From IMG/VR virus record IMGVR_UViG_3300040810_000230, positions 1 through 38,680 of that record: 38,680 bases of DNA; one strand, 5' to 3'. Of this stretch, positions 1 to 38,680 are shown in pieces. Numbering within the stretch: the stretch's first letter is position 1; each line of letters opens with the position of its first letter. The position numbers were made by a program, and so were the translations under genes. The stretch comes from a virus. The notes under the pieces were generated by a model. The model saw only the letters and a list, made by a program, of their open reading frames with translations, did not search any database and had not been told where the DNA came from.

Positions 1-114
1 CGAGGTGCGGTACAGGCTAAGGACATGGACAAGTTCCAGCAACTCACCGGATTAACAGGTGACTTGGCTCAAACCGTTTTTAACAAGGTAGCAGAGGGGA
101 TGGGCGTTGTTTGA
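1..114 (+). CDS. C-terminal end of an unidentified gene (5' truncated by window)
   Basis: Frame 1 is open from the first base and ends at a TGA at 112-114, giving the last 37 residues of a protein that starts outside the window. The fragment is a mix of charged and hydrophobic residues ending in Gly-Met-Gly-Val-Val. It is too short to assign to a family. Its end overlaps the TTG start proposed for the next gene by 8 bases, the compact arrangement seen throughout this window. Confidence 0.6.
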   Translation, partial: RGAVQAKDMDKFQQLTGLTGDLAQTVFNKVAEGMGVV

Positions 115-664
115 CTTTATTCAAGAATTAAATGAAAGCAGGATCTTTAGATACGAGCACGATTTTGAGGGAATGACTGCTCGTGACTTAGGTCATTTAC
201 TGTATCAAATAGTTATGATGTTAGAAATAATTAGACATTATGACAAAGACTGGGTTAAACAGTATGCTAGAAAAACATATCAGTTTGGAGGTTTTCCGGG
301 AATGAAGGCCGCTCAAACTGATATGTACAATTTTATAAGTGTTCTTAGTAATCAAGACAAGTACGACACTTATCTTAAAACAGATAAGACAGTACACGTA
401 CCAATGTTTGGTATTAAACGTTACTTGTTGGACATTATTAATGACAATAGACATATCACTAGAGACAGAGAACTATTAACTAAGTTAGAAAGCAGTCTTA
501 AAATACAAGACGGCGAACTTAAAAACATAAGACGCTTGGTTGGTTACTGGAACAACTATAGTGATACACAGAAAAAGACCACTATAGTTAGTCTACGTCA
601 AAATGTTAGACTTGACACCCCATATATTGATGTATATTGGTCAAAATTTAAAGAATTGAAATAA
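107..664 (+). CDS. Hypothetical phage protein, 185 aa
   Basis: I do not recognise a family. The protein is soluble and probably mostly helical: a hydrophobic helix near residues 28-45 (Gly-His-Leu-Leu-Tyr followed by Ile/Val/Met), then a long charged Lys/Glu/Arg-rich stretch around 115-150. It has no signal peptide or membrane segment. The start used is TTG at 107, with a purine-rich AGGGG at about 94-98 as ribosome binding site. No better in-frame start lies nearby. The stop codon overlaps a NATAAATA late promoter motif at 660-667, so this gene closes a transcription unit just before a late cassette. By position it could be an assembly or structural accessory protein, but that is only context. 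Confidence 0.7.
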   Translation: MFDFIQELNESRIFRYEHDFEGMTARDLGHLLYQIVMMLEIIRHYDKDWVKQYARKTYQFGGFPGMKAAQTDMYNFISVLSNQDKYDTYLKTDKTVHVPMFGIKRYLLDIINDNRHITRDRELLTKLESSLKIQDGELKNIRRLVGYWNNYSDTQKKTTIVSLRQNVRLDTPYIDVYWSKFKELK

Positions 665-667
665 ATA
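660..667 (+). promoter_or_regulatory. Putative T4-type late promoter (AATAAATA)
   Basis: AATAAATA spans the stop codon of the preceding gene and lies about 50 bases upstream of the ATG at 716. It matches the NATAAATA late promoter of T4-like cyanophages (T4: TATAAATA). There is no -35 box, as expected for gp55-type late sigma factors. Confidence 0.6.
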
Positions 668-715
668 ACATTAAGTCAGTAATAATACTGGCAATAAAAT
701 TTAAGGAGTTTTAAA

Positions 716-1171
716 ATGGCAGACGTAACAAGAGTACACGGTGATCCTTTAGGCGTAGTTGCAGTAGACGCTAGTAAGGGTGATACAGATGCAGACGGCG
801 TATTGGACGCAACACTTACAGTTGCAAACGTTGGTAGATCATGTGCATGGTTAGCAATTATAGTTAAGAATGGTTCTGCAGAAGCAGTAGACCTACAAGC
901 AGAAGTTGATACAGGTGATTCTGTTGAAGCAATTCTTAAGGCAGTTCAGGCTTCTATCGTTTCTAATGTACAGTACGGTGGTGAAATTTTAGCATACCAA
1001 GTTGAAGATGACACAACTGGTCAAATCAGCGTTATGGTAGCTGGTTCTAACTGGACAAACTCAACATTGCAAACAGCAATTCAGGCACTTGGTACAACAG
1101 TTGGTAACAACTCAGTTGACGTATCAGGTTCTACAGTAACAGACACAGGCATGAAATTAGCAACATCATAA
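716..1171 (+). CDS. Putative virion structural protein, copy 1 of a tandem pair
   Basis: This 151-residue acidic protein is rich in Ala, Val, Thr, Asp and Gly, with alternating hydrophobic patterns that suggest a beta-rich domain. It has almost no lysine or cysteine and no signal peptide, a composition common in phage decoration or tail proteins. It is clearly paralogous to the next gene: both start Met-Ala-Asp-(Val/Leu)-Thr-Arg-Val-His-Gly and share Ile-Leu-Ala-Tyr-Gln-Val-Glu and Thr-Gly-Gln-Ile-Ser-Val. A strong TTAAGGAG ribosome binding site, a private late promoter and a strong terminator suggest high late expression, hence a virion role by inference. I do not recognise a named family. 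Confidence 0.75.
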   Translation: MADVTRVHGDPLGVVAVDASKGDTDADGVLDATLTVANVGRSCAWLAIIVKNGSAEAVDLQAEVDTGDSVEAILKAVQASIVSNVQYGGEILAYQVEDDTTGQISVMVAGSNWTNSTLQTAIQALGTTVGNNSVDVSGSTVTDTGMKLATS

Positions 1172-1191
1172 TTTTATATCTCAGTAACACT

Positions 1192-1220
1192 AAAGGCGTA
1201 TTTCATGTACGCCTTTTTTT
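1192..1220 (+). terminator. Rho-independent terminator after structural copy 1
   Basis: A perfect 9-bp stem (AAAGGCGTA at 1192-1200 with TACGCCTTT at 1208-1216), a 7-base loop and a T run to 1220 form a textbook intrinsic terminator 21 bases after the stop codon. Confidence 0.9.
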
Positions 1221-1228
1221 ATGGCTAG

Positions 1229-1236
1229 TATAAATA
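1229..1236 (+). promoter_or_regulatory. Putative T4-type late promoter (TATAAATA)
   Basis: This is an exact T4 late promoter consensus TATAAATA just after the upstream terminator and 31 bases before the ATG at 1267. It should give the second paralogue its own late transcript. Confidence 0.7.
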
Positions 1237-1266
1237 CTACAAATACTTAATTAAGGAGTTTTACAG

Positions 1267-1698
1267 ATGGCAGATTTAACAAGAGTACACGGTTCACCAT
1301 CAGGTAACGTGACATACGACAGATCAGTCGCAAACGTTGGCGATATTTCAGCAGACGAACTAGTAGACGTTTCAGGACGTAAATTAGCATTTTTCAAAAT
1401 CGTTGTTCAAAACGGTTCTGACACTAACCAGGACATGACATCAGAAATGGGTCCTAACGAGTGTGTAGAAAAGATTTTACAAATTATTCAAAACTACACA
1501 GACGGCACAAACGAAGGAAGTGCAACAATCTTAGCATATCAGGTAGAAGGCGACAACACAGGTCAAATCAGTGTTGCAGTTGAAGGTTCTAGCTGGACAG
1601 CGGCAGCGTTGCAAGCATCTATTCGTGCTACTACAACATTGAACTCAATCAATGTTACAGGTTCAGACGTTACAGAGCCTGGCTTAGATTTAACATAA
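1267..1698 (+). CDS. Putative virion structural protein, copy 2 of a tandem pair
   Basis: This 143-residue protein is paralogous to the gene at 716 (same N-terminal motif, same Ile-Leu-Ala-Tyr-Gln-Val-Glu block, same Gly-Ser-x-Trp-Thr segment). The middle has diverged, so the two probably have distinct roles or are different subunits of one layer. The leader and ribosome binding site (TTAAGGAGTTTTA before ATGGCAGA) are nearly identical to copy 1, so the regulatory leader was duplicated with the gene. The protein is acidic, beta-type, and lacks a signal peptide. A late promoter precedes it and a terminator follows. Function is inferred from expression signals only. Confidence 0.75.
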   Translation: MADLTRVHGSPSGNVTYDRSVANVGDISADELVDVSGRKLAFFKIVVQNGSDTNQDMTSEMGPNECVEKILQIIQNYTDGTNEGSATILAYQVEGDNTGQISVAVEGSSWTAAALQASIRATTTLNSINVTGSDVTEPGLDLT

Positions 1699-1712
1699 TA
1701 GCAACTTAGCAC

Positions 1713-1720
1713 TATAAATA
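1713..1720 (+). promoter_or_regulatory. Putative T4-type late promoter abutting a terminator
   Basis: TATAAATA sits between the stop of structural copy 2 and the terminator hairpin at 1721. Transcription would start about 6 bases downstream, inside the 5' arm of that hairpin, so the new transcript would lack the base of the stem and could escape termination. Confidence 0.55.
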
Positions 1721-1752
1721 AAAAGGCATACATATTTTGTGTGCCTTTTTTT
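1721..1752 (+). terminator. Rho-independent terminator after structural copy 2
   Basis: A stem of AAAAGGCATAC (1721-1731) with GTGTGCCTTTT (1739-1749), including one G-U pair, and a T run to 1752 immediately precede the next ATG. It mirrors the terminator after copy 1. Confidence 0.85.
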
Positions 1753-2169
1753 ATGAACTGTCAAAGTATATACAGAGATTCAAGAATACAAACTGTCCCA
1801 TTAAGTAAACTAAGCCCTATGACTTTACACAAGGACGGCAGAGAACAATGGAAAACTTTGCCAACTATGAAAGAACAGGGGATGTGGTACCCTATACATG
1901 TGTGTAAAGTTGATGAAAGATTATGGATTGCACAGGCAATATCAGGAATAAGTCGTAAACCTATTATAAACGAAGACGGTATGATATGGGGTGTAAAAAT
2001 GGGATGTAACAGATTCGTTACTGCAGAAATGCTTAACTACACAACGATAGATTGTATTGTACACCCTAATTTAGATGAGTGTGTGCAATGGGCAAGGTAT
2101 TTTAAACACATAGATCCTTTACACAACAACAACCCAGAACCGTTCGAAGGCAAGTTTTCATATGAGTAA
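1753..2169 (+). CDS. ParB/sulfiredoxin-fold-like protein
   Basis: This 138-residue protein starts at the ATG at 1753. An in-frame GTG at 1741 lies inside the terminator T-arm and is unlikely. The layout resembles the N-terminal ParB-like nuclease fold: an early Val-Pro-Leu-Ser-Lys-Leu strand, a central Gly-x-Trp-x-Pro-Ile-His-Val segment (like the 'xxPIxV' strand), and Gly-Cys-Asn-Arg-Phe-x-x-Ala-Glu followed by Ile-Asp-Cys-Ile-Val, which parallels the ParB Gly-x-Arg-Arg-x-x-Ala motif. A partition role is unlikely in a T4-like phage. Related folds occur in phage proteins of unknown role. The assignment is by eye and moderate. The gene overlaps the next by 8 bases. Confidence 0.6.
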   Translation: MNCQSIYRDSRIQTVPLSKLSPMTLHKDGREQWKTLPTMKEQGMWYPIHVCKVDERLWIAQAISGISRKPIINEDGMIWGVKMGCNRFVTAEMLNYTTIDCIVHPNLDECVQWARYFKHIDPLHNNNPEPFEGKFSYE

Positions 2170-2668
2170 AATACACGGCTACAGTTCTGCTACCAATGAA
2201 GGCAAAGGTAGTTGTGTAATAGATTGTTATACATTAGTTGATATAACAAGGACAGGAGTAGTTGCCTATTACAGAGATGGTATGCCTATGTTCTTAGATG
2301 ATGCTGATCAGATTATAAACGACGAACCATCTTGGACACGTAGTCGAAATCAACAACGTAACTATGAAACACTGATACAAGTTATTAGTTTACGAGCTCA
2401 GCCGGTGTACTTAGAAGATCCTAAGCGACTAAGAAAACAAAACTTATCTTTATACGAGTTTTCTGATAAGGAAGGCATACAAGATTTATGGCGTTTTAGT
2501 TTTAGTGCAGAACAGCCTGATGTTTATAATCAAGGCAACAATCCTGTAGCCGCACTTGAACAAGATAGCGAAAACATACCTATTATATTAGGACTAAACG
2601 AAACTGTTGATATAGAAATACCTACATTACAGTTAGGAATAAACATGTACTTTAAATTACGTAACTGA
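2162..2668 (+). CDS. Hypothetical phage protein, 168 aa
   Basis: I cannot assign a family. The protein has no signal peptide or membrane segment and contains mixed beta-type stretches (Val-Val-Ala-Tyr-Tyr-Arg-Asp-Gly and a C-terminal Ile-Pro-Thr-Leu-Gln-Leu-Gly-Ile-Asn strand pattern). A charged segment around residues 55-100 includes Ser-Leu-Arg-Ala-Gln-Pro-Val-Tyr-Leu. It overlaps the upstream ParB-like gene by 8 bases and probably shares its transcript. A tail or neck structural role is possible from the surrounding late genes but is not shown by the sequence. Confidence 0.65.
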   Translation: MSKIHGYSSATNEGKGSCVIDCYTLVDITRTGVVAYYRDGMPMFLDDADQIINDEPSWTRSRNQQRNYETLIQVISLRAQPVYLEDPKRLRKQNLSLYEFSDKEGIQDLWRFSFSAEQPDVYNQGNNPVAALEQDSENIPIILGLNETVDIEIPTLQLGINMYFKLRN

Positions 2669-2790
2669 AACTACTAAATATAATTGGTTATGGCACATTA
2701 ATTAAGGCATTTTTAGGCACACTGGCACTACTTAGGCTCAACTATTTTGGCAATGGTTTTTACATTAACTCTAACTAGGAGATAAGAGTA

Positions 2791-3054
2791 GTGGCAATTA
2801 AGTCCCAAACAATCGAGAAGAAAAGTCTCGAGGCTCACGTAGATTTATGTGCCGAAAGGTACGAAGAATTGAATAAAAATATTAAGACACTAGAATCACG
2901 TGTGGACTCCTTATCCTCTCACGTCCTCGGTATAAAAGAGGACATGAACAAAATTACACGGTCAATCAATAATAGACTAATTACTATTGCTGGTGGCGTA
3001 ATAGGCGTGCTATCTACCGCTTTACTAGCACTTATTATCAAAGTACTCACATAG
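2791..3054 (+). CDS. XhlA-like coiled-coil membrane protein, 87 aa
   Basis: The N-terminal 60 residues form a charged heptad-type helix (Glu-Arg-Tyr-Glu-Glu-Leu-Asn-Lys, Leu-Glu-Ser-Arg-Val-Asp-Ser-Leu). A single C-terminal transmembrane segment follows at about 65-86 (Ile-Ala-Gly-Gly-Val-Ile-Gly-Val-Leu). This architecture matches hemolysin XhlA/holin-associated small proteins of phages, which act at the inner membrane in lysis. The family match is by architecture. The GTG start at 2791 is supported by AGGAG at 2777-2781. The cell wall hydrolase is 12 kb away, so a lysis role is possible but not shown by linkage. Confidence 0.65.
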   Translation: MAIKSQTIEKKSLEAHVDLCAERYEELNKNIKTLESRVDSLSSHVLGIKEDMNKITRSINNRLITIAGGVIGVLSTALLALIIKVLT

Positions 3055-3059
3055 ACAAA

Positions 3060-3512
3060 GTGAAACGTCAAACCGCTAAAAAACTTAAACAGTTTACTGA
3101 TAAACACCTCCCTGAACTCTTAACTAAGAACCCTACTCTGCTTTGGGAATCAGGCAGAGATAGTCTCATGGTAGGGCAGTTAGAAGTTAAGAAAGACCAA
3201 AATGGGTATATGATAACACTACCTGGCGGCACTCGCCATCGTTTTTACAAACAAAAACATGCAGTCTGTTACGCAAGTTATTACCAACTAAGTAACATGG
3301 ATCGTTGCAGTAGTATTGCTATATTAGACAATAAACTAGAAAACTACTCACATGACGTTGACCATTATAAACAGAGACTAACAAAGTATTACAAAGAAGA
3401 TGATAAAGATAAGTTCTTTTTGTACTATGCTAGGTACACACATGCGTTACCACTTAAACAACGCATGGAACAAGAATGTAAGAAAACAATCTTTTTGGCT
3501 AAATATAATTAA
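3060..3512 (+). CDS. Hypothetical phage protein, 150 aa
   Basis: This is a basic, soluble, largely helical protein, Lys-rich at the N-terminus and Tyr/Lys-rich towards the C-terminus (Tyr-Lys-Gln-Arg-Leu-Thr-Lys-Tyr-Tyr-Lys). The middle has a short beta-type patch with Gly-Gly-Thr-Arg-His-Arg-Phe-Tyr. No family is recognised. The start used is GTG at 3060, five bases after the previous stop, with only a weak ribosome binding site, so translation is probably coupled to the coiled-coil membrane protein upstream. The basic composition would allow nucleic acid binding, but nothing specific shows it. Confidence 0.65.
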   Translation: MKRQTAKKLKQFTDKHLPELLTKNPTLLWESGRDSLMVGQLEVKKDQNGYMITLPGGTRHRFYKQKHAVCYASYYQLSNMDRCSSIAILDNKLENYSHDVDHYKQRLTKYYKEDDKDKFFLYYARYTHALPLKQRMEQECKKTIFLAKYN

Positions 3513-3529
3513 ATTTAGGAATTCTTAAA

Positions 3530-4171
3530 ATGCAACTTAACGAACTAAAGAAAAAGAACACAAATAAGGTTATGGAAAGCAGATTCGGCTTTGCTGTCAA
3601 CTTTAATAAGATGACAGTCCAAAAAGCAGAAGGCTTACTAGAAACCATTGAGTCAGGATTAACTAAAATCCGCAACAGCAGTGCATTCCACTCTGCTGAG
3701 AAGAACCCACGTTACATGGAACTTTTAATGGTAAAAGAAAGTGTAACTGAATGGTTAGACGGTAAAGTAGAAGTAGTAGTTGAAGGCGAAGTACAAACGG
3801 CAGAAGCACTTCTAGCCGCTAAAGATATCACCGATAGACTACAAGGTATGGTAGAAGACTTAGGCGAAATGCTTAATGAAGATTTACCACCATTAGGCGA
3901 CAGCATTAATGACCAGATGGGTGAGGGCAAAGGCACACAGTATGTTGCTAGTGCAAGTGCTACATTACAAGGTTTATTAGATGCTATGAAAGCTGCCAAG
4001 CAAGCACTGGACGATGCTAGTAAAGTAATTACTGGTGAAGGTCCTGCTCCAGCAATGGCAGGAGATGAGATTCCAGACGAAGAACAAGCAATGGCAGGCG
4101 ATGAGATACCTGCAGAAGAGCCTATGATGGAACCTGAAGAGGAAGAGCCAGTCGGCAGAGAGATGCGCTAA
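3530..4171 (+). CDS. Acidic structural-type phage protein with C-terminal repeats
   Basis: This 213-residue protein has a helical body (about 25-165, including Leu-Gln-Gly-Met-Val-Glu-Asp-Leu-Gly-Glu-Met-Leu) and a very acidic low-complexity tail. Two copies of Ala-Met-Ala-Gly-Asp-Glu-Ile-Pro fall at about residues 175-198, encoded by a 36-base direct repeat (4052-4087 and 4088-4123). The tail then runs into Glu-Glu-Glu-Glu-Pro and ends Gly-Arg-Glu-Met-Arg. Acidic helical proteins like this occur among scaffold or core components of T4-like phages, but I cannot name the counterpart. The stop overlaps the next start (TAATG), so the two genes are coupled. Confidence 0.7.
   Translation: MQLNELKKKNTNKVMESRFGFAVNFNKMTVQKAEGLLETIESGLTKIRNSSAFHSAEKNPRYMELLMVKESVTEWLDGKVEVVVEGEVQTAEALLAAKDITDRLQGMVEDLGEMLNEDLPPLGDSINDQMGEGKGTQYVASASATLQGLLDAMKAAKQALDDASKVITGEGPAPAMAGDEIPDEEQAMAGDEIPAEEPMMEPEEEEPVGREMR
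4052..4123 (+). repeat. 36-base tandem repeat, two copies, in coding sequence
   Basis: Two imperfect in-frame 36-base units encode Ala-Met-Ala-Gly-Asp-Glu-Ile-Pro plus four acidic residues each. Differences are mostly at wobble positions, which suggests an older duplication kept under protein-level selection. Confidence 0.8.
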
Positions 4172-4518
4172 TGCGCTTTTCTGAGTTGCATGAAAATGAT
4201 CAGAAGCTGGTTGCAAAACTGGCTTCTGTTCTCGAGTTCTTAAAAGGCAGAGCAAGTGACCGAGACCTGCAACCAAACATTACTGTAGACAGTTTAGTTA
4301 AAATGGTTGCTAACACTGGCACACACATAGATTCTGCTAGTATTACACAGTTGTTTAACAACCCAACAATAAGAAACCTAATTAAAAACGTAGAGGGTAA
4401 CATGATTACTCTAAACCTCGACGGCGGAATGTCCGAACTTCAACCAGGCGGAGGCAACATGCCACCAGAAGTTAAAGTTAACCAAATGGCTAAAAGGGCA
4501 TTGAATCGTAGACAGTAA
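4171..4518 (+). CDS. Hypothetical phage protein, 115 aa
   Basis: This is a small soluble protein. The N-terminal half is helical (Lys-Leu-Val-Ala-Lys-Leu-Ala-Ser-Val-Leu). The middle has Ile-Thr-Gln-Leu-Phe-Asn-Asn-Pro, and a Gly-rich segment (Pro-Gly-Gly-Gly-Asn-Met-Pro-Pro) precedes a basic tail ending Arg-Ala-Leu-Asn-Arg-Arg-Gln. No family is recognised. Its ATG overlaps the stop of the acidic repeat protein by one base, so co-translation and a shared complex are plausible. The acidic tail upstream and basic tail here could pair, which is speculation. Confidence 0.65.
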   Translation: MRFSELHENDQKLVAKLASVLEFLKGRASDRDLQPNITVDSLVKMVANTGTHIDSASITQLFNNPTIRNLIKNVEGNMITLNLDGGMSELQPGGGNMPPEVKVNQMAKRALNRRQ

Positions 4519-4529
4519 TCTGTTATAAT
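4501..4529 (+). promoter_or_regulatory. Putative sigma70-type promoter for the Fe-S carrier gene
   Basis: TTGAAT (4501-4506), 17 bases, then TATAAT (4524-4529). The expected start of transcription is about 4536, exactly the ATG of the Fe-S carrier, so the mRNA may be leaderless. The motif lies inside the end of the upstream gene and could be chance. Confidence 0.5.
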
Positions 4530-4535
4530 AAAGAC

Positions 4536-4850
4536 ATGATTACATTCACACCCAAAGCATACGATCACTTTTACAAGTACGTAGGCGACAACAAAACACT
4601 ACAAATAAGTTTTAAACAAGAAGGCTGTACAGGCTATAGTTACCAACTTGACTGGCTAGATGGAGTACCAGAAGGGTATAAAGTTAGCAAGCAAGGTGAA
4701 ATAACATATACTTGGAAGCCCGAGCATGAGGACTGGCTTGACGGCACAACAGTTGACATGCAAGTACAAGGACTTAACAATAAACTAGTATTCCTAAACC
4801 CAAATGAAATAGCAAGTTGTGGATGTGGAGAAAGTGTTACTTTTAAATAA
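4536..4850 (+). CDS. A-type iron-sulfur cluster carrier (IscA/HesB-like)
   Basis: This 104-residue protein has the size and cysteine layout of A-type Fe-S carriers: Cys31 in Gly-Cys-Thr-Gly-Tyr-Ser-Tyr and Cys95-Gly-Cys97-Gly near the C-terminus, matching the three ligand cysteines of IscA (35, 99, 101). The fold pattern also fits (Leu-Gln-Ile-Ser-Phe strand before the first Cys, Asn-Pro-Asn-Glu before the CGCG end). Such carriers hand clusters to apo-proteins, and HesB-like genes are known in marine T4-like phages. Possible clients here are the two radical SAM enzymes at 31025 and 33090, which need 4Fe-4S clusters. A TATAAT element at 4524 lies directly upstream and no clear ribosome binding site precedes the ATG. 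Confidence 0.88.
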   Translation: MITFTPKAYDHFYKYVGDNKTLQISFKQEGCTGYSYQLDWLDGVPEGYKVSKQGEITYTWKPEHEDWLDGTTVDMQVQGLNNKLVFLNPNEIASCGCGESVTFK

Positions 4851-4853
4851 ATA
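4846..4853 (+). promoter_or_regulatory. Putative T4-type late promoter (AATAAATA)
   Basis: AATAAATA overlaps the stop codon of the Fe-S carrier gene and lies 18 bases before the ATG at 4872. Confidence 0.6.
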
Positions 4854-4871
4854 CACTAAAGGATTACTAGC

Positions 4872-5231
4872 ATGGCATTTTTACCTACATCAGCAAACGC
4901 ACGTGAACAATCGCAAGGCAACGCAGTAGTTGCAGGCGAGATTGCAATCTTAACACAACGTGTACTAAGCGCAATTAGTTCAGGTGTATTCACTATAACT
5001 GCTACAAGTGCAACTACTGTTACTATTAACGGTACTACTATTACTGGTAGCGTAATGACCAATGCTGATTCAACTGGGCGAGCATACTATACAGCCTGGC
5101 AAGGTACAACAACTGACGCAGTAAAAACCGAGCAGATGGCAGAAGTCATCTCGCATTTTCAAAAACTAGGATATGATATTGTCCGCAAATCAACAACAGG
5201 TACTGAGCTTTATTGGCAAATTACCTGGTAA
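4872..5231 (+). CDS. Putative virion-associated protein, 119 aa
   Basis: The N-terminal half is helical with many Ala/Gln residues. The middle is a Thr-rich stretch of alternating hydrophobic residues (Thr-Ile-Thr-Ala-Thr-Ser-Ala-Thr-Thr-Val-Thr-Ile) typical of phage beta-structure proteins. The C-terminus runs Leu-Gly-Tyr-Asp-Ile-Val-Arg-Lys to Leu-Tyr-Trp-Gln-Ile-Thr-Trp. There is no signal peptide. A late promoter and an AAAGGA ribosome binding site precede it. A virion role is inferred from composition and the late promoter. No family is recognised. Confidence 0.65.
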   Translation: MAFLPTSANAREQSQGNAVVAGEIAILTQRVLSAISSGVFTITATSATTVTINGTTITGSVMTNADSTGRAYYTAWQGTTTDAVKTEQMAEVISHFQKLGYDIVRKSTTGTELYWQITW

Positions 5232-5234
5232 TCA

Positions 5235-5909
5235 ATGATAACAGAACGCTACGAATACAAAACAATCAGTAGGAAAAACATAGACGGAAAAAGACATTAC
5301 CTCACACCAGAGGGAGATGCTGTTCCATCTGTAACTACTATTCTCGACAAAACTAAACCTGCTGAAAAGATGCAGGCACTACTTAACTGGAAAAAACGTG
5401 TAGGCGAAGCCAAGGCGCAACAGATTGTTACTGAAGCCGCCAATGTTGGTACAGTAATGCACAAGAAACTGGAAGAGTATTGTCTAGGTACACTGGATAA
5501 ACCAGGCAGTAACCTAATACAACAGCAAGCAGATAAGATGGCTCGTGTAGTAATTGACACTGGTTTAAAAGACATGAATGAGTGTTGGGGTGTTGAAGTA
5601 CCTTTATACTACTCAGGACTCTACGCAGGCACTACAGACTGTGTGGGTATGTTTAAAGGTGAGCCTGCTGTTCTCGATTTTAAGCAAACTAATAAGCCTA
5701 AAAAACGTGAATGGATTGAAGATTACTTCCTACAACTATGTGCGTATATTTGCGCCCACGATAAGACACATGAGACTAAGATAAAACGTGGTGTAATTCT
5801 AATGTGTTCGAGAGACTTTAAGTACCAACAGTTTGAGATAGAAGGTAACGAATTAGAGTTCTGGAAAAACAAATGGTGGGATAGAGTAGAGCAATTTTAT
5901 AATAAATAA
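5235..5909 (+). CDS. PD-(D/E)XK superfamily exonuclease (RecB/MGME1-like)
   Basis: This 224-residue protein carries the ordered motifs of the PD-(D/E)XK exonuclease fold: Gly-Thr-Val-Met-His76 (motif I helix), Glu121 in Gly-Val-Glu-Val, Asp135 in Gly-Thr-Thr-Asp-Cys-Val-Gly, Asp148-Phe-Lys150 in Ala-Val-Leu-Asp-Phe-Lys-Gln-Thr, and the Gln167-Leu-x-x-Tyr171 motif typical of RecB/AddB/Cas4-like nucleases. The single-domain size and motif spacing resemble MGME1-like ssDNA exonucleases, which are common in marine T4-like phages. The expected role is processing DNA ends in replication, recombination or host DNA degradation. It starts three bases after the upstream stop. All catalytic residues appear intact. 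Confidence 0.85.
   Translation: MITERYEYKTISRKNIDGKRHYLTPEGDAVPSVTTILDKTKPAEKMQALLNWKKRVGEAKAQQIVTEAANVGTVMHKKLEEYCLGTLDKPGSNLIQQQADKMARVVIDTGLKDMNECWGVEVPLYYSGLYAGTTDCVGMFKGEPAVLDFKQTNKPKKREWIEDYFLQLCAYICAHDKTHETKIKRGVILMCSRDFKYQQFEIEGNELEFWKNKWWDRVEQFYNK
5901..5908 (+). promoter_or_regulatory. Putative T4-type late promoter (AATAAATA)
   Basis: AATAAATA overlaps the stop codon of the nuclease gene, 31 bases before the GTG of the tail spike gene. Confidence 0.6.
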
Positions 5910-5938
5910 GTAAAACACATTTATTAAGGACTCTAAAC

Positions 5939-7522
5939 GTGGCAATATTACAAATATCCCGCATACAACATAGGCGTGGAACTTCCGATAACTTACCGCA
6001 ACTATCAGCGGCTGAACTAGGCTGGTCAGTAGACAATAGAAAACTATACATTGGTAATGGTACGCTTGAAGAAGGTGCACCTATACTGGGTAACACAGAG
6101 ATCCTTACAGAGTTTAGTGACTTACTAAACACAAGCCAAGCATACACTTACAAAGGCGAAGCCGCTGGCTATACAATAACAACAGGTACAAGTTCTAGTT
6201 CTCCAATTGAAAGAACACTACAACGTAAGTTTGATGACTTTGTTAATGTCAGAGATTTTGGTGCTGTGGGCGATGGAACCACAGACGACACTGCCGCTAT
6301 TAACAGAGCGTTATTTCAGTTATACTGTAGAGAAGTAAACGAGGAAATTCGCAGAGCTTTATACTTTCCAGCAGGCGTCTATAAAATTACAGGCGATGTT
6401 GTTAAGATTCCAACATACGCTAAAATTATTGGTGAAGGTGCAGACAGTACGTGTTTTAAACAGACTGATTCAGGCGAAGACTATGTGTTCAAAACTGCTG
6501 ATAGTTTACAGCAAATAGATGCTAGTATTGCAACAAACGCCGCTACTAGACCACAGTTTATCGAAGTATCAGGATGTACATTTTGGAACAGTACAACAAA
6601 TCACGTAGGATTAATTACATCTGCACAGCATGTGCATTTTGATGACGTTAAGTTTAAAGGAAATTTAACCTTACCTACCACAGTAACTGATGCTAAAGCA
6701 AACATACAAGTTGAGTCGACAGCAGTTTTAGTTACAGAGCACATCACATTTGATAACTGTTATTTTACAGAAAACACGTTCGCTATCGAGATAGATTATA
6801 ACTGTAGAAATGTTGTAGTTCAAAATAGTTATTTTGACGAGTTATATAAAGCCGTTAAACTAGGAGAAAGTTTAACAGGTATCTCACCACAGGACGAAGG
6901 ACCACGTGGATTTAAAGTTACAGGCAGTTATTTTGATAGAGTTGCCAATTCAGCAATACATACATACTCAGCCGTAAAACATGTAGTATCTGCGTATAAC
7001 TACTTTTACGAAGTTGGTAACGACTACAACGGCTCAGGCAACGAATCTGCTCCAGTTATATACTATGTTGCTGGCGGAAACTTTAGTATTGGTGATGCGT
7101 TCGAACGTAATGACACAGACGATTTGAATCAACCAAGATTAAGCATTGGCAACGTTTCAAGTTACGGTATGATCGCCGACAACAGCGTACAGTATGGTGC
7201 GCATAGACAAGAAGCAGGCAAGTCAGTAACTTTACTTGATAACACAACTACTACAACAACAGGTATTACTCTTGCTGACAGCAAATATACACACGGTGCT
7301 ATTATAGATTATAGCATTGTACGTGGCACAACATACAGAACAGGAACACTAAGAATAGGTCACGGTACAAGTGTTGGTTATAGTGATGACTTCTCAGAAG
7401 ACTCATCAACGGGTGTAACACTAACAGTTACATTTGCTACCAACACAAGTACTATTAACTATGCAACAACATCAACCGGCAGTAATGCCTTAATGAAATA
7501 TTCAATTAGATACTTGTATTAA
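5939..7522 (+). CDS. Tail spike/fibre with Mtd-like N-terminus and beta-helix
   Basis: This 527-residue protein starts with a short domain (about 1-60) resembling the N-terminus of the major tropism determinant: Arg-Ile-Gln-His-Arg-Arg-Gly-Thr, then Leu-Ser-Ala-Ala-Glu-Leu-Gly-Trp and Lys-Leu-Tyr-Ile-Gly-Asn-Gly. This fold commonly anchors receptor-binding proteins to the tail. The pectate-lyase-type beta-helix opening Asp-Phe-Gly-Ala-Val-Gly-Asp-Gly-Thr-Thr-Asp-Asp-Thr follows at about 108-120, then repeated strand-turn units (Phe-Asp-Asn-Cys-Tyr-Phe, Val-Val-Gln-Asn-Ser-Tyr-Phe, Phe-Lys-Val-Thr-Gly-Ser-Tyr-Phe). It probably binds or cleaves a host surface polysaccharide. Catalytic residues cannot be identified by eye. 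GTG start with AAGGA at 5926-5930 and an upstream late promoter. Confidence 0.85.
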   Translation: MAILQISRIQHRRGTSDNLPQLSAAELGWSVDNRKLYIGNGTLEEGAPILGNTEILTEFSDLLNTSQAYTYKGEAAGYTITTGTSSSSPIERTLQRKFDDFVNVRDFGAVGDGTTDDTAAINRALFQLYCREVNEEIRRALYFPAGVYKITGDVVKIPTYAKIIGEGADSTCFKQTDSGEDYVFKTADSLQQIDASIATNAATRPQFIEVSGCTFWNSTTNHVGLITSAQHVHFDDVKFKGNLTLPTTVTDAKANIQVESTAVLVTEHITFDNCYFTENTFAIEIDYNCRNVVVQNSYFDELYKAVKLGESLTGISPQDEGPRGFKVTGSYFDRVANSAIHTYSAVKHVVSAYNYFYEVGNDYNGSGNESAPVIYYVAGGNFSIGDAFERNDTDDLNQPRLSIGNVSSYGMIADNSVQYGAHRQEAGKSVTLLDNTTTTTTGITLADSKYTHGAIIDYSIVRGTTYRTGTLRIGHGTSVGYSDDFSEDSSTGVTLTVTFATNTSTINYATTSTGSNALMKYSIRYLY

Positions 7523-7971
7523 TGATTTGGCAGTACCAAAGGTCTTCAGAGCGCATCCGTGAATGGGCTGCCTTTAGACATCAAATAGAAAACAAACCTT
7601 TTGAGCAAGCCCTTAGGGACACACTAGAGTTGTGGTCTTATGCTCCTATTGTCAATAACTGGATGGATTACACTTCTACAGAGATGTGGCCGGACCCTTG
7701 GGAATTGTTAGAAGACTCTGGCTATGACGAACTTGCGAAATGTCTTGGAATCCTGTATACTTTGTATCTAAGCGGACATAATGAACATACATATAGTATT
7801 GAGATAGGACTTGAGAACGGAGAGTATCGCTATATAGTATCGATTGACGATGGAAAATATATACTTAATTACGAGTGGATGGAGATAGTAAATAAAAAAC
7901 ATGTTAGTCCAGATTTAAAAGTGATGTGTCAATACTTCGCTAAGGACCTACAACTAGAACAATACCTATGA
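7522..7971 (+). CDS. Hypothetical phage protein, 149 aa
   Basis: This is a Trp- and Tyr-rich soluble protein (several Trp in the first 60 residues, including Trp-Pro-Asp-Pro-Trp-Glu-Leu-Leu-Glu). Helical segments alternate with a central strand pair (Tyr-Ser-Ile-Glu-Ile-Gly-Leu-Glu and Tyr-Arg-Tyr-Ile-Val-Ser-Ile-Asp-Asp-Gly). No family is recognised. Its ATG overlaps the tail spike stop (TAATG) and it ends 7 bases before nrdA, so it bridges the structural and nucleotide-metabolism genes on one transcript. Confidence 0.7.
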   Translation: MIWQYQRSSERIREWAAFRHQIENKPFEQALRDTLELWSYAPIVNNWMDYTSTEMWPDPWELLEDSGYDELAKCLGILYTLYLSGHNEHTYSIEIGLENGEYRYIVSIDDGKYILNYEWMEIVNKKHVSPDLKVMCQYFAKDLQLEQYL

Positions 7972-7978
7972 GGAATCA

Positions 7979-10270
7979 ATGAGCGAAATCTTAGTTACTA
8001 AAAGAGAGGGACACAAAGAGCCCTTAAACATCGAGAAGATGCACAAAGTTGTCATGTGGGCAACTGAAGGCATTACAGGTGTAAGCGCAAGCGAAGTAGA
8101 AATTAAATCCAGTTTACAATTTTATGATGGAATAAAAACAGCCGACATTCAAGAAACACTTATTAAAAGTGCGGCAGATTTAATTTCAGAAGAGACACCT
8201 AACTATCAGTATGTTGCTGGTAGATTGATTAACTATCATATTAGAAAACAAGTTTACAACGAGTACGAGCCTTGGACACTGATTGACATTGTAAAGAAAA
8301 ATGTAGAACGTGGTTATTACGACAGCGGACTGCTAGAAGCATATACTGAAGAAGAGTGGACAAAGTTAGACAGTTATATCAAGCACGAGCGTGATGAGCA
8401 CTTCACATACGTTGCTATGGAACAATTTAGAGGCAAGTACCTAGTACAAAACCGTGTAACAAAACAGTTATACGAAACACCACAAGTTGCATATATTTTA
8501 ATTGCGGCAACACTATTCCAAGACTACGAAAAGGATAGACTACAGTGGGTACATGATTACTACGATGCTATCAGTAACCACTTAATTAGTTTGCCTACTC
8601 CTGTTATGGCAGGTGTACGTACACCACAAAAACAATTTAGTAGTTGTGTGCTAGTAGAAACTGATGACAGTTTAGACAGCATTAACGCAACAGCCAGTGC
8701 TATTGTAAAATACGTATCACAAAAAGCAGGCATTGGTATTGGTGCAGGACGTATCCGTGCTATTAATTCGCCAGTGCGTAACGGTGATGCTTATCACACA
8801 GGCGTTATTCCGTTTTACAAGTTATTCCAAAGTGCTGTTAAATCATGTAGCCAAGGTGGTGTGCGTGGCGGAGCGGCAACACTATATTATCCTATCTGGC
8901 ACTTGGAAGTAGAAGATTTATTAGTTTTAAAGAACAATAAAGGCACAGAGGACAATAGAGTACGCCACATGGATTATGGCGTTCAGTTTAACAAATTAAT
9001 GTACGAAAGACTTATCCAAGGGGGAGATATTACCCTATTTTCGCCCAATGATGTACCGGAAATATACGAAGCATTCTATGCTAACGCAGACCGGTTTAAA
9101 GAGTTATATGAGCAGGCAGAGCGTAAGACAAGCATTCGCAAGAAGAAGATTAAAGCAATTGATTTGTTCACTTCCTTTATGCAAGAGCGTAAAGACACAG
9201 GGCGTGTCTACTTGATGAACGTGGATCATGCTAATACACACTCACCGTTTAAACAAGAAGTAGCACCTATCAAACAAAGTAACTTATGTTGCGAGATCGA
9301 CTTACCTACCAAGCCACTTAAAAGTTTTGAAGATCCAGAAGGCAGGATTGCGTTGTGTACACTAAGTGCTATTAACTGGGGTGCAATTAAATCTCCAGAA
9401 GAGTTTGAGAAGCCTTGTAGACTAGCAGTACGTGGACTAGATGCATTATTAAGTTATCAGGGATATCCAGTACGAGCGGCAGAAGAAGCAACTCGTGAGT
9501 ACAGACCACTAGGTGTTGGAATTATTAACTTGGCATATTGGTTGGCAAAGAACGACACAAGTTATAGTGATCCCAAAGCATTAGAGCTAGTAGATCAGTA
9601 TGCAGAAGCCTGGAGTTATTACTTAATTAGATCCAGTATGGAACTTGCCAAAGAACAAGGTAAGTGTGAAGGCTTTGATAACTTGAAGTACGCAGACGGT
9701 ATACTTCCTATCGACACATACAAACGTGATGTTGACGAATTAGTAGAGCCCAAGCAAAGACAGTTTGATTGGGACTACCTACGCAAAGAGATTAAACAGC
9801 ATGGTATTAGAAACGCTACACTAATGGCACTTATGCCTGCAGAAACATCTGCACAGATTAGTAATGCTACTAACGGCATTGAGCCACCACGTAGTTATGT
9901 TAGTGTAAAACAAAGTAAAGACGGTGTCTTAAAACAAGTGGTACCTGAGTATCGCAGACTAAAAAATAAATACGAATTGTTATGGGATCAAAGAGACCCA
10001 AGTGGTTACTTGAAGATTATGGCAGTTCTACAGAAGTATATCGATCAGGGTATTAGTGTTAATACCAGTTACAATCCACAGTGGTACGAAGATGAAAAGA
10101 TACCAATGAGCGACATGTTAAAGCATCTAATGATGTTTTACAAGTATGGTGGCAAGCAGTTATACTATTTCAACACCTATGATGGTCAAGGTGAAATAGA
10201 TGTGAATAAGTTAGAGGAACTGCAACCCGGTGAAGTCGACGACGAAGCCTGTGAGAGTTGCGTAATATAG
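7979..10270 (+). CDS. nrdA: Class Ia ribonucleoside-diphosphate reductase, alpha subunit
   Basis: The 763-residue protein is full length for NrdA. An N-terminal ATP-cone (about 1-90) is followed by the ten-stranded barrel. Catalytic residues are in place, each two below E. coli numbering: Cys223 in Ser-Ser-Cys-Val-Leu, Asn435/Cys437/Glu439 in Ser-Asn-Leu-Cys-Cys-Glu-Ile, Cys460 in Ala-Leu-Cys-Thr-Leu. The radical-transfer tyrosine pair lies in Gln-Leu-Tyr-Tyr-Phe-Asn-Thr, and the mobile C-terminal redox pair is Cys758-Glu-Ser-Cys761. It reduces ribonucleoside diphosphates for phage DNA synthesis with NrdB (10 bases downstream) and is re-reduced by a glutaredoxin such as that at 12270. ATG start with a GAGGAA ribosome binding site. 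Confidence 0.97.
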   Translation: MSEILVTKREGHKEPLNIEKMHKVVMWATEGITGVSASEVEIKSSLQFYDGIKTADIQETLIKSAADLISEETPNYQYVAGRLINYHIRKQVYNEYEPWTLIDIVKKNVERGYYDSGLLEAYTEEEWTKLDSYIKHERDEHFTYVAMEQFRGKYLVQNRVTKQLYETPQVAYILIAATLFQDYEKDRLQWVHDYYDAISNHLISLPTPVMAGVRTPQKQFSSCVLVETDDSLDSINATASAIVKYVSQKAGIGIGAGRIRAINSPVRNGDAYHTGVIPFYKLFQSAVKSCSQGGVRGGAATLYYPIWHLEVEDLLVLKNNKGTEDNRVRHMDYGVQFNKLMYERLIQGGDITLFSPNDVPEIYEAFYANADRFKELYEQAERKTSIRKKKIKAIDLFTSFMQERKDTGRVYLMNVDHANTHSPFKQEVAPIKQSNLCCEIDLPTKPLKSFEDPEGRIALCTLSAINWGAIKSPEEFEKPCRLAVRGLDALLSYQGYPVRAAEEATREYRPLGVGIINLAYWLAKNDTSYSDPKALELVDQYAEAWSYYLIRSSMELAKEQGKCEGFDNLKYADGILPIDTYKRDVDELVEPKQRQFDWDYLRKEIKQHGIRNATLMALMPAETSAQISNATNGIEPPRSYVSVKQSKDGVLKQVVPEYRRLKNKYELLWDQRDPSGYLKIMAVLQKYIDQGISVNTSYNPQWYEDEKIPMSDMLKHLMMFYKYGGKQLYYFNTYDGQGEIDVNKLEELQPGEVDDEACESCVI

Positions 10271-10279
10271 GATACAATA

Positions 10280-11410
10280 ATGAGCGTTTTTAACATTCAG
10301 AAAAACAACAACCACCTTAAGGCATTGGCTTTCTTGGATCCAAAAGGTGGTAGTGGTATACAACGATACGATACAGTAAAGTACAGACAGTTTGAAAAAC
10401 TTACAGACAAGCAGTTAGGTTTCTTTTGGAGACCAGAAGAAGTTGATGTTATGCGTGATGCCAAAGACTTTAAAGACTTAACTGCGCATGAGCAACACAT
10501 CTTTACCAGTAACCTTAAAAGACAAATCCTATTAGACAGTGTACAAGGTCGCTCCCCTAATCTAGCATTTTTGCCTCTATGTACAATTCCAGAACTTGAA
10601 ACCTGGATAGAGACTTGGGCATTTAACGAAACTATTCACAGTCGTAGTTACACACATATTATTCGTAATGTGTATAGCGATCCTGCAAAAGTATTCGATG
10701 GGCTAACTGATATCAATGAGATTGTGATCTGCGCAGAAGCGATTACAGGGTACTACGATGATCTTATTACCTACTCACAGTTTTATAGCCTATTAGGCGA
10801 AGGCGACCATACAGTAAATGGAAAGTCATATAAGATAGACAAGTACGAACTTAAGAAGAAACTATGGCTTGCTCTCAATAGTGTTAACGCATTAGAAGGC
10901 ATTCGCTTCTACGTTTCATTTGCATGTAGTTGGGCATTTGCTGAACTTAAAAAAATGGAAGGCAATGCTAAAATTATTAAGTTTATTGCTCGTGATGAAA
11001 ATGTACACCTTGCAAGTACCCAAGCACTGTTAAAGTTACTGCCAACAGATGATAAAGACTTTGCTAAGATTAAGAAAGAGTGCGAACAAGAAATACAGAA
11101 AATATTTACAGATGCTGTAGAACAAGAAACTGCTTGGGCAGAATACTTGTTTAAAGACGGATCAATGATTGGTCTTAACAAGCAACTACTTACAGACTAT
11201 GTTGAATGGCTAGCCAACAAGCGTATGACTGCTATTGGTGTAGAGTCGCCATACAGAGTAGGACAAAGCAATCCTCTGCCGTGGACACAGAAGTGGATTG
11301 CTGGTGCTGAAGTACAGGTAGCACCACAAGAAGTAGAACTTAGTAGTTATGTAATTGGTGGCACAAAACAAGACGTTGACGGAGATACCTTCAAAGGTAT
11401 GACTTTGTGA
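10280..11410 (+). CDS. nrdB: Class Ia ribonucleoside-diphosphate reductase, beta subunit
   Basis: The 376-residue beta subunit carries the diiron and radical residues of E. coli R2 shifted by +2: Asp86, Glu117, His120, Glu206, Glu240 and His243, with the radical Tyr124 in Ser-Arg-Ser-Tyr-Thr-His-Ile. The radical tyrosine is present, so this is a conventional class Ia enzyme and not the Phe variant (class Ic) or a metal-free form. It generates the tyrosyl radical passed to NrdA. It follows nrdA by 10 bases and overlaps the next gene by GTGA, giving a coupled nrdA-nrdB-glycosyltransferase-like-glutaredoxin set. Confidence 0.97.
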   Translation: MSVFNIQKNNNHLKALAFLDPKGGSGIQRYDTVKYRQFEKLTDKQLGFFWRPEEVDVMRDAKDFKDLTAHEQHIFTSNLKRQILLDSVQGRSPNLAFLPLCTIPELETWIETWAFNETIHSRSYTHIIRNVYSDPAKVFDGLTDINEIVICAEAITGYYDDLITYSQFYSLLGEGDHTVNGKSYKIDKYELKKKLWLALNSVNALEGIRFYVSFACSWAFAELKKMEGNAKIIKFIARDENVHLASTQALLKLLPTDDKDFAKIKKECEQEIQKIFTDAVEQETAWAEYLFKDGSMIGLNKQLLTDYVEWLANKRMTAIGVESPYRVGQSNPLPWTQKWIAGAEVQVAPQEVELSSYVIGGTKQDVDGDTFKGMTL

Positions 11411-12273
11411 AGGTTGCACGAGCGTTATTTGTTGCACACTATAGAATACCACATACTTGCTTAAGTTTACAGTTTGACCACTATATCCAGGGTATAGACG
11501 AAACGTACATATTCACTAATTGTGAAAATACAGAAGACAATCCATTTTTAGATAGAGTTTTATCTAAGTATCTCGACACAAGTCAGTTTAATTATATGTT
11601 TGATGGTGAGATGGATAGTCTATATCCATCTGTGCGTAACTGGTGGATCCCTGGAGATTATCGTAATAGTTGGTTGTATCAACAAGCACTCAAACTTGCT
11701 AGTCTAGATTACATAGATGCAGACGTAATCCTCATACAAGACCCTGATACATTTTGTATAAACCCGTACAACTTATGGGAAGGTGACTTACTCAAGTATT
11801 TTATACTGCCTAACGAAACACACAGTCCGGGTTACTACCAAGTGTTACAAAATGCATTAGGTATAGAACGTCAAGTACCTCATAGTTTTGTTACAGAGTT
11901 TATGCCTGTTTATAAAGAGGACTGGCTGAAACTTAAACACGCTCTTATTGAAAGAAATAACTGCGATCCTTTTGATGCGATAATTAATAATGTTCCTGAA
12001 GATCCAGACAGTGTTCCTACCCCAAACATTAAATGGTTTAGTGAGTACGAGCTACTAGGTAACTGGATTATGACGCAACGTGATGTTGCTCTTATGGAAC
12101 AAAAGCGTTATACTTACACACATATCGACAATATTGCTGACTGCTCAGCAGACGAATACAACTGTATATGTGATGCTTGTCCTAATTTAGAGGACAGCAT
12201 TGTGTTCGATAACAACGAAGAAGTTATTACAAACTTTGATGAAGTATTTGAAAAGGTGAAAAAATTCTTATGA
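11407..12273 (+). CDS. DUF6492-like putative glycosyltransferase
   Basis: This 288-residue soluble protein looks like a GT-A-type glycosyltransferase of the DUF6492 kind. An Asp-Ala-Asp-Val-Ile-Leu-Ile-Gln-Asp-Pro-Asp-Thr-Phe segment (about 105-120) provides a DxD-like metal/nucleotide-sugar site. His-Ser-Phe-Val-Thr-Glu-Phe-Met-Pro-Val-Tyr (about 157-168) and Trp-Phe-Ser-Glu-Tyr-Glu-Leu-Leu-Gly-Asn (about 210-220) match the later conserved blocks. The acceptor is unknown. It is inserted between nrdB and glutaredoxin with start/stop overlaps on both sides, an odd place for a sugar transferase. Alternatively it could be a related fold with another role. Confidence 0.6.
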   Translation: MKVARALFVAHYRIPHTCLSLQFDHYIQGIDETYIFTNCENTEDNPFLDRVLSKYLDTSQFNYMFDGEMDSLYPSVRNWWIPGDYRNSWLYQQALKLASLDYIDADVILIQDPDTFCINPYNLWEGDLLKYFILPNETHSPGYYQVLQNALGIERQVPHSFVTEFMPVYKEDWLKLKHALIERNNCDPFDAIINNVPEDPDSVPTPNIKWFSEYELLGNWIMTQRDVALMEQKRYTYTHIDNIADCSADEYNCICDACPNLEDSIVFDNNEEVITNFDEVFEKVKKFL

Positions 12274-12530
12274 TTACAATATATACAAAAGACCATTGTC
12301 CTTTTTGTACACAAGCAAAAACTTTATTAAACAACAACAGCATACCGTTTGAGGAAGTTAACATTGGTTTAGATCCCGATGCTCGTAAATTTGTTGTAAA
12401 TGAAGGACACAGGACAGTACCACAACTGTATGTAAAAGGACAACTACTTGTAGAAGGTGGTTACCAAGGACTTGCAAAAGCACCATTAGAAGTTATTAAA
12501 CAGAGAATTGAGGAACTAAATGCTAATTAA
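12270..12530 (+). CDS. grx: Glutaredoxin
   Basis: The 86-residue thioredoxin-fold protein has the dithiol active site Cys10-Pro-Phe-Cys13, a Thr-Val-Pro cis-proline motif (Arg-Thr-Val-Pro-Gln-Leu-Tyr) and the following Gly-Gly-Tyr glutathione-binding loop. It should reduce the C-terminal cysteine pair of NrdA, matching its position just after nrdA-nrdB. Cys-Pro-Phe-Cys differs from the more common Cys-Pro-Tyr-Cys but is a known variant. The ATG overlaps the upstream TGA, and the 3' end overlaps the next gene by 11 bases. Confidence 0.93.
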   Translation: MITIYTKDHCPFCTQAKTLLNNNSIPFEEVNIGLDPDARKFVVNEGHRTVPQLYVKGQLLVEGGYQGLAKAPLEVIKQRIEELNAN

Positions 12531-12819
12531 CAAACCACAGTACGACAAAGGCGATATTGTAACTTTCATGTTAGTAACAGGACAGGAATGTATTGCTAGA
12601 ATTGTAGAGTGTAAAGAAGAAGGGTTTGAAGTAGAAAAACCTCTCTCACTGATGCCAAGTCAGCAAGGTATGGCTTTGGTTCCAATGGGCATGACAGCGC
12701 AAATAAATACAGTAGTGCTAAAGAATCAGCATATTGTGTTTCACGGTATTACTACTAAAGAAGCCGCTGATAGTTACTTACAAGGCACATCAGGTATACA
12801 AATTGCCAAAGGAGCCTAA
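12520..12819 (+). CDS. Small beta-barrel-like phage protein, 99 aa
   Basis: The first 45 residues form a strand pattern (Gly-Asp-Ile-Val-Thr-Phe-Met-Leu, Gln-Glu-Cys-Ile-Ala-Arg-Ile-Val-Glu, Gly-Phe-Glu-Val-Glu-Lys-Pro) resembling the opening of an Sm/SH3-type small barrel. A hydrophobic middle and a short helical tail follow. Similar small proteins occur in marine T4-like phages, but I cannot name a function. It overlaps glutaredoxin by 11 bases and abuts the PAAR gene with no gap. Confidence 0.6.
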   Translation: MLINKPQYDKGDIVTFMLVTGQECIARIVECKEEGFEVEKPLSLMPSQQGMALVPMGMTAQINTVVLKNQHIVFHGITTKEAADSYLQGTSGIQIAKGA

Positions 12820-13107
12820 ATGCCAGCAACATCTAGACGAACTGATATTAATACACATGGTGGTACTATCGTCGGTGCAGTGATCGAATCAGTAATTGTA
12901 GAAGGACAAGCCTGTGCAGTTATTGGGTCAACACTAACACCAGACAGCCTATGTCCGCCTCTTGCTGGACCACATTGCGGACCTGTAGTAGTAGCAGGTA
13001 GTGGCTCAGTAAATGCTGGAGGTATACCAGTAACTAGAATCGGCGATGCAAATAATTGTGGAGCCAGCAATGCTACAGGCGCAGGCACAGTAATTACAGG
13101 CGGGTAA
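12820..13107 (+). CDS. PAAR-domain tail spike tip protein
   Basis: This 95-residue protein is a PAAR-type tip. Gly-rich repeats alternate with Cys/His residues (Asp-Ser-Leu-Cys-Pro-Pro, Gly-Pro-His-Cys-Gly-Pro, Ile-Pro-Val-Thr-Arg-Ile-Gly-Asp, Asn-Asn-Cys-Gly-Ala). The usual zinc-binding His/Cys set is represented, and the terminal Thr-Val-Ile-Thr-Gly-Gly is typical. PAAR proteins sharpen the membrane-piercing spike of contractile tails (T4 gp5.4) and T6SS. A PAAR tip supports a contractile-tail myovirus. Immediate neighbours are the small barrel-like protein (0 gap) and the 543-residue structural protein (0 gap), suggesting shared baseplate assembly. Confidence 0.88.
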   Translation: MPATSRRTDINTHGGTIVGAVIESVIVEGQACAVIGSTLTPDSLCPPLAGPHCGPVVVAGSGSVNAGGIPVTRIGDANNCGASNATGAGTVITGG

Positions 13108-14739
13108 ATGTCTCAACCTAGTACACTCACAGCAATTAAAGGACTATTAGACAACAATGGATTGGATAATACCTTTGTGGATGCACTATTTGCTAATTTG
13201 TATAATGTTACTATTATCAACAAAGCACAAACTGCAATAACTGATGTAGGAGGTTCGATTGACGACATTGGCAATGATATCTTTCCAGGTGTAGTTGGCA
13301 ATGTGCCCAGCGCATACACATCTGTAACACCAACTAGTAGTCTGAGAACAGCATACTACAATTATGCTAGAGCATTATTTGGTGCAGGCGACATAGCAAG
13401 ATTTACTACATATTTTTTACAAGCCTTTGGATATGCACAGTTATCACATAGTTTAATGGCAGACGTTGCTAATAAGAGCGCAACCAACTTGTCAGACTAT
13501 GGAGCCGGCGTAAAGAATCAAAGTGATATTGGTACAAGTGGAATTACTGGATTTTTAACTACAAACTCTGCAGAAAACTTAACTAAGTTAGGCGATGACT
13601 TTGTTGACTTAGGCACTATATTTGATTATGAGAATTTAGAAATATATGGAACCGCTAGAGGCCTTATTAAAGTAATACTGGATGCGGAACTTAATCTAAG
13701 TACCACTGTACAAAATCGTATAAACGACTTAGGGTTGGATGAAGACATAGATATCACCAACGAAGAATTTGAAAACTTAATGTATTCTATACTAGCACAA
13801 CTTCCAGTTAGTACAGAATTCAGAGAAGCATTTCAGTTTGCACAAAATGAACGTTTAGAGTTTTTAAGTGATATATTAGAACCTAAGAAGAGTTTACTGA
13901 GATCCAACAATATAACTACTTTTAATAGTTTTACAGAAGTAGCAGATAGTTTAATAACGTTTAGTAATCTAAAAATTGAAGATAATATTGAATTTGGTAA
14001 GTTTATTAAAAACTTATCAACCACTGGCCCTCTTACTAACTTAGACGTACTAACCACTCCTATTTCGTCAGACACAAGTAGTTCTATTTTAACTCAAATT
14101 GGAACAGGTGCTGGTATATACGGTCAACCAAATGTTTTAGATATACTAGGACCAATGGTAGGAGCATTTTTAGAAGAAAGAGTAAACAGATTAGTCACAG
14201 CGTTAACAATCGTTCAAGCAAGTTCAGACGGTCTTAGTATTATTCAAGGATATGATAATATAATTGCTGTTGCGGCTGACGGTGGCGGAGGCCCTTATGT
14301 GGTAACAGGAGTAGGCGCAGGATCTTACGCTACTAAAGCAGATGCGTACACAGCCATAGAGACTGAACTTGACACATATTACAACAATTTACGATCTTTC
14401 CTTGCTATCGGAAGTTTGGAACTTCGTGAGGCATGCGAAACTGTTTACAACGACTACGACGCTATTGCTAAACAAGTGAGTGATTCTAAAGACCTACTCA
14501 CAAAAGCAGGAATAGATACATCAGTTAGTGTTAGCAATAAAACAACTATTATGTCTTTTGGCAATTCTATTGAATCGTTTGGTGCCGACTTAACCAATTT
14601 AGGAACAAGACAGATATTACAAGATATGGCAACTGCTGATATTACAGGAGATGCTATTAAGGCAAGTCTAACAGCAGGACAAAATGATGTTAATCTATCC
14701 GCTAAAGGATTGATTCCTAAGGCGTTATCCGGTTATTGA
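13108..14739 (+). CDS. Large virion structural-type protein, probably baseplate-associated
   Basis: This 543-residue protein is rich in Ser, Thr, Asn, Asp, Leu and Ile, with one cysteine and no signal or membrane segment. Predicted helices (about 1-60, 85-120, 190-290, 345-380, 415-470) alternate with Gly/Ser-rich loops such as Gly-Gly-Gly-Gly-Pro-Tyr-Val-Val. No named family is recognised. It starts directly at the PAAR stop, so an association with the spike or baseplate is likely. A strong sigma70-type promoter for the lysis gene lies just after its stop. Confidence 0.7.
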   Translation: MSQPSTLTAIKGLLDNNGLDNTFVDALFANLYNVTIINKAQTAITDVGGSIDDIGNDIFPGVVGNVPSAYTSVTPTSSLRTAYYNYARALFGAGDIARFTTYFLQAFGYAQLSHSLMADVANKSATNLSDYGAGVKNQSDIGTSGITGFLTTNSAENLTKLGDDFVDLGTIFDYENLEIYGTARGLIKVILDAELNLSTTVQNRINDLGLDEDIDITNEEFENLMYSILAQLPVSTEFREAFQFAQNERLEFLSDILEPKKSLLRSNNITTFNSFTEVADSLITFSNLKIEDNIEFGKFIKNLSTTGPLTNLDVLTTPISSDTSSSILTQIGTGAGIYGQPNVLDILGPMVGAFLEERVNRLVTALTIVQASSDGLSIIQGYDNIIAVAADGGGGPYVVTGVGAGSYATKADAYTAIETELDTYYNNLRSFLAIGSLELREACETVYNDYDAIAKQVSDSKDLLTKAGIDTSVSVSNKTTIMSFGNSIESFGADLTNLGTRQILQDMATADITGDAIKASLTAGQNDVNLSAKGLIPKALSGY

Positions 14740-14764
14740 CACAACAGTCAAGTGGCATTATAAT
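14736..14764 (+). promoter_or_regulatory. Consensus sigma70-type promoter before the cell wall hydrolase
   Basis: TTGACA (14736-14741), 17 bases, TATAAT (14759-14764): both hexamers match the sigma70 consensus exactly at optimal spacing, overlapping the stop of the preceding gene. Host RNA polymerase should use it efficiently. Confidence 0.88.
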
Positions 14765-14793
14765 ACTGTATTAAACTATTAAAGGGAGCAAAA

Positions 14794-15351
14794 ATGCGAG
14801 TTTACGCTATGCTTTTAGTAGGTATTGCAGTTTTATGCGGTGTATTAGTAATGCAACTACAGAACATGGTTACTCCTGTTCAAGCCAACAACGAAATTTA
14901 CAGGTACTTCAATAAAAAGCAACTAACATGTTTGCATGACAACATTTACCACGAAGCTCGAAATCAACCTATAGTGGGTCAAATGGCTGTAATGTACGTA
15001 ACACTTAATCGTGTTGATGATCATAGGTTTCCAGATACCATATGTGAAGTAGTAATGCAAGGCCCACATCGCCCCAGTTGGAAAAATTTAACAAAATTAG
15101 TGCCTATTAGACACCAGTGTCATTTTAGTTGGTATTGCGACGGCAAGTCTGATAAAGTAACTGACCAAGCGGCATACGATGCTATTAGGTATATGGTAAA
15201 TGAAATATTAATGGGTAGTGTTAAGATATTTGACATAACAGAAGGTGCTACACATTATCACGCAGATTATGTTAGTCCAAGTTGGGCAAATACCAAAACC
15301 AAGACAGTGGAAATAGAAGACCACATTTTTTATCGTTGGGAAAGTAACTAA
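14794..15351 (+). CDS. SleB/CwlJ-like cell wall hydrolase with N-terminal signal or anchor
   Basis: The 185-residue protein has an N-terminal hydrophobic segment (about 5-22) ending Pro-Val-Gln-Ala-Asn. This could be a cleavable Sec signal or a signal-anchor-release segment. The Hydrolase_2 (SleB/CwlJ) domain follows at about 45-182. Its hallmark Asn-Ile-Tyr-His-Glu54-Ala-Arg-Asn gives the catalytic Glu. Ala-Val-Met-Tyr-Val-Thr-Leu-Asn-Arg-Val, Cys-His-Phe-Ser-Trp-Tyr-Cys-Asp and Thr-His-Tyr-His-Ala-Asp also fit the family. It should cleave peptidoglycan in the periplasm, as endolysin or entry/exit lysin. A strong promoter and an AAAGGGAG ribosome binding site precede it. Its stop codon interlocks with that of a reverse-strand gene. 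Confidence 0.88.
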   Translation: MRVYAMLLVGIAVLCGVLVMQLQNMVTPVQANNEIYRYFNKKQLTCLHDNIYHEARNQPIVGQMAVMYVTLNRVDDHRFPDTICEVVMQGPHRPSWKNLTKLVPIRHQCHFSWYCDGKSDKVTDQAAYDAIRYMVNEILMGSVKIFDITEGATHYHADYVSPSWANTKTKTVEIEDHIFYRWESN

Positions 15352-15593
15352 TTCATTAAGGTGAACGTTAGAATGTCTTTCTCATCATCTAAGAATATAA
15401 GGTATTCTTGTTTATTTTCAGATCGCCAGGGAGTATGTTGCCAAGCCCAACGACCATTAGCATTGTCAGCAAACCAGGTAAAAAACTTGTATGCTTTTTG
15501 TTCACCAGTAACAATATGACAGAATTGGTACCCACCTTGGTTGGGTTGAATCTTATGTTCCGTAAGTTTACCAGCTATCATAGTTTTAAGCAT
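15348..15593 (-). CDS. Small reverse-strand protein, 81 aa, unknown
   Basis: The protein is basic, aromatic-rich (Trp-Ala-Trp-Gln-His, Phe-Phe-Thr-Trp-Phe) and well folded in pattern, with a C-terminal strand (Leu-Ile-Phe-Leu-Asp-Asp-Glu-Lys-Asp-Ile-Leu-Thr-Phe). The composition looks like a real protein and nothing is coded opposite. The ATG at 15593 is used. A TTG six bases further upstream is possible. Its stop interlocks with the hydrolase stop (4-base overlap), and its start sits under the -35 box of the promoter at 15593-15621. No family is recognised. It could modulate the lysis gene by antisense transcription or as a protein; both are speculation. Confidence 0.6.
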   Translation of the reverse strand: MLKTMIAGKLTEHKIQPNQGGYQFCHIVTGEQKAYKFFTWFADNANGRWAWQHTPWRSENKQEYLIFLDDEKDILTFTLMN

Positions 15594-15621
15594 TGACAAG
15601 TTTTCCGAATGACTATATACT
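15593..15621 (+). promoter_or_regulatory. Sigma70-type promoter for the 15652 transcript
   Basis: TTGACA (15593-15598), 17 bases, TATACT (15616-15621). It begins a new rightward unit after the convergent gene pair, 31 bases before a small ATG-started gene with a GAGAGGGA ribosome binding site. Confidence 0.85.
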
Positions 15622-15651
15622 ATTTACATATAAAAAGTTTGAGAGGGAAAA

Positions 15652-15798
15652 ATGACTTCAGTAACTAATAGACTAAAAAAACGCAATCCGTATGCAAAAG
15701 AATTGCTAAATCGTCAAGGCCCATATAAGGCTAAAGTAGAGCGAGATCGTACCAAGTACACTCGTAAGTCCAAACATAAGAACCAGGAGGTCGAATGA
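15652..15798 (+). CDS. Small basic protein, 48 aa
   Basis: This short open frame is supported by a near-consensus promoter, a strong GAGAGGGA ribosome binding site about 6 bases before the ATG, and an ATGA overlap with the next gene. The product is strongly basic (Arg-Leu-Lys-Lys-Arg-Asn-Pro-Tyr and Arg-Lys-Ser-Lys-His-Lys-Asn), suggesting RNA, DNA or acidic-protein binding. The neighbour it is coupled to is strongly acidic, so the pair could form a complex. As first gene of a host-type promoter unit, it is a candidate early host-takeover protein. No family is recognised. Confidence 0.65.
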   Translation: MTSVTNRLKKRNPYAKELLNRQGPYKAKVERDRTKYTRKSKHKNQEVE

Positions 15799-16001
15799 CA
15801 GATAAAAAATTAGATGAAGACTGGGATGACGAAGAAATCTTAGATTTAGATGAAGATCTCCTGCCGGGATTAGAAAACATGCTGGCTAACATAGCGGCAG
15901 AAACGTATGATACTCATAAGAAGTTTTGGTATGCAGACAACATCACACAAGAACAAAGAAACCTCTATATGTACTTGCCGAGAAGCAGGGAAGAGCACTA
16001 A
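15795..16001 (+). CDS. Small acidic protein, 68 aa
   Basis: The N-terminal 30 residues are extremely acidic (Asp-Glu-Asp-Trp-Asp-Asp-Glu-Glu, Asp-Leu-Asp-Glu-Asp). The rest is amphipathic helix with aromatic residues (Lys-Lys-Phe-Trp-Tyr-Ala-Asp) ending Pro-Arg-Ser-Arg-Glu-Glu-His. Such acidic miniproteins can mimic DNA or bind basic partners. The basic 48-residue protein upstream overlaps it by ATGA. No family is recognised. Its stop codon overlaps a late promoter motif. Confidence 0.65.
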   Translation: MTDKKLDEDWDDEEILDLDEDLLPGLENMLANIAAETYDTHKKFWYADNITQEQRNLYMYLPRSREEH

Positions 16002-16007
16002 TAAATA
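16000..16007 (+). promoter_or_regulatory. Putative T4-type late promoter (AATAAATA), very short leader
   Basis: AATAAATA ends 6 bases before the ATG at 16014. With the usual distance to +1 the late transcript would be leaderless or nearly so. Confidence 0.5.
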
Positions 16008-16013
16008 CATATT

Positions 16014-17333
16014 ATGATTTTTGGATATTTTATATTACTTGTTGCACTGTCCATTAGTGGTATAGCCGCTTTTTATAGCATTATTGGACTTATTGCGATT
16101 TTTGCAGCCGCCGCAATGCCTGTTATTGTTATGGGCGGAGCATTAGAAATAGGCAAAATTGCAACTACTGTTTGGCTACATCACAACTGGCAACGAATGC
16201 CACTAGCATTTAAAGTTTACCTAATACCAGCAGTTGCTATTCTTATGTTTGTTACTAGTATGGGTATTTTTGGTTTTTTATCAAAAGCACATATTGAGCA
16301 GACTGCATTAAGCGATGAGCAACGTGCAGAAGTAAGTCAGTTAGCAAGTAAAAATACCAGAAGCGAAGCAAAAATTGCTAGGTGGAATGCAGAGCTTGGT
16401 AGACTTAGCAAAGGTGAAGATCAGCGTGTAGATAATCTGGTAGACCGGGACCAAGACGCACTTAAAGAAGTGCGGGAACAGATTAATCAAGAAAAAGCAA
16501 ATGCTCGTGCTGATGCTGAAAAACAAGTAGCACTACAGCAAGAGCGTTTGCAACAAGCCGCAGATCGTAAAGACAAAGACATAGCGGCGGCACAAAAGCG
16601 TAAAGAACAAGATGTAGCACAAGTTCAAGAAAGGTTTAAGAACTCATTCAGTAAAGGAAAAATGGACGAAGCCATTGCTGAAATTAATAAGATTGAATTG
16701 GAAGCAGTACAAACAGCCAAGAACAATGAGCTTTCAGTTGCCAGTGCCGCACAACGTGAAATTAAAAACATCAACGCAACTCTTAATGAGCGTCTCGCAG
16801 GCATTGACACCAAGTATGCAAGTAGTTTAGAGTCTATTAATTCTAGAATACAGGAGTTGCGTAATGCCGCTAATACTAAAACAGATGATATAGACGATAG
16901 AATAGAGGAACTTGAAAACCTAGTTGACTTAGAGCAATTAGAAATAGATAAAATTAATGAAGAGATTGCAGTATACGAGAAAGAATACCGCAAACTAGAA
17001 GCAGAAGTAGGTCCAATCAAGTACGTAGCCGCACTAATTTACGGTGACAATCCTGACGTTAACATGTTAGAACGTGCAGTACGTTGGGTTATTATATTAC
17101 TAGTTGTAGTGTTTGATCCACTAGCACTTACACTCATCCTTGCCGCTACTAAACAATTCCAATGGGCCAAAGAGGAGCGAGAGAATTTAGAGAACGACTC
17201 GCCCAAAAAAAAGAACATAGAACCTGAAGTACATGTTAAAGAAGTTTACGTTGAAGCCAACGTAGACACTTCGATACCTGCAGATGTTGCAGAATTAGAA
17301 AACTCAGTAGAAAAGAAAATTAAAGGAGCATAA
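16014..17333 (+). CDS. Multi-pass membrane protein with long central coiled coil
   Basis: The 439-residue protein has hydrophobic segments at about 2-22, 24-44 and 62-84 (ending Gly-Ile-Phe-Gly-Phe-Leu). A long charged coiled coil follows at about 95-330 (Arg-Ala-Asp-Ala-Glu-Lys-Gln-Val-Ala-Leu-Gln-Gln-Glu-Arg type heptads). A last membrane segment lies at about 352-376 (Trp-Val-Ile-Ile-Leu-Leu-Val-Val-Val), then a charged tail. Similar membrane coiled-coil proteins are recurrent in marine T4-like phages, function unknown to me. It would reside in the host inner membrane, possibly organising a surface or blocking superinfection (inference). The two small genes downstream appear to be part of the same unit. 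Confidence 0.75.
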   Translation: MIFGYFILLVALSISGIAAFYSIIGLIAIFAAAAMPVIVMGGALEIGKIATTVWLHHNWQRMPLAFKVYLIPAVAILMFVTSMGIFGFLSKAHIEQTALSDEQRAEVSQLASKNTRSEAKIARWNAELGRLSKGEDQRVDNLVDRDQDALKEVREQINQEKANARADAEKQVALQQERLQQAADRKDKDIAAAQKRKEQDVAQVQERFKNSFSKGKMDEAIAEINKIELEAVQTAKNNELSVASAAQREIKNINATLNERLAGIDTKYASSLESINSRIQELRNAANTKTDDIDDRIEELENLVDLEQLEIDKINEEIAVYEKEYRKLEAEVGPIKYVAALIYGDNPDVNMLERAVRWVIILLVVVFDPLALTLILAATKQFQWAKEERENLENDSPKKKNIEPEVHVKEVYVEANVDTSIPADVAELENSVEKKIKGA

Positions 17334-17336
17334 TAC

Positions 17337-17522
17337 ATGGCTAAACCACAAGACGAAATTAATGCAATATGGGACAAGTACCGCACAAGTTTAGAGCGTT
17401 TGAGTACAGCAATAGACGAAAATGATGCACTCAAAAGCGACTTAGACATTGACTTTACAATGCCCAGCGATATTGCAGAACTTGAAGCAAAAATTAATTC
17501 ACGTTTAGGAACAGATGCATAA
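17337..17522 (+). CDS. Small helical protein, 61 aa, partner of the membrane coiled-coil gene
   Basis: This is a short acidic helical protein whose first 25 residues carry Ile-Trp-Asp-Lys-Tyr-Arg-x-x-Leu-Glu-Arg-Leu-x-x-Ala-Ile-Asp-Glu. The same pattern begins the next gene product, so the two are related by partial duplication. It also shares Pro-(Ala/Ser)-Asp-(Val/Ile)-Ala-Glu-Leu-Glu with the C-terminal tail of the membrane protein upstream, only 4 bases away. This suggests all three dock to a common partner. No family is known. Confidence 0.7.
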   Translation: MAKPQDEINAIWDKYRTSLERLSTAIDENDALKSDLDIDFTMPSDIAELEAKINSRLGTDA

Positions 17523-18066
17523 GCATCAGGAAACCGTAGAGAGCATTTGGCGCAAGTATCAAATAGCTCTACAGCGACTGGATAAGGCTTTAGACGAATT
17601 AGAACGTAAGCCTAAGGAAGTCGTTGTTGAAAAGATAGTCGAAGTACCCGTAGAAGTAGAGAAGATAGTTGAAGTGCCTGTAGAAGTAGAGAAGGTTGTT
17701 GAGAAAGAGATCACTAAAGCAGAATACTTTAGATTAGTAAAAGAAGAAGAACTTGGTCTACAGGCAGATAATGCAAGTCACAACGCAAGCAAAACTGGTT
17801 TTGGTATAAAGTTTCCTGACAATCCCAACAAAGGCGACATGTTTTTACGTGTTGATAGTAAGCCAACTAAGTTGTTCAAATATGACGGCAATAAATGGTT
17901 TGAAGTTGACAAAGACAAGACAGACACGTACACTTACGATGAAGATTATTTAAAACATTTAATCGATAGGATTAATAGAGGAGATTATACTCTAGAAGAA
18001 CTTACAATAACAGAACAAGAAGAACTAAAGCGTTATCTAAAAAAGGAAACAGTACTTGGTAAGTGA
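17515..18066 (+). CDS. Helical protein with PVEVEK repeats, 183 aa
   Basis: The N-terminal helix (Ser-Ile-Trp-Arg-Lys-Tyr-Gln-x-x-Leu-Gln-Arg-Leu-x-x-Ala-Leu-Asp-Glu) copies the motif of the 61-residue gene upstream. A rigid Val/Glu/Pro repeat follows (Val-Glu-Val-Pro-Val-Glu-Val-Glu-Lys, about 40-65), encoded by a 30-base duplication. A folded C-terminal part contains Gly-Asp-Met-Phe-Leu-Arg-Val-Asp and Lys-Leu-Phe-Lys-Tyr-Asp-Gly-Asn-Lys-Trp-Phe-Glu-Val. That last pattern is reminiscent of phage fibre or peptidase-inhibitor strands with a Trp-Phe core. Val-Glu-Val-Pro repeats often form extended spacers in surface or cytoskeletal proteins. Overlaps both neighbours by 8-11 bases. Confidence 0.7.
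   Translation: MHKHQETVESIWRKYQIALQRLDKALDELERKPKEVVVEKIVEVPVEVEKIVEVPVEVEKVVEKEITKAEYFRLVKEEELGLQADNASHNASKTGFGIKFPDNPNKGDMFLRVDSKPTKLFKYDGNKWFEVDKDKTDTYTYDEDYLKHLIDRINRGDYTLEELTITEQEELKRYLKKETVLGK
17641..17700 (+). repeat. 30-base tandem repeat, two copies, in coding sequence
   Basis: Units 17641-17670 and 17671-17700 are near identical and encode the Glu-Val-Pro-Val-Glu-Val-Glu-Lys spacer. Partial matches flank both sides, so copy number may vary between relatives. Confidence 0.8.
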
Positions 18067-18388
18067 GATCAACATTATATCAGCACCAGACAGTCTAAAC
18101 AGAGACAGTAAAAAGTTTCTACTGTTTGATATAAGCATGGACGAGCTTATGGAAGTTAAAGATACATTTACTAACTTTGACATGAATATTGACTTCTACA
18201 TTTACGGAAGTTATAGTAATGACATAAAATGGTTAAGTAAAGTAGCAGAGACTGTTGACTACATAGTAATTAATAGTACACAATTAACAGATCATATAGA
18301 TTTAAAACAAGAATTACTAGAACACAAGAATGCAGTTAGATCAGGCGACAAAACTGTATTAGAACTTATTTTAGAAAGATGTCAATGA
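18056..18388 (+). CDS. Hypothetical phage protein, 110 aa
   Basis: This small soluble alpha/beta protein has strand-type segments Lys-Phe-Leu-Leu-Phe-Asp-Ile and Asp-Tyr-Ile-Val-Ile-Asn-Ser-Thr separated by helices, a pattern compatible with a Rossmann-like half domain. No catalytic motif or named family is evident. A TTG start overlapping the upstream gene by 11 bases is the only reasonable start before conserved-looking sequence. The 3' end overlaps the clpX start region (18379-18388), so ClpX may be translationally coupled to this gene. Confidence 0.65.
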   Translation: MVSEINIISAPDSLNRDSKKFLLFDISMDELMEVKDTFTNFDMNIDFYIYGSYSNDIKWLSKVAETVDYIVINSTQLTDHIDLKQELLEHKNAVRSGDKTVLELILERCQ

Positions 18389-19614
18389 ATACTAAGGACA
18401 AGCCAGAAGTAGTTTGTAACTTCTGCGGTAAAGGTAAGGCAGAAGTAGAGACATTAATTGTTAGTAATGATGTTGGAATATGCGACGAATGTACAGAGTT
18501 GTGTACTAACATTCTAGCAAAAGAAAAAGAGAAGTCGGGCAAAACATCGACTAGCCCTAAAATTAAAGAAGCACTAGATCCGTTAGCAATTAAAGAACAT
18601 TTAGACGAACATATTATAGGGCAAGACGAAGCCAAGACTGCTATTGCAGTTGCAGTAGTTAATCACTACAAGCGAGTATTCAACAATACAAACATTAAAC
18701 TAGACAAGAGTAACTTATTATTATTTGGTCCTACTGGATCTGGTAAAACACTACTAGCAAAAACAATAGCAGATTACCTCAACGTACCTTTTGTTATTAC
18801 AGATGCTACAAGTCTAACAGAAGCAGGTTATGTAGGAGAAGATGTTGAGTCTGTAATAGAACGTTTACTGGCAGAAGCAAACTTTGATGTTGAGAAATGC
18901 GAACAAGGTATAGTGTTTATCGACGAAATAGACAAAATTGCACGTAAGGGCGAGTCCAGTACTACTAGCAAAGACGTGTCAGGAGAGGGTGTACAGCAAT
19001 CTCTACTCAAACTAGTAGAAGGCACCAAGTGTAAGATAGCAGTTAAAGCCAGCAAGAAGATGGTTGTAAGCGACAGTGTCGAGATCGACACAGGTAACAT
19101 ATTGTTCATAGCAGGCGGTGCGTTTGTAGATTTAAATAAGATAATTCAAAAGAGAATAAATGCTAATGCAATCGGTTTTGGTAGTAAACTTAAAAATGGT
19201 GAAACTGATAGAAGTAAAATAATACACGAGGACTTTGTTAAGTTTGGTATGATTCCAGAGTTTACGGGCAGATTTCCTGTCATTGTGCATACAAATGACT
19301 TGACATTAGATGATTATGTCGCTATACTTAAGGAACCTAAAAACAACTTGTTGGCACAAATGAAGTTCTACTTTACAGTAGACAACATTAAGTTAAACTT
19401 TGACAGTGGCTCTTTAAGAGCTATTGCAGAGGAAGCAGTTAAACTTAAAGTTGGTGCTCGAGGACTAAAGGCTGTGATGGAAAAAGTATTACAGCCGTAT
19501 ATGTTTGAAATAACAGAGTTGAAAGCAAAACAGGCAAAGAGTATTACTATTACAGAAAAAGTTATTAAGGAAAATAAAAGGGCAACAATAAAATATGAGA
19601 TACAGAAATCGTAA
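18379..19614 (+). CDS. clpX: ClpX-type AAA+ unfoldase
   Basis: The 411-residue protein is full-length ClpX. The N-terminal zinc-binding domain has Cys13-x2-Cys16 and Cys35-x2-Cys38. Walker A is Gly-Pro-Thr-Gly-Ser-Gly-Lys-Thr at 117-124 and Walker B includes Asp182-Glu183. The Gly150-Tyr-Val-Gly pore loop that grips substrate is present, as are the arginine-finger region Phe-Thr-Gly-Arg-Phe and the sensor-2 block Gly-Ala-Arg-Gly-Leu. The ClpP-docking loop Ile265-Gly-Phe267 is intact, so it could dock a ClpP, probably the host's since none is seen here. The start could also be the ATG at 18385 (ATGA overlap). It sits with bS21, Hsp20 and ClpS, suggesting redirected host proteolysis. Confidence 0.95.
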   Translation: MSMNTKDKPEVVCNFCGKGKAEVETLIVSNDVGICDECTELCTNILAKEKEKSGKTSTSPKIKEALDPLAIKEHLDEHIIGQDEAKTAIAVAVVNHYKRVFNNTNIKLDKSNLLLFGPTGSGKTLLAKTIADYLNVPFVITDATSLTEAGYVGEDVESVIERLLAEANFDVEKCEQGIVFIDEIDKIARKGESSTTSKDVSGEGVQQSLLKLVEGTKCKIAVKASKKMVVSDSVEIDTGNILFIAGGAFVDLNKIIQKRINANAIGFGSKLKNGETDRSKIIHEDFVKFGMIPEFTGRFPVIVHTNDLTLDDYVAILKEPKNNLLAQMKFYFTVDNIKLNFDSGSLRAIAEEAVKLKVGARGLKAVMEKVLQPYMFEITELKAKQAKSITITEKVIKENKRATIKYEIQKS

Positions 19615-19855
19615 TATTGACCTAAGCGGCTCACAAGGCGTTACAGGAACTACAGTATTTGTTAAAGACGGTAATGTAGATAAGGCACTTCGTAAACTTA
19701 AAAAGAAGATACAGGATAATGGTAAACTCATGGAACTACAAAAGAAGCAAGAGTATATCAAACCAACAACAGCACGTAAGCAAAAGAAAGCTCAAGCCAG
19801 AAAGCGATGGCTTAAAAAACTTGCTTCGGACAGATTACCAGAAAAGAAATTTTGA
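19595..19855 (+). CDS. rpsU: Ribosomal protein bS21 homologue
   Basis: The 86-residue basic protein carries the bS21 core: Val-Phe-Val-Lys-Asp-Gly-Asn-Val-Asp-Lys-Ala-Leu-Arg-Lys-Leu-Lys, then Lys-Pro-Thr-Thr-Ala-Arg-Lys-Gln-Lys-Lys-Ala and a basic C-terminus. bS21 sits on the 30S platform near the anti-Shine-Dalgarno sequence and affects initiation. Phage-borne bS21 is documented in marine phages, including pelagiphages, and may replace the host copy to favour phage mRNAs. The gene overlaps clpX by 20 bases. The N-terminal 15 residues are an extension compared with typical bS21; an internal start is possible. Confidence 0.93.
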   Translation: MRYRNRNIDLSGSQGVTGTTVFVKDGNVDKALRKLKKKIQDNGKLMELQKKQEYIKPTTARKQKKAQARKRWLKKLASDRLPEKKF

Positions 19856-19882
19856 CTTTTGTACAGAGTTCCTGTATAAATA
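19852..19882 (+). promoter_or_regulatory. Promoter before hsp20 (sigma70-type, also fits late motif)
   Basis: TTGACT (19852-19857), 17 bases, TATAAA (19875-19880). The -10 extends to TATAAATA (19875-19882), an exact T4-type late promoter. It could therefore be read by both host and phage late sigma factors, giving Hsp20 expression throughout infection. The -35 overlaps the end of the bS21 gene. Confidence 0.8.
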
Positions 19883-19887
19883 ATAGT

Positions 19888-19910
19888 GTAAGATGCCTAA
19901 TGGGTCTTAC
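19888..19910 (+). other. Hairpin at the 5' end of the hsp20 leader
   Basis: GTAAGA (19888-19893) pairs with TCTTAC (19905-19910), with an inner GCC/GGG pairing. It begins about where transcription should start, so it would cap the mRNA 5' end. It lies 19 bases upstream of the AAGGAG ribosome binding site and does not obviously occlude it. It more likely stabilises the mRNA than acts as a thermometer. Confidence 0.5.
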
Positions 19911-19942
19911 AGTCATTAACTTGCTAAAAAGGAGATAAAGAC

Positions 19943-20374
19943 ATGACAAACTATAAACTTACCACATACGATTTACCTACAATTTCCAGATTCGGAATTG
20001 GCTTTGATAGACTTTTTGATGAACTTAACCGTTCAATGGAAGTTGGACAACAAGGCTACCCACCATACAACGTAGTAAAGCATAGTGACGAAGCATACAC
20101 TATTGAAGTTGCTGTGGCTGGATTTGGAGAGAATGACCTTAATGTCACAGTACATGAGGGCAAACTTCACATTGAAGGGGTAAAAGAAGACAAAGTGGAG
20201 CAAGATTATGTTTATCGTGGTCTTTCCAGCCGAAACTTTACAAGAACATTTAACTTAGCAGAACATGTTGAAGTTAAAAATGTAACTGTAGAGCAAGGCG
20301 TAATGCGTATTTCACTAGAACGTGAAGTACCAGAGGAAATGAAACCACAAAAACTTGCTATCACATTTAAGTAA
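19943..20374 (+). CDS. Small heat shock protein Hsp20 (IbpA-like)
   Basis: The 143-residue protein has the alpha-crystallin domain at about 37-127. The N-terminal arm includes Gly-Phe-Asp-Arg-Leu-Phe-Asp-Glu-Leu, as in IbpA/HspA. Domain blocks are Pro-Pro-Tyr-Asn-Val, Tyr-Thr-Ile-Glu-Val-Ala-Val-Ala-Gly-Phe, Leu-His-Ile-Glu-Gly and Gly-Val-Met-Arg-Ile-Ser-Leu. The C-terminal Leu-Ala-Ile tripeptide serves as the Ile-x-Ile-type oligomerisation tail. It holds unfolding proteins, host or virion, in a soluble state. Hsp20 genes are near-universal in T4-like cyanophages. It has its own promoter, leader hairpin and an AAGGAG ribosome binding site eight bases before the ATG. Confidence 0.95.
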   Translation: MTNYKLTTYDLPTISRFGIGFDRLFDELNRSMEVGQQGYPPYNVVKHSDEAYTIEVAVAGFGENDLNVTVHEGKLHIEGVKEDKVEQDYVYRGLSSRNFTRTFNLAEHVEVKNVTVEQGVMRISLEREVPEEMKPQKLAITFK

Positions 20375-20384
20375 ACACAAACAA

Positions 20385-20403
20385 GGGGGACTTTGTGTCC
20401 CCC
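20385..20403 (+). terminator. GC-rich hairpin between hsp20 and clpS (possible terminator)
   Basis: GGGGGAC (20385-20391) pairs perfectly with GTCCCCC (20397-20403) around a 5-base loop. It is the most GC-rich stem in an AT-rich intergenic region. No T run follows, so it may be a partial terminator, a transcript-end stabiliser or a processing site that lowers ClpS relative to Hsp20. Confidence 0.55.
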
Positions 20404-20421
20404 AACTTATAGAAAGAAACC

Positions 20422-20730
20422 ATGGCACAGACTAAAGAAATACCAGCAACACAACCTAAAGTAAATGAGAAGGTCAAAGAGCCTTCGCTGTATAATGTAA
20501 TCTATCTCAACGACGACGTAACTACTGTTGATTTTGTTATATCTACTTTAATTGCTGTGTTTCAATATGACCATGTTAGATCCGCTGAAATAACTCAAAA
20601 AATACATGAATTAGGAAGTGCAGTTGTAGCAACTTATCCCTATGAAATAGCAGAACAAAAAGGCGTGGAAGTAACATTACTTGCACGTAATCATAATTTC
20701 CCACTACAAGTAAAACTTGAAGCAGAATAA
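20422..20730 (+). CDS. clpS: ClpS-type protease adaptor
   Basis: The 102-residue protein matches ClpS after a short flexible N-terminal extension (about 1-20) that in E. coli ClpS regulates delivery. The N-degron pocket residues are kept: Asn30-Asp31-Asp32 (E. coli Asn34-Asp35-Asp36) in Val-Ile-Tyr-Leu-Asn-Asp-Asp, and His62 (E. coli His66) in Lys-Ile-His-Glu-Leu-Gly. The gatekeeper corresponding to E. coli Met40 appears to be Val36. ClpS delivers N-end-rule substrates to ClpA, not ClpX, and no ClpA is seen here, so it probably acts on the host ClpAP machine. It follows hsp20 and a GC-rich hairpin and is 3 bases before an exonuclease gene. Confidence 0.9.
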   Translation: MAQTKEIPATQPKVNEKVKEPSLYNVIYLNDDVTTVDFVISTLIAVFQYDHVRSAEITQKIHELGSAVVATYPYEIAEQKGVEVTLLARNHNFPLQVKLEAE

Positions 20731-20733
20731 CAC

Positions 20734-21261
20734 ATGGATGTAATGATCGACATAGAGACTCTGGCGACGCCGCCCGACTCTGTTATACTCACAATAGGTG
20801 CATTAAAGTTTGATCCTAAATCTAATGCTGAAGGCGGCAGTATCTATCATAGGCTTGATGTAGATAGTCAACTTAAAATGGGTAGGCGTGTCGACGAGGA
20901 GACTATAGCATGGTGGGGCAGACAAACATTAGAAGTAAGGGAAGACGCACTAGGCACAACTAACAGACAACCATTAGATGTAGTATTCGATAGCATATCA
21001 CGTTTTATGGTAGGCGTAGACAATATATGGGCCCAAGGACCTGTGTTTGACATTGCTCTATTAGAAAATATGCTACGCCAGTTGAAACGCCCTGTGCCCT
21101 GGCAATTCTGGCAAATTAGAGATTCGAGAACATTGTTTAAATTAGTCAATGAGGATCCTAGACCAAAGAATTTTGAAGGTGCGCACAATGCACTGACAGA
21201 TTGTTATTATCAAGCCAAAGCAGTACAAAAAGTTTTTAGACTACTAGGGCTCAATCGTTAA
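20734..21261 (+). CDS. DEDDh 3'-5' exoribonuclease (Rv2179c-like)
   Basis: The 175-residue protein has the DEDDh exonuclease motifs: Asp6-Ile-Glu8-Thr (Exo I), Phe-Asp106-Ile (Exo II), and His151-Asn-Ala-Leu-Thr-Asp156 (Exo III with catalytic His). The short single-domain form with the Trp-rich middle (Ile-Ala-Trp-Trp-Gly-Arg-Gln) resembles the Rv2179c-like 3'-5' exoribonuclease family found in many phages. It would trim or degrade RNA, or possibly DNA, 3' ends. Its position after bS21, Hsp20 and ClpS fits a role in reshaping host gene expression (inference). Confidence 0.85.
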   Translation: MDVMIDIETLATPPDSVILTIGALKFDPKSNAEGGSIYHRLDVDSQLKMGRRVDEETIAWWGRQTLEVREDALGTTNRQPLDVVFDSISRFMVGVDNIWAQGPVFDIALLENMLRQLKRPVPWQFWQIRDSRTLFKLVNEDPRPKNFEGAHNALTDCYYQAKAVQKVFRLLGLNR

Positions 21262-21286
21262 ATACTATATTAAATAGGAAAAAACG

Positions 21287-21877
21287 ATGACTCAGATACA
21301 AAAGAAATTTCTAGTAGGTCTGATAATAGCATTTTTTATAGCATCACTTGTGTTTTTTGGTATTTTGTTTAAAGCAGTGTTTGCTCAAGAGTACACAGAA
21401 GACAACCCATTAATAATGGAAGATGGTGTAGAACTTACCGGAGATATATTAGATATTACTCCACACGAAACTAGCAGATTTGGACAACTAGAAAACGATC
21501 CAACAGGATGGAAAGAAGTAGGTCACGTTGATAACAGACGTTTGTATATAAATGTAAACAAGATAGAAAAGGCTTCTATATTTAGACATGTATATGCAAT
21601 GTTTGAATTTACGGATGGCGCAAAAATTGTTCCAGGACACGCTACAGGAGTATTGCGAGTAGTAAGCGAAGCAACAATAGATTGTTCAAGTGGACTAACA
21701 CAACCACTTGTTGATTACTACGTCGACAAAGATTGGGTTATCAGAACACAGACAGTTTACCAAAACGGCCAAGGAAGAAGTTTTGCAAGACGAGAAGGCA
21801 GTATTGCTTGGGCGTTAAAGGAAGTATCATGCAATGGTGCTAAAATAGAAGATGTAAGGATAGGAAAGACTTCATGA
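21287..21877 (+). CDS. Exported protein with adhesin-E-like domain
   Basis: The 196-residue protein has an N-terminal hydrophobic segment (about 9-32) ending Val-Phe-Ala-Gln-Glu, a likely signal peptide or membrane anchor. The mature part resembles small surface-adhesin E-type domains: Trp-Lys-Glu-Val, Arg-Leu-Tyr-Ile-Asn-Val-Asn-Lys-Ile-Glu, His-Val-Tyr-Ala-Met-Phe-Glu-Phe and a conserved-style Ser-x-Ala-Thr-Ile-Asp-Cys, with a second Cys near the end that could form a disulfide. It should act in the periplasm or on the surface of the infected cell. The family match is by pattern and moderate. AGGAA ribosome binding site; ATGA overlap with the next gene. Confidence 0.65.
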   Translation: MTQIQKKFLVGLIIAFFIASLVFFGILFKAVFAQEYTEDNPLIMEDGVELTGDILDITPHETSRFGQLENDPTGWKEVGHVDNRRLYINVNKIEKASIFRHVYAMFEFTDGAKIVPGHATGVLRVVSEATIDCSSGLTQPLVDYYVDKDWVIRTQTVYQNGQGRSFARREGSIAWALKEVSCNGAKIEDVRIGKTS

Positions 21878-22194
21878 ATGTAATATTTGATAAGCAAGCG
21901 GCAGAACAGTTGGCAGAAAAATATACTATACTACCGCTACCCCCAATTACACAAACAGAAGGCGATAAAACTGTTACTGTTGAGCCTCATGTTGTAATTG
22001 ATATGGAAAAAGTGCCTTTACAAGAGGTTACTTCGTTGGACCAATGGACTGACTTACACAAAGAACTAGTCAGGAACCATATTAAAAAAGACTATAACTT
22101 TTGCGAACAAGCGATAGACCATTTAATGGGCAAGTTTAAAGGTGAGCTAGATTCTTATTATCAGCACATATTAAATGAAGTTAACGATAAATAA
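21874..22194 (+). CDS. Hypothetical phage protein, 106 aa
   Basis: This is a small soluble protein with a Pro-rich early segment (Leu-Pro-Leu-Pro-Pro-Ile-Thr) and a helical C-terminal half (Leu-His-Lys-Glu-Leu-Val-Arg-Asn-His-Ile-Lys-Lys). No family is recognised. Its ATG overlaps the upstream stop, and its own stop overlaps a GATAAATA late promoter motif. Confidence 0.65.
   Translation: MNVIFDKQAAEQLAEKYTILPLPPITQTEGDKTVTVEPHVVIDMEKVPLQEVTSLDQWTDLHKELVRNHIKKDYNFCEQAIDHLMGKFKGELDSYYQHILNEVNDK
22186..22193 (+). promoter_or_regulatory. Putative T4-type late promoter (GATAAATA)
   Basis: GATAAATA lies at the end of the upstream gene, 28 bases before the ATG at 22222, and fits NATAAATA. Confidence 0.6.
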
Positions 22195-22221
22195 TATTAT
22201 TACAATTATGGAGCATTTAGA

Positions 22222-22830
22222 ATGGCAACTAAATTAAATTTAGGAACAAATATTTGGACTAATGAGGCCGCAGTACCTACAGCCACTGGTGCGTTCGCTG
22301 ACCAGTATATGACAGGTGGTAATGAAGGGATAATGAATAGTATAATTACTAATTCTTCTACAATTTCTTCTACCTTACACGCTGATTTAATATCAAAACT
22401 TACATCTAACAGTCTTACGATTTCTAACATTCGTGCAGTTAAAGTTTCAGCAGGGGAAAATGGTTGCATTACTAATATGACTTATACAGGTGGCGACCAC
22501 CAACATTGCATTGCTATAGCGGTTGGTGCTGACATTAGTATAACTTCGCACGACATGACTGGCAAAACAGCAATCGGGGTATCGGACTTTACAGATGCTG
22601 AATTGGTGCATTATACAAATGCAGGCGATGCTGATACACTTGATAACACACTAAGATCTAATGAAGTTACAGCATTAGAAACTTTTACAAATACTGCTTT
22701 TATTTTAGATGTGTGTACGCCAATTAGTTATCGTAGCAGTGGCGCCGCTGGTTGGGTTATATTTGCTGGATTATCAGACACAACAGAAGCAGGGTTACAA
22801 ACAGCATTAACAGATTACGTTATTTCATAA
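22222..22830 (+). CDS. Tandem paralogue A, 202 aa, possible virion or surface protein
   Basis: This is a Thr/Ser-rich, beta-type protein with no signal peptide. It shares a conserved core with the next gene: His-Asp-(Met/Val)-x-x-x-x-x-x-Gly-Val-x-Asp, His-Tyr-x-Asn-x-Gly-Asp-x-Asp-Thr, Leu-Glu-Thr-(Phe/Tyr)-Thr-(Asn/Asp)-Thr-Ala-Phe-Ile and a C-terminal Leu-Ser-Asp block. The His and Asp spacing (Gly-Gly-Asp-His-Gln-His-Cys then His-Asp) could bind metal. A late promoter precedes it and a 2OG-oxygenase-like gene follows in the same unit. No named family is recognised. Confidence 0.7.
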   Translation: MATKLNLGTNIWTNEAAVPTATGAFADQYMTGGNEGIMNSIITNSSTISSTLHADLISKLTSNSLTISNIRAVKVSAGENGCITNMTYTGGDHQHCIAIAVGADISITSHDMTGKTAIGVSDFTDAELVHYTNAGDADTLDNTLRSNEVTALETFTNTAFILDVCTPISYRSSGAAGWVIFAGLSDTTEAGLQTALTDYVIS

Positions 22831-23448
22831 GTGAATTTTTTAAAGTTAGATTTTGGTATATCAAATTATTTTGATCAAGATTTTAAATTAACTTGGCAAG
22901 ATGGACCGCACGGTTATCAAACTTTGTACTCTGGTAATACTGGTAATACAGGATTAAACAACCGTGTTGTTACCGACTCTTCAAAATTTTTAAACTATTT
23001 CACATCTAACTTTATTTCTACGTTAAACGAAACTAGGTTAGAACCAGTGACAGTGTCTTCTTATAAGTTGAACGGTGTACACGATGGGAAACTTTGTAGA
23101 CATACTGTAGAAGGCGAAGAGGTGTGTTGTTTATTCGTTTTACATGGCAGTGCTAGTATTAGTTGTAACACACACGACGTATCTAACATCAACGAGTATG
23201 GTGTGCCTGACGCAAACACTGTTTTATATCATTATATTAATCCTGGAGACCAAGACACTGAGGGAAATTTTTTATCGTGTTCACAAGTTCCAATATTAGA
23301 AACTTATACGGACACTGCATTTATTGCGGATCAGTCAGTTGCACATTCTTTTACAAACTTAGAAGGCACAGGGTACGTTACTATCGTAGTTTTTAGTTTA
23401 TCAGACCGTAAGTCGTTAGAATCATCTTTTTCAAAATACATAATATGA
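22831..23448 (+). CDS. Tandem paralogue B, 205 aa
   Basis: This paralogue of the upstream gene keeps the His-Asp, His-Tyr-Ile-Asn-Pro-Gly-Asp-Gln-Asp-Thr and Leu-Glu-Thr-Tyr-Thr-Asp-Thr-Ala-Phe-Ile-Ala-Asp blocks. It starts differently, with Leu-Asp-Phe-Gly-Ile-Ser-Asn-Tyr-Phe and aromatic residues. The GTG start at 22831 follows the upstream stop without a gap, so it depends on coupling. Divergence is high, so the duplication is old. Function is unknown. It overlaps the 2OG-oxygenase-like gene by 4 bases. Confidence 0.7.
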   Translation: MNFLKLDFGISNYFDQDFKLTWQDGPHGYQTLYSGNTGNTGLNNRVVTDSSKFLNYFTSNFISTLNETRLEPVTVSSYKLNGVHDGKLCRHTVEGEEVCCLFVLHGSASISCNTHDVSNINEYGVPDANTVLYHYINPGDQDTEGNFLSCSQVPILETYTDTAFIADQSVAHSFTNLEGTGYVTIVVFSLSDRKSLESSFSKYII

Positions 23449-23960
23449 CGCACATTGAAAAATTAAACTTACCAAAAATACCGGACACAGTAATAACCTC
23501 TTTACTGGAGCAAAATCCTGACTTAGGAAACTATAGTTATGTTTGCGAGCCAGCGTATAACGGTATAGCTCACTTTTCTTCTTATACTATTGATGTGTCT
23601 GCATTAAGTTGGTTTAAAGAAAATAACTTAGACAGTTATTTTTGGAACATACAAACTTTGAAAGACGGTACAAACTTAAATGCTCACAGAGATGATAGAC
23701 GCACACATGTTATAATGTACATAATAGATCCAGGTGGAGAAAATGTAAAAACTTGTTTTTATCATAAATTACTGGATAAAGAATACGAACCTATAAAACC
23801 TATCCCCAAAGAGGAACTAGAATTAGTATACGAAGAAGTACTGGAAGCCGGTAACTGGTATAAACTTTCAGTGCAAGACATTCATAGCGTTGAAAACTTA
23901 CAATCTACTAGATTGTGTTTAACTAGACAACTACCCGACGTTCCTTTAGATTTACTTTAA
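23445..23960 (+). CDS. 2OG-Fe(II) oxygenase-like protein, 171 aa
   Basis: The C-terminal half carries the facial triad of a double-stranded beta-helix oxygenase: His81-Arg-Asp83 in Leu-Asn-Ala-His-Arg-Asp-Asp, distal His147 in Gln-Asp-Ile-His-Ser-Val-Glu, and Arg156 about nine residues later, the usual 2-oxoglutarate-binding position. Such small enzymes hydroxylate proteins or small molecules in the cytoplasm and are frequent in marine phages. The two tandem paralogues upstream, on the same transcript, are possible substrates (inference). It converges with the reverse-strand gene, overlapping it by 9 bases. Confidence 0.75.
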   Translation: MTHIEKLNLPKIPDTVITSLLEQNPDLGNYSYVCEPAYNGIAHFSSYTIDVSALSWFKENNLDSYFWNIQTLKDGTNLNAHRDDRRTHVIMYIIDPGGENVKTCFYHKLLDKEYEPIKPIPKEELELVYEEVLEAGNWYKLSVQDIHSVENLQSTRLCLTRQLPDVPLDLL

Positions 23961-25202
23961 AATTTTTCTTAATTTGCTCCCAAGAGTTCCTGGACTGGAA
24001 TAAACACTATTAGCAAATACACATCTTTGATTATTTGGAATATCACTAAATTTTTCGTATTGTAGATTTTTGTGATAAGAGTGAATTTTTGTCAACTGAT
24101 TAGACTCTGCTAATGCTAAATGAAAGTTATCAACTAATTCTTTCCAAGCAATTTCTTCTAAGTTGTTATAGAAGTGATTAAAGTTGTAATCCAGAGTTGG
24201 TAGAATTTCTTCGTACATTTCCTTTTTTTCTTTTTCCGACAAATTACATATCTTGTTTAACTGTCCTACAACTTTTAGTATTCTAATATTAGGGTCATAT
24301 TCCTCATCGTAACTTTCATCGATGACATTGTCGAATGTTTTAAATCCGTAACTTTTTAAATATTTTAATGCACCAGGAGTACTTAATACTAAAAATGGCT
24401 GCCTTGCAACAATAGGTTTGAATATTTTTTCAGTTAAGTGAACCGTCTTTTCATAAAAACATGTTTCACTTACTACATGCCAAAATGCACTCGTCCATAC
24501 AGAATATTCTGGTTCTGCACTAGAGTCATCTTCACTATATAATGATGTTTGTACCCTGTGACTAGTCTTTACTTGGCTACAAAAACTAATTATATCTTGT
24601 CTAGTTTTAGAATTTAAATGCATGTTGTCTAATTCTTCTGACCATTCATCTATATTATAAGATACTATTCCATCACCGAGTAGTCCCTGTTTGTATAATT
24701 GAGATAGAAATATCAGTCGATATATCCTAGGTCCTTTGTAAAGATTATTTAGATTTATATAACTTGCTCCTTGCCATATATTATTAACTTTAGGAGCGTA
24801 CTCAATGGATCTAAACCAATCTAAACTTGCAAAAGCATGATAAAAATAATACCATTTTGATAGTTTTAATTTTTTACACAAAGCGTCAACTTTTGGACTG
24901 TGTAATTCACTTGTAGCAAATATTCCACCGTCTATCCCAATGTAATCGTTATTAAATTCTTTTGTAAAAATATTGTACATGTTAGCGACCGTATTATGAT
25001 CGTACACTGGTTCTTGATCATAAAAGAATACATTTTGCAAATTAAACAAAACCTGATTAGTATTAAAGATATCAGTATTCATTGTACTGATATCTTTTAG
25101 GTTGTTACATTTTCCAAATTCGTACAAAAATGAGCCAGAAAGACTATTTGGGCGTAGGAAATTAGCATTTATAATGTTGTAAATGTTGTCTACATTAAAC
25201 AT
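23952..25202 (-). CDS. Glycosyltransferase-like protein (GT10-type C-terminal motif)
   Basis: This 416-residue soluble protein has the C-terminal block His-Leu-Thr-Glu-Lys-Ile-Phe-Lys-Pro, Gln-Pro-Phe-Leu-Val-Leu and Gly-Phe-Lys-Thr-Phe, then Asp-Glu-Ser-Tyr-Asp. This resembles the nucleotide-sugar domain of fucosyltransferase/exostosin-type enzymes. The same block occurs in the gene at 34812, so the two are distant paralogues. The upstream half differs, as expected for the acceptor domain. It is the only long reverse-strand gene inside the window and starts back to back with the curli-like module. It could modify host lipopolysaccharide or the secreted repeat proteins (inference). Confidence 0.7.
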   Translation of the reverse strand: MFNVDNIYNIINANFLRPNSLSGSFLYEFGKCNNLKDISTMNTDIFNTNQVLFNLQNVFFYDQEPVYDHNTVANMYNIFTKEFNNDYIGIDGGIFATSELHSPKVDALCKKLKLSKWYYFYHAFASLDWFRSIEYAPKVNNIWQGASYINLNNLYKGPRIYRLIFLSQLYKQGLLGDGIVSYNIDEWSEELDNMHLNSKTRQDIISFCSQVKTSHRVQTSLYSEDDSSAEPEYSVWTSAFWHVVSETCFYEKTVHLTEKIFKPIVARQPFLVLSTPGALKYLKSYGFKTFDNVIDESYDEEYDPNIRILKVVGQLNKICNLSEKEKKEMYEEILPTLDYNFNHFYNNLEEIAWKELVDNFHLALAESNQLTKIHSYHKNLQYEKFSDIPNNQRCVFANSVYSSPGTLGSKLRKILK

Positions 25203-25263
25203 GTATGTTTATGTCTTTTTTAACGAGTAAATACAAATATAGTAATAATTGAGGGAAGACTGA

Positions 25264-25713
25264 GTGAAATTCTTATTAACACTGATATTTATGGTGCCAG
25301 TACTAGTACTAGCAGATAATTTAACATTCAACTACAAAAACCCTGCCTTTAGCGGCATAGGGTATAGTGCCCACGTATTAACTATCGAGCAGTTGGAATC
25401 TAACCGTCGTAAAGACAATGAAAAAGCCGCAAAAGCACTACAGGACGAAGCAGACAGGGACTTGCGTTCTACTAATACATGGAAGTTTCAAAACAACTTA
25501 GAGTCTAGGATTTACAGTCAGCTGAGTAAGCAGATAAGTGATAGTTTATTTGGTGAAGGCTCAGCAGAGGACGCAGAGGGCGAAGTAACAACGCCATTTG
25601 GAGATACAGTAGCATGGTCTCGTATTAATGATGTTATAACTGTTACTGTGTCAGACAGCAACGGAGACGTTTTATCCACATTTTCTGTACCTGTAGGAGA
25701 TTTTGCTTTCTGA
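25264..25713 (+). CDS. csgF: Curli assembly factor CsgF homologue
   Basis: The 149-residue protein has a signal peptide ending Val-Leu-Ala (17) and a mature N-terminus Asp-Asn-Leu-Thr-Phe-Asn-Tyr-Lys-Asn-Pro-Ala-Phe-Ser-Gly. This closely follows E. coli CsgF (Thr-Phe-Gln-Phe-Arg-Asn-Pro-Asn-Phe-Gly-Gly), the peptide that inserts into the CsgG pore. A helical middle with Gln-Leu-Ser-Lys-Gln-Ile and a C-terminal strand region ending Thr-Val-Ser-Asp-Ser-Asn-Gly also fit. It tethers the curli fibre to CsgG at the cell surface. GTG start with GAGGGA ribosome binding site. Its stop overlaps the csgG start (TGATG), the same gene order as in E. coli csgFG. Confidence 0.9.
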   Translation: MKFLLTLIFMVPVLVLADNLTFNYKNPAFSGIGYSAHVLTIEQLESNRRKDNEKAAKALQDEADRDLRSTNTWKFQNNLESRIYSQLSKQISDSLFGEGSAEDAEGEVTTPFGDTVAWSRINDVITVTVSDSNGDVLSTFSVPVGDFAF

Positions 25714-26594
25714 TGAGAAATATATTAATACTCCTATTATGCTTGGTTATATCAGGTTGTGCTAGTTTGGCAGGACAAACTAAATTTGATGCACCTGAAA
25801 TAACACAAAGCCTAGAAGAGGAATTTAAGTCTATCCCGCCTCCCAAAGACGGTCATATATATGTTGCAGTATATGGATTTCAAGATAAAACTGGGCAACG
25901 TAAGCCCAGCGAAAGAATTGCACATATATCTACAGCAGTAACACAGGGAGCGGCTGACTGGGTAATCAAGAGCCTTAAAGAAGTTGGCGGCGGCACATGG
26001 TTTAAGGTAATTGAGCGTGTGGGGTTAGACAACCTTGCAAAAGAAAGACAGATTATTAGACAACAGCGTGAAACCGTAGATGACAAGAGAGCGTTGAAAC
26101 CACTTAAGTATGCAGGTATAATTTTAGAAGGAGCAATTATAGGATATGACAGTAATATAAAAACAGGAGGTAGTGGAGCTAGATACTTAGGTATAGGCGT
26201 GCAACAGGAATACAGGGAAGATATAATGACAATATCTATGCGTATTGTTTCTACACAAACAGGCGAGGTATTGGTAGCAGTTAGTGGAACTAAGACTATT
26301 TTAAGTTATGGACAAAGTTTTGGTGTGTTTAAGTTTATAGAAATGGGAACCGAAGCAGTAGAACTTGACGCAGGATCTTACACTAATGAACCAACAACAG
26401 TCGCACTTCAAAGAGCAATTGATGCGTGTATAATAGAAATAATCAAGCAGGGCAAAACGCATGGGTACTGGGATTACGAAAATCCAGTAACTGTGGGTTC
26501 TTCGGAACGAATAAATGAAGTTGCAAACGAGCTCAATGATGAGGAAATGTTACAAAAAGAGTTCGAAAAACAACTAAAAATGATAGAAAAGTAA
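25713..26594 (+). CDS. csgG: Curli secretion pore CsgG homologue (outer-membrane lipoprotein)
   Basis: The 293-residue protein is a full-length CsgG. The lipoprotein signal has Ile-Ser-Gly-Cys16. Blocks matching E. coli CsgG include Val-Ala-Val-Tyr-Gly-Phe-Gln-Asp-Lys-Thr-Gly-Gln, Ser-Thr-Ala-Val, Ile-Glu-Arg-x-Gly-Leu-x-Asn-Leu, Glu-Gly-(Ala)-Ile-Ile-Gly-Tyr-(Asp/Glu)-Ser-Asn, Gly-Gly-x-Gly-Ala-Arg-Tyr-x-Gly-Ile-Gly and Lys-Thr-Ile-Leu-Ser-Tyr. It should form the nonameric outer-membrane channel exporting amyloid subunits. Residues aligned with the E. coli constriction (Tyr51, Asn55, Phe56) look different here: Glu67, His71, Ile72. The C-terminus is a charged helix. Neighbours are CsgF and three repeat or accessory proteins. 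CsgE is not seen. Confidence 0.93.
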   Translation: MRNILILLLCLVISGCASLAGQTKFDAPEITQSLEEEFKSIPPPKDGHIYVAVYGFQDKTGQRKPSERIAHISTAVTQGAADWVIKSLKEVGGGTWFKVIERVGLDNLAKERQIIRQQRETVDDKRALKPLKYAGIILEGAIIGYDSNIKTGGSGARYLGIGVQQEYREDIMTISMRIVSTQTGEVLVAVSGTKTILSYGQSFGVFKFIEMGTEAVELDAGSYTNEPTTVALQRAIDACIIEIIKQGKTHGYWDYENPVTVGSSERINEVANELNDEEMLQKEFEKQLKMIEK

Positions 26595-26630
26595 CTTTTT
26601 TAATATAATAGCAGTATATTATATAACGTA

Positions 26631-26670
26631 GTTATTTAAATAACATTAAGTGGTATACCATCACTATAAT
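26631..26670 (+). promoter_or_regulatory. Palindrome and putative -10 before the curlin-like gene
   Basis: A perfect 14-bp palindrome GTTATTTAAATAAC (26631-26644) is followed by an 8-bp palindrome GGTATACC and TATAAT (26665-26670). The -35 region is weak. The 113-base gap between csgG and the repeat gene is the longest in this module. It may hold an activated or repressed promoter. Confidence 0.45.
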
Positions 26671-26707
26671 CTAGGTACGACGGCTAAGGCCAAGGGAGCA
26701 TTAGAAA

Positions 26708-27349
26708 ATGCGTATTTTAAGGACTATAAGCACGTTATTTGTTGCTGTGGTATGTAGTTCTAGTTTTGCTAACGATGTTTATATCGAACAAGCAGGTGAC
26801 AGTACTGATATTGATATCATTCAAAAGAATGGTACTAACACTTTGAATGACTCAACTGATGCCGCCACTATTAGCGGTGACAGTATAACGTTTAGTTTAA
26901 CACAGGACGGTAACTTGAACAATGCTGACGTGGAAATAGAAAACTCAGCAACATCTAGTAATGTTGATATCGACGTTGCAGGTGGAAGTAACGAAACTAA
27001 TGTTGGTATCGACGGTGCATCAAGCACAACAGTAGACATTGACGTTACAGGTGATTCCAACTGGGTATCAGTATGTGGAGCCAATGACGGTGCCAGTGTG
27101 GCTGCGGCGGAATGTTCTACAGGTATTACCGACGGTTCCACTAGTAACACAGCAAACATTACTGGTGATAGCAACATTGTTAATATTGAAGCAAGCGGTG
27201 CTAGTCAGACCAACTCGGTTACAATAGGTGCAGATGCAACGGACATTAGTGATAACAACACAGTTAATATTAGTAATGACGTAACAGGTGCAGATGTTAT
27301 TATTGACATGGACGGACAGGATAATACCGTAGATGTTACAGTTCAGTAG
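26708..27349 (+). CDS. Secreted curlin-like repeat protein (CsgA-like)
   Basis: The 213-residue protein has a signal peptide ending Ser-Phe-Ala (21). The mature N-terminus is Asn-Asp-Val-Tyr-Ile-Glu-Gln-Ala-Gly-Asp-Ser-Thr-Asp-Ile-Asp-Ile-Ile-Gln. The rest is irregular Asn/Asp/Thr/Val-rich repeat units of about 20 residues (Gly-Asp-Ser-Asn-x-Val-x-Ile, Gly-Ala-Ser-x-Thr-x-x-Val-x-Ile) with almost no Lys or Arg. This matches the design of curlin beta-arch repeats (Gln/Asn ladders), though more Asp-rich and less regular than CsgA. It is the likely fibre subunit exported through the CsgG pore encoded just upstream. AGGGAG ribosome binding site; 17-base overlap with the FecR gene. Confidence 0.8.
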   Translation: MRILRTISTLFVAVVCSSSFANDVYIEQAGDSTDIDIIQKNGTNTLNDSTDAATISGDSITFSLTQDGNLNNADVEIENSATSSNVDIDVAGGSNETNVGIDGASSTTVDIDVTGDSNWVSVCGANDGASVAAAECSTGITDGSTSNTANITGDSNIVNIEASGASQTNSVTIGADATDISDNNTVNISNDVTGADVIIDMDGQDNTVDVTVQ

Positions 27350-28424
27350 GACATTATTTGTCATATTATTTTTTGTCTCTTCAACTGTTTTAGCAAAGGG
27401 GATAGGAAATGTCACGGAACAGACTGGTCCTGCTGAAATCAGCAGAAAAAAAGAAACACTGCCATCTGAAAAAGGCTCTGAAGTCTTTATGCAAGATGCT
27501 ATCCAAACTACGAAAAGCAAGTTAGGGATAACGTTTGAGGACGACACTAAAGTAAAGATGACAGAACAAAGCAAACTCGTTATAGACGAGTTTCTTTACG
27601 ATCCAGGAAATAAAAAGCCCGGTAAACTGGGAATGAAGGTAGCAATAGGAACAGTTAGGTATGCGTCTGGTAAGATTGCCAAAGACAATGCAGAAAATGT
27701 AAACATACAGACACCAACTGCTACTATTGCTGTTCGAGGAACAGACTTTACAATGACTGTAGACGAGATAGGTCGCAGTCTTGTTATACTACTACCAAGT
27801 TGCCCTACTAGTAATGAGATAGATTGTTACGTAGGCGAGATCGAAGTTATGACTGATATGGGTGCTGTGTTAATGAATCAAGCATTCCAAGCCACATTAG
27901 TAACTAGTAGAAACAGTATGCCTACTGAACCAAAACTTATAGATATAAGTGAGGCACTGATAGATAATTTTTTAATTGTTAGTCCACCAGAAGAAGTTAG
28001 ACTTGCACAAGAAGAACTTGAGCGTAGTAACAACCCACTAGATAAAGACTTATTGGAATTTGACGAACTAGACGTAAATGAATTAGACCAAGAAGATGAG
28101 CTCGCTAACAACTACGAACTAGACATTAACTTTTTGGACTTTGAATTTTTAGATAATATGTTGGACCTAACTACAATACAGTTAGACAGAGACGAACTAG
28201 AAACTAACGAAGTGCTACCAACAATACAGCAGTACAGTTGGATAATTTGGTATGCAAACGAAGAAGAAATTTTTATGAGAAGCGAACGTCCTCCACACGT
28301 GGCAGAGATAAGTTTACCTAGAGAAACAGAAGGTAATGTTTATATCGTGCAGGACGATATTCCAGCAGACATATCAGTACAAGGTGGATCAAGTGTTACG
28401 ATTGATATTATTCAGTCTCAGTAG
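27333..28424 (+). CDS. Exported FecR-domain protein with curlin-like C-terminal tail
   Basis: The 363-residue protein has a signal peptide ending Val-Leu-Ala (21). A FecR-type domain follows at about 25-170: Gly-Ser-Glu-Val-Phe-Met-Gln-Asp, Thr-Phe-Glu-Asp-Asp-Thr-Lys-Val-Lys-Met, Val-Asn-Ile-Gln-Thr-Pro-Thr-Ala-Thr-Ile-Ala-Val-Arg-Gly-Thr-Asp. A very acidic Leu/Asp/Glu-rich middle (about 220-290) follows, and the last 30 residues carry Val-Tyr-Ile-Val-Gln and Ile-Asp-Ile-Ile-Gln, the same motif that opens the curlin-like protein upstream. It could be a periplasmic chaperone, nucleator or fibre anchor. A classical FecR anti-sigma role is unlikely because no sigma factor or receptor is linked. 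Overlaps both neighbours. Confidence 0.78.
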   Translation: MLQFSRTLFVILFFVSSTVLAKGIGNVTEQTGPAEISRKKETLPSEKGSEVFMQDAIQTTKSKLGITFEDDTKVKMTEQSKLVIDEFLYDPGNKKPGKLGMKVAIGTVRYASGKIAKDNAENVNIQTPTATIAVRGTDFTMTVDEIGRSLVILLPSCPTSNEIDCYVGEIEVMTDMGAVLMNQAFQATLVTSRNSMPTEPKLIDISEALIDNFLIVSPPEEVRLAQEELERSNNPLDKDLLEFDELDVNELDQEDELANNYELDINFLDFEFLDNMLDLTTIQLDRDELETNEVLPTIQQYSWIIWYANEEEIFMRSERPPHVAEISLPRETEGNVYIVQDDIPADISVQGGSSVTIDIIQSQ

Positions 28425-29568
28425 TCTACTGTTTTATTTGACTCCAGCAATTGCTGACCTCTACTACGATACCTATCAGGGAACAGGTTCCTATCCAAGT
28501 TTTCCTGGGAATGGCGGAAGTTTAACATACCCTACAAAATTAAGTTCAGGCACGGTGAGCAGTTTGAATTACAATTGGGGTGGTGGTAATGTATTAGACT
28601 CGGGCAGAAATCAACAAGTAATAGTCAACTTCTATGGATACATCACTATCCCAGGCACAGGTAGCCAGGACATACAATTCTATCTGTATGCTGATGATGG
28701 CGTGTATATGAAGTTGGATAACACCGTGGTAATCAACGACTGGCAAGAACAGGCTCCCGGCACGTGGAACTACGTTTCAACAGACCAAACACTCACAGGT
28801 GGACAAACTTATTATATTGATATGTGGTGGTATGAAAACGGTGGCGGCGCCGCAGTTAAGTTATATTGGGATCAATCAGGATCAGTTGCATTGGTGCCTA
28901 GCTCGGCATATTCATTGACCGATCCTAGTGCATCTGGTGCACCTTCAGCAACACCATCATATTCTTCTGGTCCAACTTCTGCACAACAAACTAGAATAAA
29001 CAGTGCTGTATCTGCGGTTAATTCAGGTGAAAGTAATAATATCGATATAGATATAGATGGCGATGATAATGATGTAATGATAACACAAGCAGGTGAGCCC
29101 AGTTATCTGCTATTGAACATTACAGGAAATTTAAACTCCGTGGATATTGACCAAAATGCTACTACTGTAGGCACATCATATGGGCATTACACAGAAGCAG
29201 AGATATTAGGTAATAGTAATAGTATAGATTTGTTACAAACAGGCAGTGGAAACAAATCGGCATTTATTGATATTGCTGGTAACAGTAACACGGCAAATCT
29301 GATACAAAAAGACAGTGGCAACCACTATCTAATGTTAGATTTTATAGGTGATGGCAATACTGCCACAGTTACGCAGGAAGGTTCAGGTGACCATGCGGCT
29401 ACTATTGAACTTACTGAAAGTGGAGGCGCCTGGACTTTTGGTCTTACTCAAAGTGGATCAACAAATAAAACTTACAGTTTACCGCATTCAATGAGCGATG
29501 GTTCTACAGTGACTGGAACTTGTTCAACGCCAGCAGGATGCTCTTTAACTATCACACAAGGTGACTAA
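28393..29568 (+). CDS. Exported PA14-domain protein with curlin-like repeats
   Basis: The GTG at 28393 is chosen because AAGGTGG lies just upstream and it gives a clean signal peptide ending Ala-Ile-Ala (21). An ATG at 28336 would add 19 residues and spoil it. The mature 370 residues have a PA14-type domain at about 25-165 (Tyr-Ala-Asp-Asp-Gly-Val-Tyr-Met-Lys-Leu-Asp, Tyr-Tyr-Ile-Asp-Met-Trp-Trp-Tyr-Glu-Asn, Val-Lys-Leu-Tyr-Trp), a Ser/Pro/Ala linker, then curlin-like repeats (Gly-Asn-Ser-Asn-Ser-Ile-Asp-Leu-Leu-Gln-Thr-Gly and relatives) to the C-terminus. PA14 domains bind glycans. The fusion suggests an adhesive tip or coat built into the amyloid fibre. It overlaps the FecR gene by 32 bases and closes the module. 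Confidence 0.8.
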   Translation: MLRLILFSLSSLLFYLTPAIADLYYDTYQGTGSYPSFPGNGGSLTYPTKLSSGTVSSLNYNWGGGNVLDSGRNQQVIVNFYGYITIPGTGSQDIQFYLYADDGVYMKLDNTVVINDWQEQAPGTWNYVSTDQTLTGGQTYYIDMWWYENGGGAAVKLYWDQSGSVALVPSSAYSLTDPSASGAPSATPSYSSGPTSAQQTRINSAVSAVNSGESNNIDIDIDGDDNDVMITQAGEPSYLLLNITGNLNSVDIDQNATTVGTSYGHYTEAEILGNSNSIDLLQTGSGNKSAFIDIAGNSNTANLIQKDSGNHYLMLDFIGDGNTATVTQEGSGDHAATIELTESGGAWTFGLTQSGSTNKTYSLPHSMSDGSTVTGTCSTPAGCSLTITQGD

Positions 29569-29573
29569 ATATC

Positions 29574-29603
29574 TTGACTTTATAAGTTAAATTGTATTAT
29601 AAT
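29574..29603 (+). promoter_or_regulatory. Putative sigma70-type promoter before the PTPS-like gene
   Basis: TTGACT (29574-29579), 18 bases, TATAAT (29598-29603), just after the PA14 gene stop. The leader of about 80 bases to the ATG at 29691 holds no recognised riboswitch. A preQ1-type element was considered but not convincing. Confidence 0.7.
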
Positions 29604-29690
29604 AATGCATGACTAACTTAGTGGCCTCTTTCGACGCTCATCCCACTTTAAATATTCTGCGTGTCATTGTTAACATTAAGGACAACAACA

Positions 29691-30194
29691 ATGGCTAATC
29701 AACCAAGACAATACAAGTACGTAAGTACAAAAGAATATGTAGATCAGTTTCCCTGTGCATATAGGCAATGGCGGGCTGACAGTCACTGCAATCTAATACA
29801 CGGCTATGCGTTTAGTATGCGTTTCTTTTTTGGAACCGACAACTTAGACGTTAGAAACTGGGTAGCAGACTACGGTGGACTAAAAGAACTAAAACAAGTA
29901 TTACAAGATCAATTTGACCATACACTACTGGTTGCTGAAGATGATCCAGAACTAGAAATATACAAGCAACTGCAAGCAAAGAAGTTGGCTAAACTGACCA
30001 TACTGCCAAGACTTGGTTGTGAAGGACTAGCAGACCAATTGTACAAATATGTAAATGGTGTGTATATCCCAGACATGTGGGGTCAAGCAGAAGCAGATAG
30101 ACTTTGGTGTTACAGGGTAGAAGTACGTGAAACACAAAGCAACATGGCTTGGCGTGAAGGTCATAGAGAATGGAACGAGGATCTGTTTGAATAA
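29691..30194 (+). CDS. 6-pyruvoyl-tetrahydropterin synthase/QueD-family protein
   Basis: The ATG at 29691 with AAGGA at 29678-29682 gives 167 residues. An upstream in-frame start at 29661 lacks a ribosome binding site. PTPS/QueD blocks are present: Cys33-x3-His37-Gly, Val-Ala-Asp-Tyr-Gly-Gly-Leu-Lys, Gln-Phe-Asp-His-Thr-Leu-Leu-Val, Cys-Glu-Gly-Leu-Ala-Asp-Gln-Leu and Tyr-Arg-Val-Glu-Val-Arg-Glu-Thr. Family members make 6-carboxy-tetrahydropterin for queuosine or 7-deazaguanine DNA modification, or biopterin. By eye the usual His-Gly-His zinc pair is His37-Gly-Tyr39, and the first zinc His is Tyr24, so metal binding may differ. No queC, queE or dpdA is seen in this window. Confidence 0.82.
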   Translation: MANQPRQYKYVSTKEYVDQFPCAYRQWRADSHCNLIHGYAFSMRFFFGTDNLDVRNWVADYGGLKELKQVLQDQFDHTLLVAEDDPELEIYKQLQAKKLAKLTILPRLGCEGLADQLYKYVNGVYIPDMWGQAEADRLWCYRVEVRETQSNMAWREGHREWNEDLFE

Positions 30195-30315
30195 CGATAC
30201 TTGGAAATGTGATGGTAAGACAGTGGGACATGATGGACACCCTGCTGTCTATCTACCTGCAAATCAAAAGTGTCCCTACTGTGGCAAGGAACAAAAAGAT
30301 GCAGTCACCTTGTGA
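30187..30315 (+). CDS. zf-CHCC zinc-finger mini-protein, 42 aa
   Basis: A TTG start at 30187 with GAGG at 30177-30180 gives a 42-residue protein made almost entirely of a CHCC zinc finger: Trp-Lys-Cys-Asp-Gly, Gly-His-Pro-Ala-Val-Tyr-Leu, Gln-Lys-Cys-Pro-Tyr-Cys-Gly. These are the four ligands and the hallmark Gly-His-Pro and Cys-Pro-Tyr-Cys of the family that includes the NDUFS6-type domain and small proteobacterial proteins. The role in phage is unknown. It overlaps the PTPS gene by 8 bases and the next mini-gene by 17 bases. Confidence 0.75.
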   Translation: MNNDTWKCDGKTVGHDGHPAVYLPANQKCPYCGKEQKDAVTL

Positions 30316-30448
30316 AAAAATCTGTGTTATGGAAAATGGCTACTGCTTAGGGTGTAATCGCACACAGGAAGAAATAGCCAACTGGATCAACTACACGGAT
30401 GAAGAACGTGAACGCATAATGGAAGAACTGTTCGACAGAGAAGTATGA
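30299..30448 (+). CDS. DUF1289 mini-protein, 49 aa
   Basis: The ATG at 30299 is preceded by AAGGA at 30286-30290. The 49-residue product matches DUF1289: Ser-Pro-Cys-Glu-Lys-Ile-Cys, Gly-Tyr-Cys-Leu-Gly-Cys-Asn-Arg-Thr, Glu-Ile-Ala-Asn-Trp, then Glu-Arg-Glu-Arg-Ile-Met. The four cysteines probably bind zinc or an Fe-S cluster. DUF1289 proteins are common small proteins of proteobacteria with unknown function. Upstream in-frame sequence is the wrong frame of the zinc-finger gene, so the short form is preferred. Confidence 0.8.
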   Translation: MQSPCEKICVMENGYCLGCNRTQEEIANWINYTDEERERIMEELFDREV

Positions 30449-30624
30449 ACTTGTTACAAACTTTTCGTGCTGTACTAACAGCCTTTATCGGTATTAAAAA
30501 AGGCAAACAATCACAACAAGACTTTGGTACACTTAAAATACAAAACGTTGTAATTGTAGGAATTGTTTGTGCAGTATTATTTGTAACTGTATTAAAATCA
30601 ATAGTAAGTTTTATAGTTAACTAA
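30445..30624 (+). CDS. DUF2970-like small membrane protein, 59 aa
   Basis: This short frame has an ATGA overlap with the DUF1289 gene and a TAATG overlap with the cupin gene, so it is embedded in the coupled series. The product begins Met-Asn-Leu-Leu-Gln-Thr-Phe-Arg-Ala-Val-Leu-Thr-Ala-Phe-Ile-Gly-Ile-Lys-Lys-Gly. It then has one C-terminal transmembrane helix (about 33-57, Val-Val-Ile-Val-Gly-Ile-Val). This is the layout of DUF2970, a small inner-membrane family of mostly gamma- and betaproteobacteria. Function is unknown. Adjacent DUF1289 and DUF2970 genes suggest acquisition from a proteobacterial host. Confidence 0.72.
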   Translation: MNLLQTFRAVLTAFIGIKKGKQSQQDFGTLKIQNVVIVGIVCAVLFVTVLKSIVSFIVN

Positions 30625-31025
30625 TGACATACAAAATTTTAACAGAAAATTCAGAAGACAAACTTAACGTCTACGACATAGGTGGTGCTACAGTTAAAGA
30701 CAATGAGACATATCGTGTAAAAGATAACACAACTCTTAATAATTTAGTAGTAAGTTCTACTGAGCTTAAGTCTATGCAAAGTACTCGAGGTCATAAGCAC
30801 CAAGGGCAGGAAGAAGTGTATCATTTCATTAGTGGATATGGAAAGATGGAACTGGACGACAGACAGTTTCATGTAAAAGGAGGTGACATCGTATTGATTC
30901 CGGATGGTTCCTTCCATCGAGTACATAACACTAGTGAGCATGGTGCCTTATATTTTATCTGTGTGTTAACTGTAATAAAGGAAAATGGATTTACTAACTA
31001 TAGTAATGATGTTGAAATGGGATAA
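30624..31025 (+). CDS. Cupin-domain protein
   Basis: The 133-residue protein contains a single cupin barrel. Motif 1 is Gly-His-Lys-His-x-Gly-Gln-Glu-Glu-Val-Tyr-His-Phe-Ile-Ser-Gly-x-Gly. Motif 2 is Gly-Gly-Asp-Ile-Val-Leu-Ile-Pro-Asp-Gly-Ser-Phe-His-Arg-Val-His-Asn. The His-x-His, Glu and second-motif His needed for metal binding are all present. Such cupins are sugar-phosphate isomerases, dioxygenases or binding proteins. Being coupled to radical SAM, SDR and glycosyltransferase-like genes, a role in sugar or cofactor conversion is plausible (inference). TAATG coupling on both ends. Confidence 0.85.
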   Translation: MTYKILTENSEDKLNVYDIGGATVKDNETYRVKDNTTLNNLVVSSTELKSMQSTRGHKHQGQEEVYHFISGYGKMELDDRQFHVKGGDIVLIPDGSFHRVHNTSEHGALYFICVLTVIKENGFTNYSNDVEMG

Positions 31026-32524
31026 TGTTTGCTGTAATACTTACCGTTCCCCGGGTAGCGGCGCTGAGACCAAGTGCGGCTCCGGCTATAATAAAAAGTA
31101 TAATAAAAAGTAAAGGACTAGAAAGTCAGGTACTGGATATTAATCTAGATTTTCACGACCAATTTGGAAGTCGTTTTTCGGAACAATCTTATAACACAAT
31201 CGATGACTATTTCTTTAATCATCTGAATCAACTTGATCAACATGACCAAACTGTATACACAGAATGGATGCAAGACTGGGTTGATCGGATTATACAGATT
31301 AATCCGCAATATCTTTTTATAAGTGTGTTTACTTGGCAAGCACAACGATTTACTAGAGACTTCTTAACATTGTGGAAAACACAAAGTAATATACCTGCGA
31401 TTATTGGTGGGCAGGGCATGACTAAAGAAGAAAACGGAAGTTATTCTAGCAAGCCTGAGTTTGCGCACGAAATGAAGGCGCAAGGGCTAATTGCGCACTG
31501 GATCAGAGGCGAGGCTGAAACCACTATCCCTGCGATAATTGACGGAAAGTTTGATACACCGGGCATTGATACAGACACCTTGGCAGATAGGAGTGATGTT
31601 AACTCGCATGGTTTCTTAGACTTCTCAGACTTTGATATAAAACGATATCACAGTGGGTACAAACAAGGTGTGTTACCTGTAGAAACCAGCAGAGGTTGTG
31701 TGCGAAATTGTGTATTTTGTGATATCCCAACCTGGCACGGAAAGTTTAGGTACAAAAACGGTACTAAACTCAGCAACGAACTAATACATTACTACGAAAA
31801 GTATCAAGTGAAAGACTTTTTCTTTCACGACGCATTATGCAACGGTAGTGTAAAAGACTTTAAGTTGTTTAATCATAACTTAATGGACTACTACACACAA
31901 AACAATTTACCAGAGCGACACTTTAAATACAGCAGTCATTATATTGTTCGTAGTGAACGAATAATGCCTGAAGAAGATTTTAAGTTTATGGGATCAGCAG
32001 GTGCCGAATGTATGGTAATTGGGGTCGAGTCCGGGAGTGATCGTGTTAAGGCAGACATGCGAAAAGGCTTTAACAACGCTGACTTAGATTATAATATGAA
32101 AATGTTTAGCAAGTACGGGATCACTGTGTACTTGTTACTGATTGTAGGATTTCCTACAGAAACTAGAGACGACTTTAACGAAACACTAACGATGTTAAAA
32201 CGTTACCAGCCTTATGTTGCTGACGGGACTGTGATTGGTGTTAACCTTGGCACAACATTAACCATTGAAGAAGGATCACCGATATACACAGATTATTCAA
32301 AACTAAACATAGTAGGCACAAATGGTAATAGACCGCAAGGTCCGGATTGGCATTGCGAAACAAACCCAACTTTGACCTATAAAGAGCGTATTATGCGCAG
32401 AATCGAAGCACAAGAATATGCTACTAGCTTAGGTTATACATTCTGGAAAGGCGATGATCAATTGAAGTTACTAATGGATAACTATACCACAAGATTACAC
32501 AAACTAGCAGGAGTAATACACTAG
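31025..32524 (+). CDS. B12-binding-type radical SAM enzyme
   Basis: The 499-residue protein has an N-terminal cobalamin-binding-like Rossmann region at about 1-190 (Pro-Arg-Val-Ala-Ala-Leu-Arg-Pro, Tyr-Leu-Phe-Ile-Ser-Val-Phe-Thr, Ile-Ile-Gly-Gly-Gln-Gly). The radical SAM core follows, with Cys225-x3-Cys229-x2-Cys232 for the 4Fe-4S cluster in Ser-Arg-Gly-Cys-Val-Arg-Asn-Cys-Val-Phe-Cys-Asp. SAM-binding strands include Ile-Gly-Val-Glu-Ser-Gly-Ser and Leu-Leu-Ile-Val-Gly-Phe-Pro-Thr-Glu-Thr. The family contains methylases, ring-contracting and sulfur-inserting enzymes. The substrate cannot be told, and the usual cobalamin His is not obvious, so B12 use is uncertain. TAATG/TAGTG coupling with both neighbours. 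Confidence 0.88.
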   Translation: MFAVILTVPRVAALRPSAAPAIIKSIIKSKGLESQVLDINLDFHDQFGSRFSEQSYNTIDDYFFNHLNQLDQHDQTVYTEWMQDWVDRIIQINPQYLFISVFTWQAQRFTRDFLTLWKTQSNIPAIIGGQGMTKEENGSYSSKPEFAHEMKAQGLIAHWIRGEAETTIPAIIDGKFDTPGIDTDTLADRSDVNSHGFLDFSDFDIKRYHSGYKQGVLPVETSRGCVRNCVFCDIPTWHGKFRYKNGTKLSNELIHYYEKYQVKDFFFHDALCNGSVKDFKLFNHNLMDYYTQNNLPERHFKYSSHYIVRSERIMPEEDFKFMGSAGAECMVIGVESGSDRVKADMRKGFNNADLDYNMKMFSKYGITVYLLLIVGFPTETRDDFNETLTMLKRYQPYVADGTVIGVNLGTTLTIEEGSPIYTDYSKLNIVGTNGNRPQGPDWHCETNPTLTYKERIMRRIEAQEYATSLGYTFWKGDDQLKLLMDNYTTRLHKLAGVIH

Positions 32525-33060
32525 TGCAAGTTAGTTTAGATATTGGATTCAGCGTAGGTAGGAAACTAGGCGACCCTGATGTTAAAATATTAATTGACGA
32601 CTATGTTGTGTTGTACGAAGGATCTGCTGTTGACCAGTTCTCTAGAGTCATTGACTTAAATGCTGGTGAACACGAACTTAAGATCGTGCATCACGGAAAG
32701 ACAGATCAAGATCATGTATTAGACGATCAGGGTAATATTCTAGTAGATAAATTTATTAATATTGATACTATGGTCATTGATGGAATTAAACTGACCGATA
32801 GGGAATTACACACAGGAGAATTCTGGCCAGTATACAGTTTAAGTTACGTTGAGGATATGCAGGAGTTACCAGAAAGTATTTGCCCTAACTTGTATCTGGG
32901 TCACAATGGAACTTGGAGATATAAATTTTTTGCTCCTTTTACTGAGTGGATAATTCGTGAGCGCAAACAAGGACCGCAACTTGACGATACTATTTTTAAA
33001 AGTAGTCAGCAAATACTGGAAGATGCAAAGAATTTCTTCAAAGACATACGGGAATTATGA
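32524..33060 (+). CDS. Beta-sandwich-type phage protein, 178 aa
   Basis: A GTG start overlaps the radical SAM stop (TAGTG). The N-terminal 95 residues alternate strands typical of a small beta-sandwich (Val-Ser-Leu-Asp-Ile-Gly-Phe, Val-Lys-Ile-Leu-Ile-Asp-Asp-Tyr-Val-Val-Leu, Gly-Glu-His-Glu-Leu-Lys-Ile-Val-His-His-Gly). A conserved-looking Leu-Gly-His-Asn-Gly-Thr-Trp block and a helical tail follow. Its opening strands resemble carbohydrate-binding-type domains, and a similar architecture (Gly-His-Gly, Trp) is seen in the reverse-strand gene at the right end. Glycan binding is a guess that fits the cluster. Confidence 0.6.
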   Translation: MQVSLDIGFSVGRKLGDPDVKILIDDYVVLYEGSAVDQFSRVIDLNAGEHELKIVHHGKTDQDHVLDDQGNILVDKFINIDTMVIDGIKLTDRELHTGEFWPVYSLSYVEDMQELPESICPNLYLGHNGTWRYKFFAPFTEWIIRERKQGPQLDDTIFKSSQQILEDAKNFFKDIREL

Positions 33061-33083
33061 AAATTACTTTTGAAATTGAATGA
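33057..33083 (+). other. Eight-codon frame, possible remnant of a duplicated beta-sandwich gene
   Basis: ATGA coupling at the end of the beta-sandwich gene opens a frame Met-Lys-Ile-Thr-Phe-Glu-Ile-Glu and then a stop. Its pattern mirrors the start of the preceding protein (Met-Gln-Val-Ser-Leu-Asp-Ile-Gly). It may be the stub of a lost tandem copy or only a translational relay to the next gene. Confidence 0.3.
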
Positions 33084-33089
33084 ACACTA

Positions 33090-34199
33090 ATGTTAACTTA
33101 TAATTCTGTCGACGAGTATCAAATTGAAATAACCACATACTGCAATGCGGCTTGTCCGCAATGTCCACGCAATCTCTGTGGTTACGGAAAGAATCCACAC
33201 ATGCCGCTAGTGCATTTAGATGCGGATGTTATTGATAATGCATTTACTCCTGATCTGTGTAATAGACTAAGACAAGTGTTTTTTTGTGGCAGTTACGGTG
33301 ATCCCATTATGCATCCTAAGTTCTTGGACATACTAAGAAAGTTCAGACAGAAGAATCCAACACTATGGTTGTACTTTCACACCAACGGAGGTGTACACAA
33401 CAAGGACTACTGGCAAGAAGTAGCAGATATAATGGCAGGCTACGGACAGATAGACTTTGGTATTGATGGTCTAAGTGATACACTAGATTTGTACCGTAGA
33501 AATGTAGACTATGATAAGGTTATACGCAATGCCAGGGCTTTTATTGATCGTGGTGGTCGTGCGCAGTGGAACTATATAGTGTTCAAGCATAACGAACATC
33601 AAGTTGAACAAGCAAAGCAACTAGCACAAGAGTACGGCTTTTTTAACATCTTGATACGCAAAACTGGGCGGTTCTTTGATCATAAAAATCTGGTTGAATT
33701 CAACAGTTGGCCTGTGTATAATAGCAAGGATGATGTAGCATACCAGTTGGAGTTGCCTACACAAGAGCAATACAGAAACAACAGTATGCTAGGCTTGACT
33801 GGATTAAAGACAGAGTATCCGGATATTAAGGATTACTTTGCTAAAACAGAAATTAGATGTGATGCAGAAATAGGAAACAAGGTGGCAGTAAATGCAGAAG
33901 GCGTTGTGTTGCCTTGTAACTTTTTTAATCACAATTTGTATGATTTAAGATTTCACGATACAGATACACTGCCAAGGGCTAATGCACTCAGTGGACAGCC
34001 TAATCAAGTTAAAGAATTCTTAGATCAATACGGATTAAACAATTTGTCTATTAAAAACAACAGTTTAGCAGACATATTCAACAACAAGTTTTGGCAAGAC
34101 TTGCACAGCAGTTTCACAGGCAATAGACTGTTTGAGTGTGCAATGACTTGCGGTAAACGTTTAACAAAGGTCTGGGACCAAGGAGGCAATCGTAGATGA
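33090..34199 (+). CDS. Radical SAM/SPASM enzyme
   Basis: The 369-residue protein has the radical SAM cluster motif Cys18-x3-Cys22-x2-Cys25 in Thr-Tyr-Cys-Asn-Ala-Ala-Cys-Pro-Gln-Cys-Pro, the Gly-Ser-Tyr-Gly-Asp-Pro segment and Phe-Gly-Ile-Asp-Gly-Leu. The C-terminal SPASM-type region has Val-Ala-Val-Asn-Ala-Glu-Gly-Val-Val-Leu-Pro-Cys-Asn-Phe-Phe and further cysteines (Glu-Cys-Ala-Met-Thr-Cys-Gly-Lys) for an auxiliary cluster. SPASM enzymes modify peptides or sugars. No obvious precursor peptide is seen nearby, which slightly favours a sugar or amino-acid substrate. It overlaps the SDR gene by 4 bases. Confidence 0.88.
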   Translation: MLTYNSVDEYQIEITTYCNAACPQCPRNLCGYGKNPHMPLVHLDADVIDNAFTPDLCNRLRQVFFCGSYGDPIMHPKFLDILRKFRQKNPTLWLYFHTNGGVHNKDYWQEVADIMAGYGQIDFGIDGLSDTLDLYRRNVDYDKVIRNARAFIDRGGRAQWNYIVFKHNEHQVEQAKQLAQEYGFFNILIRKTGRFFDHKNLVEFNSWPVYNSKDDVAYQLELPTQEQYRNNSMLGLTGLKTEYPDIKDYFAKTEIRCDAEIGNKVAVNAEGVVLPCNFFNHNLYDLRFHDTDTLPRANALSGQPNQVKEFLDQYGLNNLSIKNNSLADIFNNKFWQDLHSSFTGNRLFECAMTCGKRLTKVWDQGGNRR

Positions 34200-34780
34200 A
34201 AGTATTAGTAACAGGCGGTAACAGAGGGTTGGGAAAGCACTTAGTAGAAGTGTTTGATACTGCTGACGGAATCAGTAGAGCTGACGGGTTTGATATTACA
34301 AAAAACATAGACGACATCGCGGCTCGCAGTATAGATTATGATGTAGTTGTTAACAACGCATTTGATGGTCCTCCACAAGAAGATTGGGCTAACTTTGGCC
34401 AGACTAACTTGTATATAAAAATTTACGACACATGGAAAAAACATAACAAATCAGGTTATATTTTTAATATCGGTAGTGTAGGTGAGCAGGGTATTGTTGC
34501 TCCCGAGCCACGTTGGGAAACTTATAGAGTCAGCAAGGCAGCACTAGCACATGCTAGTAAACAAGGTACGCAAGCATTTAAGCAAAATGCAGTATCTTTT
34601 AAAACTACCTTGATTACCCCTGACAGGTTAGATACAGAACTAAGTCGTAGCAGACCAAATTGGACTGGTAACGGAATAAACCTAGTAGACATTTCAAATT
34701 TTATCAAGTATGCTACACAAACACAAGATAATACTTGCATAGAAGAAATAACTTTTTATTGTGCGTTAGATTATCAATAG
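34196..34780 (+). CDS. Short-chain dehydrogenase/reductase
   Basis: The 194-residue protein has the SDR nucleotide motif Thr-Gly-Gly-Asn-Arg-Gly-Leu-Gly (6-13), Val-Asn-Asn-Ala (52-55), catalytic Ser94 in Asn-Ile-Gly-Ser, and Tyr110-x3-Lys114. It is short for an SDR (usually about 250), with a reduced region between the cofactor and catalytic motifs and a shortened C-terminus, so the substrate pocket may be minimal. It should oxidise or reduce a hydroxyl/keto group with NAD(P)H, probably on a sugar intermediate given the glycosyltransferase-like gene 31 bases downstream. Confidence 0.88.
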   Translation: MKVLVTGGNRGLGKHLVEVFDTADGISRADGFDITKNIDDIAARSIDYDVVVNNAFDGPPQEDWANFGQTNLYIKIYDTWKKHNKSGYIFNIGSVGEQGIVAPEPRWETYRVSKAALAHASKQGTQAFKQNAVSFKTTLITPDRLDTELSRSRPNWTGNGINLVDISNFIKYATQTQDNTCIEEITFYCALDYQ

Positions 34781-34811
34781 AGTTACTACAGGATAAACAC
34801 CACGTAACAGA

Positions 34812-35936
34812 ATGGTAAAAAGATTCGCACATAAAATATTTACACTTGTGCCACCTGCTAGTGCAATAGATGTTTATGGTGACTGGTTAGGTTTAGATCA
34901 TGTAAACTGGCAATTTACAGACAACTATCAGGAAGCACTAGCACAGCCTTACAAGATTGCTATGATGCCTGCGCTGTTTAACGTCAATGGCAGTTACACC
35001 TATAGAGCAAAGTTTGCTAAGATGGACTTTAGTAAATTTGATCTTGTTGTACTAAGTGACATAGAATGCCATAGTCAAGATTATATATTAGAAAATTGTA
35101 TTAAACCTGCTGGTATTACGAACTATCTAGTGGCGGTTGGCGGAATGTACAGCGAACTTACTGATCCTGACTTTATATACAGACCTTGGTGGATGTTTCA
35201 TCATCGTCAACTGAATCACATACACATTACACAATCTATCAAGAAGCGTGAGTTTTTGTTTGATGCATTACTGGGCGCACGTAAATTGCATCGTAGTTAT
35301 GTAATGGCACGTTTTCAGCAACGTCCTGATTTGTTGTCAAAGTCCATTGTAAATTACAGAGATACGTTTATTAACCACTGGGGCAACGACCCTTCCTACT
35401 TATATGATCATGTAAACAAAGTACTAGATGGCAAGCAATTACAGTGGCCTTATGTAAGTGAGAACTTTACAGAACAACAAACACAAGATTTAGAACCACA
35501 TCAAATCAGTGAAGTTACACCTTGGAATATATACGAAAAGACACACTACAGTATATGCTGTGAAAGTTTTAGTAATAATCCAGATGACACAAATCCAGGA
35601 CCTTTCTTTCTAACTGAGAAGACTGCTAAAATGTTTATGGCGCAACGTATGTTTATAATGTTTGCACCACAACATACATTACGGTTTATAAAAAGCCTAG
35701 GCTTTGACACATTCGATTCTATTATAGACGAAAGTTACGATGACATAGCAGACCCTAGAGAAAGATTTGACAGAGCTTTTGATCAAGTGGAATATCTTGC
35801 TGAACAAGATCCCACAGAAGTCTACGAGAAAGTATGGCCTATCACACAATATAACTTGTGGATGTTTATAGACCTTATTAAAAAAACTAAGGAAGCAATG
35901 TTGGATAAGTTACTGTATAAAATAAATACTTTATAA
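34812..35936 (+). CDS. Glycosyltransferase-like protein (GT10-type C-terminal motif)
   Basis: The 374-residue soluble protein ends in the block Phe-Leu-Thr-Glu-Lys-Thr-Ala-Lys-Met, Arg-Met-Phe-Ile-Met-Phe and Ser-Leu-Gly-Phe-Asp-Thr-Phe, then Asp-Glu-Ser-Tyr-Asp. The reverse-strand gene at 23952 shares it, and it is reminiscent of fucosyltransferase-type nucleotide-sugar domains. The N-terminal half is unrelated by eye. It closes the cupin/radical SAM/SDR series and overlaps the cyclase start (TAATG). The likely role is transferring a modified sugar onto host surface glycan or a phage structure (inference). Confidence 0.72.
   Translation: MVKRFAHKIFTLVPPASAIDVYGDWLGLDHVNWQFTDNYQEALAQPYKIAMMPALFNVNGSYTYRAKFAKMDFSKFDLVVLSDIECHSQDYILENCIKPAGITNYLVAVGGMYSELTDPDFIYRPWWMFHHRQLNHIHITQSIKKREFLFDALLGARKLHRSYVMARFQQRPDLLSKSIVNYRDTFINHWGNDPSYLYDHVNKVLDGKQLQWPYVSENFTEQQTQDLEPHQISEVTPWNIYEKTHYSICCESFSNNPDDTNPGPFFLTEKTAKMFMAQRMFIMFAPQHTLRFIKSLGFDTFDSIIDESYDDIADPRERFDRAFDQVEYLAEQDPTEVYEKVWPITQYNLWMFIDLIKKTKEAMLDKLLYKINTL
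35921..35928 (+). promoter_or_regulatory. Putative T4-type late promoter (AATAAATA) before the cyclase
   Basis: AATAAATA lies inside the end of the glycosyltransferase-like gene, 7 bases before the ATG at 35936. If used, the cyclase mRNA would be almost leaderless. The motif could also be coding coincidence (Lys-Ile-Asn-Thr). Confidence 0.45.
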
Positions 35937-37969
35937 TGTTCAAAAAGTTATTGTTGAGTCCCTGGACCGCTGTTATTACGTTAATAATATGCGCATATAT
36001 TAGATTAGTAAATCCTAGTTTTGTAGAAAGTGTTAGGCTAACATATTTCGACACTTTAATTACAAGCCAAGAGCCCGTACAAAACAACATACACACAATT
36101 AATATAGATGATCCTGCTCTAAACGAGATAGGTGCGTGGCCCGTGCCACGTAGTTACTATGCTGACTTAATTGCTGACTTGTATGGTAACAGGAATGCAG
36201 GTTTGGTGGTACTAAACGTTCTCATGCCTGAAAGCGCAGAAGGCGATAACGAACTTGCTGAAATAATGGAGACGTTTCCTGTTATATTAACAAGTGTGCC
36301 TAGTCAATGGAGTAAGAATACACCCAAGAAGCCAGGTGCTGTAATCCTTAATCCAGACTACATGAACACAATTATAAACTATCCTGGTATAATTGCAAAC
36401 ACACCTGAATTAGAACAACGTGCATATGGTGTTGGTATTGCCAGCACACTGCCTGAGATAGATGGTGTTACTAGACGTATACCGTTAATAAGTGCTGTGG
36501 GAGAAAACTTATATCCTAGCGTAGCATTAGAGATACTGAGATCAGCGGCAGGTGATACAACATTCCAAGTAAAACTGTTTGAACTGGGTGTAGAGAAAAT
36601 GCGTATACCTGCATTTGATACAATACCCACAGACCAACTTGGACGCATATGGATAGACTGGAGTCAAAAAAGTTTTAGCCACAGTTTAACTAGCATGCCA
36701 GATGACTTTGGTGGCGGCATCGTTATTATTGGTCCTACAGCGGCAGGTACTAATCAGCCCATAGCAACAGCACTGGGAGGTAGTTGGCCTCATGAATTAC
36801 AAAGTGCAGTTGTTGGCACAATGTTTAATGGTGTCAACATTGAACGTTATGACTGGGCAGATGGTGCAGAACTATTAGCACTATTAGTTTTGGGTGTTTT
36901 GGCAATAGCAATATCTTATTGGACATATGGCTTTGTGCCAGTTATAGCAGTCGTAGCAGGCACGTATTATGCGGCACAACATTATTATGCAGAACAGAGA
37001 TTATTATTTGATATTACAGCAATAATATTTGCTTTAGTGTTGACCTATATACACGCATATACAGTAAAGTTTCTTAAAGAGTTTTATCAGAAGCAACAAA
37101 TTAAGCGACAGTTTGGAACTTACATCAGTAAGGAACTTGTTGCTGAATTACAGAAACATCCTGAAAAAATGCAGTTAGGTGGTGACACACGTAACATGAC
37201 ATTTCTGTTTTGTGACATTAGAGGATTTACACCTATTAGTGAACAATACAAAACAGATCCGCAAGGTCTAACACAACTTATTAACAAGTTCCTAACACCT
37301 ATGACTAATATAATTATGGAGCACAAAGGAACCATCGATAAGTATATGGGAGATTGTATTATGGCGTTTTGGAATGCGCCGTTGGAGGTAAATGGGCATG
37401 AACAAAAAGCCGTATTGGCAGCGCAAGACATGGTTAATGGAGTTAGGAGACTCAATGAAGAACTGTCCAAAGATAATTTACTACCTATTAACATTGGTAT
37501 CGGTATTAATACTGGTGCCTGTGTCGTGGGTAATATGGGCTCTGATCAAAGGTTTGACTACAGTGTACTCGGCGACGCTGTCAATCTTGGAAGCCGTCTC
37601 GAAGGTCAATCCAAGTCGTACGGAGTCATCACAGTTATCGGAGAAGAAACTGCACGATCTGTAACAGAAGTGCAAATGGTAGAACTGGACTTAATTGCTG
37701 TAAAAGGCAAAGATGTTCCTGTTCGAATTTTTACACCCGTAACATCAGCAACAGACGAAGAACTTAAAAAACATAAAGAATATCTCACGGCATACAGACA
37801 AAGGGAGTGGGCCCAGGCTAAGAGAGTTGCTGGTGGTAATAAGTTAGCGTTCGGAGGGGAACTTGAAAAGTACTATAAACTTATGAGTGAACGCATAACG
37901 GATCTTGAGAAGTCAGATATCAACGACTTGGAAACTTGGGACGGGGTGTATAGGGCTACAACAAAATAA
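35936..37969 (+). CDS. CHASE2-sensor class III adenylate cyclase
   Basis: The 677-residue membrane enzyme has an N-terminal transmembrane helix (about 8-25). A periplasmic CHASE2 domain follows (about 28-300; Phe-Asp-Thr-Leu, Ile-Asp-Asp-Pro-Ala-Leu-Asn-Glu-Ile-Gly-Ala-Trp-Pro-Val-Pro-Arg). Three transmembrane helices lie at about 308-375 and a class III cyclase domain at about 418-610. Key residues are intact: metal-binding Asp427 (Cys-Asp-Ile-Arg-Gly-Phe) and Asp473, adenine-selecting Lys469 and Asp541, transition-state Asn550 and Arg554. It should make cAMP inside the host in response to an external signal. CHASE2-cyclases are common in bacteria. I do not know of a characterised phage one. 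Start coupled (TAATG). Confidence 0.93.
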   Translation: MFKKLLLSPWTAVITLIICAYIRLVNPSFVESVRLTYFDTLITSQEPVQNNIHTINIDDPALNEIGAWPVPRSYYADLIADLYGNRNAGLVVLNVLMPESAEGDNELAEIMETFPVILTSVPSQWSKNTPKKPGAVILNPDYMNTIINYPGIIANTPELEQRAYGVGIASTLPEIDGVTRRIPLISAVGENLYPSVALEILRSAAGDTTFQVKLFELGVEKMRIPAFDTIPTDQLGRIWIDWSQKSFSHSLTSMPDDFGGGIVIIGPTAAGTNQPIATALGGSWPHELQSAVVGTMFNGVNIERYDWADGAELLALLVLGVLAIAISYWTYGFVPVIAVVAGTYYAAQHYYAEQRLLFDITAIIFALVLTYIHAYTVKFLKEFYQKQQIKRQFGTYISKELVAELQKHPEKMQLGGDTRNMTFLFCDIRGFTPISEQYKTDPQGLTQLINKFLTPMTNIIMEHKGTIDKYMGDCIMAFWNAPLEVNGHEQKAVLAAQDMVNGVRRLNEELSKDNLLPINIGIGINTGACVVGNMGSDQRFDYSVLGDAVNLGSRLEGQSKSYGVITVIGEETARSVTEVQMVELDLIAVKGKDVPVRIFTPVTSATDEELKKHKEYLTAYRQREWAQAKRVAGGNKLAFGGELEKYYKLMSERITDLEKSDINDLETWDGVYRATTK

Positions 37970-37972
37970 TAA

Positions 37973-38035
37973 ATGGGTTGGTTATTTTTACTTGCGATTG
38001 GTGTTATCGCTGTCTATATATACGTACTTAATTAA
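37973..38035 (+). CDS. Possible 20-residue membrane peptide
   Basis: An ATG four bases after the cyclase stop opens a frame of 20 residues (Met-Gly-Trp-Leu-Phe-Leu-Leu-Ala-Ile-Gly-Val-Ile-Ala-Val, ending Tyr-Val-Leu-Asn) that is essentially one transmembrane helix. It would be expressed by coupling to the cyclase and could modulate it in the membrane. No ribosome binding site is visible and it converges on the reverse gene, overlapping it by 8 bases, so it remains tentative. Confidence 0.35.
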   Translation: MGWLFLLAIGVIAVYIYVLN

Positions 38036-38680
38036 ACTGCAAACTTTGAAACTCTAACACACCAGGGTATTCAATTATTTTGTTAAGCACATCCACGTTA
38101 AGTGTTTTACCTATCACTGGATAACCTGTATAGTATACAATTTTTTCTATCCCATGCTCTTCTACAAATATGGGATCAGCCTGTTTAAATTTTGCTATTA
38201 GATCTTCCTGAGCAGTGAATTCGTCATACTTCAGTGTAACAATATTAATACCGGGTCTAACAAAATTGTGGAACTTGCAAGTTTGGCTAATCTTACTGTA
38301 ATCGTTTTCTAAGTAAATTTGTAAAGGACCATGTCCTACAAAAGGGTTTTGTAATCTTAGGTCACCTACTTCCATGCCTAACTTAAACTGTACGTCATCT
38401 GATTCAAAGCCACTGTCGTTATACCATTCTATTTGCATCCAGCCTAGCCTGTTCAGCGGTGTATTGTCTTGAAGAAGATGCAGACCATAATGTAAGTCAT
38501 GTATAACGTTGTCGAGGTGTTCAGGTACGCTACTAAAGTCTGTGCCTACCAGGGTTTCTATGTCCTTATGCATAATAGTTGTTTCAGACAAATCTAGATT
38601 AGTTAATGACCATTGCCAACCAAAGTAGTCATTAGCTTGGTGTGCTAGACTCTGCACATAGTCCTTTGTAAACCGTAGTC
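38028..38680 (-). CDS. Hypothetical phage protein, 5' end outside window
   Basis: The reverse frame stays open to the right edge. A GTG at 38657 is in frame, but upstream codons (Leu-Arg-Phe-Thr-Lys-Asp-Tyr) read on naturally, so the true start probably lies beyond the window. The visible part has a helical beginning (His-Gln-Ala-Asn-Asp-Tyr-Phe-Gly-Trp), Leu-His-Tyr-Gly-Leu-His-Leu-Leu, then a strand region with Met-Gln-Ile-Glu-Trp-Tyr and Gly-His-Gly-Pro-Leu-Gln-Ile-Tyr-Leu-Glu. No family is recognised. It could be related to the glycan-associated proteins of the preceding cluster. Confidence 0.65.
   Translation of the reverse strand, partial: LRFTKDYVQSLAHQANDYFGWQWSLTNLDLSETTIMHKDIETLVGTDFSSVPEHLDNVIHDLHYGLHLLQDNTPLNRLGWMQIEWYNDSGFESDDVQFKLGMEVGDLRLQNPFVGHGPLQIYLENDYSKISQTCKFHNFVRPGINIVTLKYDEFTAQEDLIAKFKQADPIFVEEHGIEKIVYYTGYPVIGKTLNVDVLNKIIEYPGVLEFQSLQFN

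Follow-up and report, generated by a model that had tools for sequence, protein, structure and literature searches.

The stretch of DNA analysed here (the window) is a 38.7-kb piece of a far larger phage. At positions 18379-20730 it carries genes for ClpX, the ribosomal protein bS21, Hsp20 and ClpS; ORF calls and profile matches bear out all four, as a preliminary description of the window had proposed, and each gene is genuine and intact. They lie in a conserved block with the following features:

16014..17333, + strand: membrane/coiled-coil protein (predicted by eye from the sequence), heading the conserved block; no PHROG match
18056..18388, + strand: small ORF (ORF call), its 3' end overlapping the ClpX start by 10 bases
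18379-19614, + strand: ClpX unfoldase, complete, 411 aa; RKH loop altered, IGF and GYVG retained (profiles, alignment)
19595-19855, + strand: ribosomal protein bS21, 86 aa, its frame overlapping the 3' end of ClpX; start codon assigned tentatively (profiles)
19875..19882, + strand: TATAAATA, putative T4-type late-promoter octamer ahead of Hsp20 (motif placement)
19943-20374, + strand: Hsp20 small heat-shock chaperone, 143 aa, IbpA-like (Pfam; below the IbpA equivalog cut-off)
20385..20403, + strand: intergenic hairpin in the Hsp20/ClpS gap (consensus stem)
20422-20730, + strand: ClpS N-degron adaptor, 102 aa (Pfam; alignment)
20734..21261, + strand: RNase T/Rv2179c-like 3'-5' exonuclease, closing the conserved block (Pfam PF16473, 123.6 bits; same slot in relatives)

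Almost every related phage has a homologue of the gene at 16014..17333 ahead of its cassette. The small ORF that precedes ClpX has no match in Pfam, NCBIfam or PHROG, and weak homologues (27%) stand at this position also in phages that lack ClpX there. The hairpin between Hsp20 and ClpS has an eight-pair consensus stem with two-sided changes in five of the eight pairs (seven sequences).

The window ClpX scores above the NCBIfam equivalog cut-offs (PRK05342, 500.8 versus 359 bits; TIGR00382, 456.7 versus 370.75) and has an N-terminal C4 zinc domain (Pfam zf-C4_ClpX, 43.9 bits). Aligned to E. coli ClpX it keeps the zinc cysteines, Walker A (GPTGSGKT), Walker B, the sensor and finger arginines and the GYVG and IGF motifs, so that the zinc domain and both loops claimed for it are present. 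Such a protein would be expected to unfold substrates and deliver them to ClpP. It is under purifying selection, as its dN/dS against the near twin L001 is 0.007/0.152. The RKH loop, which bears on ClpX substrate specificity and lies outside the profile definition of the family, is non-standard: the window has ASKKMV where E. coli has GGRKHP in the aligned columns. This loop is degenerate in all four ClpXs of the window lineage, and among 84 phage ClpXs, a set drawing on the best 80 of 541 loci, the zinc cysteines and both arginines are present in all 84 and RKH is missing from 19. These 19 are scattered across the set, which rules out loop loss as a sign of ClpP loss.

For bS21, matches to Pfam PF01165 (58.3 bits) and TIGR00030 (55.4 versus a cut-off of 28.95) are clear of threshold. 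Hsp20 (60.4 bits) and ClpS (PF02617, 84.8 bits) exceed their Pfam cut-offs and fall short of the stricter NCBIfam equivalog cut-offs in the profile search. The window ClpS retains NDD (N34, D35), H66, E79 and K84, with pocket residue M40 replaced by V; we take N34, D35 and H66 to belong to the pocket and E79 and K84 to be ClpA contacts. Among 71 phage ClpSs (again drawing on the best 80 of 541 loci) E79 and K84 are retained in 69, the other two having R for K, and the pocket differs, with D36 changed to N in 51 and M62 to T in most. Positive selection on ClpS was considered and ruled out: its divergence from L001 is a mosaic limited to the 5' half, with dN/dS below 1.

We compared gene order in 104 loci, a set drawing on the best 80 of 541 that were confirmed, ranked by likeness to window-type ClpXs; after removal of loci with less than 4 kb downstream and of identical ClpXs, 67 remained. 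The order ClpX-bS21-Hsp20-ClpS was found at 56 of these 67 distinct loci and beside none of 80 bacterial ClpX genes, and bS21 overlaps or abuts ClpX at 60 of the 67. Because resemblance to these ClpXs decided which loci entered the set, the proportion of 56 in 67 applies to this ClpX family and not to phage ClpXs in general. Within this phage family the order is thus the rule, and the earlier statement that the combination is unusual is wrong there. The order is held across ClpX identities down to about 45% in this set, and its repetition in dozens of divergent phages indicates that the arrangement is more than chance. The parts are nevertheless separable, as ClpX is gone from its slot in two phages (G044 and G028) that keep the remaining block, and single genes have been exchanged: in G002, the closest large relative, Hsp20 is 45% and ClpX 87% identical to the window proteins. 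Bacterial ClpX matches are spread over many phyla at 44-50%, and do not pinpoint the host.

The octamer TATAAATA, which we take to be the T4 late-promoter consensus, lies upstream of Hsp20 at 36 of 73 loci, where shuffled sequence gives a mean of 1.5, and before ClpX at 0 of 84, before ClpS at 2 of 72 and before ClpP at 0 of 60, in sets drawing on the best 80 of 541 loci. Its raw counts show no excess, and placement alone departs from chance: it stands just upstream of genes at 3 of 3 sites in the window and 11 of 16 in G002, against 9.2% expected. Because the octamer precedes Hsp20 and never ClpX, ClpX-bS21 and Hsp20-ClpS look like two expression units.

The preliminary description had noted that ClpP and ClpA are missing from the window, and the PF00574 (ClpP) and PF02861 (Clp_N/ClpA) profiles indeed have no match within its 38.7 kb; the absence follows from the window being a fragment. 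The same description took a phage clpP or clpA elsewhere as evidence against its reading, and relatives do have them: ClpA is encoded by G002, which is colinear with the window at about 76% nucleotide identity, and ClpP by the two sister ClpX lineages closest to the window's (G062 and G063), with ClpP unseen in the window lineage. The G002 ClpA (23227-25512; 40% identity with its E. coli counterpart across 753 aa) forms a pair with DnaJ. Among 20 cassette-bearing records of at least 80 kb, hand-picked for the profile search (L305 and L355, also of at least 80 kb, were left out), a ClpP-family gene is present in 19 and is canonical in 17, two having a divergent ClpP-like gene alone, and Clp_N/ClpA is present in 15. 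In the 220-kb record G061 the same search found neither. ClpP exceeded its cut-off in 5 of 24 mostly short records, in 9 of 20 records (18 picked for ClpA, with the window and G002) and in 5 of 8 further short records. The catalytic triad (SHD) is intact in all 36 distinct phage ClpPs. An IGF-type ClpP-docking loop is present in all 74 untruncated phage ClpAs; of 26 that seemed to lack it, 25 are cut by the end of the locus and one (L116) is an odd match and was left out. The cleft of ClpP into which the IGF loop fits is variable in its residues among phage ClpPs, so cognate docking is putative.

PF00574 has no match in the window, G001-G005 or G025, all of which are fragments. The apparent lack of ClpP in G002 was rejected at face value, as its contig stops before the syntenic site: it ends 377 bases past the UV-endonuclease gene, and in six of seven other lineages (G062, G063, G065, G026, G030 and G033) ClpP lies about 0.9-5.6 kb past that gene. 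In the related, ClpX-less G044, ClpP lies about 30 kb past the UV endonuclease, and the place in G002 that matches this site holds no ClpP. Attempts to find sequence past the break returned G002, G004 and two phages sharing only short stretches (exact end-pattern search), G002 and G004 alone (lineage-specific gene as probe) and other phages (UV-endonuclease scan); G025 extends G002 at the opposite end only. By synteny, ClpP is predicted in the window phage itself.

The initial interpretation, drawn from the lack of ClpP and ClpA, was that phage ClpX could dock host ClpP and phage ClpS redirect host ClpA. That they must do so is not supported: host piracy fails in the relatives that allow a check, and it was dropped as the lead reading, given the ClpA of G002, the synteny of ClpP and its presence in G062 and G063, and the Pseudomonas jumbo phage PA5oct, which encodes ClpX, ClpA, ClpP and ClpS. 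In an amended form, the window lineage would have lost ClpP, and phage ClpX and ClpA would dock host ClpP and replace the host unfoldases. Retention of the IGF loops on both unfoldases, the degenerate RKH loops of the four lineage ClpXs and the missing PF00574 matches are in keeping with this; however, every ClpP-less record of the lineage is a fragment, the largest breaking at the place where six of seven other lineages have ClpP, both sister lineages have the gene, and RKH is also absent elsewhere in the set (in all from 19 of 84 ClpXs, drawing on the best 80 of 541 loci). We regard such a loss as improbable.

It has been suggested in print for jumbo-phage ClpA and ClpX that these act as unfoldases in disassembly or remodelling; in that case Hsp20 would serve virion assembly as a holdase, and proteolysis would be incidental. 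The octamer ahead of Hsp20 fits this account, which is unlikely in our judgement, since it needs neither the docking loops nor the triad-intact ClpP that are conserved family-wide. Very little credence can be given to the idea that the genes are independently acquired morons, adjacent by chance: their separability and the unequal identities of Hsp20 and ClpX in G002 are what it would lead one to expect, but it is at odds with an order kept at 56 of 67 loci (best 80 of 541) down to about 45% ClpX identity, found again in PA5oct and at none of 80 bacterial loci.

PA5oct (cultured, complete genome; Arenbergviridae) has ClpX, bS21, Hsp20 and ClpS in window order, with bS21 overlapping ClpX and, as in G002, DnaJ adjoining ClpA. 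It differs in that two additional ORFs separate bS21 from Hsp20, an FtsH pair lies just downstream of the cassette, and its ClpX is distant (42%) and on a long branch. Its kin MIJ3, Callisto and Paride (Arenbergviridae) have ClpX and ClpS matches at PA5oct spacing, and the host is listed as PAO1 (P. aeruginosa) for several; the available literature passages on these four phages make no mention of Clp. Bacillus phage G also has a ClpX, but there it adjoins ClpP as in bacteria and branches among bacterial ClpXs, which marks a separate acquisition. Salicola phage SCTP-2 has ClpX and ClpS two genes apart and ClpP elsewhere, but neither bS21 nor Hsp20 is annotated between them and it has no Clp_N match. 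Part of this gene content has precedent in print. Agrobacterium phage Atu_ph07 is reported to have ClpX, ClpA, ClpB, ClpP and ClpS (PMC6102473); it differs in that no bS21, Hsp20 or ClpS lies within 806 b downstream of its ClpX, which is placed in print by topoisomerase genes. Chen 2022, on bS21-encoding lake phages, surveys 900 published bS21 phages and finds within ten genes of bS21 both Hsp20 (n = 127) and a pair of Clp protease pVOGs (n = 50 and 47); in the lake phages of that study bS21 lies among capsid genes and is encoded on the opposite strand, and the parts of the paper examined describe no ordered ClpX-bS21-Hsp20-ClpS cassette (PMC9723584).

Gene content supports the original view of the block as a proteostasis and translation module. 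Judged from sequence, the cassette forms an end portion of a set of protein quality-control genes kept in fixed order in a giant-phage family. As the protease parts missing from the window are encoded elsewhere in relatives, the virus probably carries its own Clp machine and does not depend on the host's. We consider it likely that the block belongs to a self-supplied phage Clp/chaperone system of a large jumbo-phage lineage. As to activity, partners, timing and substrates, phage ClpX and phage ClpA would be two unfoldases feeding a phage-encoded ClpP; ClpS would serve phage ClpA, not that of the host, as an adaptor and steer it to N-degron or aggregated substrates; and Hsp20, together with the DnaJ whose gene adjoins that of ClpA, would hold unfolding proteins. 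Hsp20-ClpS would be turned on by the T4-type late promoter as virion proteins flood the cell, ClpX-bS21 would be a separate coupled pair without a late promoter, and bS21 would swap into host ribosomes. Counting against self-supply are the unseen ClpP of the window lineage, the different location of ClpP in G044, the lack of both genes in G061, the two records whose only ClpP-like gene is divergent, the separability of the parts and the variable ClpP cleft.

A more far-reaching version, which we put forward only tentatively, is that a complete second Clp system (ClpX, ClpA, ClpS and ClpP) would stand beside that of the host, with rewritten substrate choice, as the ClpS pocket changes (D36, M62) and the RKH loss in some ClpXs might suggest, and with a late Hsp20-ClpS arm for assembly by-products; tied to ribosomes bearing phage bS21, it would place both the making and the destroying of protein under viral rules.

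ATP-dependent proteolysis is usually viewed as something that phages suffer, or redirect via small adaptors. The self-supply idea is directly testable, because relatives of PA5oct grow on a laboratory strain of P. aeruginosa. If it is true, protein turnover in an entire lineage of phages is run by a system of their own, as would follow from a fixed unfoldase and adaptor cassette beside a ribosomal protein, with a second unfoldase and usually a peptidase elsewhere in the same genomes.

We found the genes for ClpX, bS21, Hsp20 and ClpS intact and where the preliminary description had placed them (window 18379-20730, plus strand), on the basis of ORF calls and profile matches. Alignment to E. coli ClpX shows the zinc cysteines, the Walker motifs and the GYVG and IGF loops conserved in the window protein; its RKH loop reads ASKKMV in the columns that hold GGRKHP in E. 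coli, and the 3' end of its gene is overlapped by the bS21 frame. We refer to this four-gene run as the cassette, and to the cassette with its conserved flanking genes as the block, which is headed by a predicted membrane or coiled-coil protein (16014-17333) conserved throughout the related phage group.

Viral contigs were searched with the window ClpX, which gave 24 loci, and with a ClpX alignment, from which the best 80 of 541 loci were taken; a few contigs are common to both sets. Profiles for bS21, Hsp20 and ClpS were run over the ORFs of 104 ClpX loci. Among the matches listed, 67 distinct ClpX loci have at least 4 kb downstream, and in these bS21 is present in 60 (in 60 loci its frame abuts or overlaps ClpX), Hsp20 in 63 and ClpS in 64; all three occur in that order in 56 of the 67, a proportion that applies to the window-type ClpX family, as loci were chosen by ClpX likeness. 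The cassette is thus a family trait. Near bacterial ClpX, ClpP was found in 74 of 80 loci, and bS21, Hsp20 and ClpS in none of the 80. ClpX itself is optional: two contigs, G044 and G028, lack it yet carry the flanks, bS21, Hsp20 and ClpS. In G062 (L576:8538-10451) and G063, an ORF of ~635 aa with a 72-73% match to G033 follows ClpX instead of bS21.

In a quick tree, the window ClpX falls within a phage-only clade of 42 rows (SH-aLRT 99), with the 34 bacterial rows outside it. Six other rows that carry the cassette group as another clade elsewhere in the tree, and ClpX of the cultured Pseudomonas jumbo phage PA5oct lies outside the window clade on a long branch of unsure position.

The preliminary description suggested that phage ClpX could dock host ClpP while phage ClpS redirects host ClpA. 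The second part is not supported as stated: in G002, the closest large relative (289 kb, of which 242.8-277.6 kb is colinear with the window at ~76% nucleotide identity), DnaJ and a full ClpA adjoin, and ClpS therefore has a phage partner in the window lineage. ClpA is encoded in 15 of 20 cassette-bearing records chosen among those measuring 80 kb or more. The ClpP-docking loop is kept in 74/74 untruncated phage ClpAs (odd hit L116 left out), E28, which we take to be the ClpS-contact glutamate, in at least 96/100, and E23, presumably also a contact residue, in 74/100. Phage ClpS keeps E79 and K84 in 69/71; in its pocket D36 is replaced by N in 51/71 and M62 by T in most. Read from sequence, these pocket changes and the altered RKH loop of ClpX are a hint that substrates may be selected differently. 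Against L001, a near twin locus (12047-12355), the window ClpS (20422-20730) is a mosaic, with ~75% nucleotide identity in its 5' half and ~97% in its 3' half, and near neighbours mostly at 92-100%. ClpS apart, the window and L001 are ~97-99% identical up to ~21.8 kb and then fall to background (window 21800-23900), indicating a sharp exchange edge just downstream of the block.

As for ClpP, a profile search saw none in the fragmentary records of the window, G001-G005 and G025, although absence of a gene from the window is weak evidence, this IMG/VR record being only 38,680 bases; sisters of the window ClpX do have it. Downstream of the G002 cassette lie two conserved genes and then a predicted UV-endonuclease gene (287578-288693, named by eye from its sequence), and the contig ends at 289,070. 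The sisters G062 and G063 have the G002-type downstream genes and then ClpP, which lies 1.5 and 0.9 kb, respectively, past the UV-endonuclease gene; the distance is 5.6 kb in G065, 5.1 in G026, 4.1 in G030 and ~1.1 in G033, G044 being the exception at ~30 kb. This gene order suggests that ClpP goes unseen in the window lineage because G002 stops just after the UV-endonuclease gene. A ClpP-family gene occurs in 19 of the 20 large cassette records, canonical (>200 bits) in 17 and divergent only in two; G061 is the sole record of the 20 with none. In other record sets, which include many short records, ClpP exceeds the cut-off in 5/24, 9/20 and 5/8. The SHD triad is kept in 36/36 distinct phage ClpPs.

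A second, divergent ClpP-family gene (~90-119 bits) lies 2-3 kb from canonical ClpP in G048, G049, G051 and G054-G058, and G050 and G059 have a divergent gene without a canonical one; by the triad test these are not dead ClpR, since SHD is present in 5/5 distinct low-scoring proteins examined. Two ~200-base stretches of G002 (288870-289070, at the contig break, and 220406-220618) are 99.5-100% identical to G044 (at 6682 and 5283) while most proteins common to the two phages are much more diverged, which argues for recent exchange.

The octamer TATAAATA, which we take to be the T4 late-promoter element, is no commoner in the window, with three copies, than expected by chance; all three lie in a gap just upstream of a gene, one of them Hsp20. 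In G002, 11 of 16 are so placed (9.2% expected). It stands within 150 bases upstream of Hsp20 in 36 of 73 distinct loci, against 1.5 in shuffles, and before ClpX in 0/84, ClpS in 2/72, ClpP in 0/60, DnaJ in 1/69 and ClpA in 8/72 (shuffled mean 2.2). Between Hsp20 and ClpS lies a hairpin whose stem is preserved through changes on both sides. By the placement of the octamer, the cassette looks like two expression units, ClpX-bS21 and Hsp20-ClpS.

PA5oct shares the order ClpX, bS21, heat-shock protein, ClpS; unlike the window, it has two ORFs between bS21 and the heat-shock gene. By annotation and profile matches, FtsH and ClpP follow, with DnaJ and ClpA further along. ClpX and ClpS matches are spaced as in PA5oct in its kin MIJ3, Callisto and Paride, and in others; the passages available from the papers on these four phages and from a 2026 jumbo-phage review make no mention of Clp. 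The genes reported for Atu_ph07 include ClpX, ClpA, ClpB, ClpP and ClpS (PMC6102473), a review of jumbo phages mentions ClpP, ClpS as an adaptor of host ClpAP, and ClpA/ClpX (PMC7824862), Chen 2022 includes Hsp20 and Clp proteases among common phage bS21 neighbours (PMC9723584), and ClpX, Hsp20 and S21 are listed, mutually apart, for a Sinorhizobium jumbo phage (PMC11242549). Our literature search, which reached few subscription papers, found no published description of the ordered cassette.

We propose that the phage would bring a pair of unfoldases with their adaptor, a pair of chaperones and, most probably, the peptidase as well. ClpX and bS21 would be produced together, and Hsp20-ClpS would be switched on late, during bulk virion protein synthesis. 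In E. coli, Hsp20, ClpS and ClpA act on aggregates; in the phage, Hsp20-ClpS may pass to phage ClpA those products that are misfolded or carry an N-degron.

Follow-up and report, generated by a model that had tools for sequence, protein, structure and literature searches.

Homologues of curli assembly proteins in a viral genome raise two questions: whether the phage carries a complete fibre secretion system, and what it would gain from one. We addressed both using a 38,680-nt stretch of DNA, referred to here as the window, which represents part of the genome of a phage related to a 289-kb T4-like contig carrying T4 gp23. All five open reading frames of the initial annotation were confirmed at or very near the positions first given, and are listed in Table 1 with the other features discussed below. 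The start listed for the PA14 gene (28336) falls within fecR; start codons and the overlap between the two genes make GTG 28393 or TTG 28402 the likelier start. The gene adjacent to the module on its upstream side (23952-25202, minus strand) and the three genes preceding it have no Pfam match, and scans of the window for tRNA, tmRNA and Rfam families returned nothing. An endolysin is encoded elsewhere in the window.

Table 1. Positions of the curli module and associated features in the window, with supporting matches.
Feature	Position	Strand	Description and evidence
csgF	25264..25713	+	Curli assembly factor; PF10614 1.6e-12, phrog_35372 1.1e-35
csgG	25713..26594	+	Outer-membrane lipoprotein pore; PF03783 1.6e-54, lipobox LVISGCAS
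csgA-like	26708..27349	+	Divergent curlin, putative main fibre subunit; identified at family level
Exported FecR-domain protein	27333..28424	+	PF04773 4.7e-9
FecR curlin-like C-terminal tail	28332..28415	+	NVYIVQ..ADISVQGGSSVTIDIIQ
Second curlin subunit, N-terminal PA14 head	28336..29568	+	PF07691 2.8e-9, PF07012 3.4e-11
Swappable head, PA14 type in the window	28415..28943	+	Comparison with sister contig L004
Curlin-repeat stem of second subunit	28944..29568	+	About 99% identical to L004
CHASE2-adenylate/guanylate cyclase	35936..37969	+	PF05226 1e-30, PF00211 4.3e-19

The module is, with near certainty, a type VIII (curli) secretion system, comprising a CsgG pore, CsgF and curlin-repeat subunits. 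CsgF and CsgG score 48.2 and 184.8 bits against their Pfam families (cut-offs 25.8 and 20.8), and the FecR, PA14 and curlin-repeat matches also pass their cut-offs, so the corresponding calls of the initial annotation hold in the profile searches it had named. The CsgG family profile retrieves the solved CsgG structure 3x2r (2.1e-64), and the window protein is 46-49% identical to CsgG of cultured phages. CsgF retains the N-terminal NPxFxG motif as KNPAFSG; [NSGD]PxFxG-like motifs are found in 66 of 80 phage CsgF clusters, and the N-terminus aligns weakly with E. coli CsgF of 6l7a (E=0.07). The second subunit scores 43.3 bits against the curlin repeat, with strands of its stem spaced approximately 22-28 residues apart. 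The csgA-like protein, first described as a curlin-like repeat protein, earns that description at the level of its family and not alone. Its own PF07012 match lies below the cut-off (E=0.14, 12.6 bits against 20.7), but 68 of 82 relatives match at E<=0.01, and the family profile retrieves curlins of known structure (8c50, 2e-17; E. coli CsgA 8enq, 6.5e-6). The degenerate state of the window copy counts against a fibre reading. Profile searches and synteny rule out chance or misannotation of the module.

A crude hydrophobicity test agrees with the signal peptides proposed for all five proteins, since 91-99% of each family have a signal-peptide-like N-terminus against 25% of control ORFs; for CsgG, a lipobox in 63 of 68 relatives adds to this. 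CsgE, which the initial annotation did not see either, is absent from all 10 records searched with PF10627 (the window, seven related large phage contigs and two related bacterial genomes), while the same profile recovers CsgE in E. coli. CsgE is counted as non-obligatory for type VIII secretion, and its absence from phage modules and from Alphaproteobacteria has been described (PMC9599517). We considered a phage-specific widening of the CsgG constriction and ruled it out, as alphaproteobacterial CsgG also lacks the E. coli pattern there. The sequence supports a self-contained curli-type export unit of pore, CsgF, two curlin-repeat subunits and exported FecR protein, as first proposed.

A complete phage curli module is already a known kind. 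The initial annotation knew of none, but the HTVC008M record carried annotations of CsgF, CsgG and a CsgB-like gene from its deposition, a phage curli operon was reported in 2020 (PMC7029224), and a complete CsgF-CsgG-CsgA/B-FecR-second CsgA/B-adenylate cyclase cluster was described in pelagiphages in 2022 (PMC9599517). The latter study placed curli-bearing phages at all 65 GOV2.0 ocean stations and detected component transcripts at sea. Gene order and orientation in the window match those of pelagiphages (HTVC008M and HTVC023P-type podophages; PMC9599517, PMC7029224), and the second subunit of HTVC008M likewise has a PA14-type head. The window differs in deriving from a relative of the 289-kb contig and in its displaced cyclase gene. 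The podophages also have a histidine kinase before csgF; in the window none was recognised among the four genes immediately upstream of the module. Cultured Melnitz (PMC9004378) shares the six-gene order, but its second subunit begins with curlin repeats and has no PA14 head; its record annotates two curlin-repeat proteins, in conflict with the absence of csgA/B stated in that paper.

CsgF, curlin and FecR occur in order in 44 of 44 distinct viral loci chosen by CsgG with enough flanking sequence. At none of the 44 does the pore occur without a repeat subunit, a pattern that the initial annotation had named as refuting. Carriers include T4-type contigs of 161-349 kb, which extends the module beyond the described pelagiphages. 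The window contains no tyrosine integrase; as it is only a fragment, the lytic life style first assumed is not proven. Counting five genes overlooked a sixth member, the inner-membrane CHASE2-cyclase, which lies about 6.3 kb from the rest of the module with other genes between. It is present in 24 of 24 loci with at least 7.5 kb of downstream sequence, and the window protein is 40% identical to that of HTVC008M, 48% to that of Caulobacteraceae L166 and 85.8% to that of L085.

The second curlin subunit has an exchangeable head on a constant stem. Identity between the window and its sister contig L004 is 98.2% over 25159-28414 and 98.7% over 28944-29722, whereas in the interval between 28414 and 28944 it falls to 34-43%, the background for unrelated DNA. 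The head of the L004 protein is accordingly unrelated to the PA14 head of the window. Other close pairs show either the same head swap or exchange of the whole gene: HTVC008M and L159 share 83% identity at the C-terminus of the second subunit and 33% in the head, while FecR is 98% identical in L024/L030 and in L037/L059, whose second subunits are 42% and 25% identical. Across the family, the stem is the better conserved part (0.31-0.47, against 0.16-0.25 for the head). PA14-type heads (eight rows) require seven changes when mapped on the FecR tree, of which at least six are forced by well-supported branches, and cluster no more than shuffled labels do (181 of 500 shuffles as low); another head type requires eight. 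Several heads belong to sugar- or ligand-binding folds, with PA14 and F5/8C each occurring in 7 of 57 proteins. Head types thus appear to reassort repeatedly across the FecR tree over a constant curlin stem, a pattern that is apparently unreported.

The FecR protein has its FecR domain immediately after a signal peptide, then an acidic LD-rich linker and a C-terminal beta domain (AlphaFold2 model, mean pLDDT 87.8). In structure the FecR domain is close to 6ovk, the signalling domain of PupR (Z 15.4), but the likeness to FecIR and PupR regulators ends there. Those have a cytoplasmic anti-sigma domain, a transmembrane helix and an adjacent ECF sigma gene; the window protein has no cytoplasmic anti-sigma domain, and the module contains no sigma-factor or receptor gene. 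The C-terminus of the protein appears to form a short tail of curlin-like sequence that includes an invariant glutamine, also apparently unreported. The last glutamine, Q361, is invariant in 81 relatives and Q340 nearly so, and the tail shows curlin-like spacing of residues. The C-terminal pattern [IVL]x[IVL]xQ is present in 71 of 81 FecR clusters, against 4 of 667 other phage ORFs and 0 of 96 bacterial FecR proteins without csg genes. Compared with the CsgA-family profile, the tail gives P=2e-4 with both C-termini aligned (CsgF control, 0.013). Scored against bacterial curlin half-repeats, only 12 of 81 tails exceed the 99th percentile of shuffled versions of themselves, and Curlin_rpt PF07012 matches none of the 81 proteins. 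Against the PDB the tail fold reaches Z 3.4 at best, with curlins absent from the match list. Separately, the first half of the FecR protein resembles the surface-anchoring domain of an RTX adhesin (5ix9; Z 7.0, 73 of 76 residues, 2.2 A), at a Z below 8 and with no sequence match. A retention anchor of this kind, an idea on which a literature search found no paper, would be attractive and is offered as a lead.

A FecR-cyclase curli operon of the same kind is also present on three alphaproteobacterial chromosomes, and is apparently unreported there. Hyphomonas sp. TMED17 (L170) and two Caulobacteraceae MAGs (L166 and L168) encode CsgF-CsgG-curlin(s)-FecR-CHASE2-cyclase between metabolic genes, and their CsgG groups with phage CsgG (support 100/99). 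Unlike the phage module, these operons have no headed second subunit after fecR. The FecR proteins of L166 and L168 end in NVTQD, and the tail of L170 is weak. Canonical alphaproteobacterial curli loci also have adjoining CsgF and CsgG with curlin-repeat genes nearby, but none of 25 includes FecR or a cyclase, and their CsgG branches separately from the phage group. Four further candidate bacterial operons (L164, L165, L167 and L169) were ruled out: they are on short contigs, one bin holds four CsgG copies, and L164, L165 and L169 branch among the phages in the CsgG tree (L167 is truncated). In our Caulobacterales sample only one genome has a strongly phage-like FecR. FecR beside a CHASE2-cyclase also occurs without csg genes (25 of 72 bacterial loci). 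A Burkholderia operon that regulates biofilm (PMC5192318) similarly pairs an exported FecR-domain protein with a CHASE2 sensor, but has no csg genes, a kinase in place of the cyclase, and peptidoglycan-binding LysM in place of the curlin-like tail.

On balance, we consider it probable that the window encodes a complete phage-borne type VIII system of a FecR-cyclase subtype, which coats infected cells with curli-type fibres bearing an exchangeable adhesin and in which FecR would link fibre to cyclase. The host Sec system would export the subunits during infection, CsgG/CsgF would carry them across the outer membrane, and the curlins would assemble into beta-solenoid fibres on the surface of the infected cell. 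The second subunit would be a minor component displaying the binding domain, so that a head swap would alter what cell or debris sticks, as tail fibres alter host range. The likeliest benefit would be to retain new hosts or carriers close to the burst, or to shield the cell from competitors. Fibres and adhesion are likely; signalling through FecR and the cyclase is a guess. We assume Sec and CsgG routes for FecR itself. Speculatively, its domain would lie in or near the periplasm and its tail would be built into the base of the fibre, as anchor or nucleator, and the protein would signal the state of fibre assembly to the cyclase through the CHASE2 domain. Given such an arrangement, a role for FecR as a structural or signalling adaptor is likelier than one in iron-citrate regulation. 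Melnitz-infected OM43 cells did not clump (PMC9004378), which, like the absence of CsgE, counts against this reading; the headless second subunit of Melnitz qualifies that result.

Aggregation and a block to superinfection, both raised in the initial annotation, had already been proposed (PMC9599517). That the fibres are instead a superinfection coat or decoys, with head variation providing escape from phages or grazers, seems unlikely, if not greatly so. A variable exposed domain on a conserved stem is compatible with either view; the sugar- or ligand-binding head folds point to binding, without separating the two. It is improbable that FecR and the cyclase are unrelated cargo travelling with curli genes. 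The 6.3 kb of other genes before the cyclase would fit such cargo, but the cyclase is nearby in every locus with sufficient sequence, the three bacterial operons keep the same order, and FecR-CHASE2 pairs exist independently of csg genes.

Outer-membrane opening at lysis, the remaining role first suggested, resembles the proposal of PMC9004378 that CsgG is an open, pinholin- or secretin-like channel that times lysis, the fibre genes being irrelevant. Phage holins and pinholins are small inner-membrane hole-formers, whereas CsgG homologues are outer-membrane lipoproteins. The missing CsgE gate, the changes modelled in CsgG/CsgF and the absence of clumping favour this proposal. We nevertheless think it very improbable: its premise that csgA/csgB are absent is contradicted by the Melnitz record and by a curlin kept in all 44 loci, the CsgF motif is widely retained, the altered constriction loop is not specific to phages, and head swapping and the cyclase are left unexplained. 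Least probable of all is an uptake channel admitting nutrients or cofactors with FecR sensing iron (PMC7029224, PMC9599517), which the PupR-like domain and missing gate would suit, but which sits poorly with an exported FecR that has neither anti-sigma domain nor sigma-factor or receptor gene and that is accompanied by fibre genes and a cyclase.

The purpose of phage curli is disputed, with uptake, lysis, a superinfection shield and 'sibling capture' all proposed. The recurrent exchange of heads is evidence of selection for a fibre that binds something variable, and the curlin-like FecR tail together with the sister bacterial operons suggests a curli subtype with built-in signalling. More tentatively, and with rather less confidence than in the fibre-bearing system itself, phages of very different sizes may carry a programmable curli adhesin with a constant stem, a recombined head and a curlin-tailed FecR coupling fibre assembly to a CHASE2-cyclase of the inner membrane, through which the infected cell would both change and sense its own stickiness.

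The linear viral record of 38,680 bases contains all five open reading frames named in the initial annotation as a curli-like module. Four of the five exceed Pfam cut-offs (CsgF, CsgG, FecR, and PA14 plus curlin repeats). Scored singly, the curlin-like protein falls under the curlin cut-off; PF07012 matches 68 of its 82 homologues, and its family profile finds the solved curlins 8c50 (2e-17) and 8enq (6.5e-6), as the CsgG family profile finds solved CsgG (2.1e-64). CsgE, reported earlier as not seen, was not found in the window. The five-gene description overlooked a sixth gene, a CHASE2-adenylate cyclase, which lies beyond intervening QueD, DUF1289, cupin, radical-SAM and SDR genes.

Locations of features in the window and of chromosomal curli operons
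Feature	Location	Remark
QueD-like 6-pyruvoyl-tetrahydropterin synthase	window 29661-30194	93% identical in L085
DUF1289 protein	window 30209-30448	after QueD-like gene; 80% identical in L085
CHASE2-adenylate cyclase	window 35936-37969	sixth module gene
Curli operon with FecR and CHASE2-cyclase	L166 5065-11085	Caulobacteraceae MAG
Curli operon with FecR and CHASE2-cyclase	L168 4995-11052	Caulobacteraceae MAG
Curli operon with FecR and CHASE2-cyclase	L170 5032-11055	Hyphomonas sp. TMED17 (Hyphomonadaceae)

The gene set CsgF-CsgG-curlin-FecR-second curlin-cyclase is common to the window and two cultured phages, HTVC008M (Pelagibacter) and Melnitz (OM43). The operon has been reported as partial (PMC7029224), and Melnitz was stated to be without csgA/B, with a lysis pore proposed (PMC9004378), although two curlin-repeat proteins are annotated in its database record. 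A later account (PMC9599517) covers the whole cluster, FecR and cyclase included, along with its movement between phage families, its presence at all 65 GOV2.0 stations and its transcripts. The earlier statement that no complete phage module was known is thus incorrect, and because these sources already show the cluster, the window module is a further example rather than a new kind.

IMG/VR was scanned twice (more than 500 confirmed candidates per scan), and gene order is near-constant across the 160 loci among the matches listed. As a guard against circularity, linkage was counted only in distinct, CsgG-picked loci with enough flank. Among the matches listed, CsgF, curlin and FecR are each present in 44 of 44 such loci, and the cyclase in all 24 CsgG-picked loci having 7.5 kb downstream. 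CsgF-CsgG stands alone at three loci, each ended by a contig edge. None of the 44 loci had the pore without a repeat subunit, so the finding that the initial annotation had named as refuting its reading did not turn up. Phage modules L164, L165 and L169 are binned into Flavobacteriaceae and Rhodobacteraceae MAGs, and curli calls in such MAGs may therefore be viral. The 1499-base record OR851715.1 (Salmonella phage S.Kent 1-2-1), with csgG at 226-954, is probably host sequence.

The module occurs together with T4-type gp23 on seven contigs of 161-349 kb, and two more contigs have a partial gp23. One of the seven, the 289-kb relative L085, shares synteny with the window on both sides (cyclase 86% and AAA-type protein 87% identical). 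The window is therefore most plausibly a piece of a T4-like phage of very large size. The QueD-like gene of the window is a single queuosine-pathway gene. The stretch 31025-34780, between the cupin gene and the gene at 34812-35936, holds a pair of radical-SAM genes, one unknown gene and an SDR gene; since L085 is without this block, it looks like a recent insertion between curli genes and cyclase, or a loss in L085. A second variable island (22160-25158) lies directly upstream of csgF. None of the retrieved loci matches the genes at 22222-23448, while the gene at 23952-25202 on the minus strand is only ~50% identical in the otherwise near-identical sister contig L004.

L004 and the window are 98.2% identical over 25159-28414 and 98.7% over 28944-29722, whereas the region between 28414 and 28944, which encodes the second curlin subunit's N-terminal head, is unrelated (34-43% nucleotide identity). 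The window head is of PA14 type; that of L004 is of another type, which recurs in distant modules. Other close locus pairs show similar head exchange or whole-gene exchange. There are seven head groups, counting single sequences, plus headless forms, and Pfam assigns PA14 to 7 and F5/8 type C to 7 of 57 second subunits. On a quick FecR tree with SH-aLRT support only, the head types taken together require 17 changes (minimum 7). The PA14-type label by itself requires 7, of which well-supported branches force 6 or more, and it clusters no better than shuffled labels do. Sequence varies more in the head than in the stem. We found no mention of head exchange in published phage curli work; 'PA14' appears nowhere in PMC9599517, where the gene is called only a second curli repeat gene. 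Head exchange is as much an observation as the FecR tail or the genes themselves, with their homology and steady linkage. We infer that the second subunit serves as an adhesin carried on the fibre and is under selection to change target.

In an AlphaFold2 model of the FecR protein built on 79 homologues, the FecR domain and a C-terminal beta domain are predicted with confidence, and an acidic linker only weakly (pLDDT ~55-70). Structural matches to the FecR domain include the PupR signalling domain 6ovk (Z 15.4) and further periplasmic domains of anti-sigma proteins. The C-terminus consists of Gln-bearing strands, the last Gln (Q361) being invariant in 81 sequences. A C-terminal [IVL]x[IVL]xQ pattern occurs in 71 of 81 FecR clusters, versus 4 of 667 control ORFs and none of 96 bacterial FecR proteins without csg genes. 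Position frequencies (G -9, N/T -6, I -4 and -2, Q 0) track CsgA-like C-termini, and profile-profile comparison with CsgA places both C-termini in register (P=2e-4; control 0.013). Weighing against a curlin identity, bacterial-curlin scores of the tails are only moderately raised (median -1.2, versus -12.4 for shuffles and -20.1 for control ORFs), Pfam curlin did not match the tails and a fold search gave no clear match; we call the tail curlin-like, not curlin. Residues 21-116 of the model (window 27393-27680) resemble the RTX-adhesin cell-surface anchoring domain 5ix9 (Z 7.0). FecR domains might be retention anchors.

Unlike the phage modules, 25 canonical alphaproteobacterial curli loci have neither FecR nor cyclase. 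The series CsgF-CsgG-curlin-FecR-cyclase is present at three chromosomal loci with ordinary bacterial neighbours, a rare subtype for which we found no published description. In a midpoint-rooted tree whose outgroups are all alphaproteobacterial, their CsgG proteins group with phage CsgG (support 100/99) and away from the canonical set. Such a placement is consistent with the alphaproteobacterial source argued for earlier (PMC9599517) and suggests that FecR and cyclase already belonged to a bacterial curli operon before phage capture; transfer in the opposite direction, from phage to bacteria, is possible. FecR-domain proteins also adjoin a CHASE2-cyclase without csg genes at 25 of 72 bacterial loci (L172-L243), a common two-gene sensory pair.

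Melnitz cultures showed no clumping (PMC9004378), which weighs against aggregation; the second subunit there is headless, in contrast to the PA14-headed subunit of the window. Speculatively, FecR may anchor or nucleate the fibre and report to the CHASE2-cyclase, given their linkage in phages and bacteria and a Burkholderia biofilm operon with FecR/CHASE2 (PMC5192318). Infected cells would probably bear fibres and adhere through the head.

Follow-up and report, generated by a model that had tools for sequence, protein, structure and literature searches.

Curli genes are carried by phages of the ocean, and the reason for this has been called unclear (PMC7029224). The virus record IMGVR_UViG_3300040810_000230 raises this question in a specific form, namely what a phage might do with a curlin protein that bears a globular head. 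The whole record of 38,680 nucleotides was analysed in this study and is referred to as the window. It contains csgF, csgG, a curlin gene (curlin-1), a FecR-domain gene and a gene encoding a PA14-curlin protein (gene 5), followed by a CHASE2-cyclase gene located 6.4 kb downstream of gene 5 (Table 1).

The combined presence of csgG and csgF identifies the locus as a type VIII secretion (curli) module, and the Pfam matches of the neighboring genes place the leader-bearing PA14-curlin protein inside it. The gene order is the same in Pelagibacter phage HTVC008M and Methylophilales phage Melnitz, and curlin-1 shares its position, and can be aligned, with the curlin proteins of both. The HTVC008M gene at 10638-11963, annotated as a "hypothetical protein", encodes a PA14-curlin protein at the place of gene 5; gene 5 of Melnitz is all-curlin and headless. 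No match to CsgE was found in the 38.7-kb record. This does not exclude a type VIII secretion system, because the record may be a fragment and the phage modules described in the accessible text of PMC9599517 likewise lack CsgE.

Phage curli modules were published in 2020 and 2022, with a second curli-repeat gene, FecR and cyclase included (PMC7029224, PMC9599517, PMC9004378). As described in the accessible text of these papers, the modules of pelagimyophages, HTVC023P-type pelagiphages and Melnitz follow the same kind of order (csgF, csgG, curlin, FecR, second curlin, adenylate cyclase). However, gene 5 is described there either as hypothetical or as a second fibre gene with curli repeats, and gene 5 and the cyclase of the window, unlike those of these modules, are set apart by 6.3 kb that include PTPS and radical SAM genes. 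This intervening stretch (29661-35933) encodes a 6-pyruvoyl tetrahydropterin synthase-like protein (PTPS), a DUF1289 protein, a cupin and two radical SAM proteins, among others; it separates two genes that are close neighbors in many relatives. Elsewhere in the window, PHROG matches at 5939-7522, 7979-11410 and 14794-15351 were to a tail-spike/pre-neck-appendage-like protein, ribonucleotide reductase subunits and an endolysin. Whole or partial phage-type curli modules were also seen in MAGs named Rhodobacteraceae, Flavobacteriaceae, Pirellulales and Pelagibacter (L362, L363, L364, L365 and L393), and these contigs seem to be phage DNA placed in bacterial bins. A "Salmonella phage" record of 1499 bases (OR851715.1) carries a csgG that is 39.6% identical; this record may be host DNA rather than phage.

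Table 1. Features of the curli module and of gene 5 in the window (positions in nucleotides of the window)
Feature	Position	Strand	Evidence or remark
csgF, outer-membrane pore accessory	25264..25713	+	PF10614 E 1.6e-12
csgG, outer-membrane secretion pore	25713..26594	+	PF03783 E 1.6e-54
curlin-1, probable major fibre subunit	26708..27349	+	213 aa; 21-aa leader by inspection; Curlin_rpt E 0.14, below cut-off
FecR-domain protein with curlin-type C-terminal end	27333..28424	+	PF04773 E 4.7e-9; terminal motif
Shine-Dalgarno-like AAGGTGG before GTG 28393	28381..28387	+	read from sequence
gene 5, head-curlin protein	28393 (GTG)-29568	+	391 aa, predicted exported
gene 5 leader (putative signal peptide)	28393..28455	+	by inspection
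segment replaced by an unrelated head in IMGVR_UViG_3300018416_001797 (L045)	28415..28943	+	blastn, no match between flanks
PA14 head, residues about 22-178	28456..28926	+	Pfam, AlphaFold2, VIA structure matches, phmmer
D101-D102	28693..28698	+	aligned with Asp136-Asp137 of 6m8m, the calcium-binding Asp-cis-Asp of PA14 lectins
E148-N149-G150-G151-G152	28834..28848	+	aligned with MhPA14 D181 Q182 G183 G184 A185, second calcium/sugar loop
gene 5 Ser/Pro/Thr-rich linker	28927..29037	+	AlphaFold2 pLDDT <50 at 180-199, 201-208
gene 5 curlin-repeat tail, Gln ladder	29038..29565	+	PF07012, phmmer 8c50, AlphaFold2
CHASE2-adenylate/guanylate cyclase, module partner gene	35936..37969	+	CHASE2 E 1e-30, cyclase E 4.3e-19

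The longest frame around gene 5 opens at ATG 28336 and encodes 410 amino acids. By inspection, GTG 28393 appeared to be the better start, since AAGGTGG lies 5 nt upstream of it and an ordinary 21-residue leader ending in AIA follows. The original prediction, that the product of this gene joins a PA14 domain to a curlin-like tail, was borne out: both parts exceeded their Pfam cut-offs, and in an AlphaFold2 model based on 26 aligned relatives, a PA14-like beta-sandwich is followed by a disordered linker and then by 13 short strands. An Ala-X-Ala-type cleavage site after residue 21 can be read by eye in gene 5, curlin-1 and the FecR protein, as had been proposed. The description of all three as repeat-bearing does not hold for the FecR protein, which has a single curlin-type end and no repeat array. 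The suggestion that the three were shuffled from a common secretion leader is not supported, because the identity between their leaders (4, 4 and 5 of 21 residues) is no higher than expected by chance (P 0.51-0.70).

The head was recognized by the PA14 profile PF07691 (residues 70-162, E 2.1e-9, 37.8 bits against a cut-off of 24), and its pLDDT in the AlphaFold2 model is about 60-90. In VIA structure comparisons it matched 6qe7 (RsgI-type; Z 17.9, rmsd 3.0 over 143) and the Marinomonas MpPA14 lectin 5j6y (Z 16.2, rmsd 2.7 over 153), and phmmer with the head found 6qdi (E 1.4e-15) and 6qe7 (E 1.1e-13), together with a weak match to 6m8m (E 0.039). The name PA14 derives from anthrax protective antigen, structures of which were also among the fold matches of the head; these indicate a common fold only. 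The closest solved sequences, 6qdi and 6qe7, are PA14 domains of clostridial RsgI-type proteins, but these are named anti-sigma factors, not fibres, and in the printed alignment one PA14 copy of 6qdi has the Asp-Asp pair and the other lacks it. The PA14 lectins of RTX adhesins, MpPA14 and MhPA14, are similar to the head in fold (Z 15-16) and in their calcium ligands, an Asp-Asp pair and an acidic loop, but they are 17-19% identical to it and are carried by RTX adhesins instead of curlin (PMC8092209, PMC6650083).

The residues expected to bind calcium are well conserved among the relatives of the window head: each of the 26 alignment rows has D101, D102 and G103, and 25 of them have E148 in place of Asp181. 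The residue numbering of 6m8m was counted by hand and agrees with PMC6650083. Judged from the sequence, the Ca1-binding residues of MhPA14 appear largely retained in the window head, and the Asp-Asp pair and acidic second loop that mark PA14 calcium lectins both seem to be present. This suggests that the head could bind calcium and sugar in the manner of PA14 lectins, and carbohydrate binding by gene 5 is plausible. The window head contains no cysteine; this is no general rule, since only 13 of the 34 Asp-Asp-Gly heads among the matches listed are cysteine-free after residue 25.

In the C-terminal half of gene 5, PF07012 was matched with 43.8 bits (E 2.4e-11, cut-off 20.7), and phmmer with the tail found the solved curlin-repeat protein 8c50 (E 2.1e-11). 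The 13 strands of the model lie between residues 216 and 389. The matches listed by a structure search with the gene 5 model cover residues 18-188 only, which is the PA14 part, and no curlin structures are among them. The motif strand-x-strand-x-Gln occurs 7 times in the tail, compared with a mean of 1.1 in composition shuffles, none of which (0/5000) reached 7. Seven motif matches point to a unit number nearer to 6 two-strand units plus a last strand (about 6-7) than to the "about eight" of the original prediction. Bacterial CsgA and CsgB curlins are secreted through CsgG/CsgF. Like gene 5, these PF07012 proteins consist of curlin repeats with a terminal strand ending in Gln; unlike gene 5, the repeats begin soon after the leader and there is no globular head in the bacterial curlins of eight loci (L442, L459, L471, L473, L475, L477, L478 and L479).

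Gene 5 is best read as a fibre-associated display protein of a phage type VIII secretion module, a reading to which we assign a probability of roughly 55%. We infer the following course for its secretion, assembly and binding. The phage CsgG/CsgF pore would be built in the host outer membrane during infection, and curlin-1, the FecR-curlin protein and the head-curlin protein would be exported to the periplasm by Sec and then pass through CsgG. As the CsgG/CsgF channel is about 13-15 Å wide (PMC9004378), a folded head could not pass, and the head of gene 5 would have to cross the pore unfolded. The tail would dock on or co-assemble with the curlin-1 fibre, leaving the head outward on the surface of the infected cell, where it may bind glycans of particles, polymers or other cells in a calcium-dependent manner. 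Another client of the pore would be the FecR protein, which may report to the CHASE2 cyclase.

By inspection, the window FecR protein has a leader at its start and a curlin strand at its end. Among the matches listed, strand-x-strand-x-Gln is found at the end of 198 of 208 unique phage FecR C-termini, where shuffles give 25, and bacterial FecR proteins from loci without csg or curlin genes have this terminal motif in 6 of 83 cases. The same motif occurs in 84 of 84 headed gene-5 ends, 130 of the 145 unique gene-5 ends overall and 148 of 194 curlin-1 ends, again among the matches listed. A curlin-unit profile scored at least 3 bits with 115 of 205 FecR ends among the matches listed, versus 5 of 205 shuffled ends, 2 of 79 bacterial ends and 1 of 198 internal stretches. 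This curlin-type terminal strand indicates that the module FecR is probably a client of the CsgG pore, the third besides curlin-1 and gene 5. Thus the module FecR, which PMC9599517 reads as an iron-dependent regulator, may be re-read as a secretion-pore client. In bacteria, including Pelagibacteraceae, a FecR gene and a CHASE2-cyclase gene were found within a few kb of each other in stretches without csg genes (L373-L376, L378, L381, L399, L401 and others). This arrangement fits a FecR-CHASE2 signaling pair, and we infer that the phage module joined this pair to curli.

It has also been proposed, for Melnitz (PMC9004378) and for pelagimyophages (PMC7029224), that the pore rather than the fibre matters, for example in uptake or lysis timing; the curlin clients would then be gates or plugs. 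The lack of a CsgE match in the window agrees with such a role, but three clients with curlin ends and the exchange of heads described below are left unexplained by it, and we consider it improbable.

The distribution of heads was investigated in 362 sequences, comprising the window, the two annotated phages and the stretches listed by five scans of metagenomic virus contigs; some of the sequences overlap within a single contig. Four alignment scans covered the best 80 of 524, 562, 574 and 484 relatives, respectively, and the class proportions are therefore biased by the queries. A module FecR was present in 347 of the 362 listed sequences, and a curlin-tail gene followed FecR in 239. After truncated proteins and exact duplicates were dropped, 159 complete and unique gene-5 proteins from 229 loci were kept. 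Proteins whose first curlin unit lies after residue 150, a threshold set by us, were termed headed; this applied to 96 of the 159 among the matches listed. The remaining 63 have their first unit by residue 150, or none was found, and those inspected are all-curlin or short, which indicates that the head is not essential.

Single-linkage clustering merged nearly all heads, and they were therefore classed by profiles. Among the 96 unique headed proteins (matches listed), 34 heads were classed as PA14, 30 as IFT52/GATase1-like, 9 as F5/8C and 23 as other, and the counts of 34, 30 and 9 depend on our own grouping because the profiles were built from the same proteins. Pfam alone assigned 25 of the same 96 heads to PA14 and 9 to F5/8C. 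An IFT52-like head, modeled from L191 (a stretch of the L045 contig), matched GATase1-like folds, among them the N-terminal domain of IFT52 (Z 16.6). A binding role is only presumed for the IFT52-like heads and the 23 other heads, which counts against the display reading. Some gene-5 proteins are considerably larger: those of L161, L168, L173 and L202 have 716-803 aa, with heads of about 530-620 residues, and the heads of L161, L168 and L202, scanned singly, had no Pfam head domain at E 0.01 or better.

Proteins with similar tails frequently carry different heads. Among the matches listed, 225 pairs have a tail identity of at least 65%, excluding pairs whose tails differ in length by more than 40 residues; in 90 of these BLAST gave no match between the two heads at E 1e-3, and in 88 the head classes are different, as they are in 37 of the 111 pairs with a tail identity of at least 80%. 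In L045, for example, identity to the window is 98.2% over 25159-28414 and 98.7% over 28944-29722, with an IFT52-like head in between; in this case both leader and head were exchanged. L305 and L310 originate from separate metagenome records, and the identity between them is 98.8% across 4.8 kb and 97.2% across the last 1.2 kb. Their gene-5 tails are nearly identical and their heads are about 30% identical over the best 95 residues; the leader (23/23 identical) was retained despite the new head. The converse case is given by L003, whose head is 86% identical to that of the window while the tails are 47% identical. Together, these sharp swaps and the converse case indicate that the head is a cassette moving between backbones. 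On the basis of these comparisons, gene 5 appears to be modular, a conserved leader-bearing curlin protein with interchangeable heads.

The swap between the window, a virus record, and L045, a virus contig obtained from a metagenome, might be thought to reflect a chimeric metagenome assembly of two strains. This is highly improbable: the same kind of swap occurs in L305/L310, whose sequences are from different metagenome records; the 90 of 225 tail-related pairs with unrelated heads among the matches listed span many levels of divergence; and many contigs carry the alternative heads at this same position.

Phage tail fibres carry exchangeable receptor-binding tips. Gene 5 is similar to them in combining a conserved shaft with an exchangeable tip, but it is a curlin protein with a leader and not a known part of the virion. 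A head swap would retarget what the infected cell binds, as a swap of the tail-fibre tip retargets the virion. The exchange of heads suggests selection on what is bound, and the targets may be neighboring cells, particles or algae, or competing phages. "Sibling capture" of neighboring cells has been proposed (PMC7029224); in the accessible text of PMC9004378, no clumping was seen in cultures of Melnitz, the phage with the headless gene 5.

Alternatively, gene 5 may be a CsgB-like nucleator or anchor, with the head at the pore or cell surface holding the fibre and recognizing sugars of the host envelope, so that head variety follows envelope type. In bacterial csgBA, csgB adjoins csgA, and gene 5 is similarly the second curlin gene in an operon with curlin-1. 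Its tail also has fewer units than the CsgA-type bacterial proteins inspected, and the variety of heads could track hosts. However, the swaps occur at 98-99% identity of the surrounding genes, where a change of host is less likely, and we regard a nucleator as unlikely. A shield against superinfection or predation, in which the heads, instead of catching new hosts, would attach to or cover surface glycans or passing virions, seems less probable still. PA14 and F5/8C folds are known mainly as polysaccharide binders rather than virion binders, which speaks against such a shield, whereas rapid head exchange fits an arms race and superinfection defence has been proposed for phage curli (PMC9599517).

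The display reading can be extended, with somewhat less than even confidence, to a polymorphic surface display of phages. The tip domain of a curli-type fibre (PA14, F5/8C, IFT52/GATase1-like and others) would be swapped as a cassette between near-identical phages and would retarget the adhesion of infected cells to next hosts, algae or particles; FecR-curlin and the CHASE2 cyclase would serve in sensing assembly or contact. That lectin-type heads are exchanged on a conserved tail points to specific extracellular binding as the selected function. Gene 5 may therefore be a marker of what infected cells bind, and its variants may be regarded as natural examples of curli display.

The term "PA14" does not occur in the main text of PMC7029224, PMC9599517 or PMC9004378, and "lectin" and "discoidin" do not occur in the main text of two of them. 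PA14-curlin fusions were not described in the literature titles and abstract beginnings searched for curli, curlin, PA14, csgG and marine phage. In the literature on PA14, curli and phage, PA14 seemingly refers, by title, to the Pseudomonas strain, and the combination of curlin and PA14 domain led to yeast adhesins. The modular gene 5, the cassette exchange of heads and the curlin-type end of FecR thus look new.

Bacterial curli operons had been suggested as the donor of the fusion. In 385 sampled genomes of one class and 398 of one phylum, no PA14-curlin fusion was found; the bacterial proteins that matched had PA14 alone, contained PA14 copies within a long chain, or were curlins. The genome-contig scan used FecR as the query and covered the best 80 of 195 relatives, and fusions may thus exist elsewhere. 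One candidate, locus L468 of genome G424 (model positions 54-268), was rejected because its PA14 copies lie in another kind of protein. A remaining candidate in genome G317 (model positions 54-243) lies inside a 3081-aa frame.

Heads of this type also occur on a different kind of protein. In one relative, a gene between FecR and the cyclase (L106:10038-13334) encodes a 1098-aa protein with an F5/8C head and no curlin tail. Judged by eye, the C-terminal end of this protein is similar to an autotransporter barrel, and it is perhaps another display platform for such a head.

Follow-up and report, generated by a model that had tools for sequence, protein, structure and literature searches.

The curli module and its cyclase gene

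The window, meaning the whole stretch of DNA analysed here, is a 38.7-kb IMG/VR fragment that holds a CHASE2 class III nucleotidyl cyclase gene and, upstream of it on the same strand, all five of its curli module partners. The first gene in the module (25264–25713, +) encodes a CsgF-like curli extracellular chaperone with a signal peptide (PF10614, E 1.6e-12). It is followed by the gene for the outer-membrane curli pore CsgG (25713–26594, +), a lipoprotein with the lipobox ISGC that was identified by PF03783 (E 1.6e-54) and by its phage relatives. The next ORF (26708–27349, +) encodes a first curlin-like protein of 213 aa with a signal peptide and degenerate N/D/Q-rich repeats. A Pfam search with this protein gave no match; its place in the module equals that of the curlin-associated genes in HTVC008M and in Melnitz, and matches to it are found in 25 phage loci. 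The final two partners are a FecR-domain periplasmic protein with a signal peptide (27333–28424, +; PF04773, E 4.7e-9; phrog_37870, E 2e-91) and a second curlin-repeat protein with a PA14 domain (28336–29568, +; PF07012, E 3e-11; PF07691, E 3e-9).

Seven ORFs lie between the second curlin gene and the cyclase, encoding a PTPS-like protein, a cupin, two radical-SAM proteins, a 178-aa protein, a short-chain dehydrogenase and a 374-aa protein with no assigned function. The 374-aa gene (34812–35936, +), also found in a 289-kb relative, lies directly 5' of the cyclase; its stop codon and the start codon of the cyclase overlap in the sequence TAATG, and translational coupling of the two genes is possible. 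It is a distant paralogue (phmmer E 1e-14) of an ORF at 23952–25202 (−), the pair lying either side of the curli module, and a Pfam search of both gave no match. The PTPS/QueD-like gene (29661–30194), directly 3' of the curlin-PA14 gene, is common to the 289-kb relative and missing from the remaining cyclase loci that the first scan covered. Approximately 3.9 kb at 30945–34818, encoding the radical-SAM, 178-aa and dehydrogenase proteins, is missing from the same relative. Elsewhere in the window are genes for a phage ClpX-like unfoldase with a zinc finger (18379–19614) and a small Hsp20 chaperone (19943–20374). No tRNA genes were found in the window, and an Rfam search gave no match.

The cyclase gene (35936–37969, +) is a complete, open reading frame with an ATG start and a product of 677 aa. 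An N-terminal transmembrane helix (residues ~9–25) precedes the CHASE2 domain (~30–310), three further transmembrane helices (~308–326, ~333–354 and ~361–380), a helical linker, the catalytic domain (419–600) and a C-terminal helical tail. Pfam identified CHASE2 (PF05226, residues 16–323, E 1e-30), placed between the N-terminal and the further helices as in a sensor, and Guanylate_cyc (residues 419–593, E 4e-19). This bears out the sensor-membrane-cyclase architecture described in the initial annotation. PHROG 35576 covers the protein end to end (E 6e-215), and this full-length similarity, together with the location beside csgF, csgG, curlin and FecR genes, identifies it as a module cyclase of that family. 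An AlphaFold2 model built with the family alignment as input has a mean pLDDT of 88.7. The catalytic part of the model resembles Pseudomonas aeruginosa CyaB (3r5g, TM-score 0.87 by target) and a second solved adenylyl cyclase, Spirulina platensis CyaC. Taken as a whole, the model aligns from end to end with an uncultured phage protein (TM-score 0.93). Against the closest relative dN/dS is 0.08 for the gene and 0.065 for its catalytic part, which indicates strong purifying selection. The gene encodes a genuine, selected enzyme of an already known phage module.

The initial annotation knew of no characterised phage CHASE2 cyclase, but the protein is not new to phages. It is already annotated in phages HTVC008M and Melnitz and has been described as belonging to the curli module of pelagiphages (PMC9599517), and the search for phage homologues found relatives in at least 598 IMG/VR stretches. 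CsgF and CsgG were reported in pelagimyophages by Zaragoza-Solas et al. 2020 (PMC7029224) and in Melnitz by Buchholz et al. 2022, who left the cyclase undiscussed and saw no cell clumping (PMC9004378), so curli production by the module stays putative. Wittmers et al. 2022 placed FecR and an adenylate cyclase within the phage curli module, found the curli and FecR genes expressed in metatranscriptomes, and inferred that the module came from Alphaproteobacteria (PMC9599517). Among csgG-baited phage loci that extend 8 kb or more downstream, FecR is present in 40/40 and the cyclase in 37/40.

A 289-kb contig, G705, is collinear with window positions 1 to 38573 (pieces of 68–87% identity) and carries the cyclase in the same place, which excludes a chimeric contig at this gene. 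A DNA-level search of the phage collection with the opening 25 kb of the window gave no match. G705 encodes a T4-type gp23 capsid protein (E 1e-99), and gp23 of this type is found on several large module contigs (204, 218, 289 and 364 kb). NrdA is nearest to phages of 340–370 kb, among others, and the ClpX matches include phages of 470–550 kb. Judged by these genes, the window most likely stems from a jumbo myovirus lineage. That jumbo phages carry the curli-cyclase module is new here and shows that the module extends beyond the pelagiphages, from which it was described.

Active-site residues and the DKDDSR variant

Alignment places the catalytic core codons D427, K469, D473, S543, N550 and R554 at 37214–37597 (+). 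Five of the six residues named in the initial annotation (D427, K469, D473, N550 and R554) stand; Asp541 as the adenine selector does not. The CyaB motif mDYTiiG aligns with fDYSvlG of the window cyclase, so the adenine-selecting position is Ser543, which is aligned to the CyaB Thr and lies two residues beyond D541. Across the cyclase family column 541 is variable and Y542 invariant. The metal-binding Asp residues (D427, D473) and the transition-state residues (N550, R554) are those of class III, and K469 with a Ser/Thr-type selector is the mark of class IIIb. With the pattern DKD-S-NR, the window protein is inferred to be a class IIIb adenylyl cyclase with 3',5'-cAMP as its putative product, and the earlier proposal of a phage enzyme that would make cAMP in answer to something periplasmic is supported as a prediction.

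Among 161 aligned copies, 112 have the pattern DKD-S-NR, 42 DKD-T-NR and seven DKD-D-SR, the S/T-N-R residues being kept in 154/161. The DKD-D-SR copies of this set occur only in phages (7/80 phage copies). A further 70 complete phage copies, which were gathered by the CHASE2 half alone and share a few contigs with the 161-copy set (under different locus names), comprise 48 DKD-D-SR, 12 DKD-S-NR and 10 DKD-T-NR. In this DKDDSR class, to which the Melnitz domain belongs, Asp replaces Ser543 and Ser replaces Asn550, with loss of the transition-state Asn; both metal Asp residues, the Lys and the Arg are kept in every complete phage copy aligned. A phage-only DKDDSR variant dominates this CHASE2 clade, which is new here. 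Copies with these two substitutions could be weakly active or altered in their activity. A bacterial source for this catalytic type was sought and rejected: the best bacterial matches are only 33–37% identical, and the ten that were readable all have S/T and Asn.

Histories of the sensor and catalytic domains

In the CHASE2 tree the window copy and six others (L002, L003, L004, L007, L010 and L019) form one clade with support 100, and the same seven are scattered in the catalytic tree. The groups for each topology test were taken from the other domain's tree. Forcing the seven together in the catalytic tree was rejected (AU p 2e-74), as was the reverse test on CHASE2, in which L083, L019 and L007 were grouped by catalytic domain (p 8e-31). 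CHASE2 distances show no correlation with catalytic distances over 57 loci (rho −0.03), even though both domains lie in one polypeptide. By these trees and distances the CHASE2 and catalytic domains have separate histories, with outputs swapped beneath one sensor lineage; this is also new here. Phage CHASE2 domains over other outputs were not found, save for proteins cut off at contig ends and one or two with a split frame.

Over the same 57 loci FecR and CHASE2 distances correlate at rho 0.40 and those of CsgG and FecR at 0.55. With CsgG removed, the FecR-CHASE2 value falls from 0.40 to 0.27 and the FecR-catalytic value from 0.24 to 0.07. A FecR gene also lies less than 1 kb from the CHASE2 cyclase in 20 of 79 bacterial loci, which were picked by cyclase similarity with L084 left out, and FecR matches elsewhere in these stretches number seven; csgG was found in 0/79. 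Taken with the phage FecR and cyclase counts, the presence of FecR beside bacterial cyclases that have no csgG makes FecR-CHASE2 look like an older bacterial sensor pair that was later joined to curli genes. This neighbourhood in bacteria that have no curli is likewise new here. In Burkholderia, an operon of FecR and a CHASE2 kinase bears on biofilm formation (PMC5192318). Four loci (L138, L158, L160 and L161) encode, a few kb from the CHASE2 cyclase, a second CHASE2 protein of ~860–890 aa; having no cyclase domain, these are probably CHASE2 kinases.

The whole module is also found in two freshwater Caulobacteraceae MAGs (L084 and L231), in the order csgF-csgG-curlin-curlin-FecR-CHASE2 cyclase, and the best bacterial match to the window cyclase, at 46% identity, is a Caulobacteraceae copy. 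The module of ~6 kb (L084:5995–12052 and L231:4241–10261) is 87% identical between the two and has unrelated flanks at different sites, so the curli-FecR-cyclase module moves as a unit in bacteria too. Its presence here qualifies the published statement on bacteria (PMC9599517) and is new. In the CHASE2 tree L084 is placed within or next to the phage clade (support 100). Typical Caulobacteraceae curli operons were considered as donors and rejected, since FecR and the cyclase are missing in 20/22 csgF loci, judged over the stretch read and some on short contigs; the exceptions are L231 and L084.

Proposed role and comparison with known systems

The favoured reading, which we hold to be moderately probable, is that the cyclase gene provides both sensor and output for a phage type VIII secretion (curli) module and forms part of a cAMP relay from the outer membrane to the cytoplasm. 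By homology, CsgG and CsgF would form the outer-membrane pore with the curlin-repeat proteins as cargo. The secreted periplasmic FecR may then report the state of the pore, the cargo or an outer ligand to CHASE2, the periplasmic domain of the inner-membrane cyclase, which would set the activity of a dimeric class IIIb enzyme that makes 3',5'-cAMP during infection. E. coli FecR, which passes a signal from a receptor in the outer membrane on to the inner membrane, offers an analogy for the phage protein. What the analysis shows directly is the domains, the intact catalytic and adenine-site residues, the conserved set of genes, the purifying selection and the bacterial FecR-CHASE2 neighbourhood. 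Gene order and the weak covariation of distances point to a FecR-CHASE2 interaction, and the cAMP product, FecR as the physical partner and the direction of signalling are likewise putative.

The initial annotation expected the cAMP to control host CRP-type regulation, and a csgD-like route has been suggested for the phage cyclase (PMC9599517). The prediction of an adenylyl cyclase is in keeping with such an action, CRP-type domains are widespread in other bacteria, as the control genomes show, and the host of the jumbo phage may possess CRP. Against this stands the scarcity of a receptor, which is also new here. A search of 31 phage records, many of them fragments and the complete HTVC008M and Melnitz included, gave no cNMP_binding domain, and the control genomes were positive. 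Among SAR11-like genomes, the type of host known for related phages, PF00027 (cNMP-binding) is present in only 2/60 and missing in the other 58, where gaps in the assemblies could conceal some receptors. A check for CRP-like sites, proposed with the initial claim, gave 18 in the window against 25.8 expected, with no enrichment. A CRP hijack thus lacks a receptor in the known hosts, and the reading appears quite unlikely. The 60 SAR11-like genomes, whose SAR11 identity is an inference, are the family of a SAM-V-bearing genome (0.8–1.6 Mb, 28% GC in two stretches sampled); the SAM-V search found nothing in the first 24 small genomes and succeeded in a larger draw. PF00211 is missing in 58/60 of them, and both SAR11-like contigs with a class III cyclase (L336 and L337, from assemblies G850 and G814) carry the csgF/csgG/FecR/cyclase module and are probably phage DNA within these assemblies. 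In these 60 genomes the SAR11-like family shows no class III cyclase of its own.

It was also proposed that the product could swamp cyclic-nucleotide immune signalling, of which Pycsar is an example, or act as a decoy for it, and PADLOC PycC models do match the catalytic domain (best E 4e-28). These matches reflect a fold common to every class III cyclase, however, and the residues at the adenine site are of the purine type. The companions of the gene are curli genes rather than anti-defence genes, and no PycTM/PycTIR-type effector was found among the nine neighbouring genes scanned, as a Pycsar assignment would call for; counter-defence is accordingly very improbable. An anchoring role, in which the protein is mainly a structural or sensory membrane component of the curli module and its catalysis is secondary or decaying, would suit the DKDDSR copies without the transition-state Asn (7/80 and 48/70) and the free exchange of catalytic domains seen in the correlation of −0.03. 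It seems unlikely all the same, given the metal Asp, Lys and Arg residues retained throughout the complete phage copies, the fully intact window copy with its low catalytic dN/dS, and the restriction of cyclase-less phage CHASE2 to truncated or split frames.

Extending the relay reading, phages may install the whole chain, from the outer-membrane pore through FecR and CHASE2 to the cyclase, in hosts that possess no class III cyclase and no CRP receptor, with the nucleotide acting through an unrecognised receptor and the DKDDSR class using an altered mechanism or another cyclic nucleotide; this is offered tentatively, as a possible but rather unlikely extension. Curli modules are abundant among marine phages and still await an explanation of their purpose. 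The placement of the sensor pair, the swapped output and SAR11-like genomes without a CRP receptor narrow the question to one measurable thing, namely the identity of the cyclic nucleotide that increases during infection and of whatever binds it. Worth following are the exchange of domains, the class with Ser in place of Asn and the missing receptor of the CRP type.

Among known systems, P. aeruginosa CyaB and S. platensis CyaC share the fold and active-site pattern of the window cyclase but differ in their sensor domains. Pycsar PycC has the class III fold in common with it, whereas no Pycsar effector gene was found next to the window cyclase, which carries purine-type selector residues. The S. 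meliloti CyaD1/CyaD2/CyaK type likewise combines CHASE2 with a class III cyclase; these enzymes respond via an outer-membrane protein, and their output runs through Clr, a CRP-family protein (PMC13001267). Bacterial CHASE2 cyclases in general are often near FecR, and the 79 examined are without csgG, unlike the phage module. The Caulobacteraceae modules, which lie among ordinary bacterial genes at two different chromosomal sites, have nearly the same order as the window, but both curlin genes precede FecR. The pelagiphage T8SS cyclases HTVC008M AGE60353 and Melnitz gp104 have the same architecture over their full length (40% and 36% identity), and their modules share the order csgF-csgG-curlin-FecR-curlin and end in the cyclase. 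Compared with these, the window represents a jumbo-phage lineage with extra genes between the second curlin gene and the cyclase, and its catalytic domain belongs to another branch than that of Melnitz.
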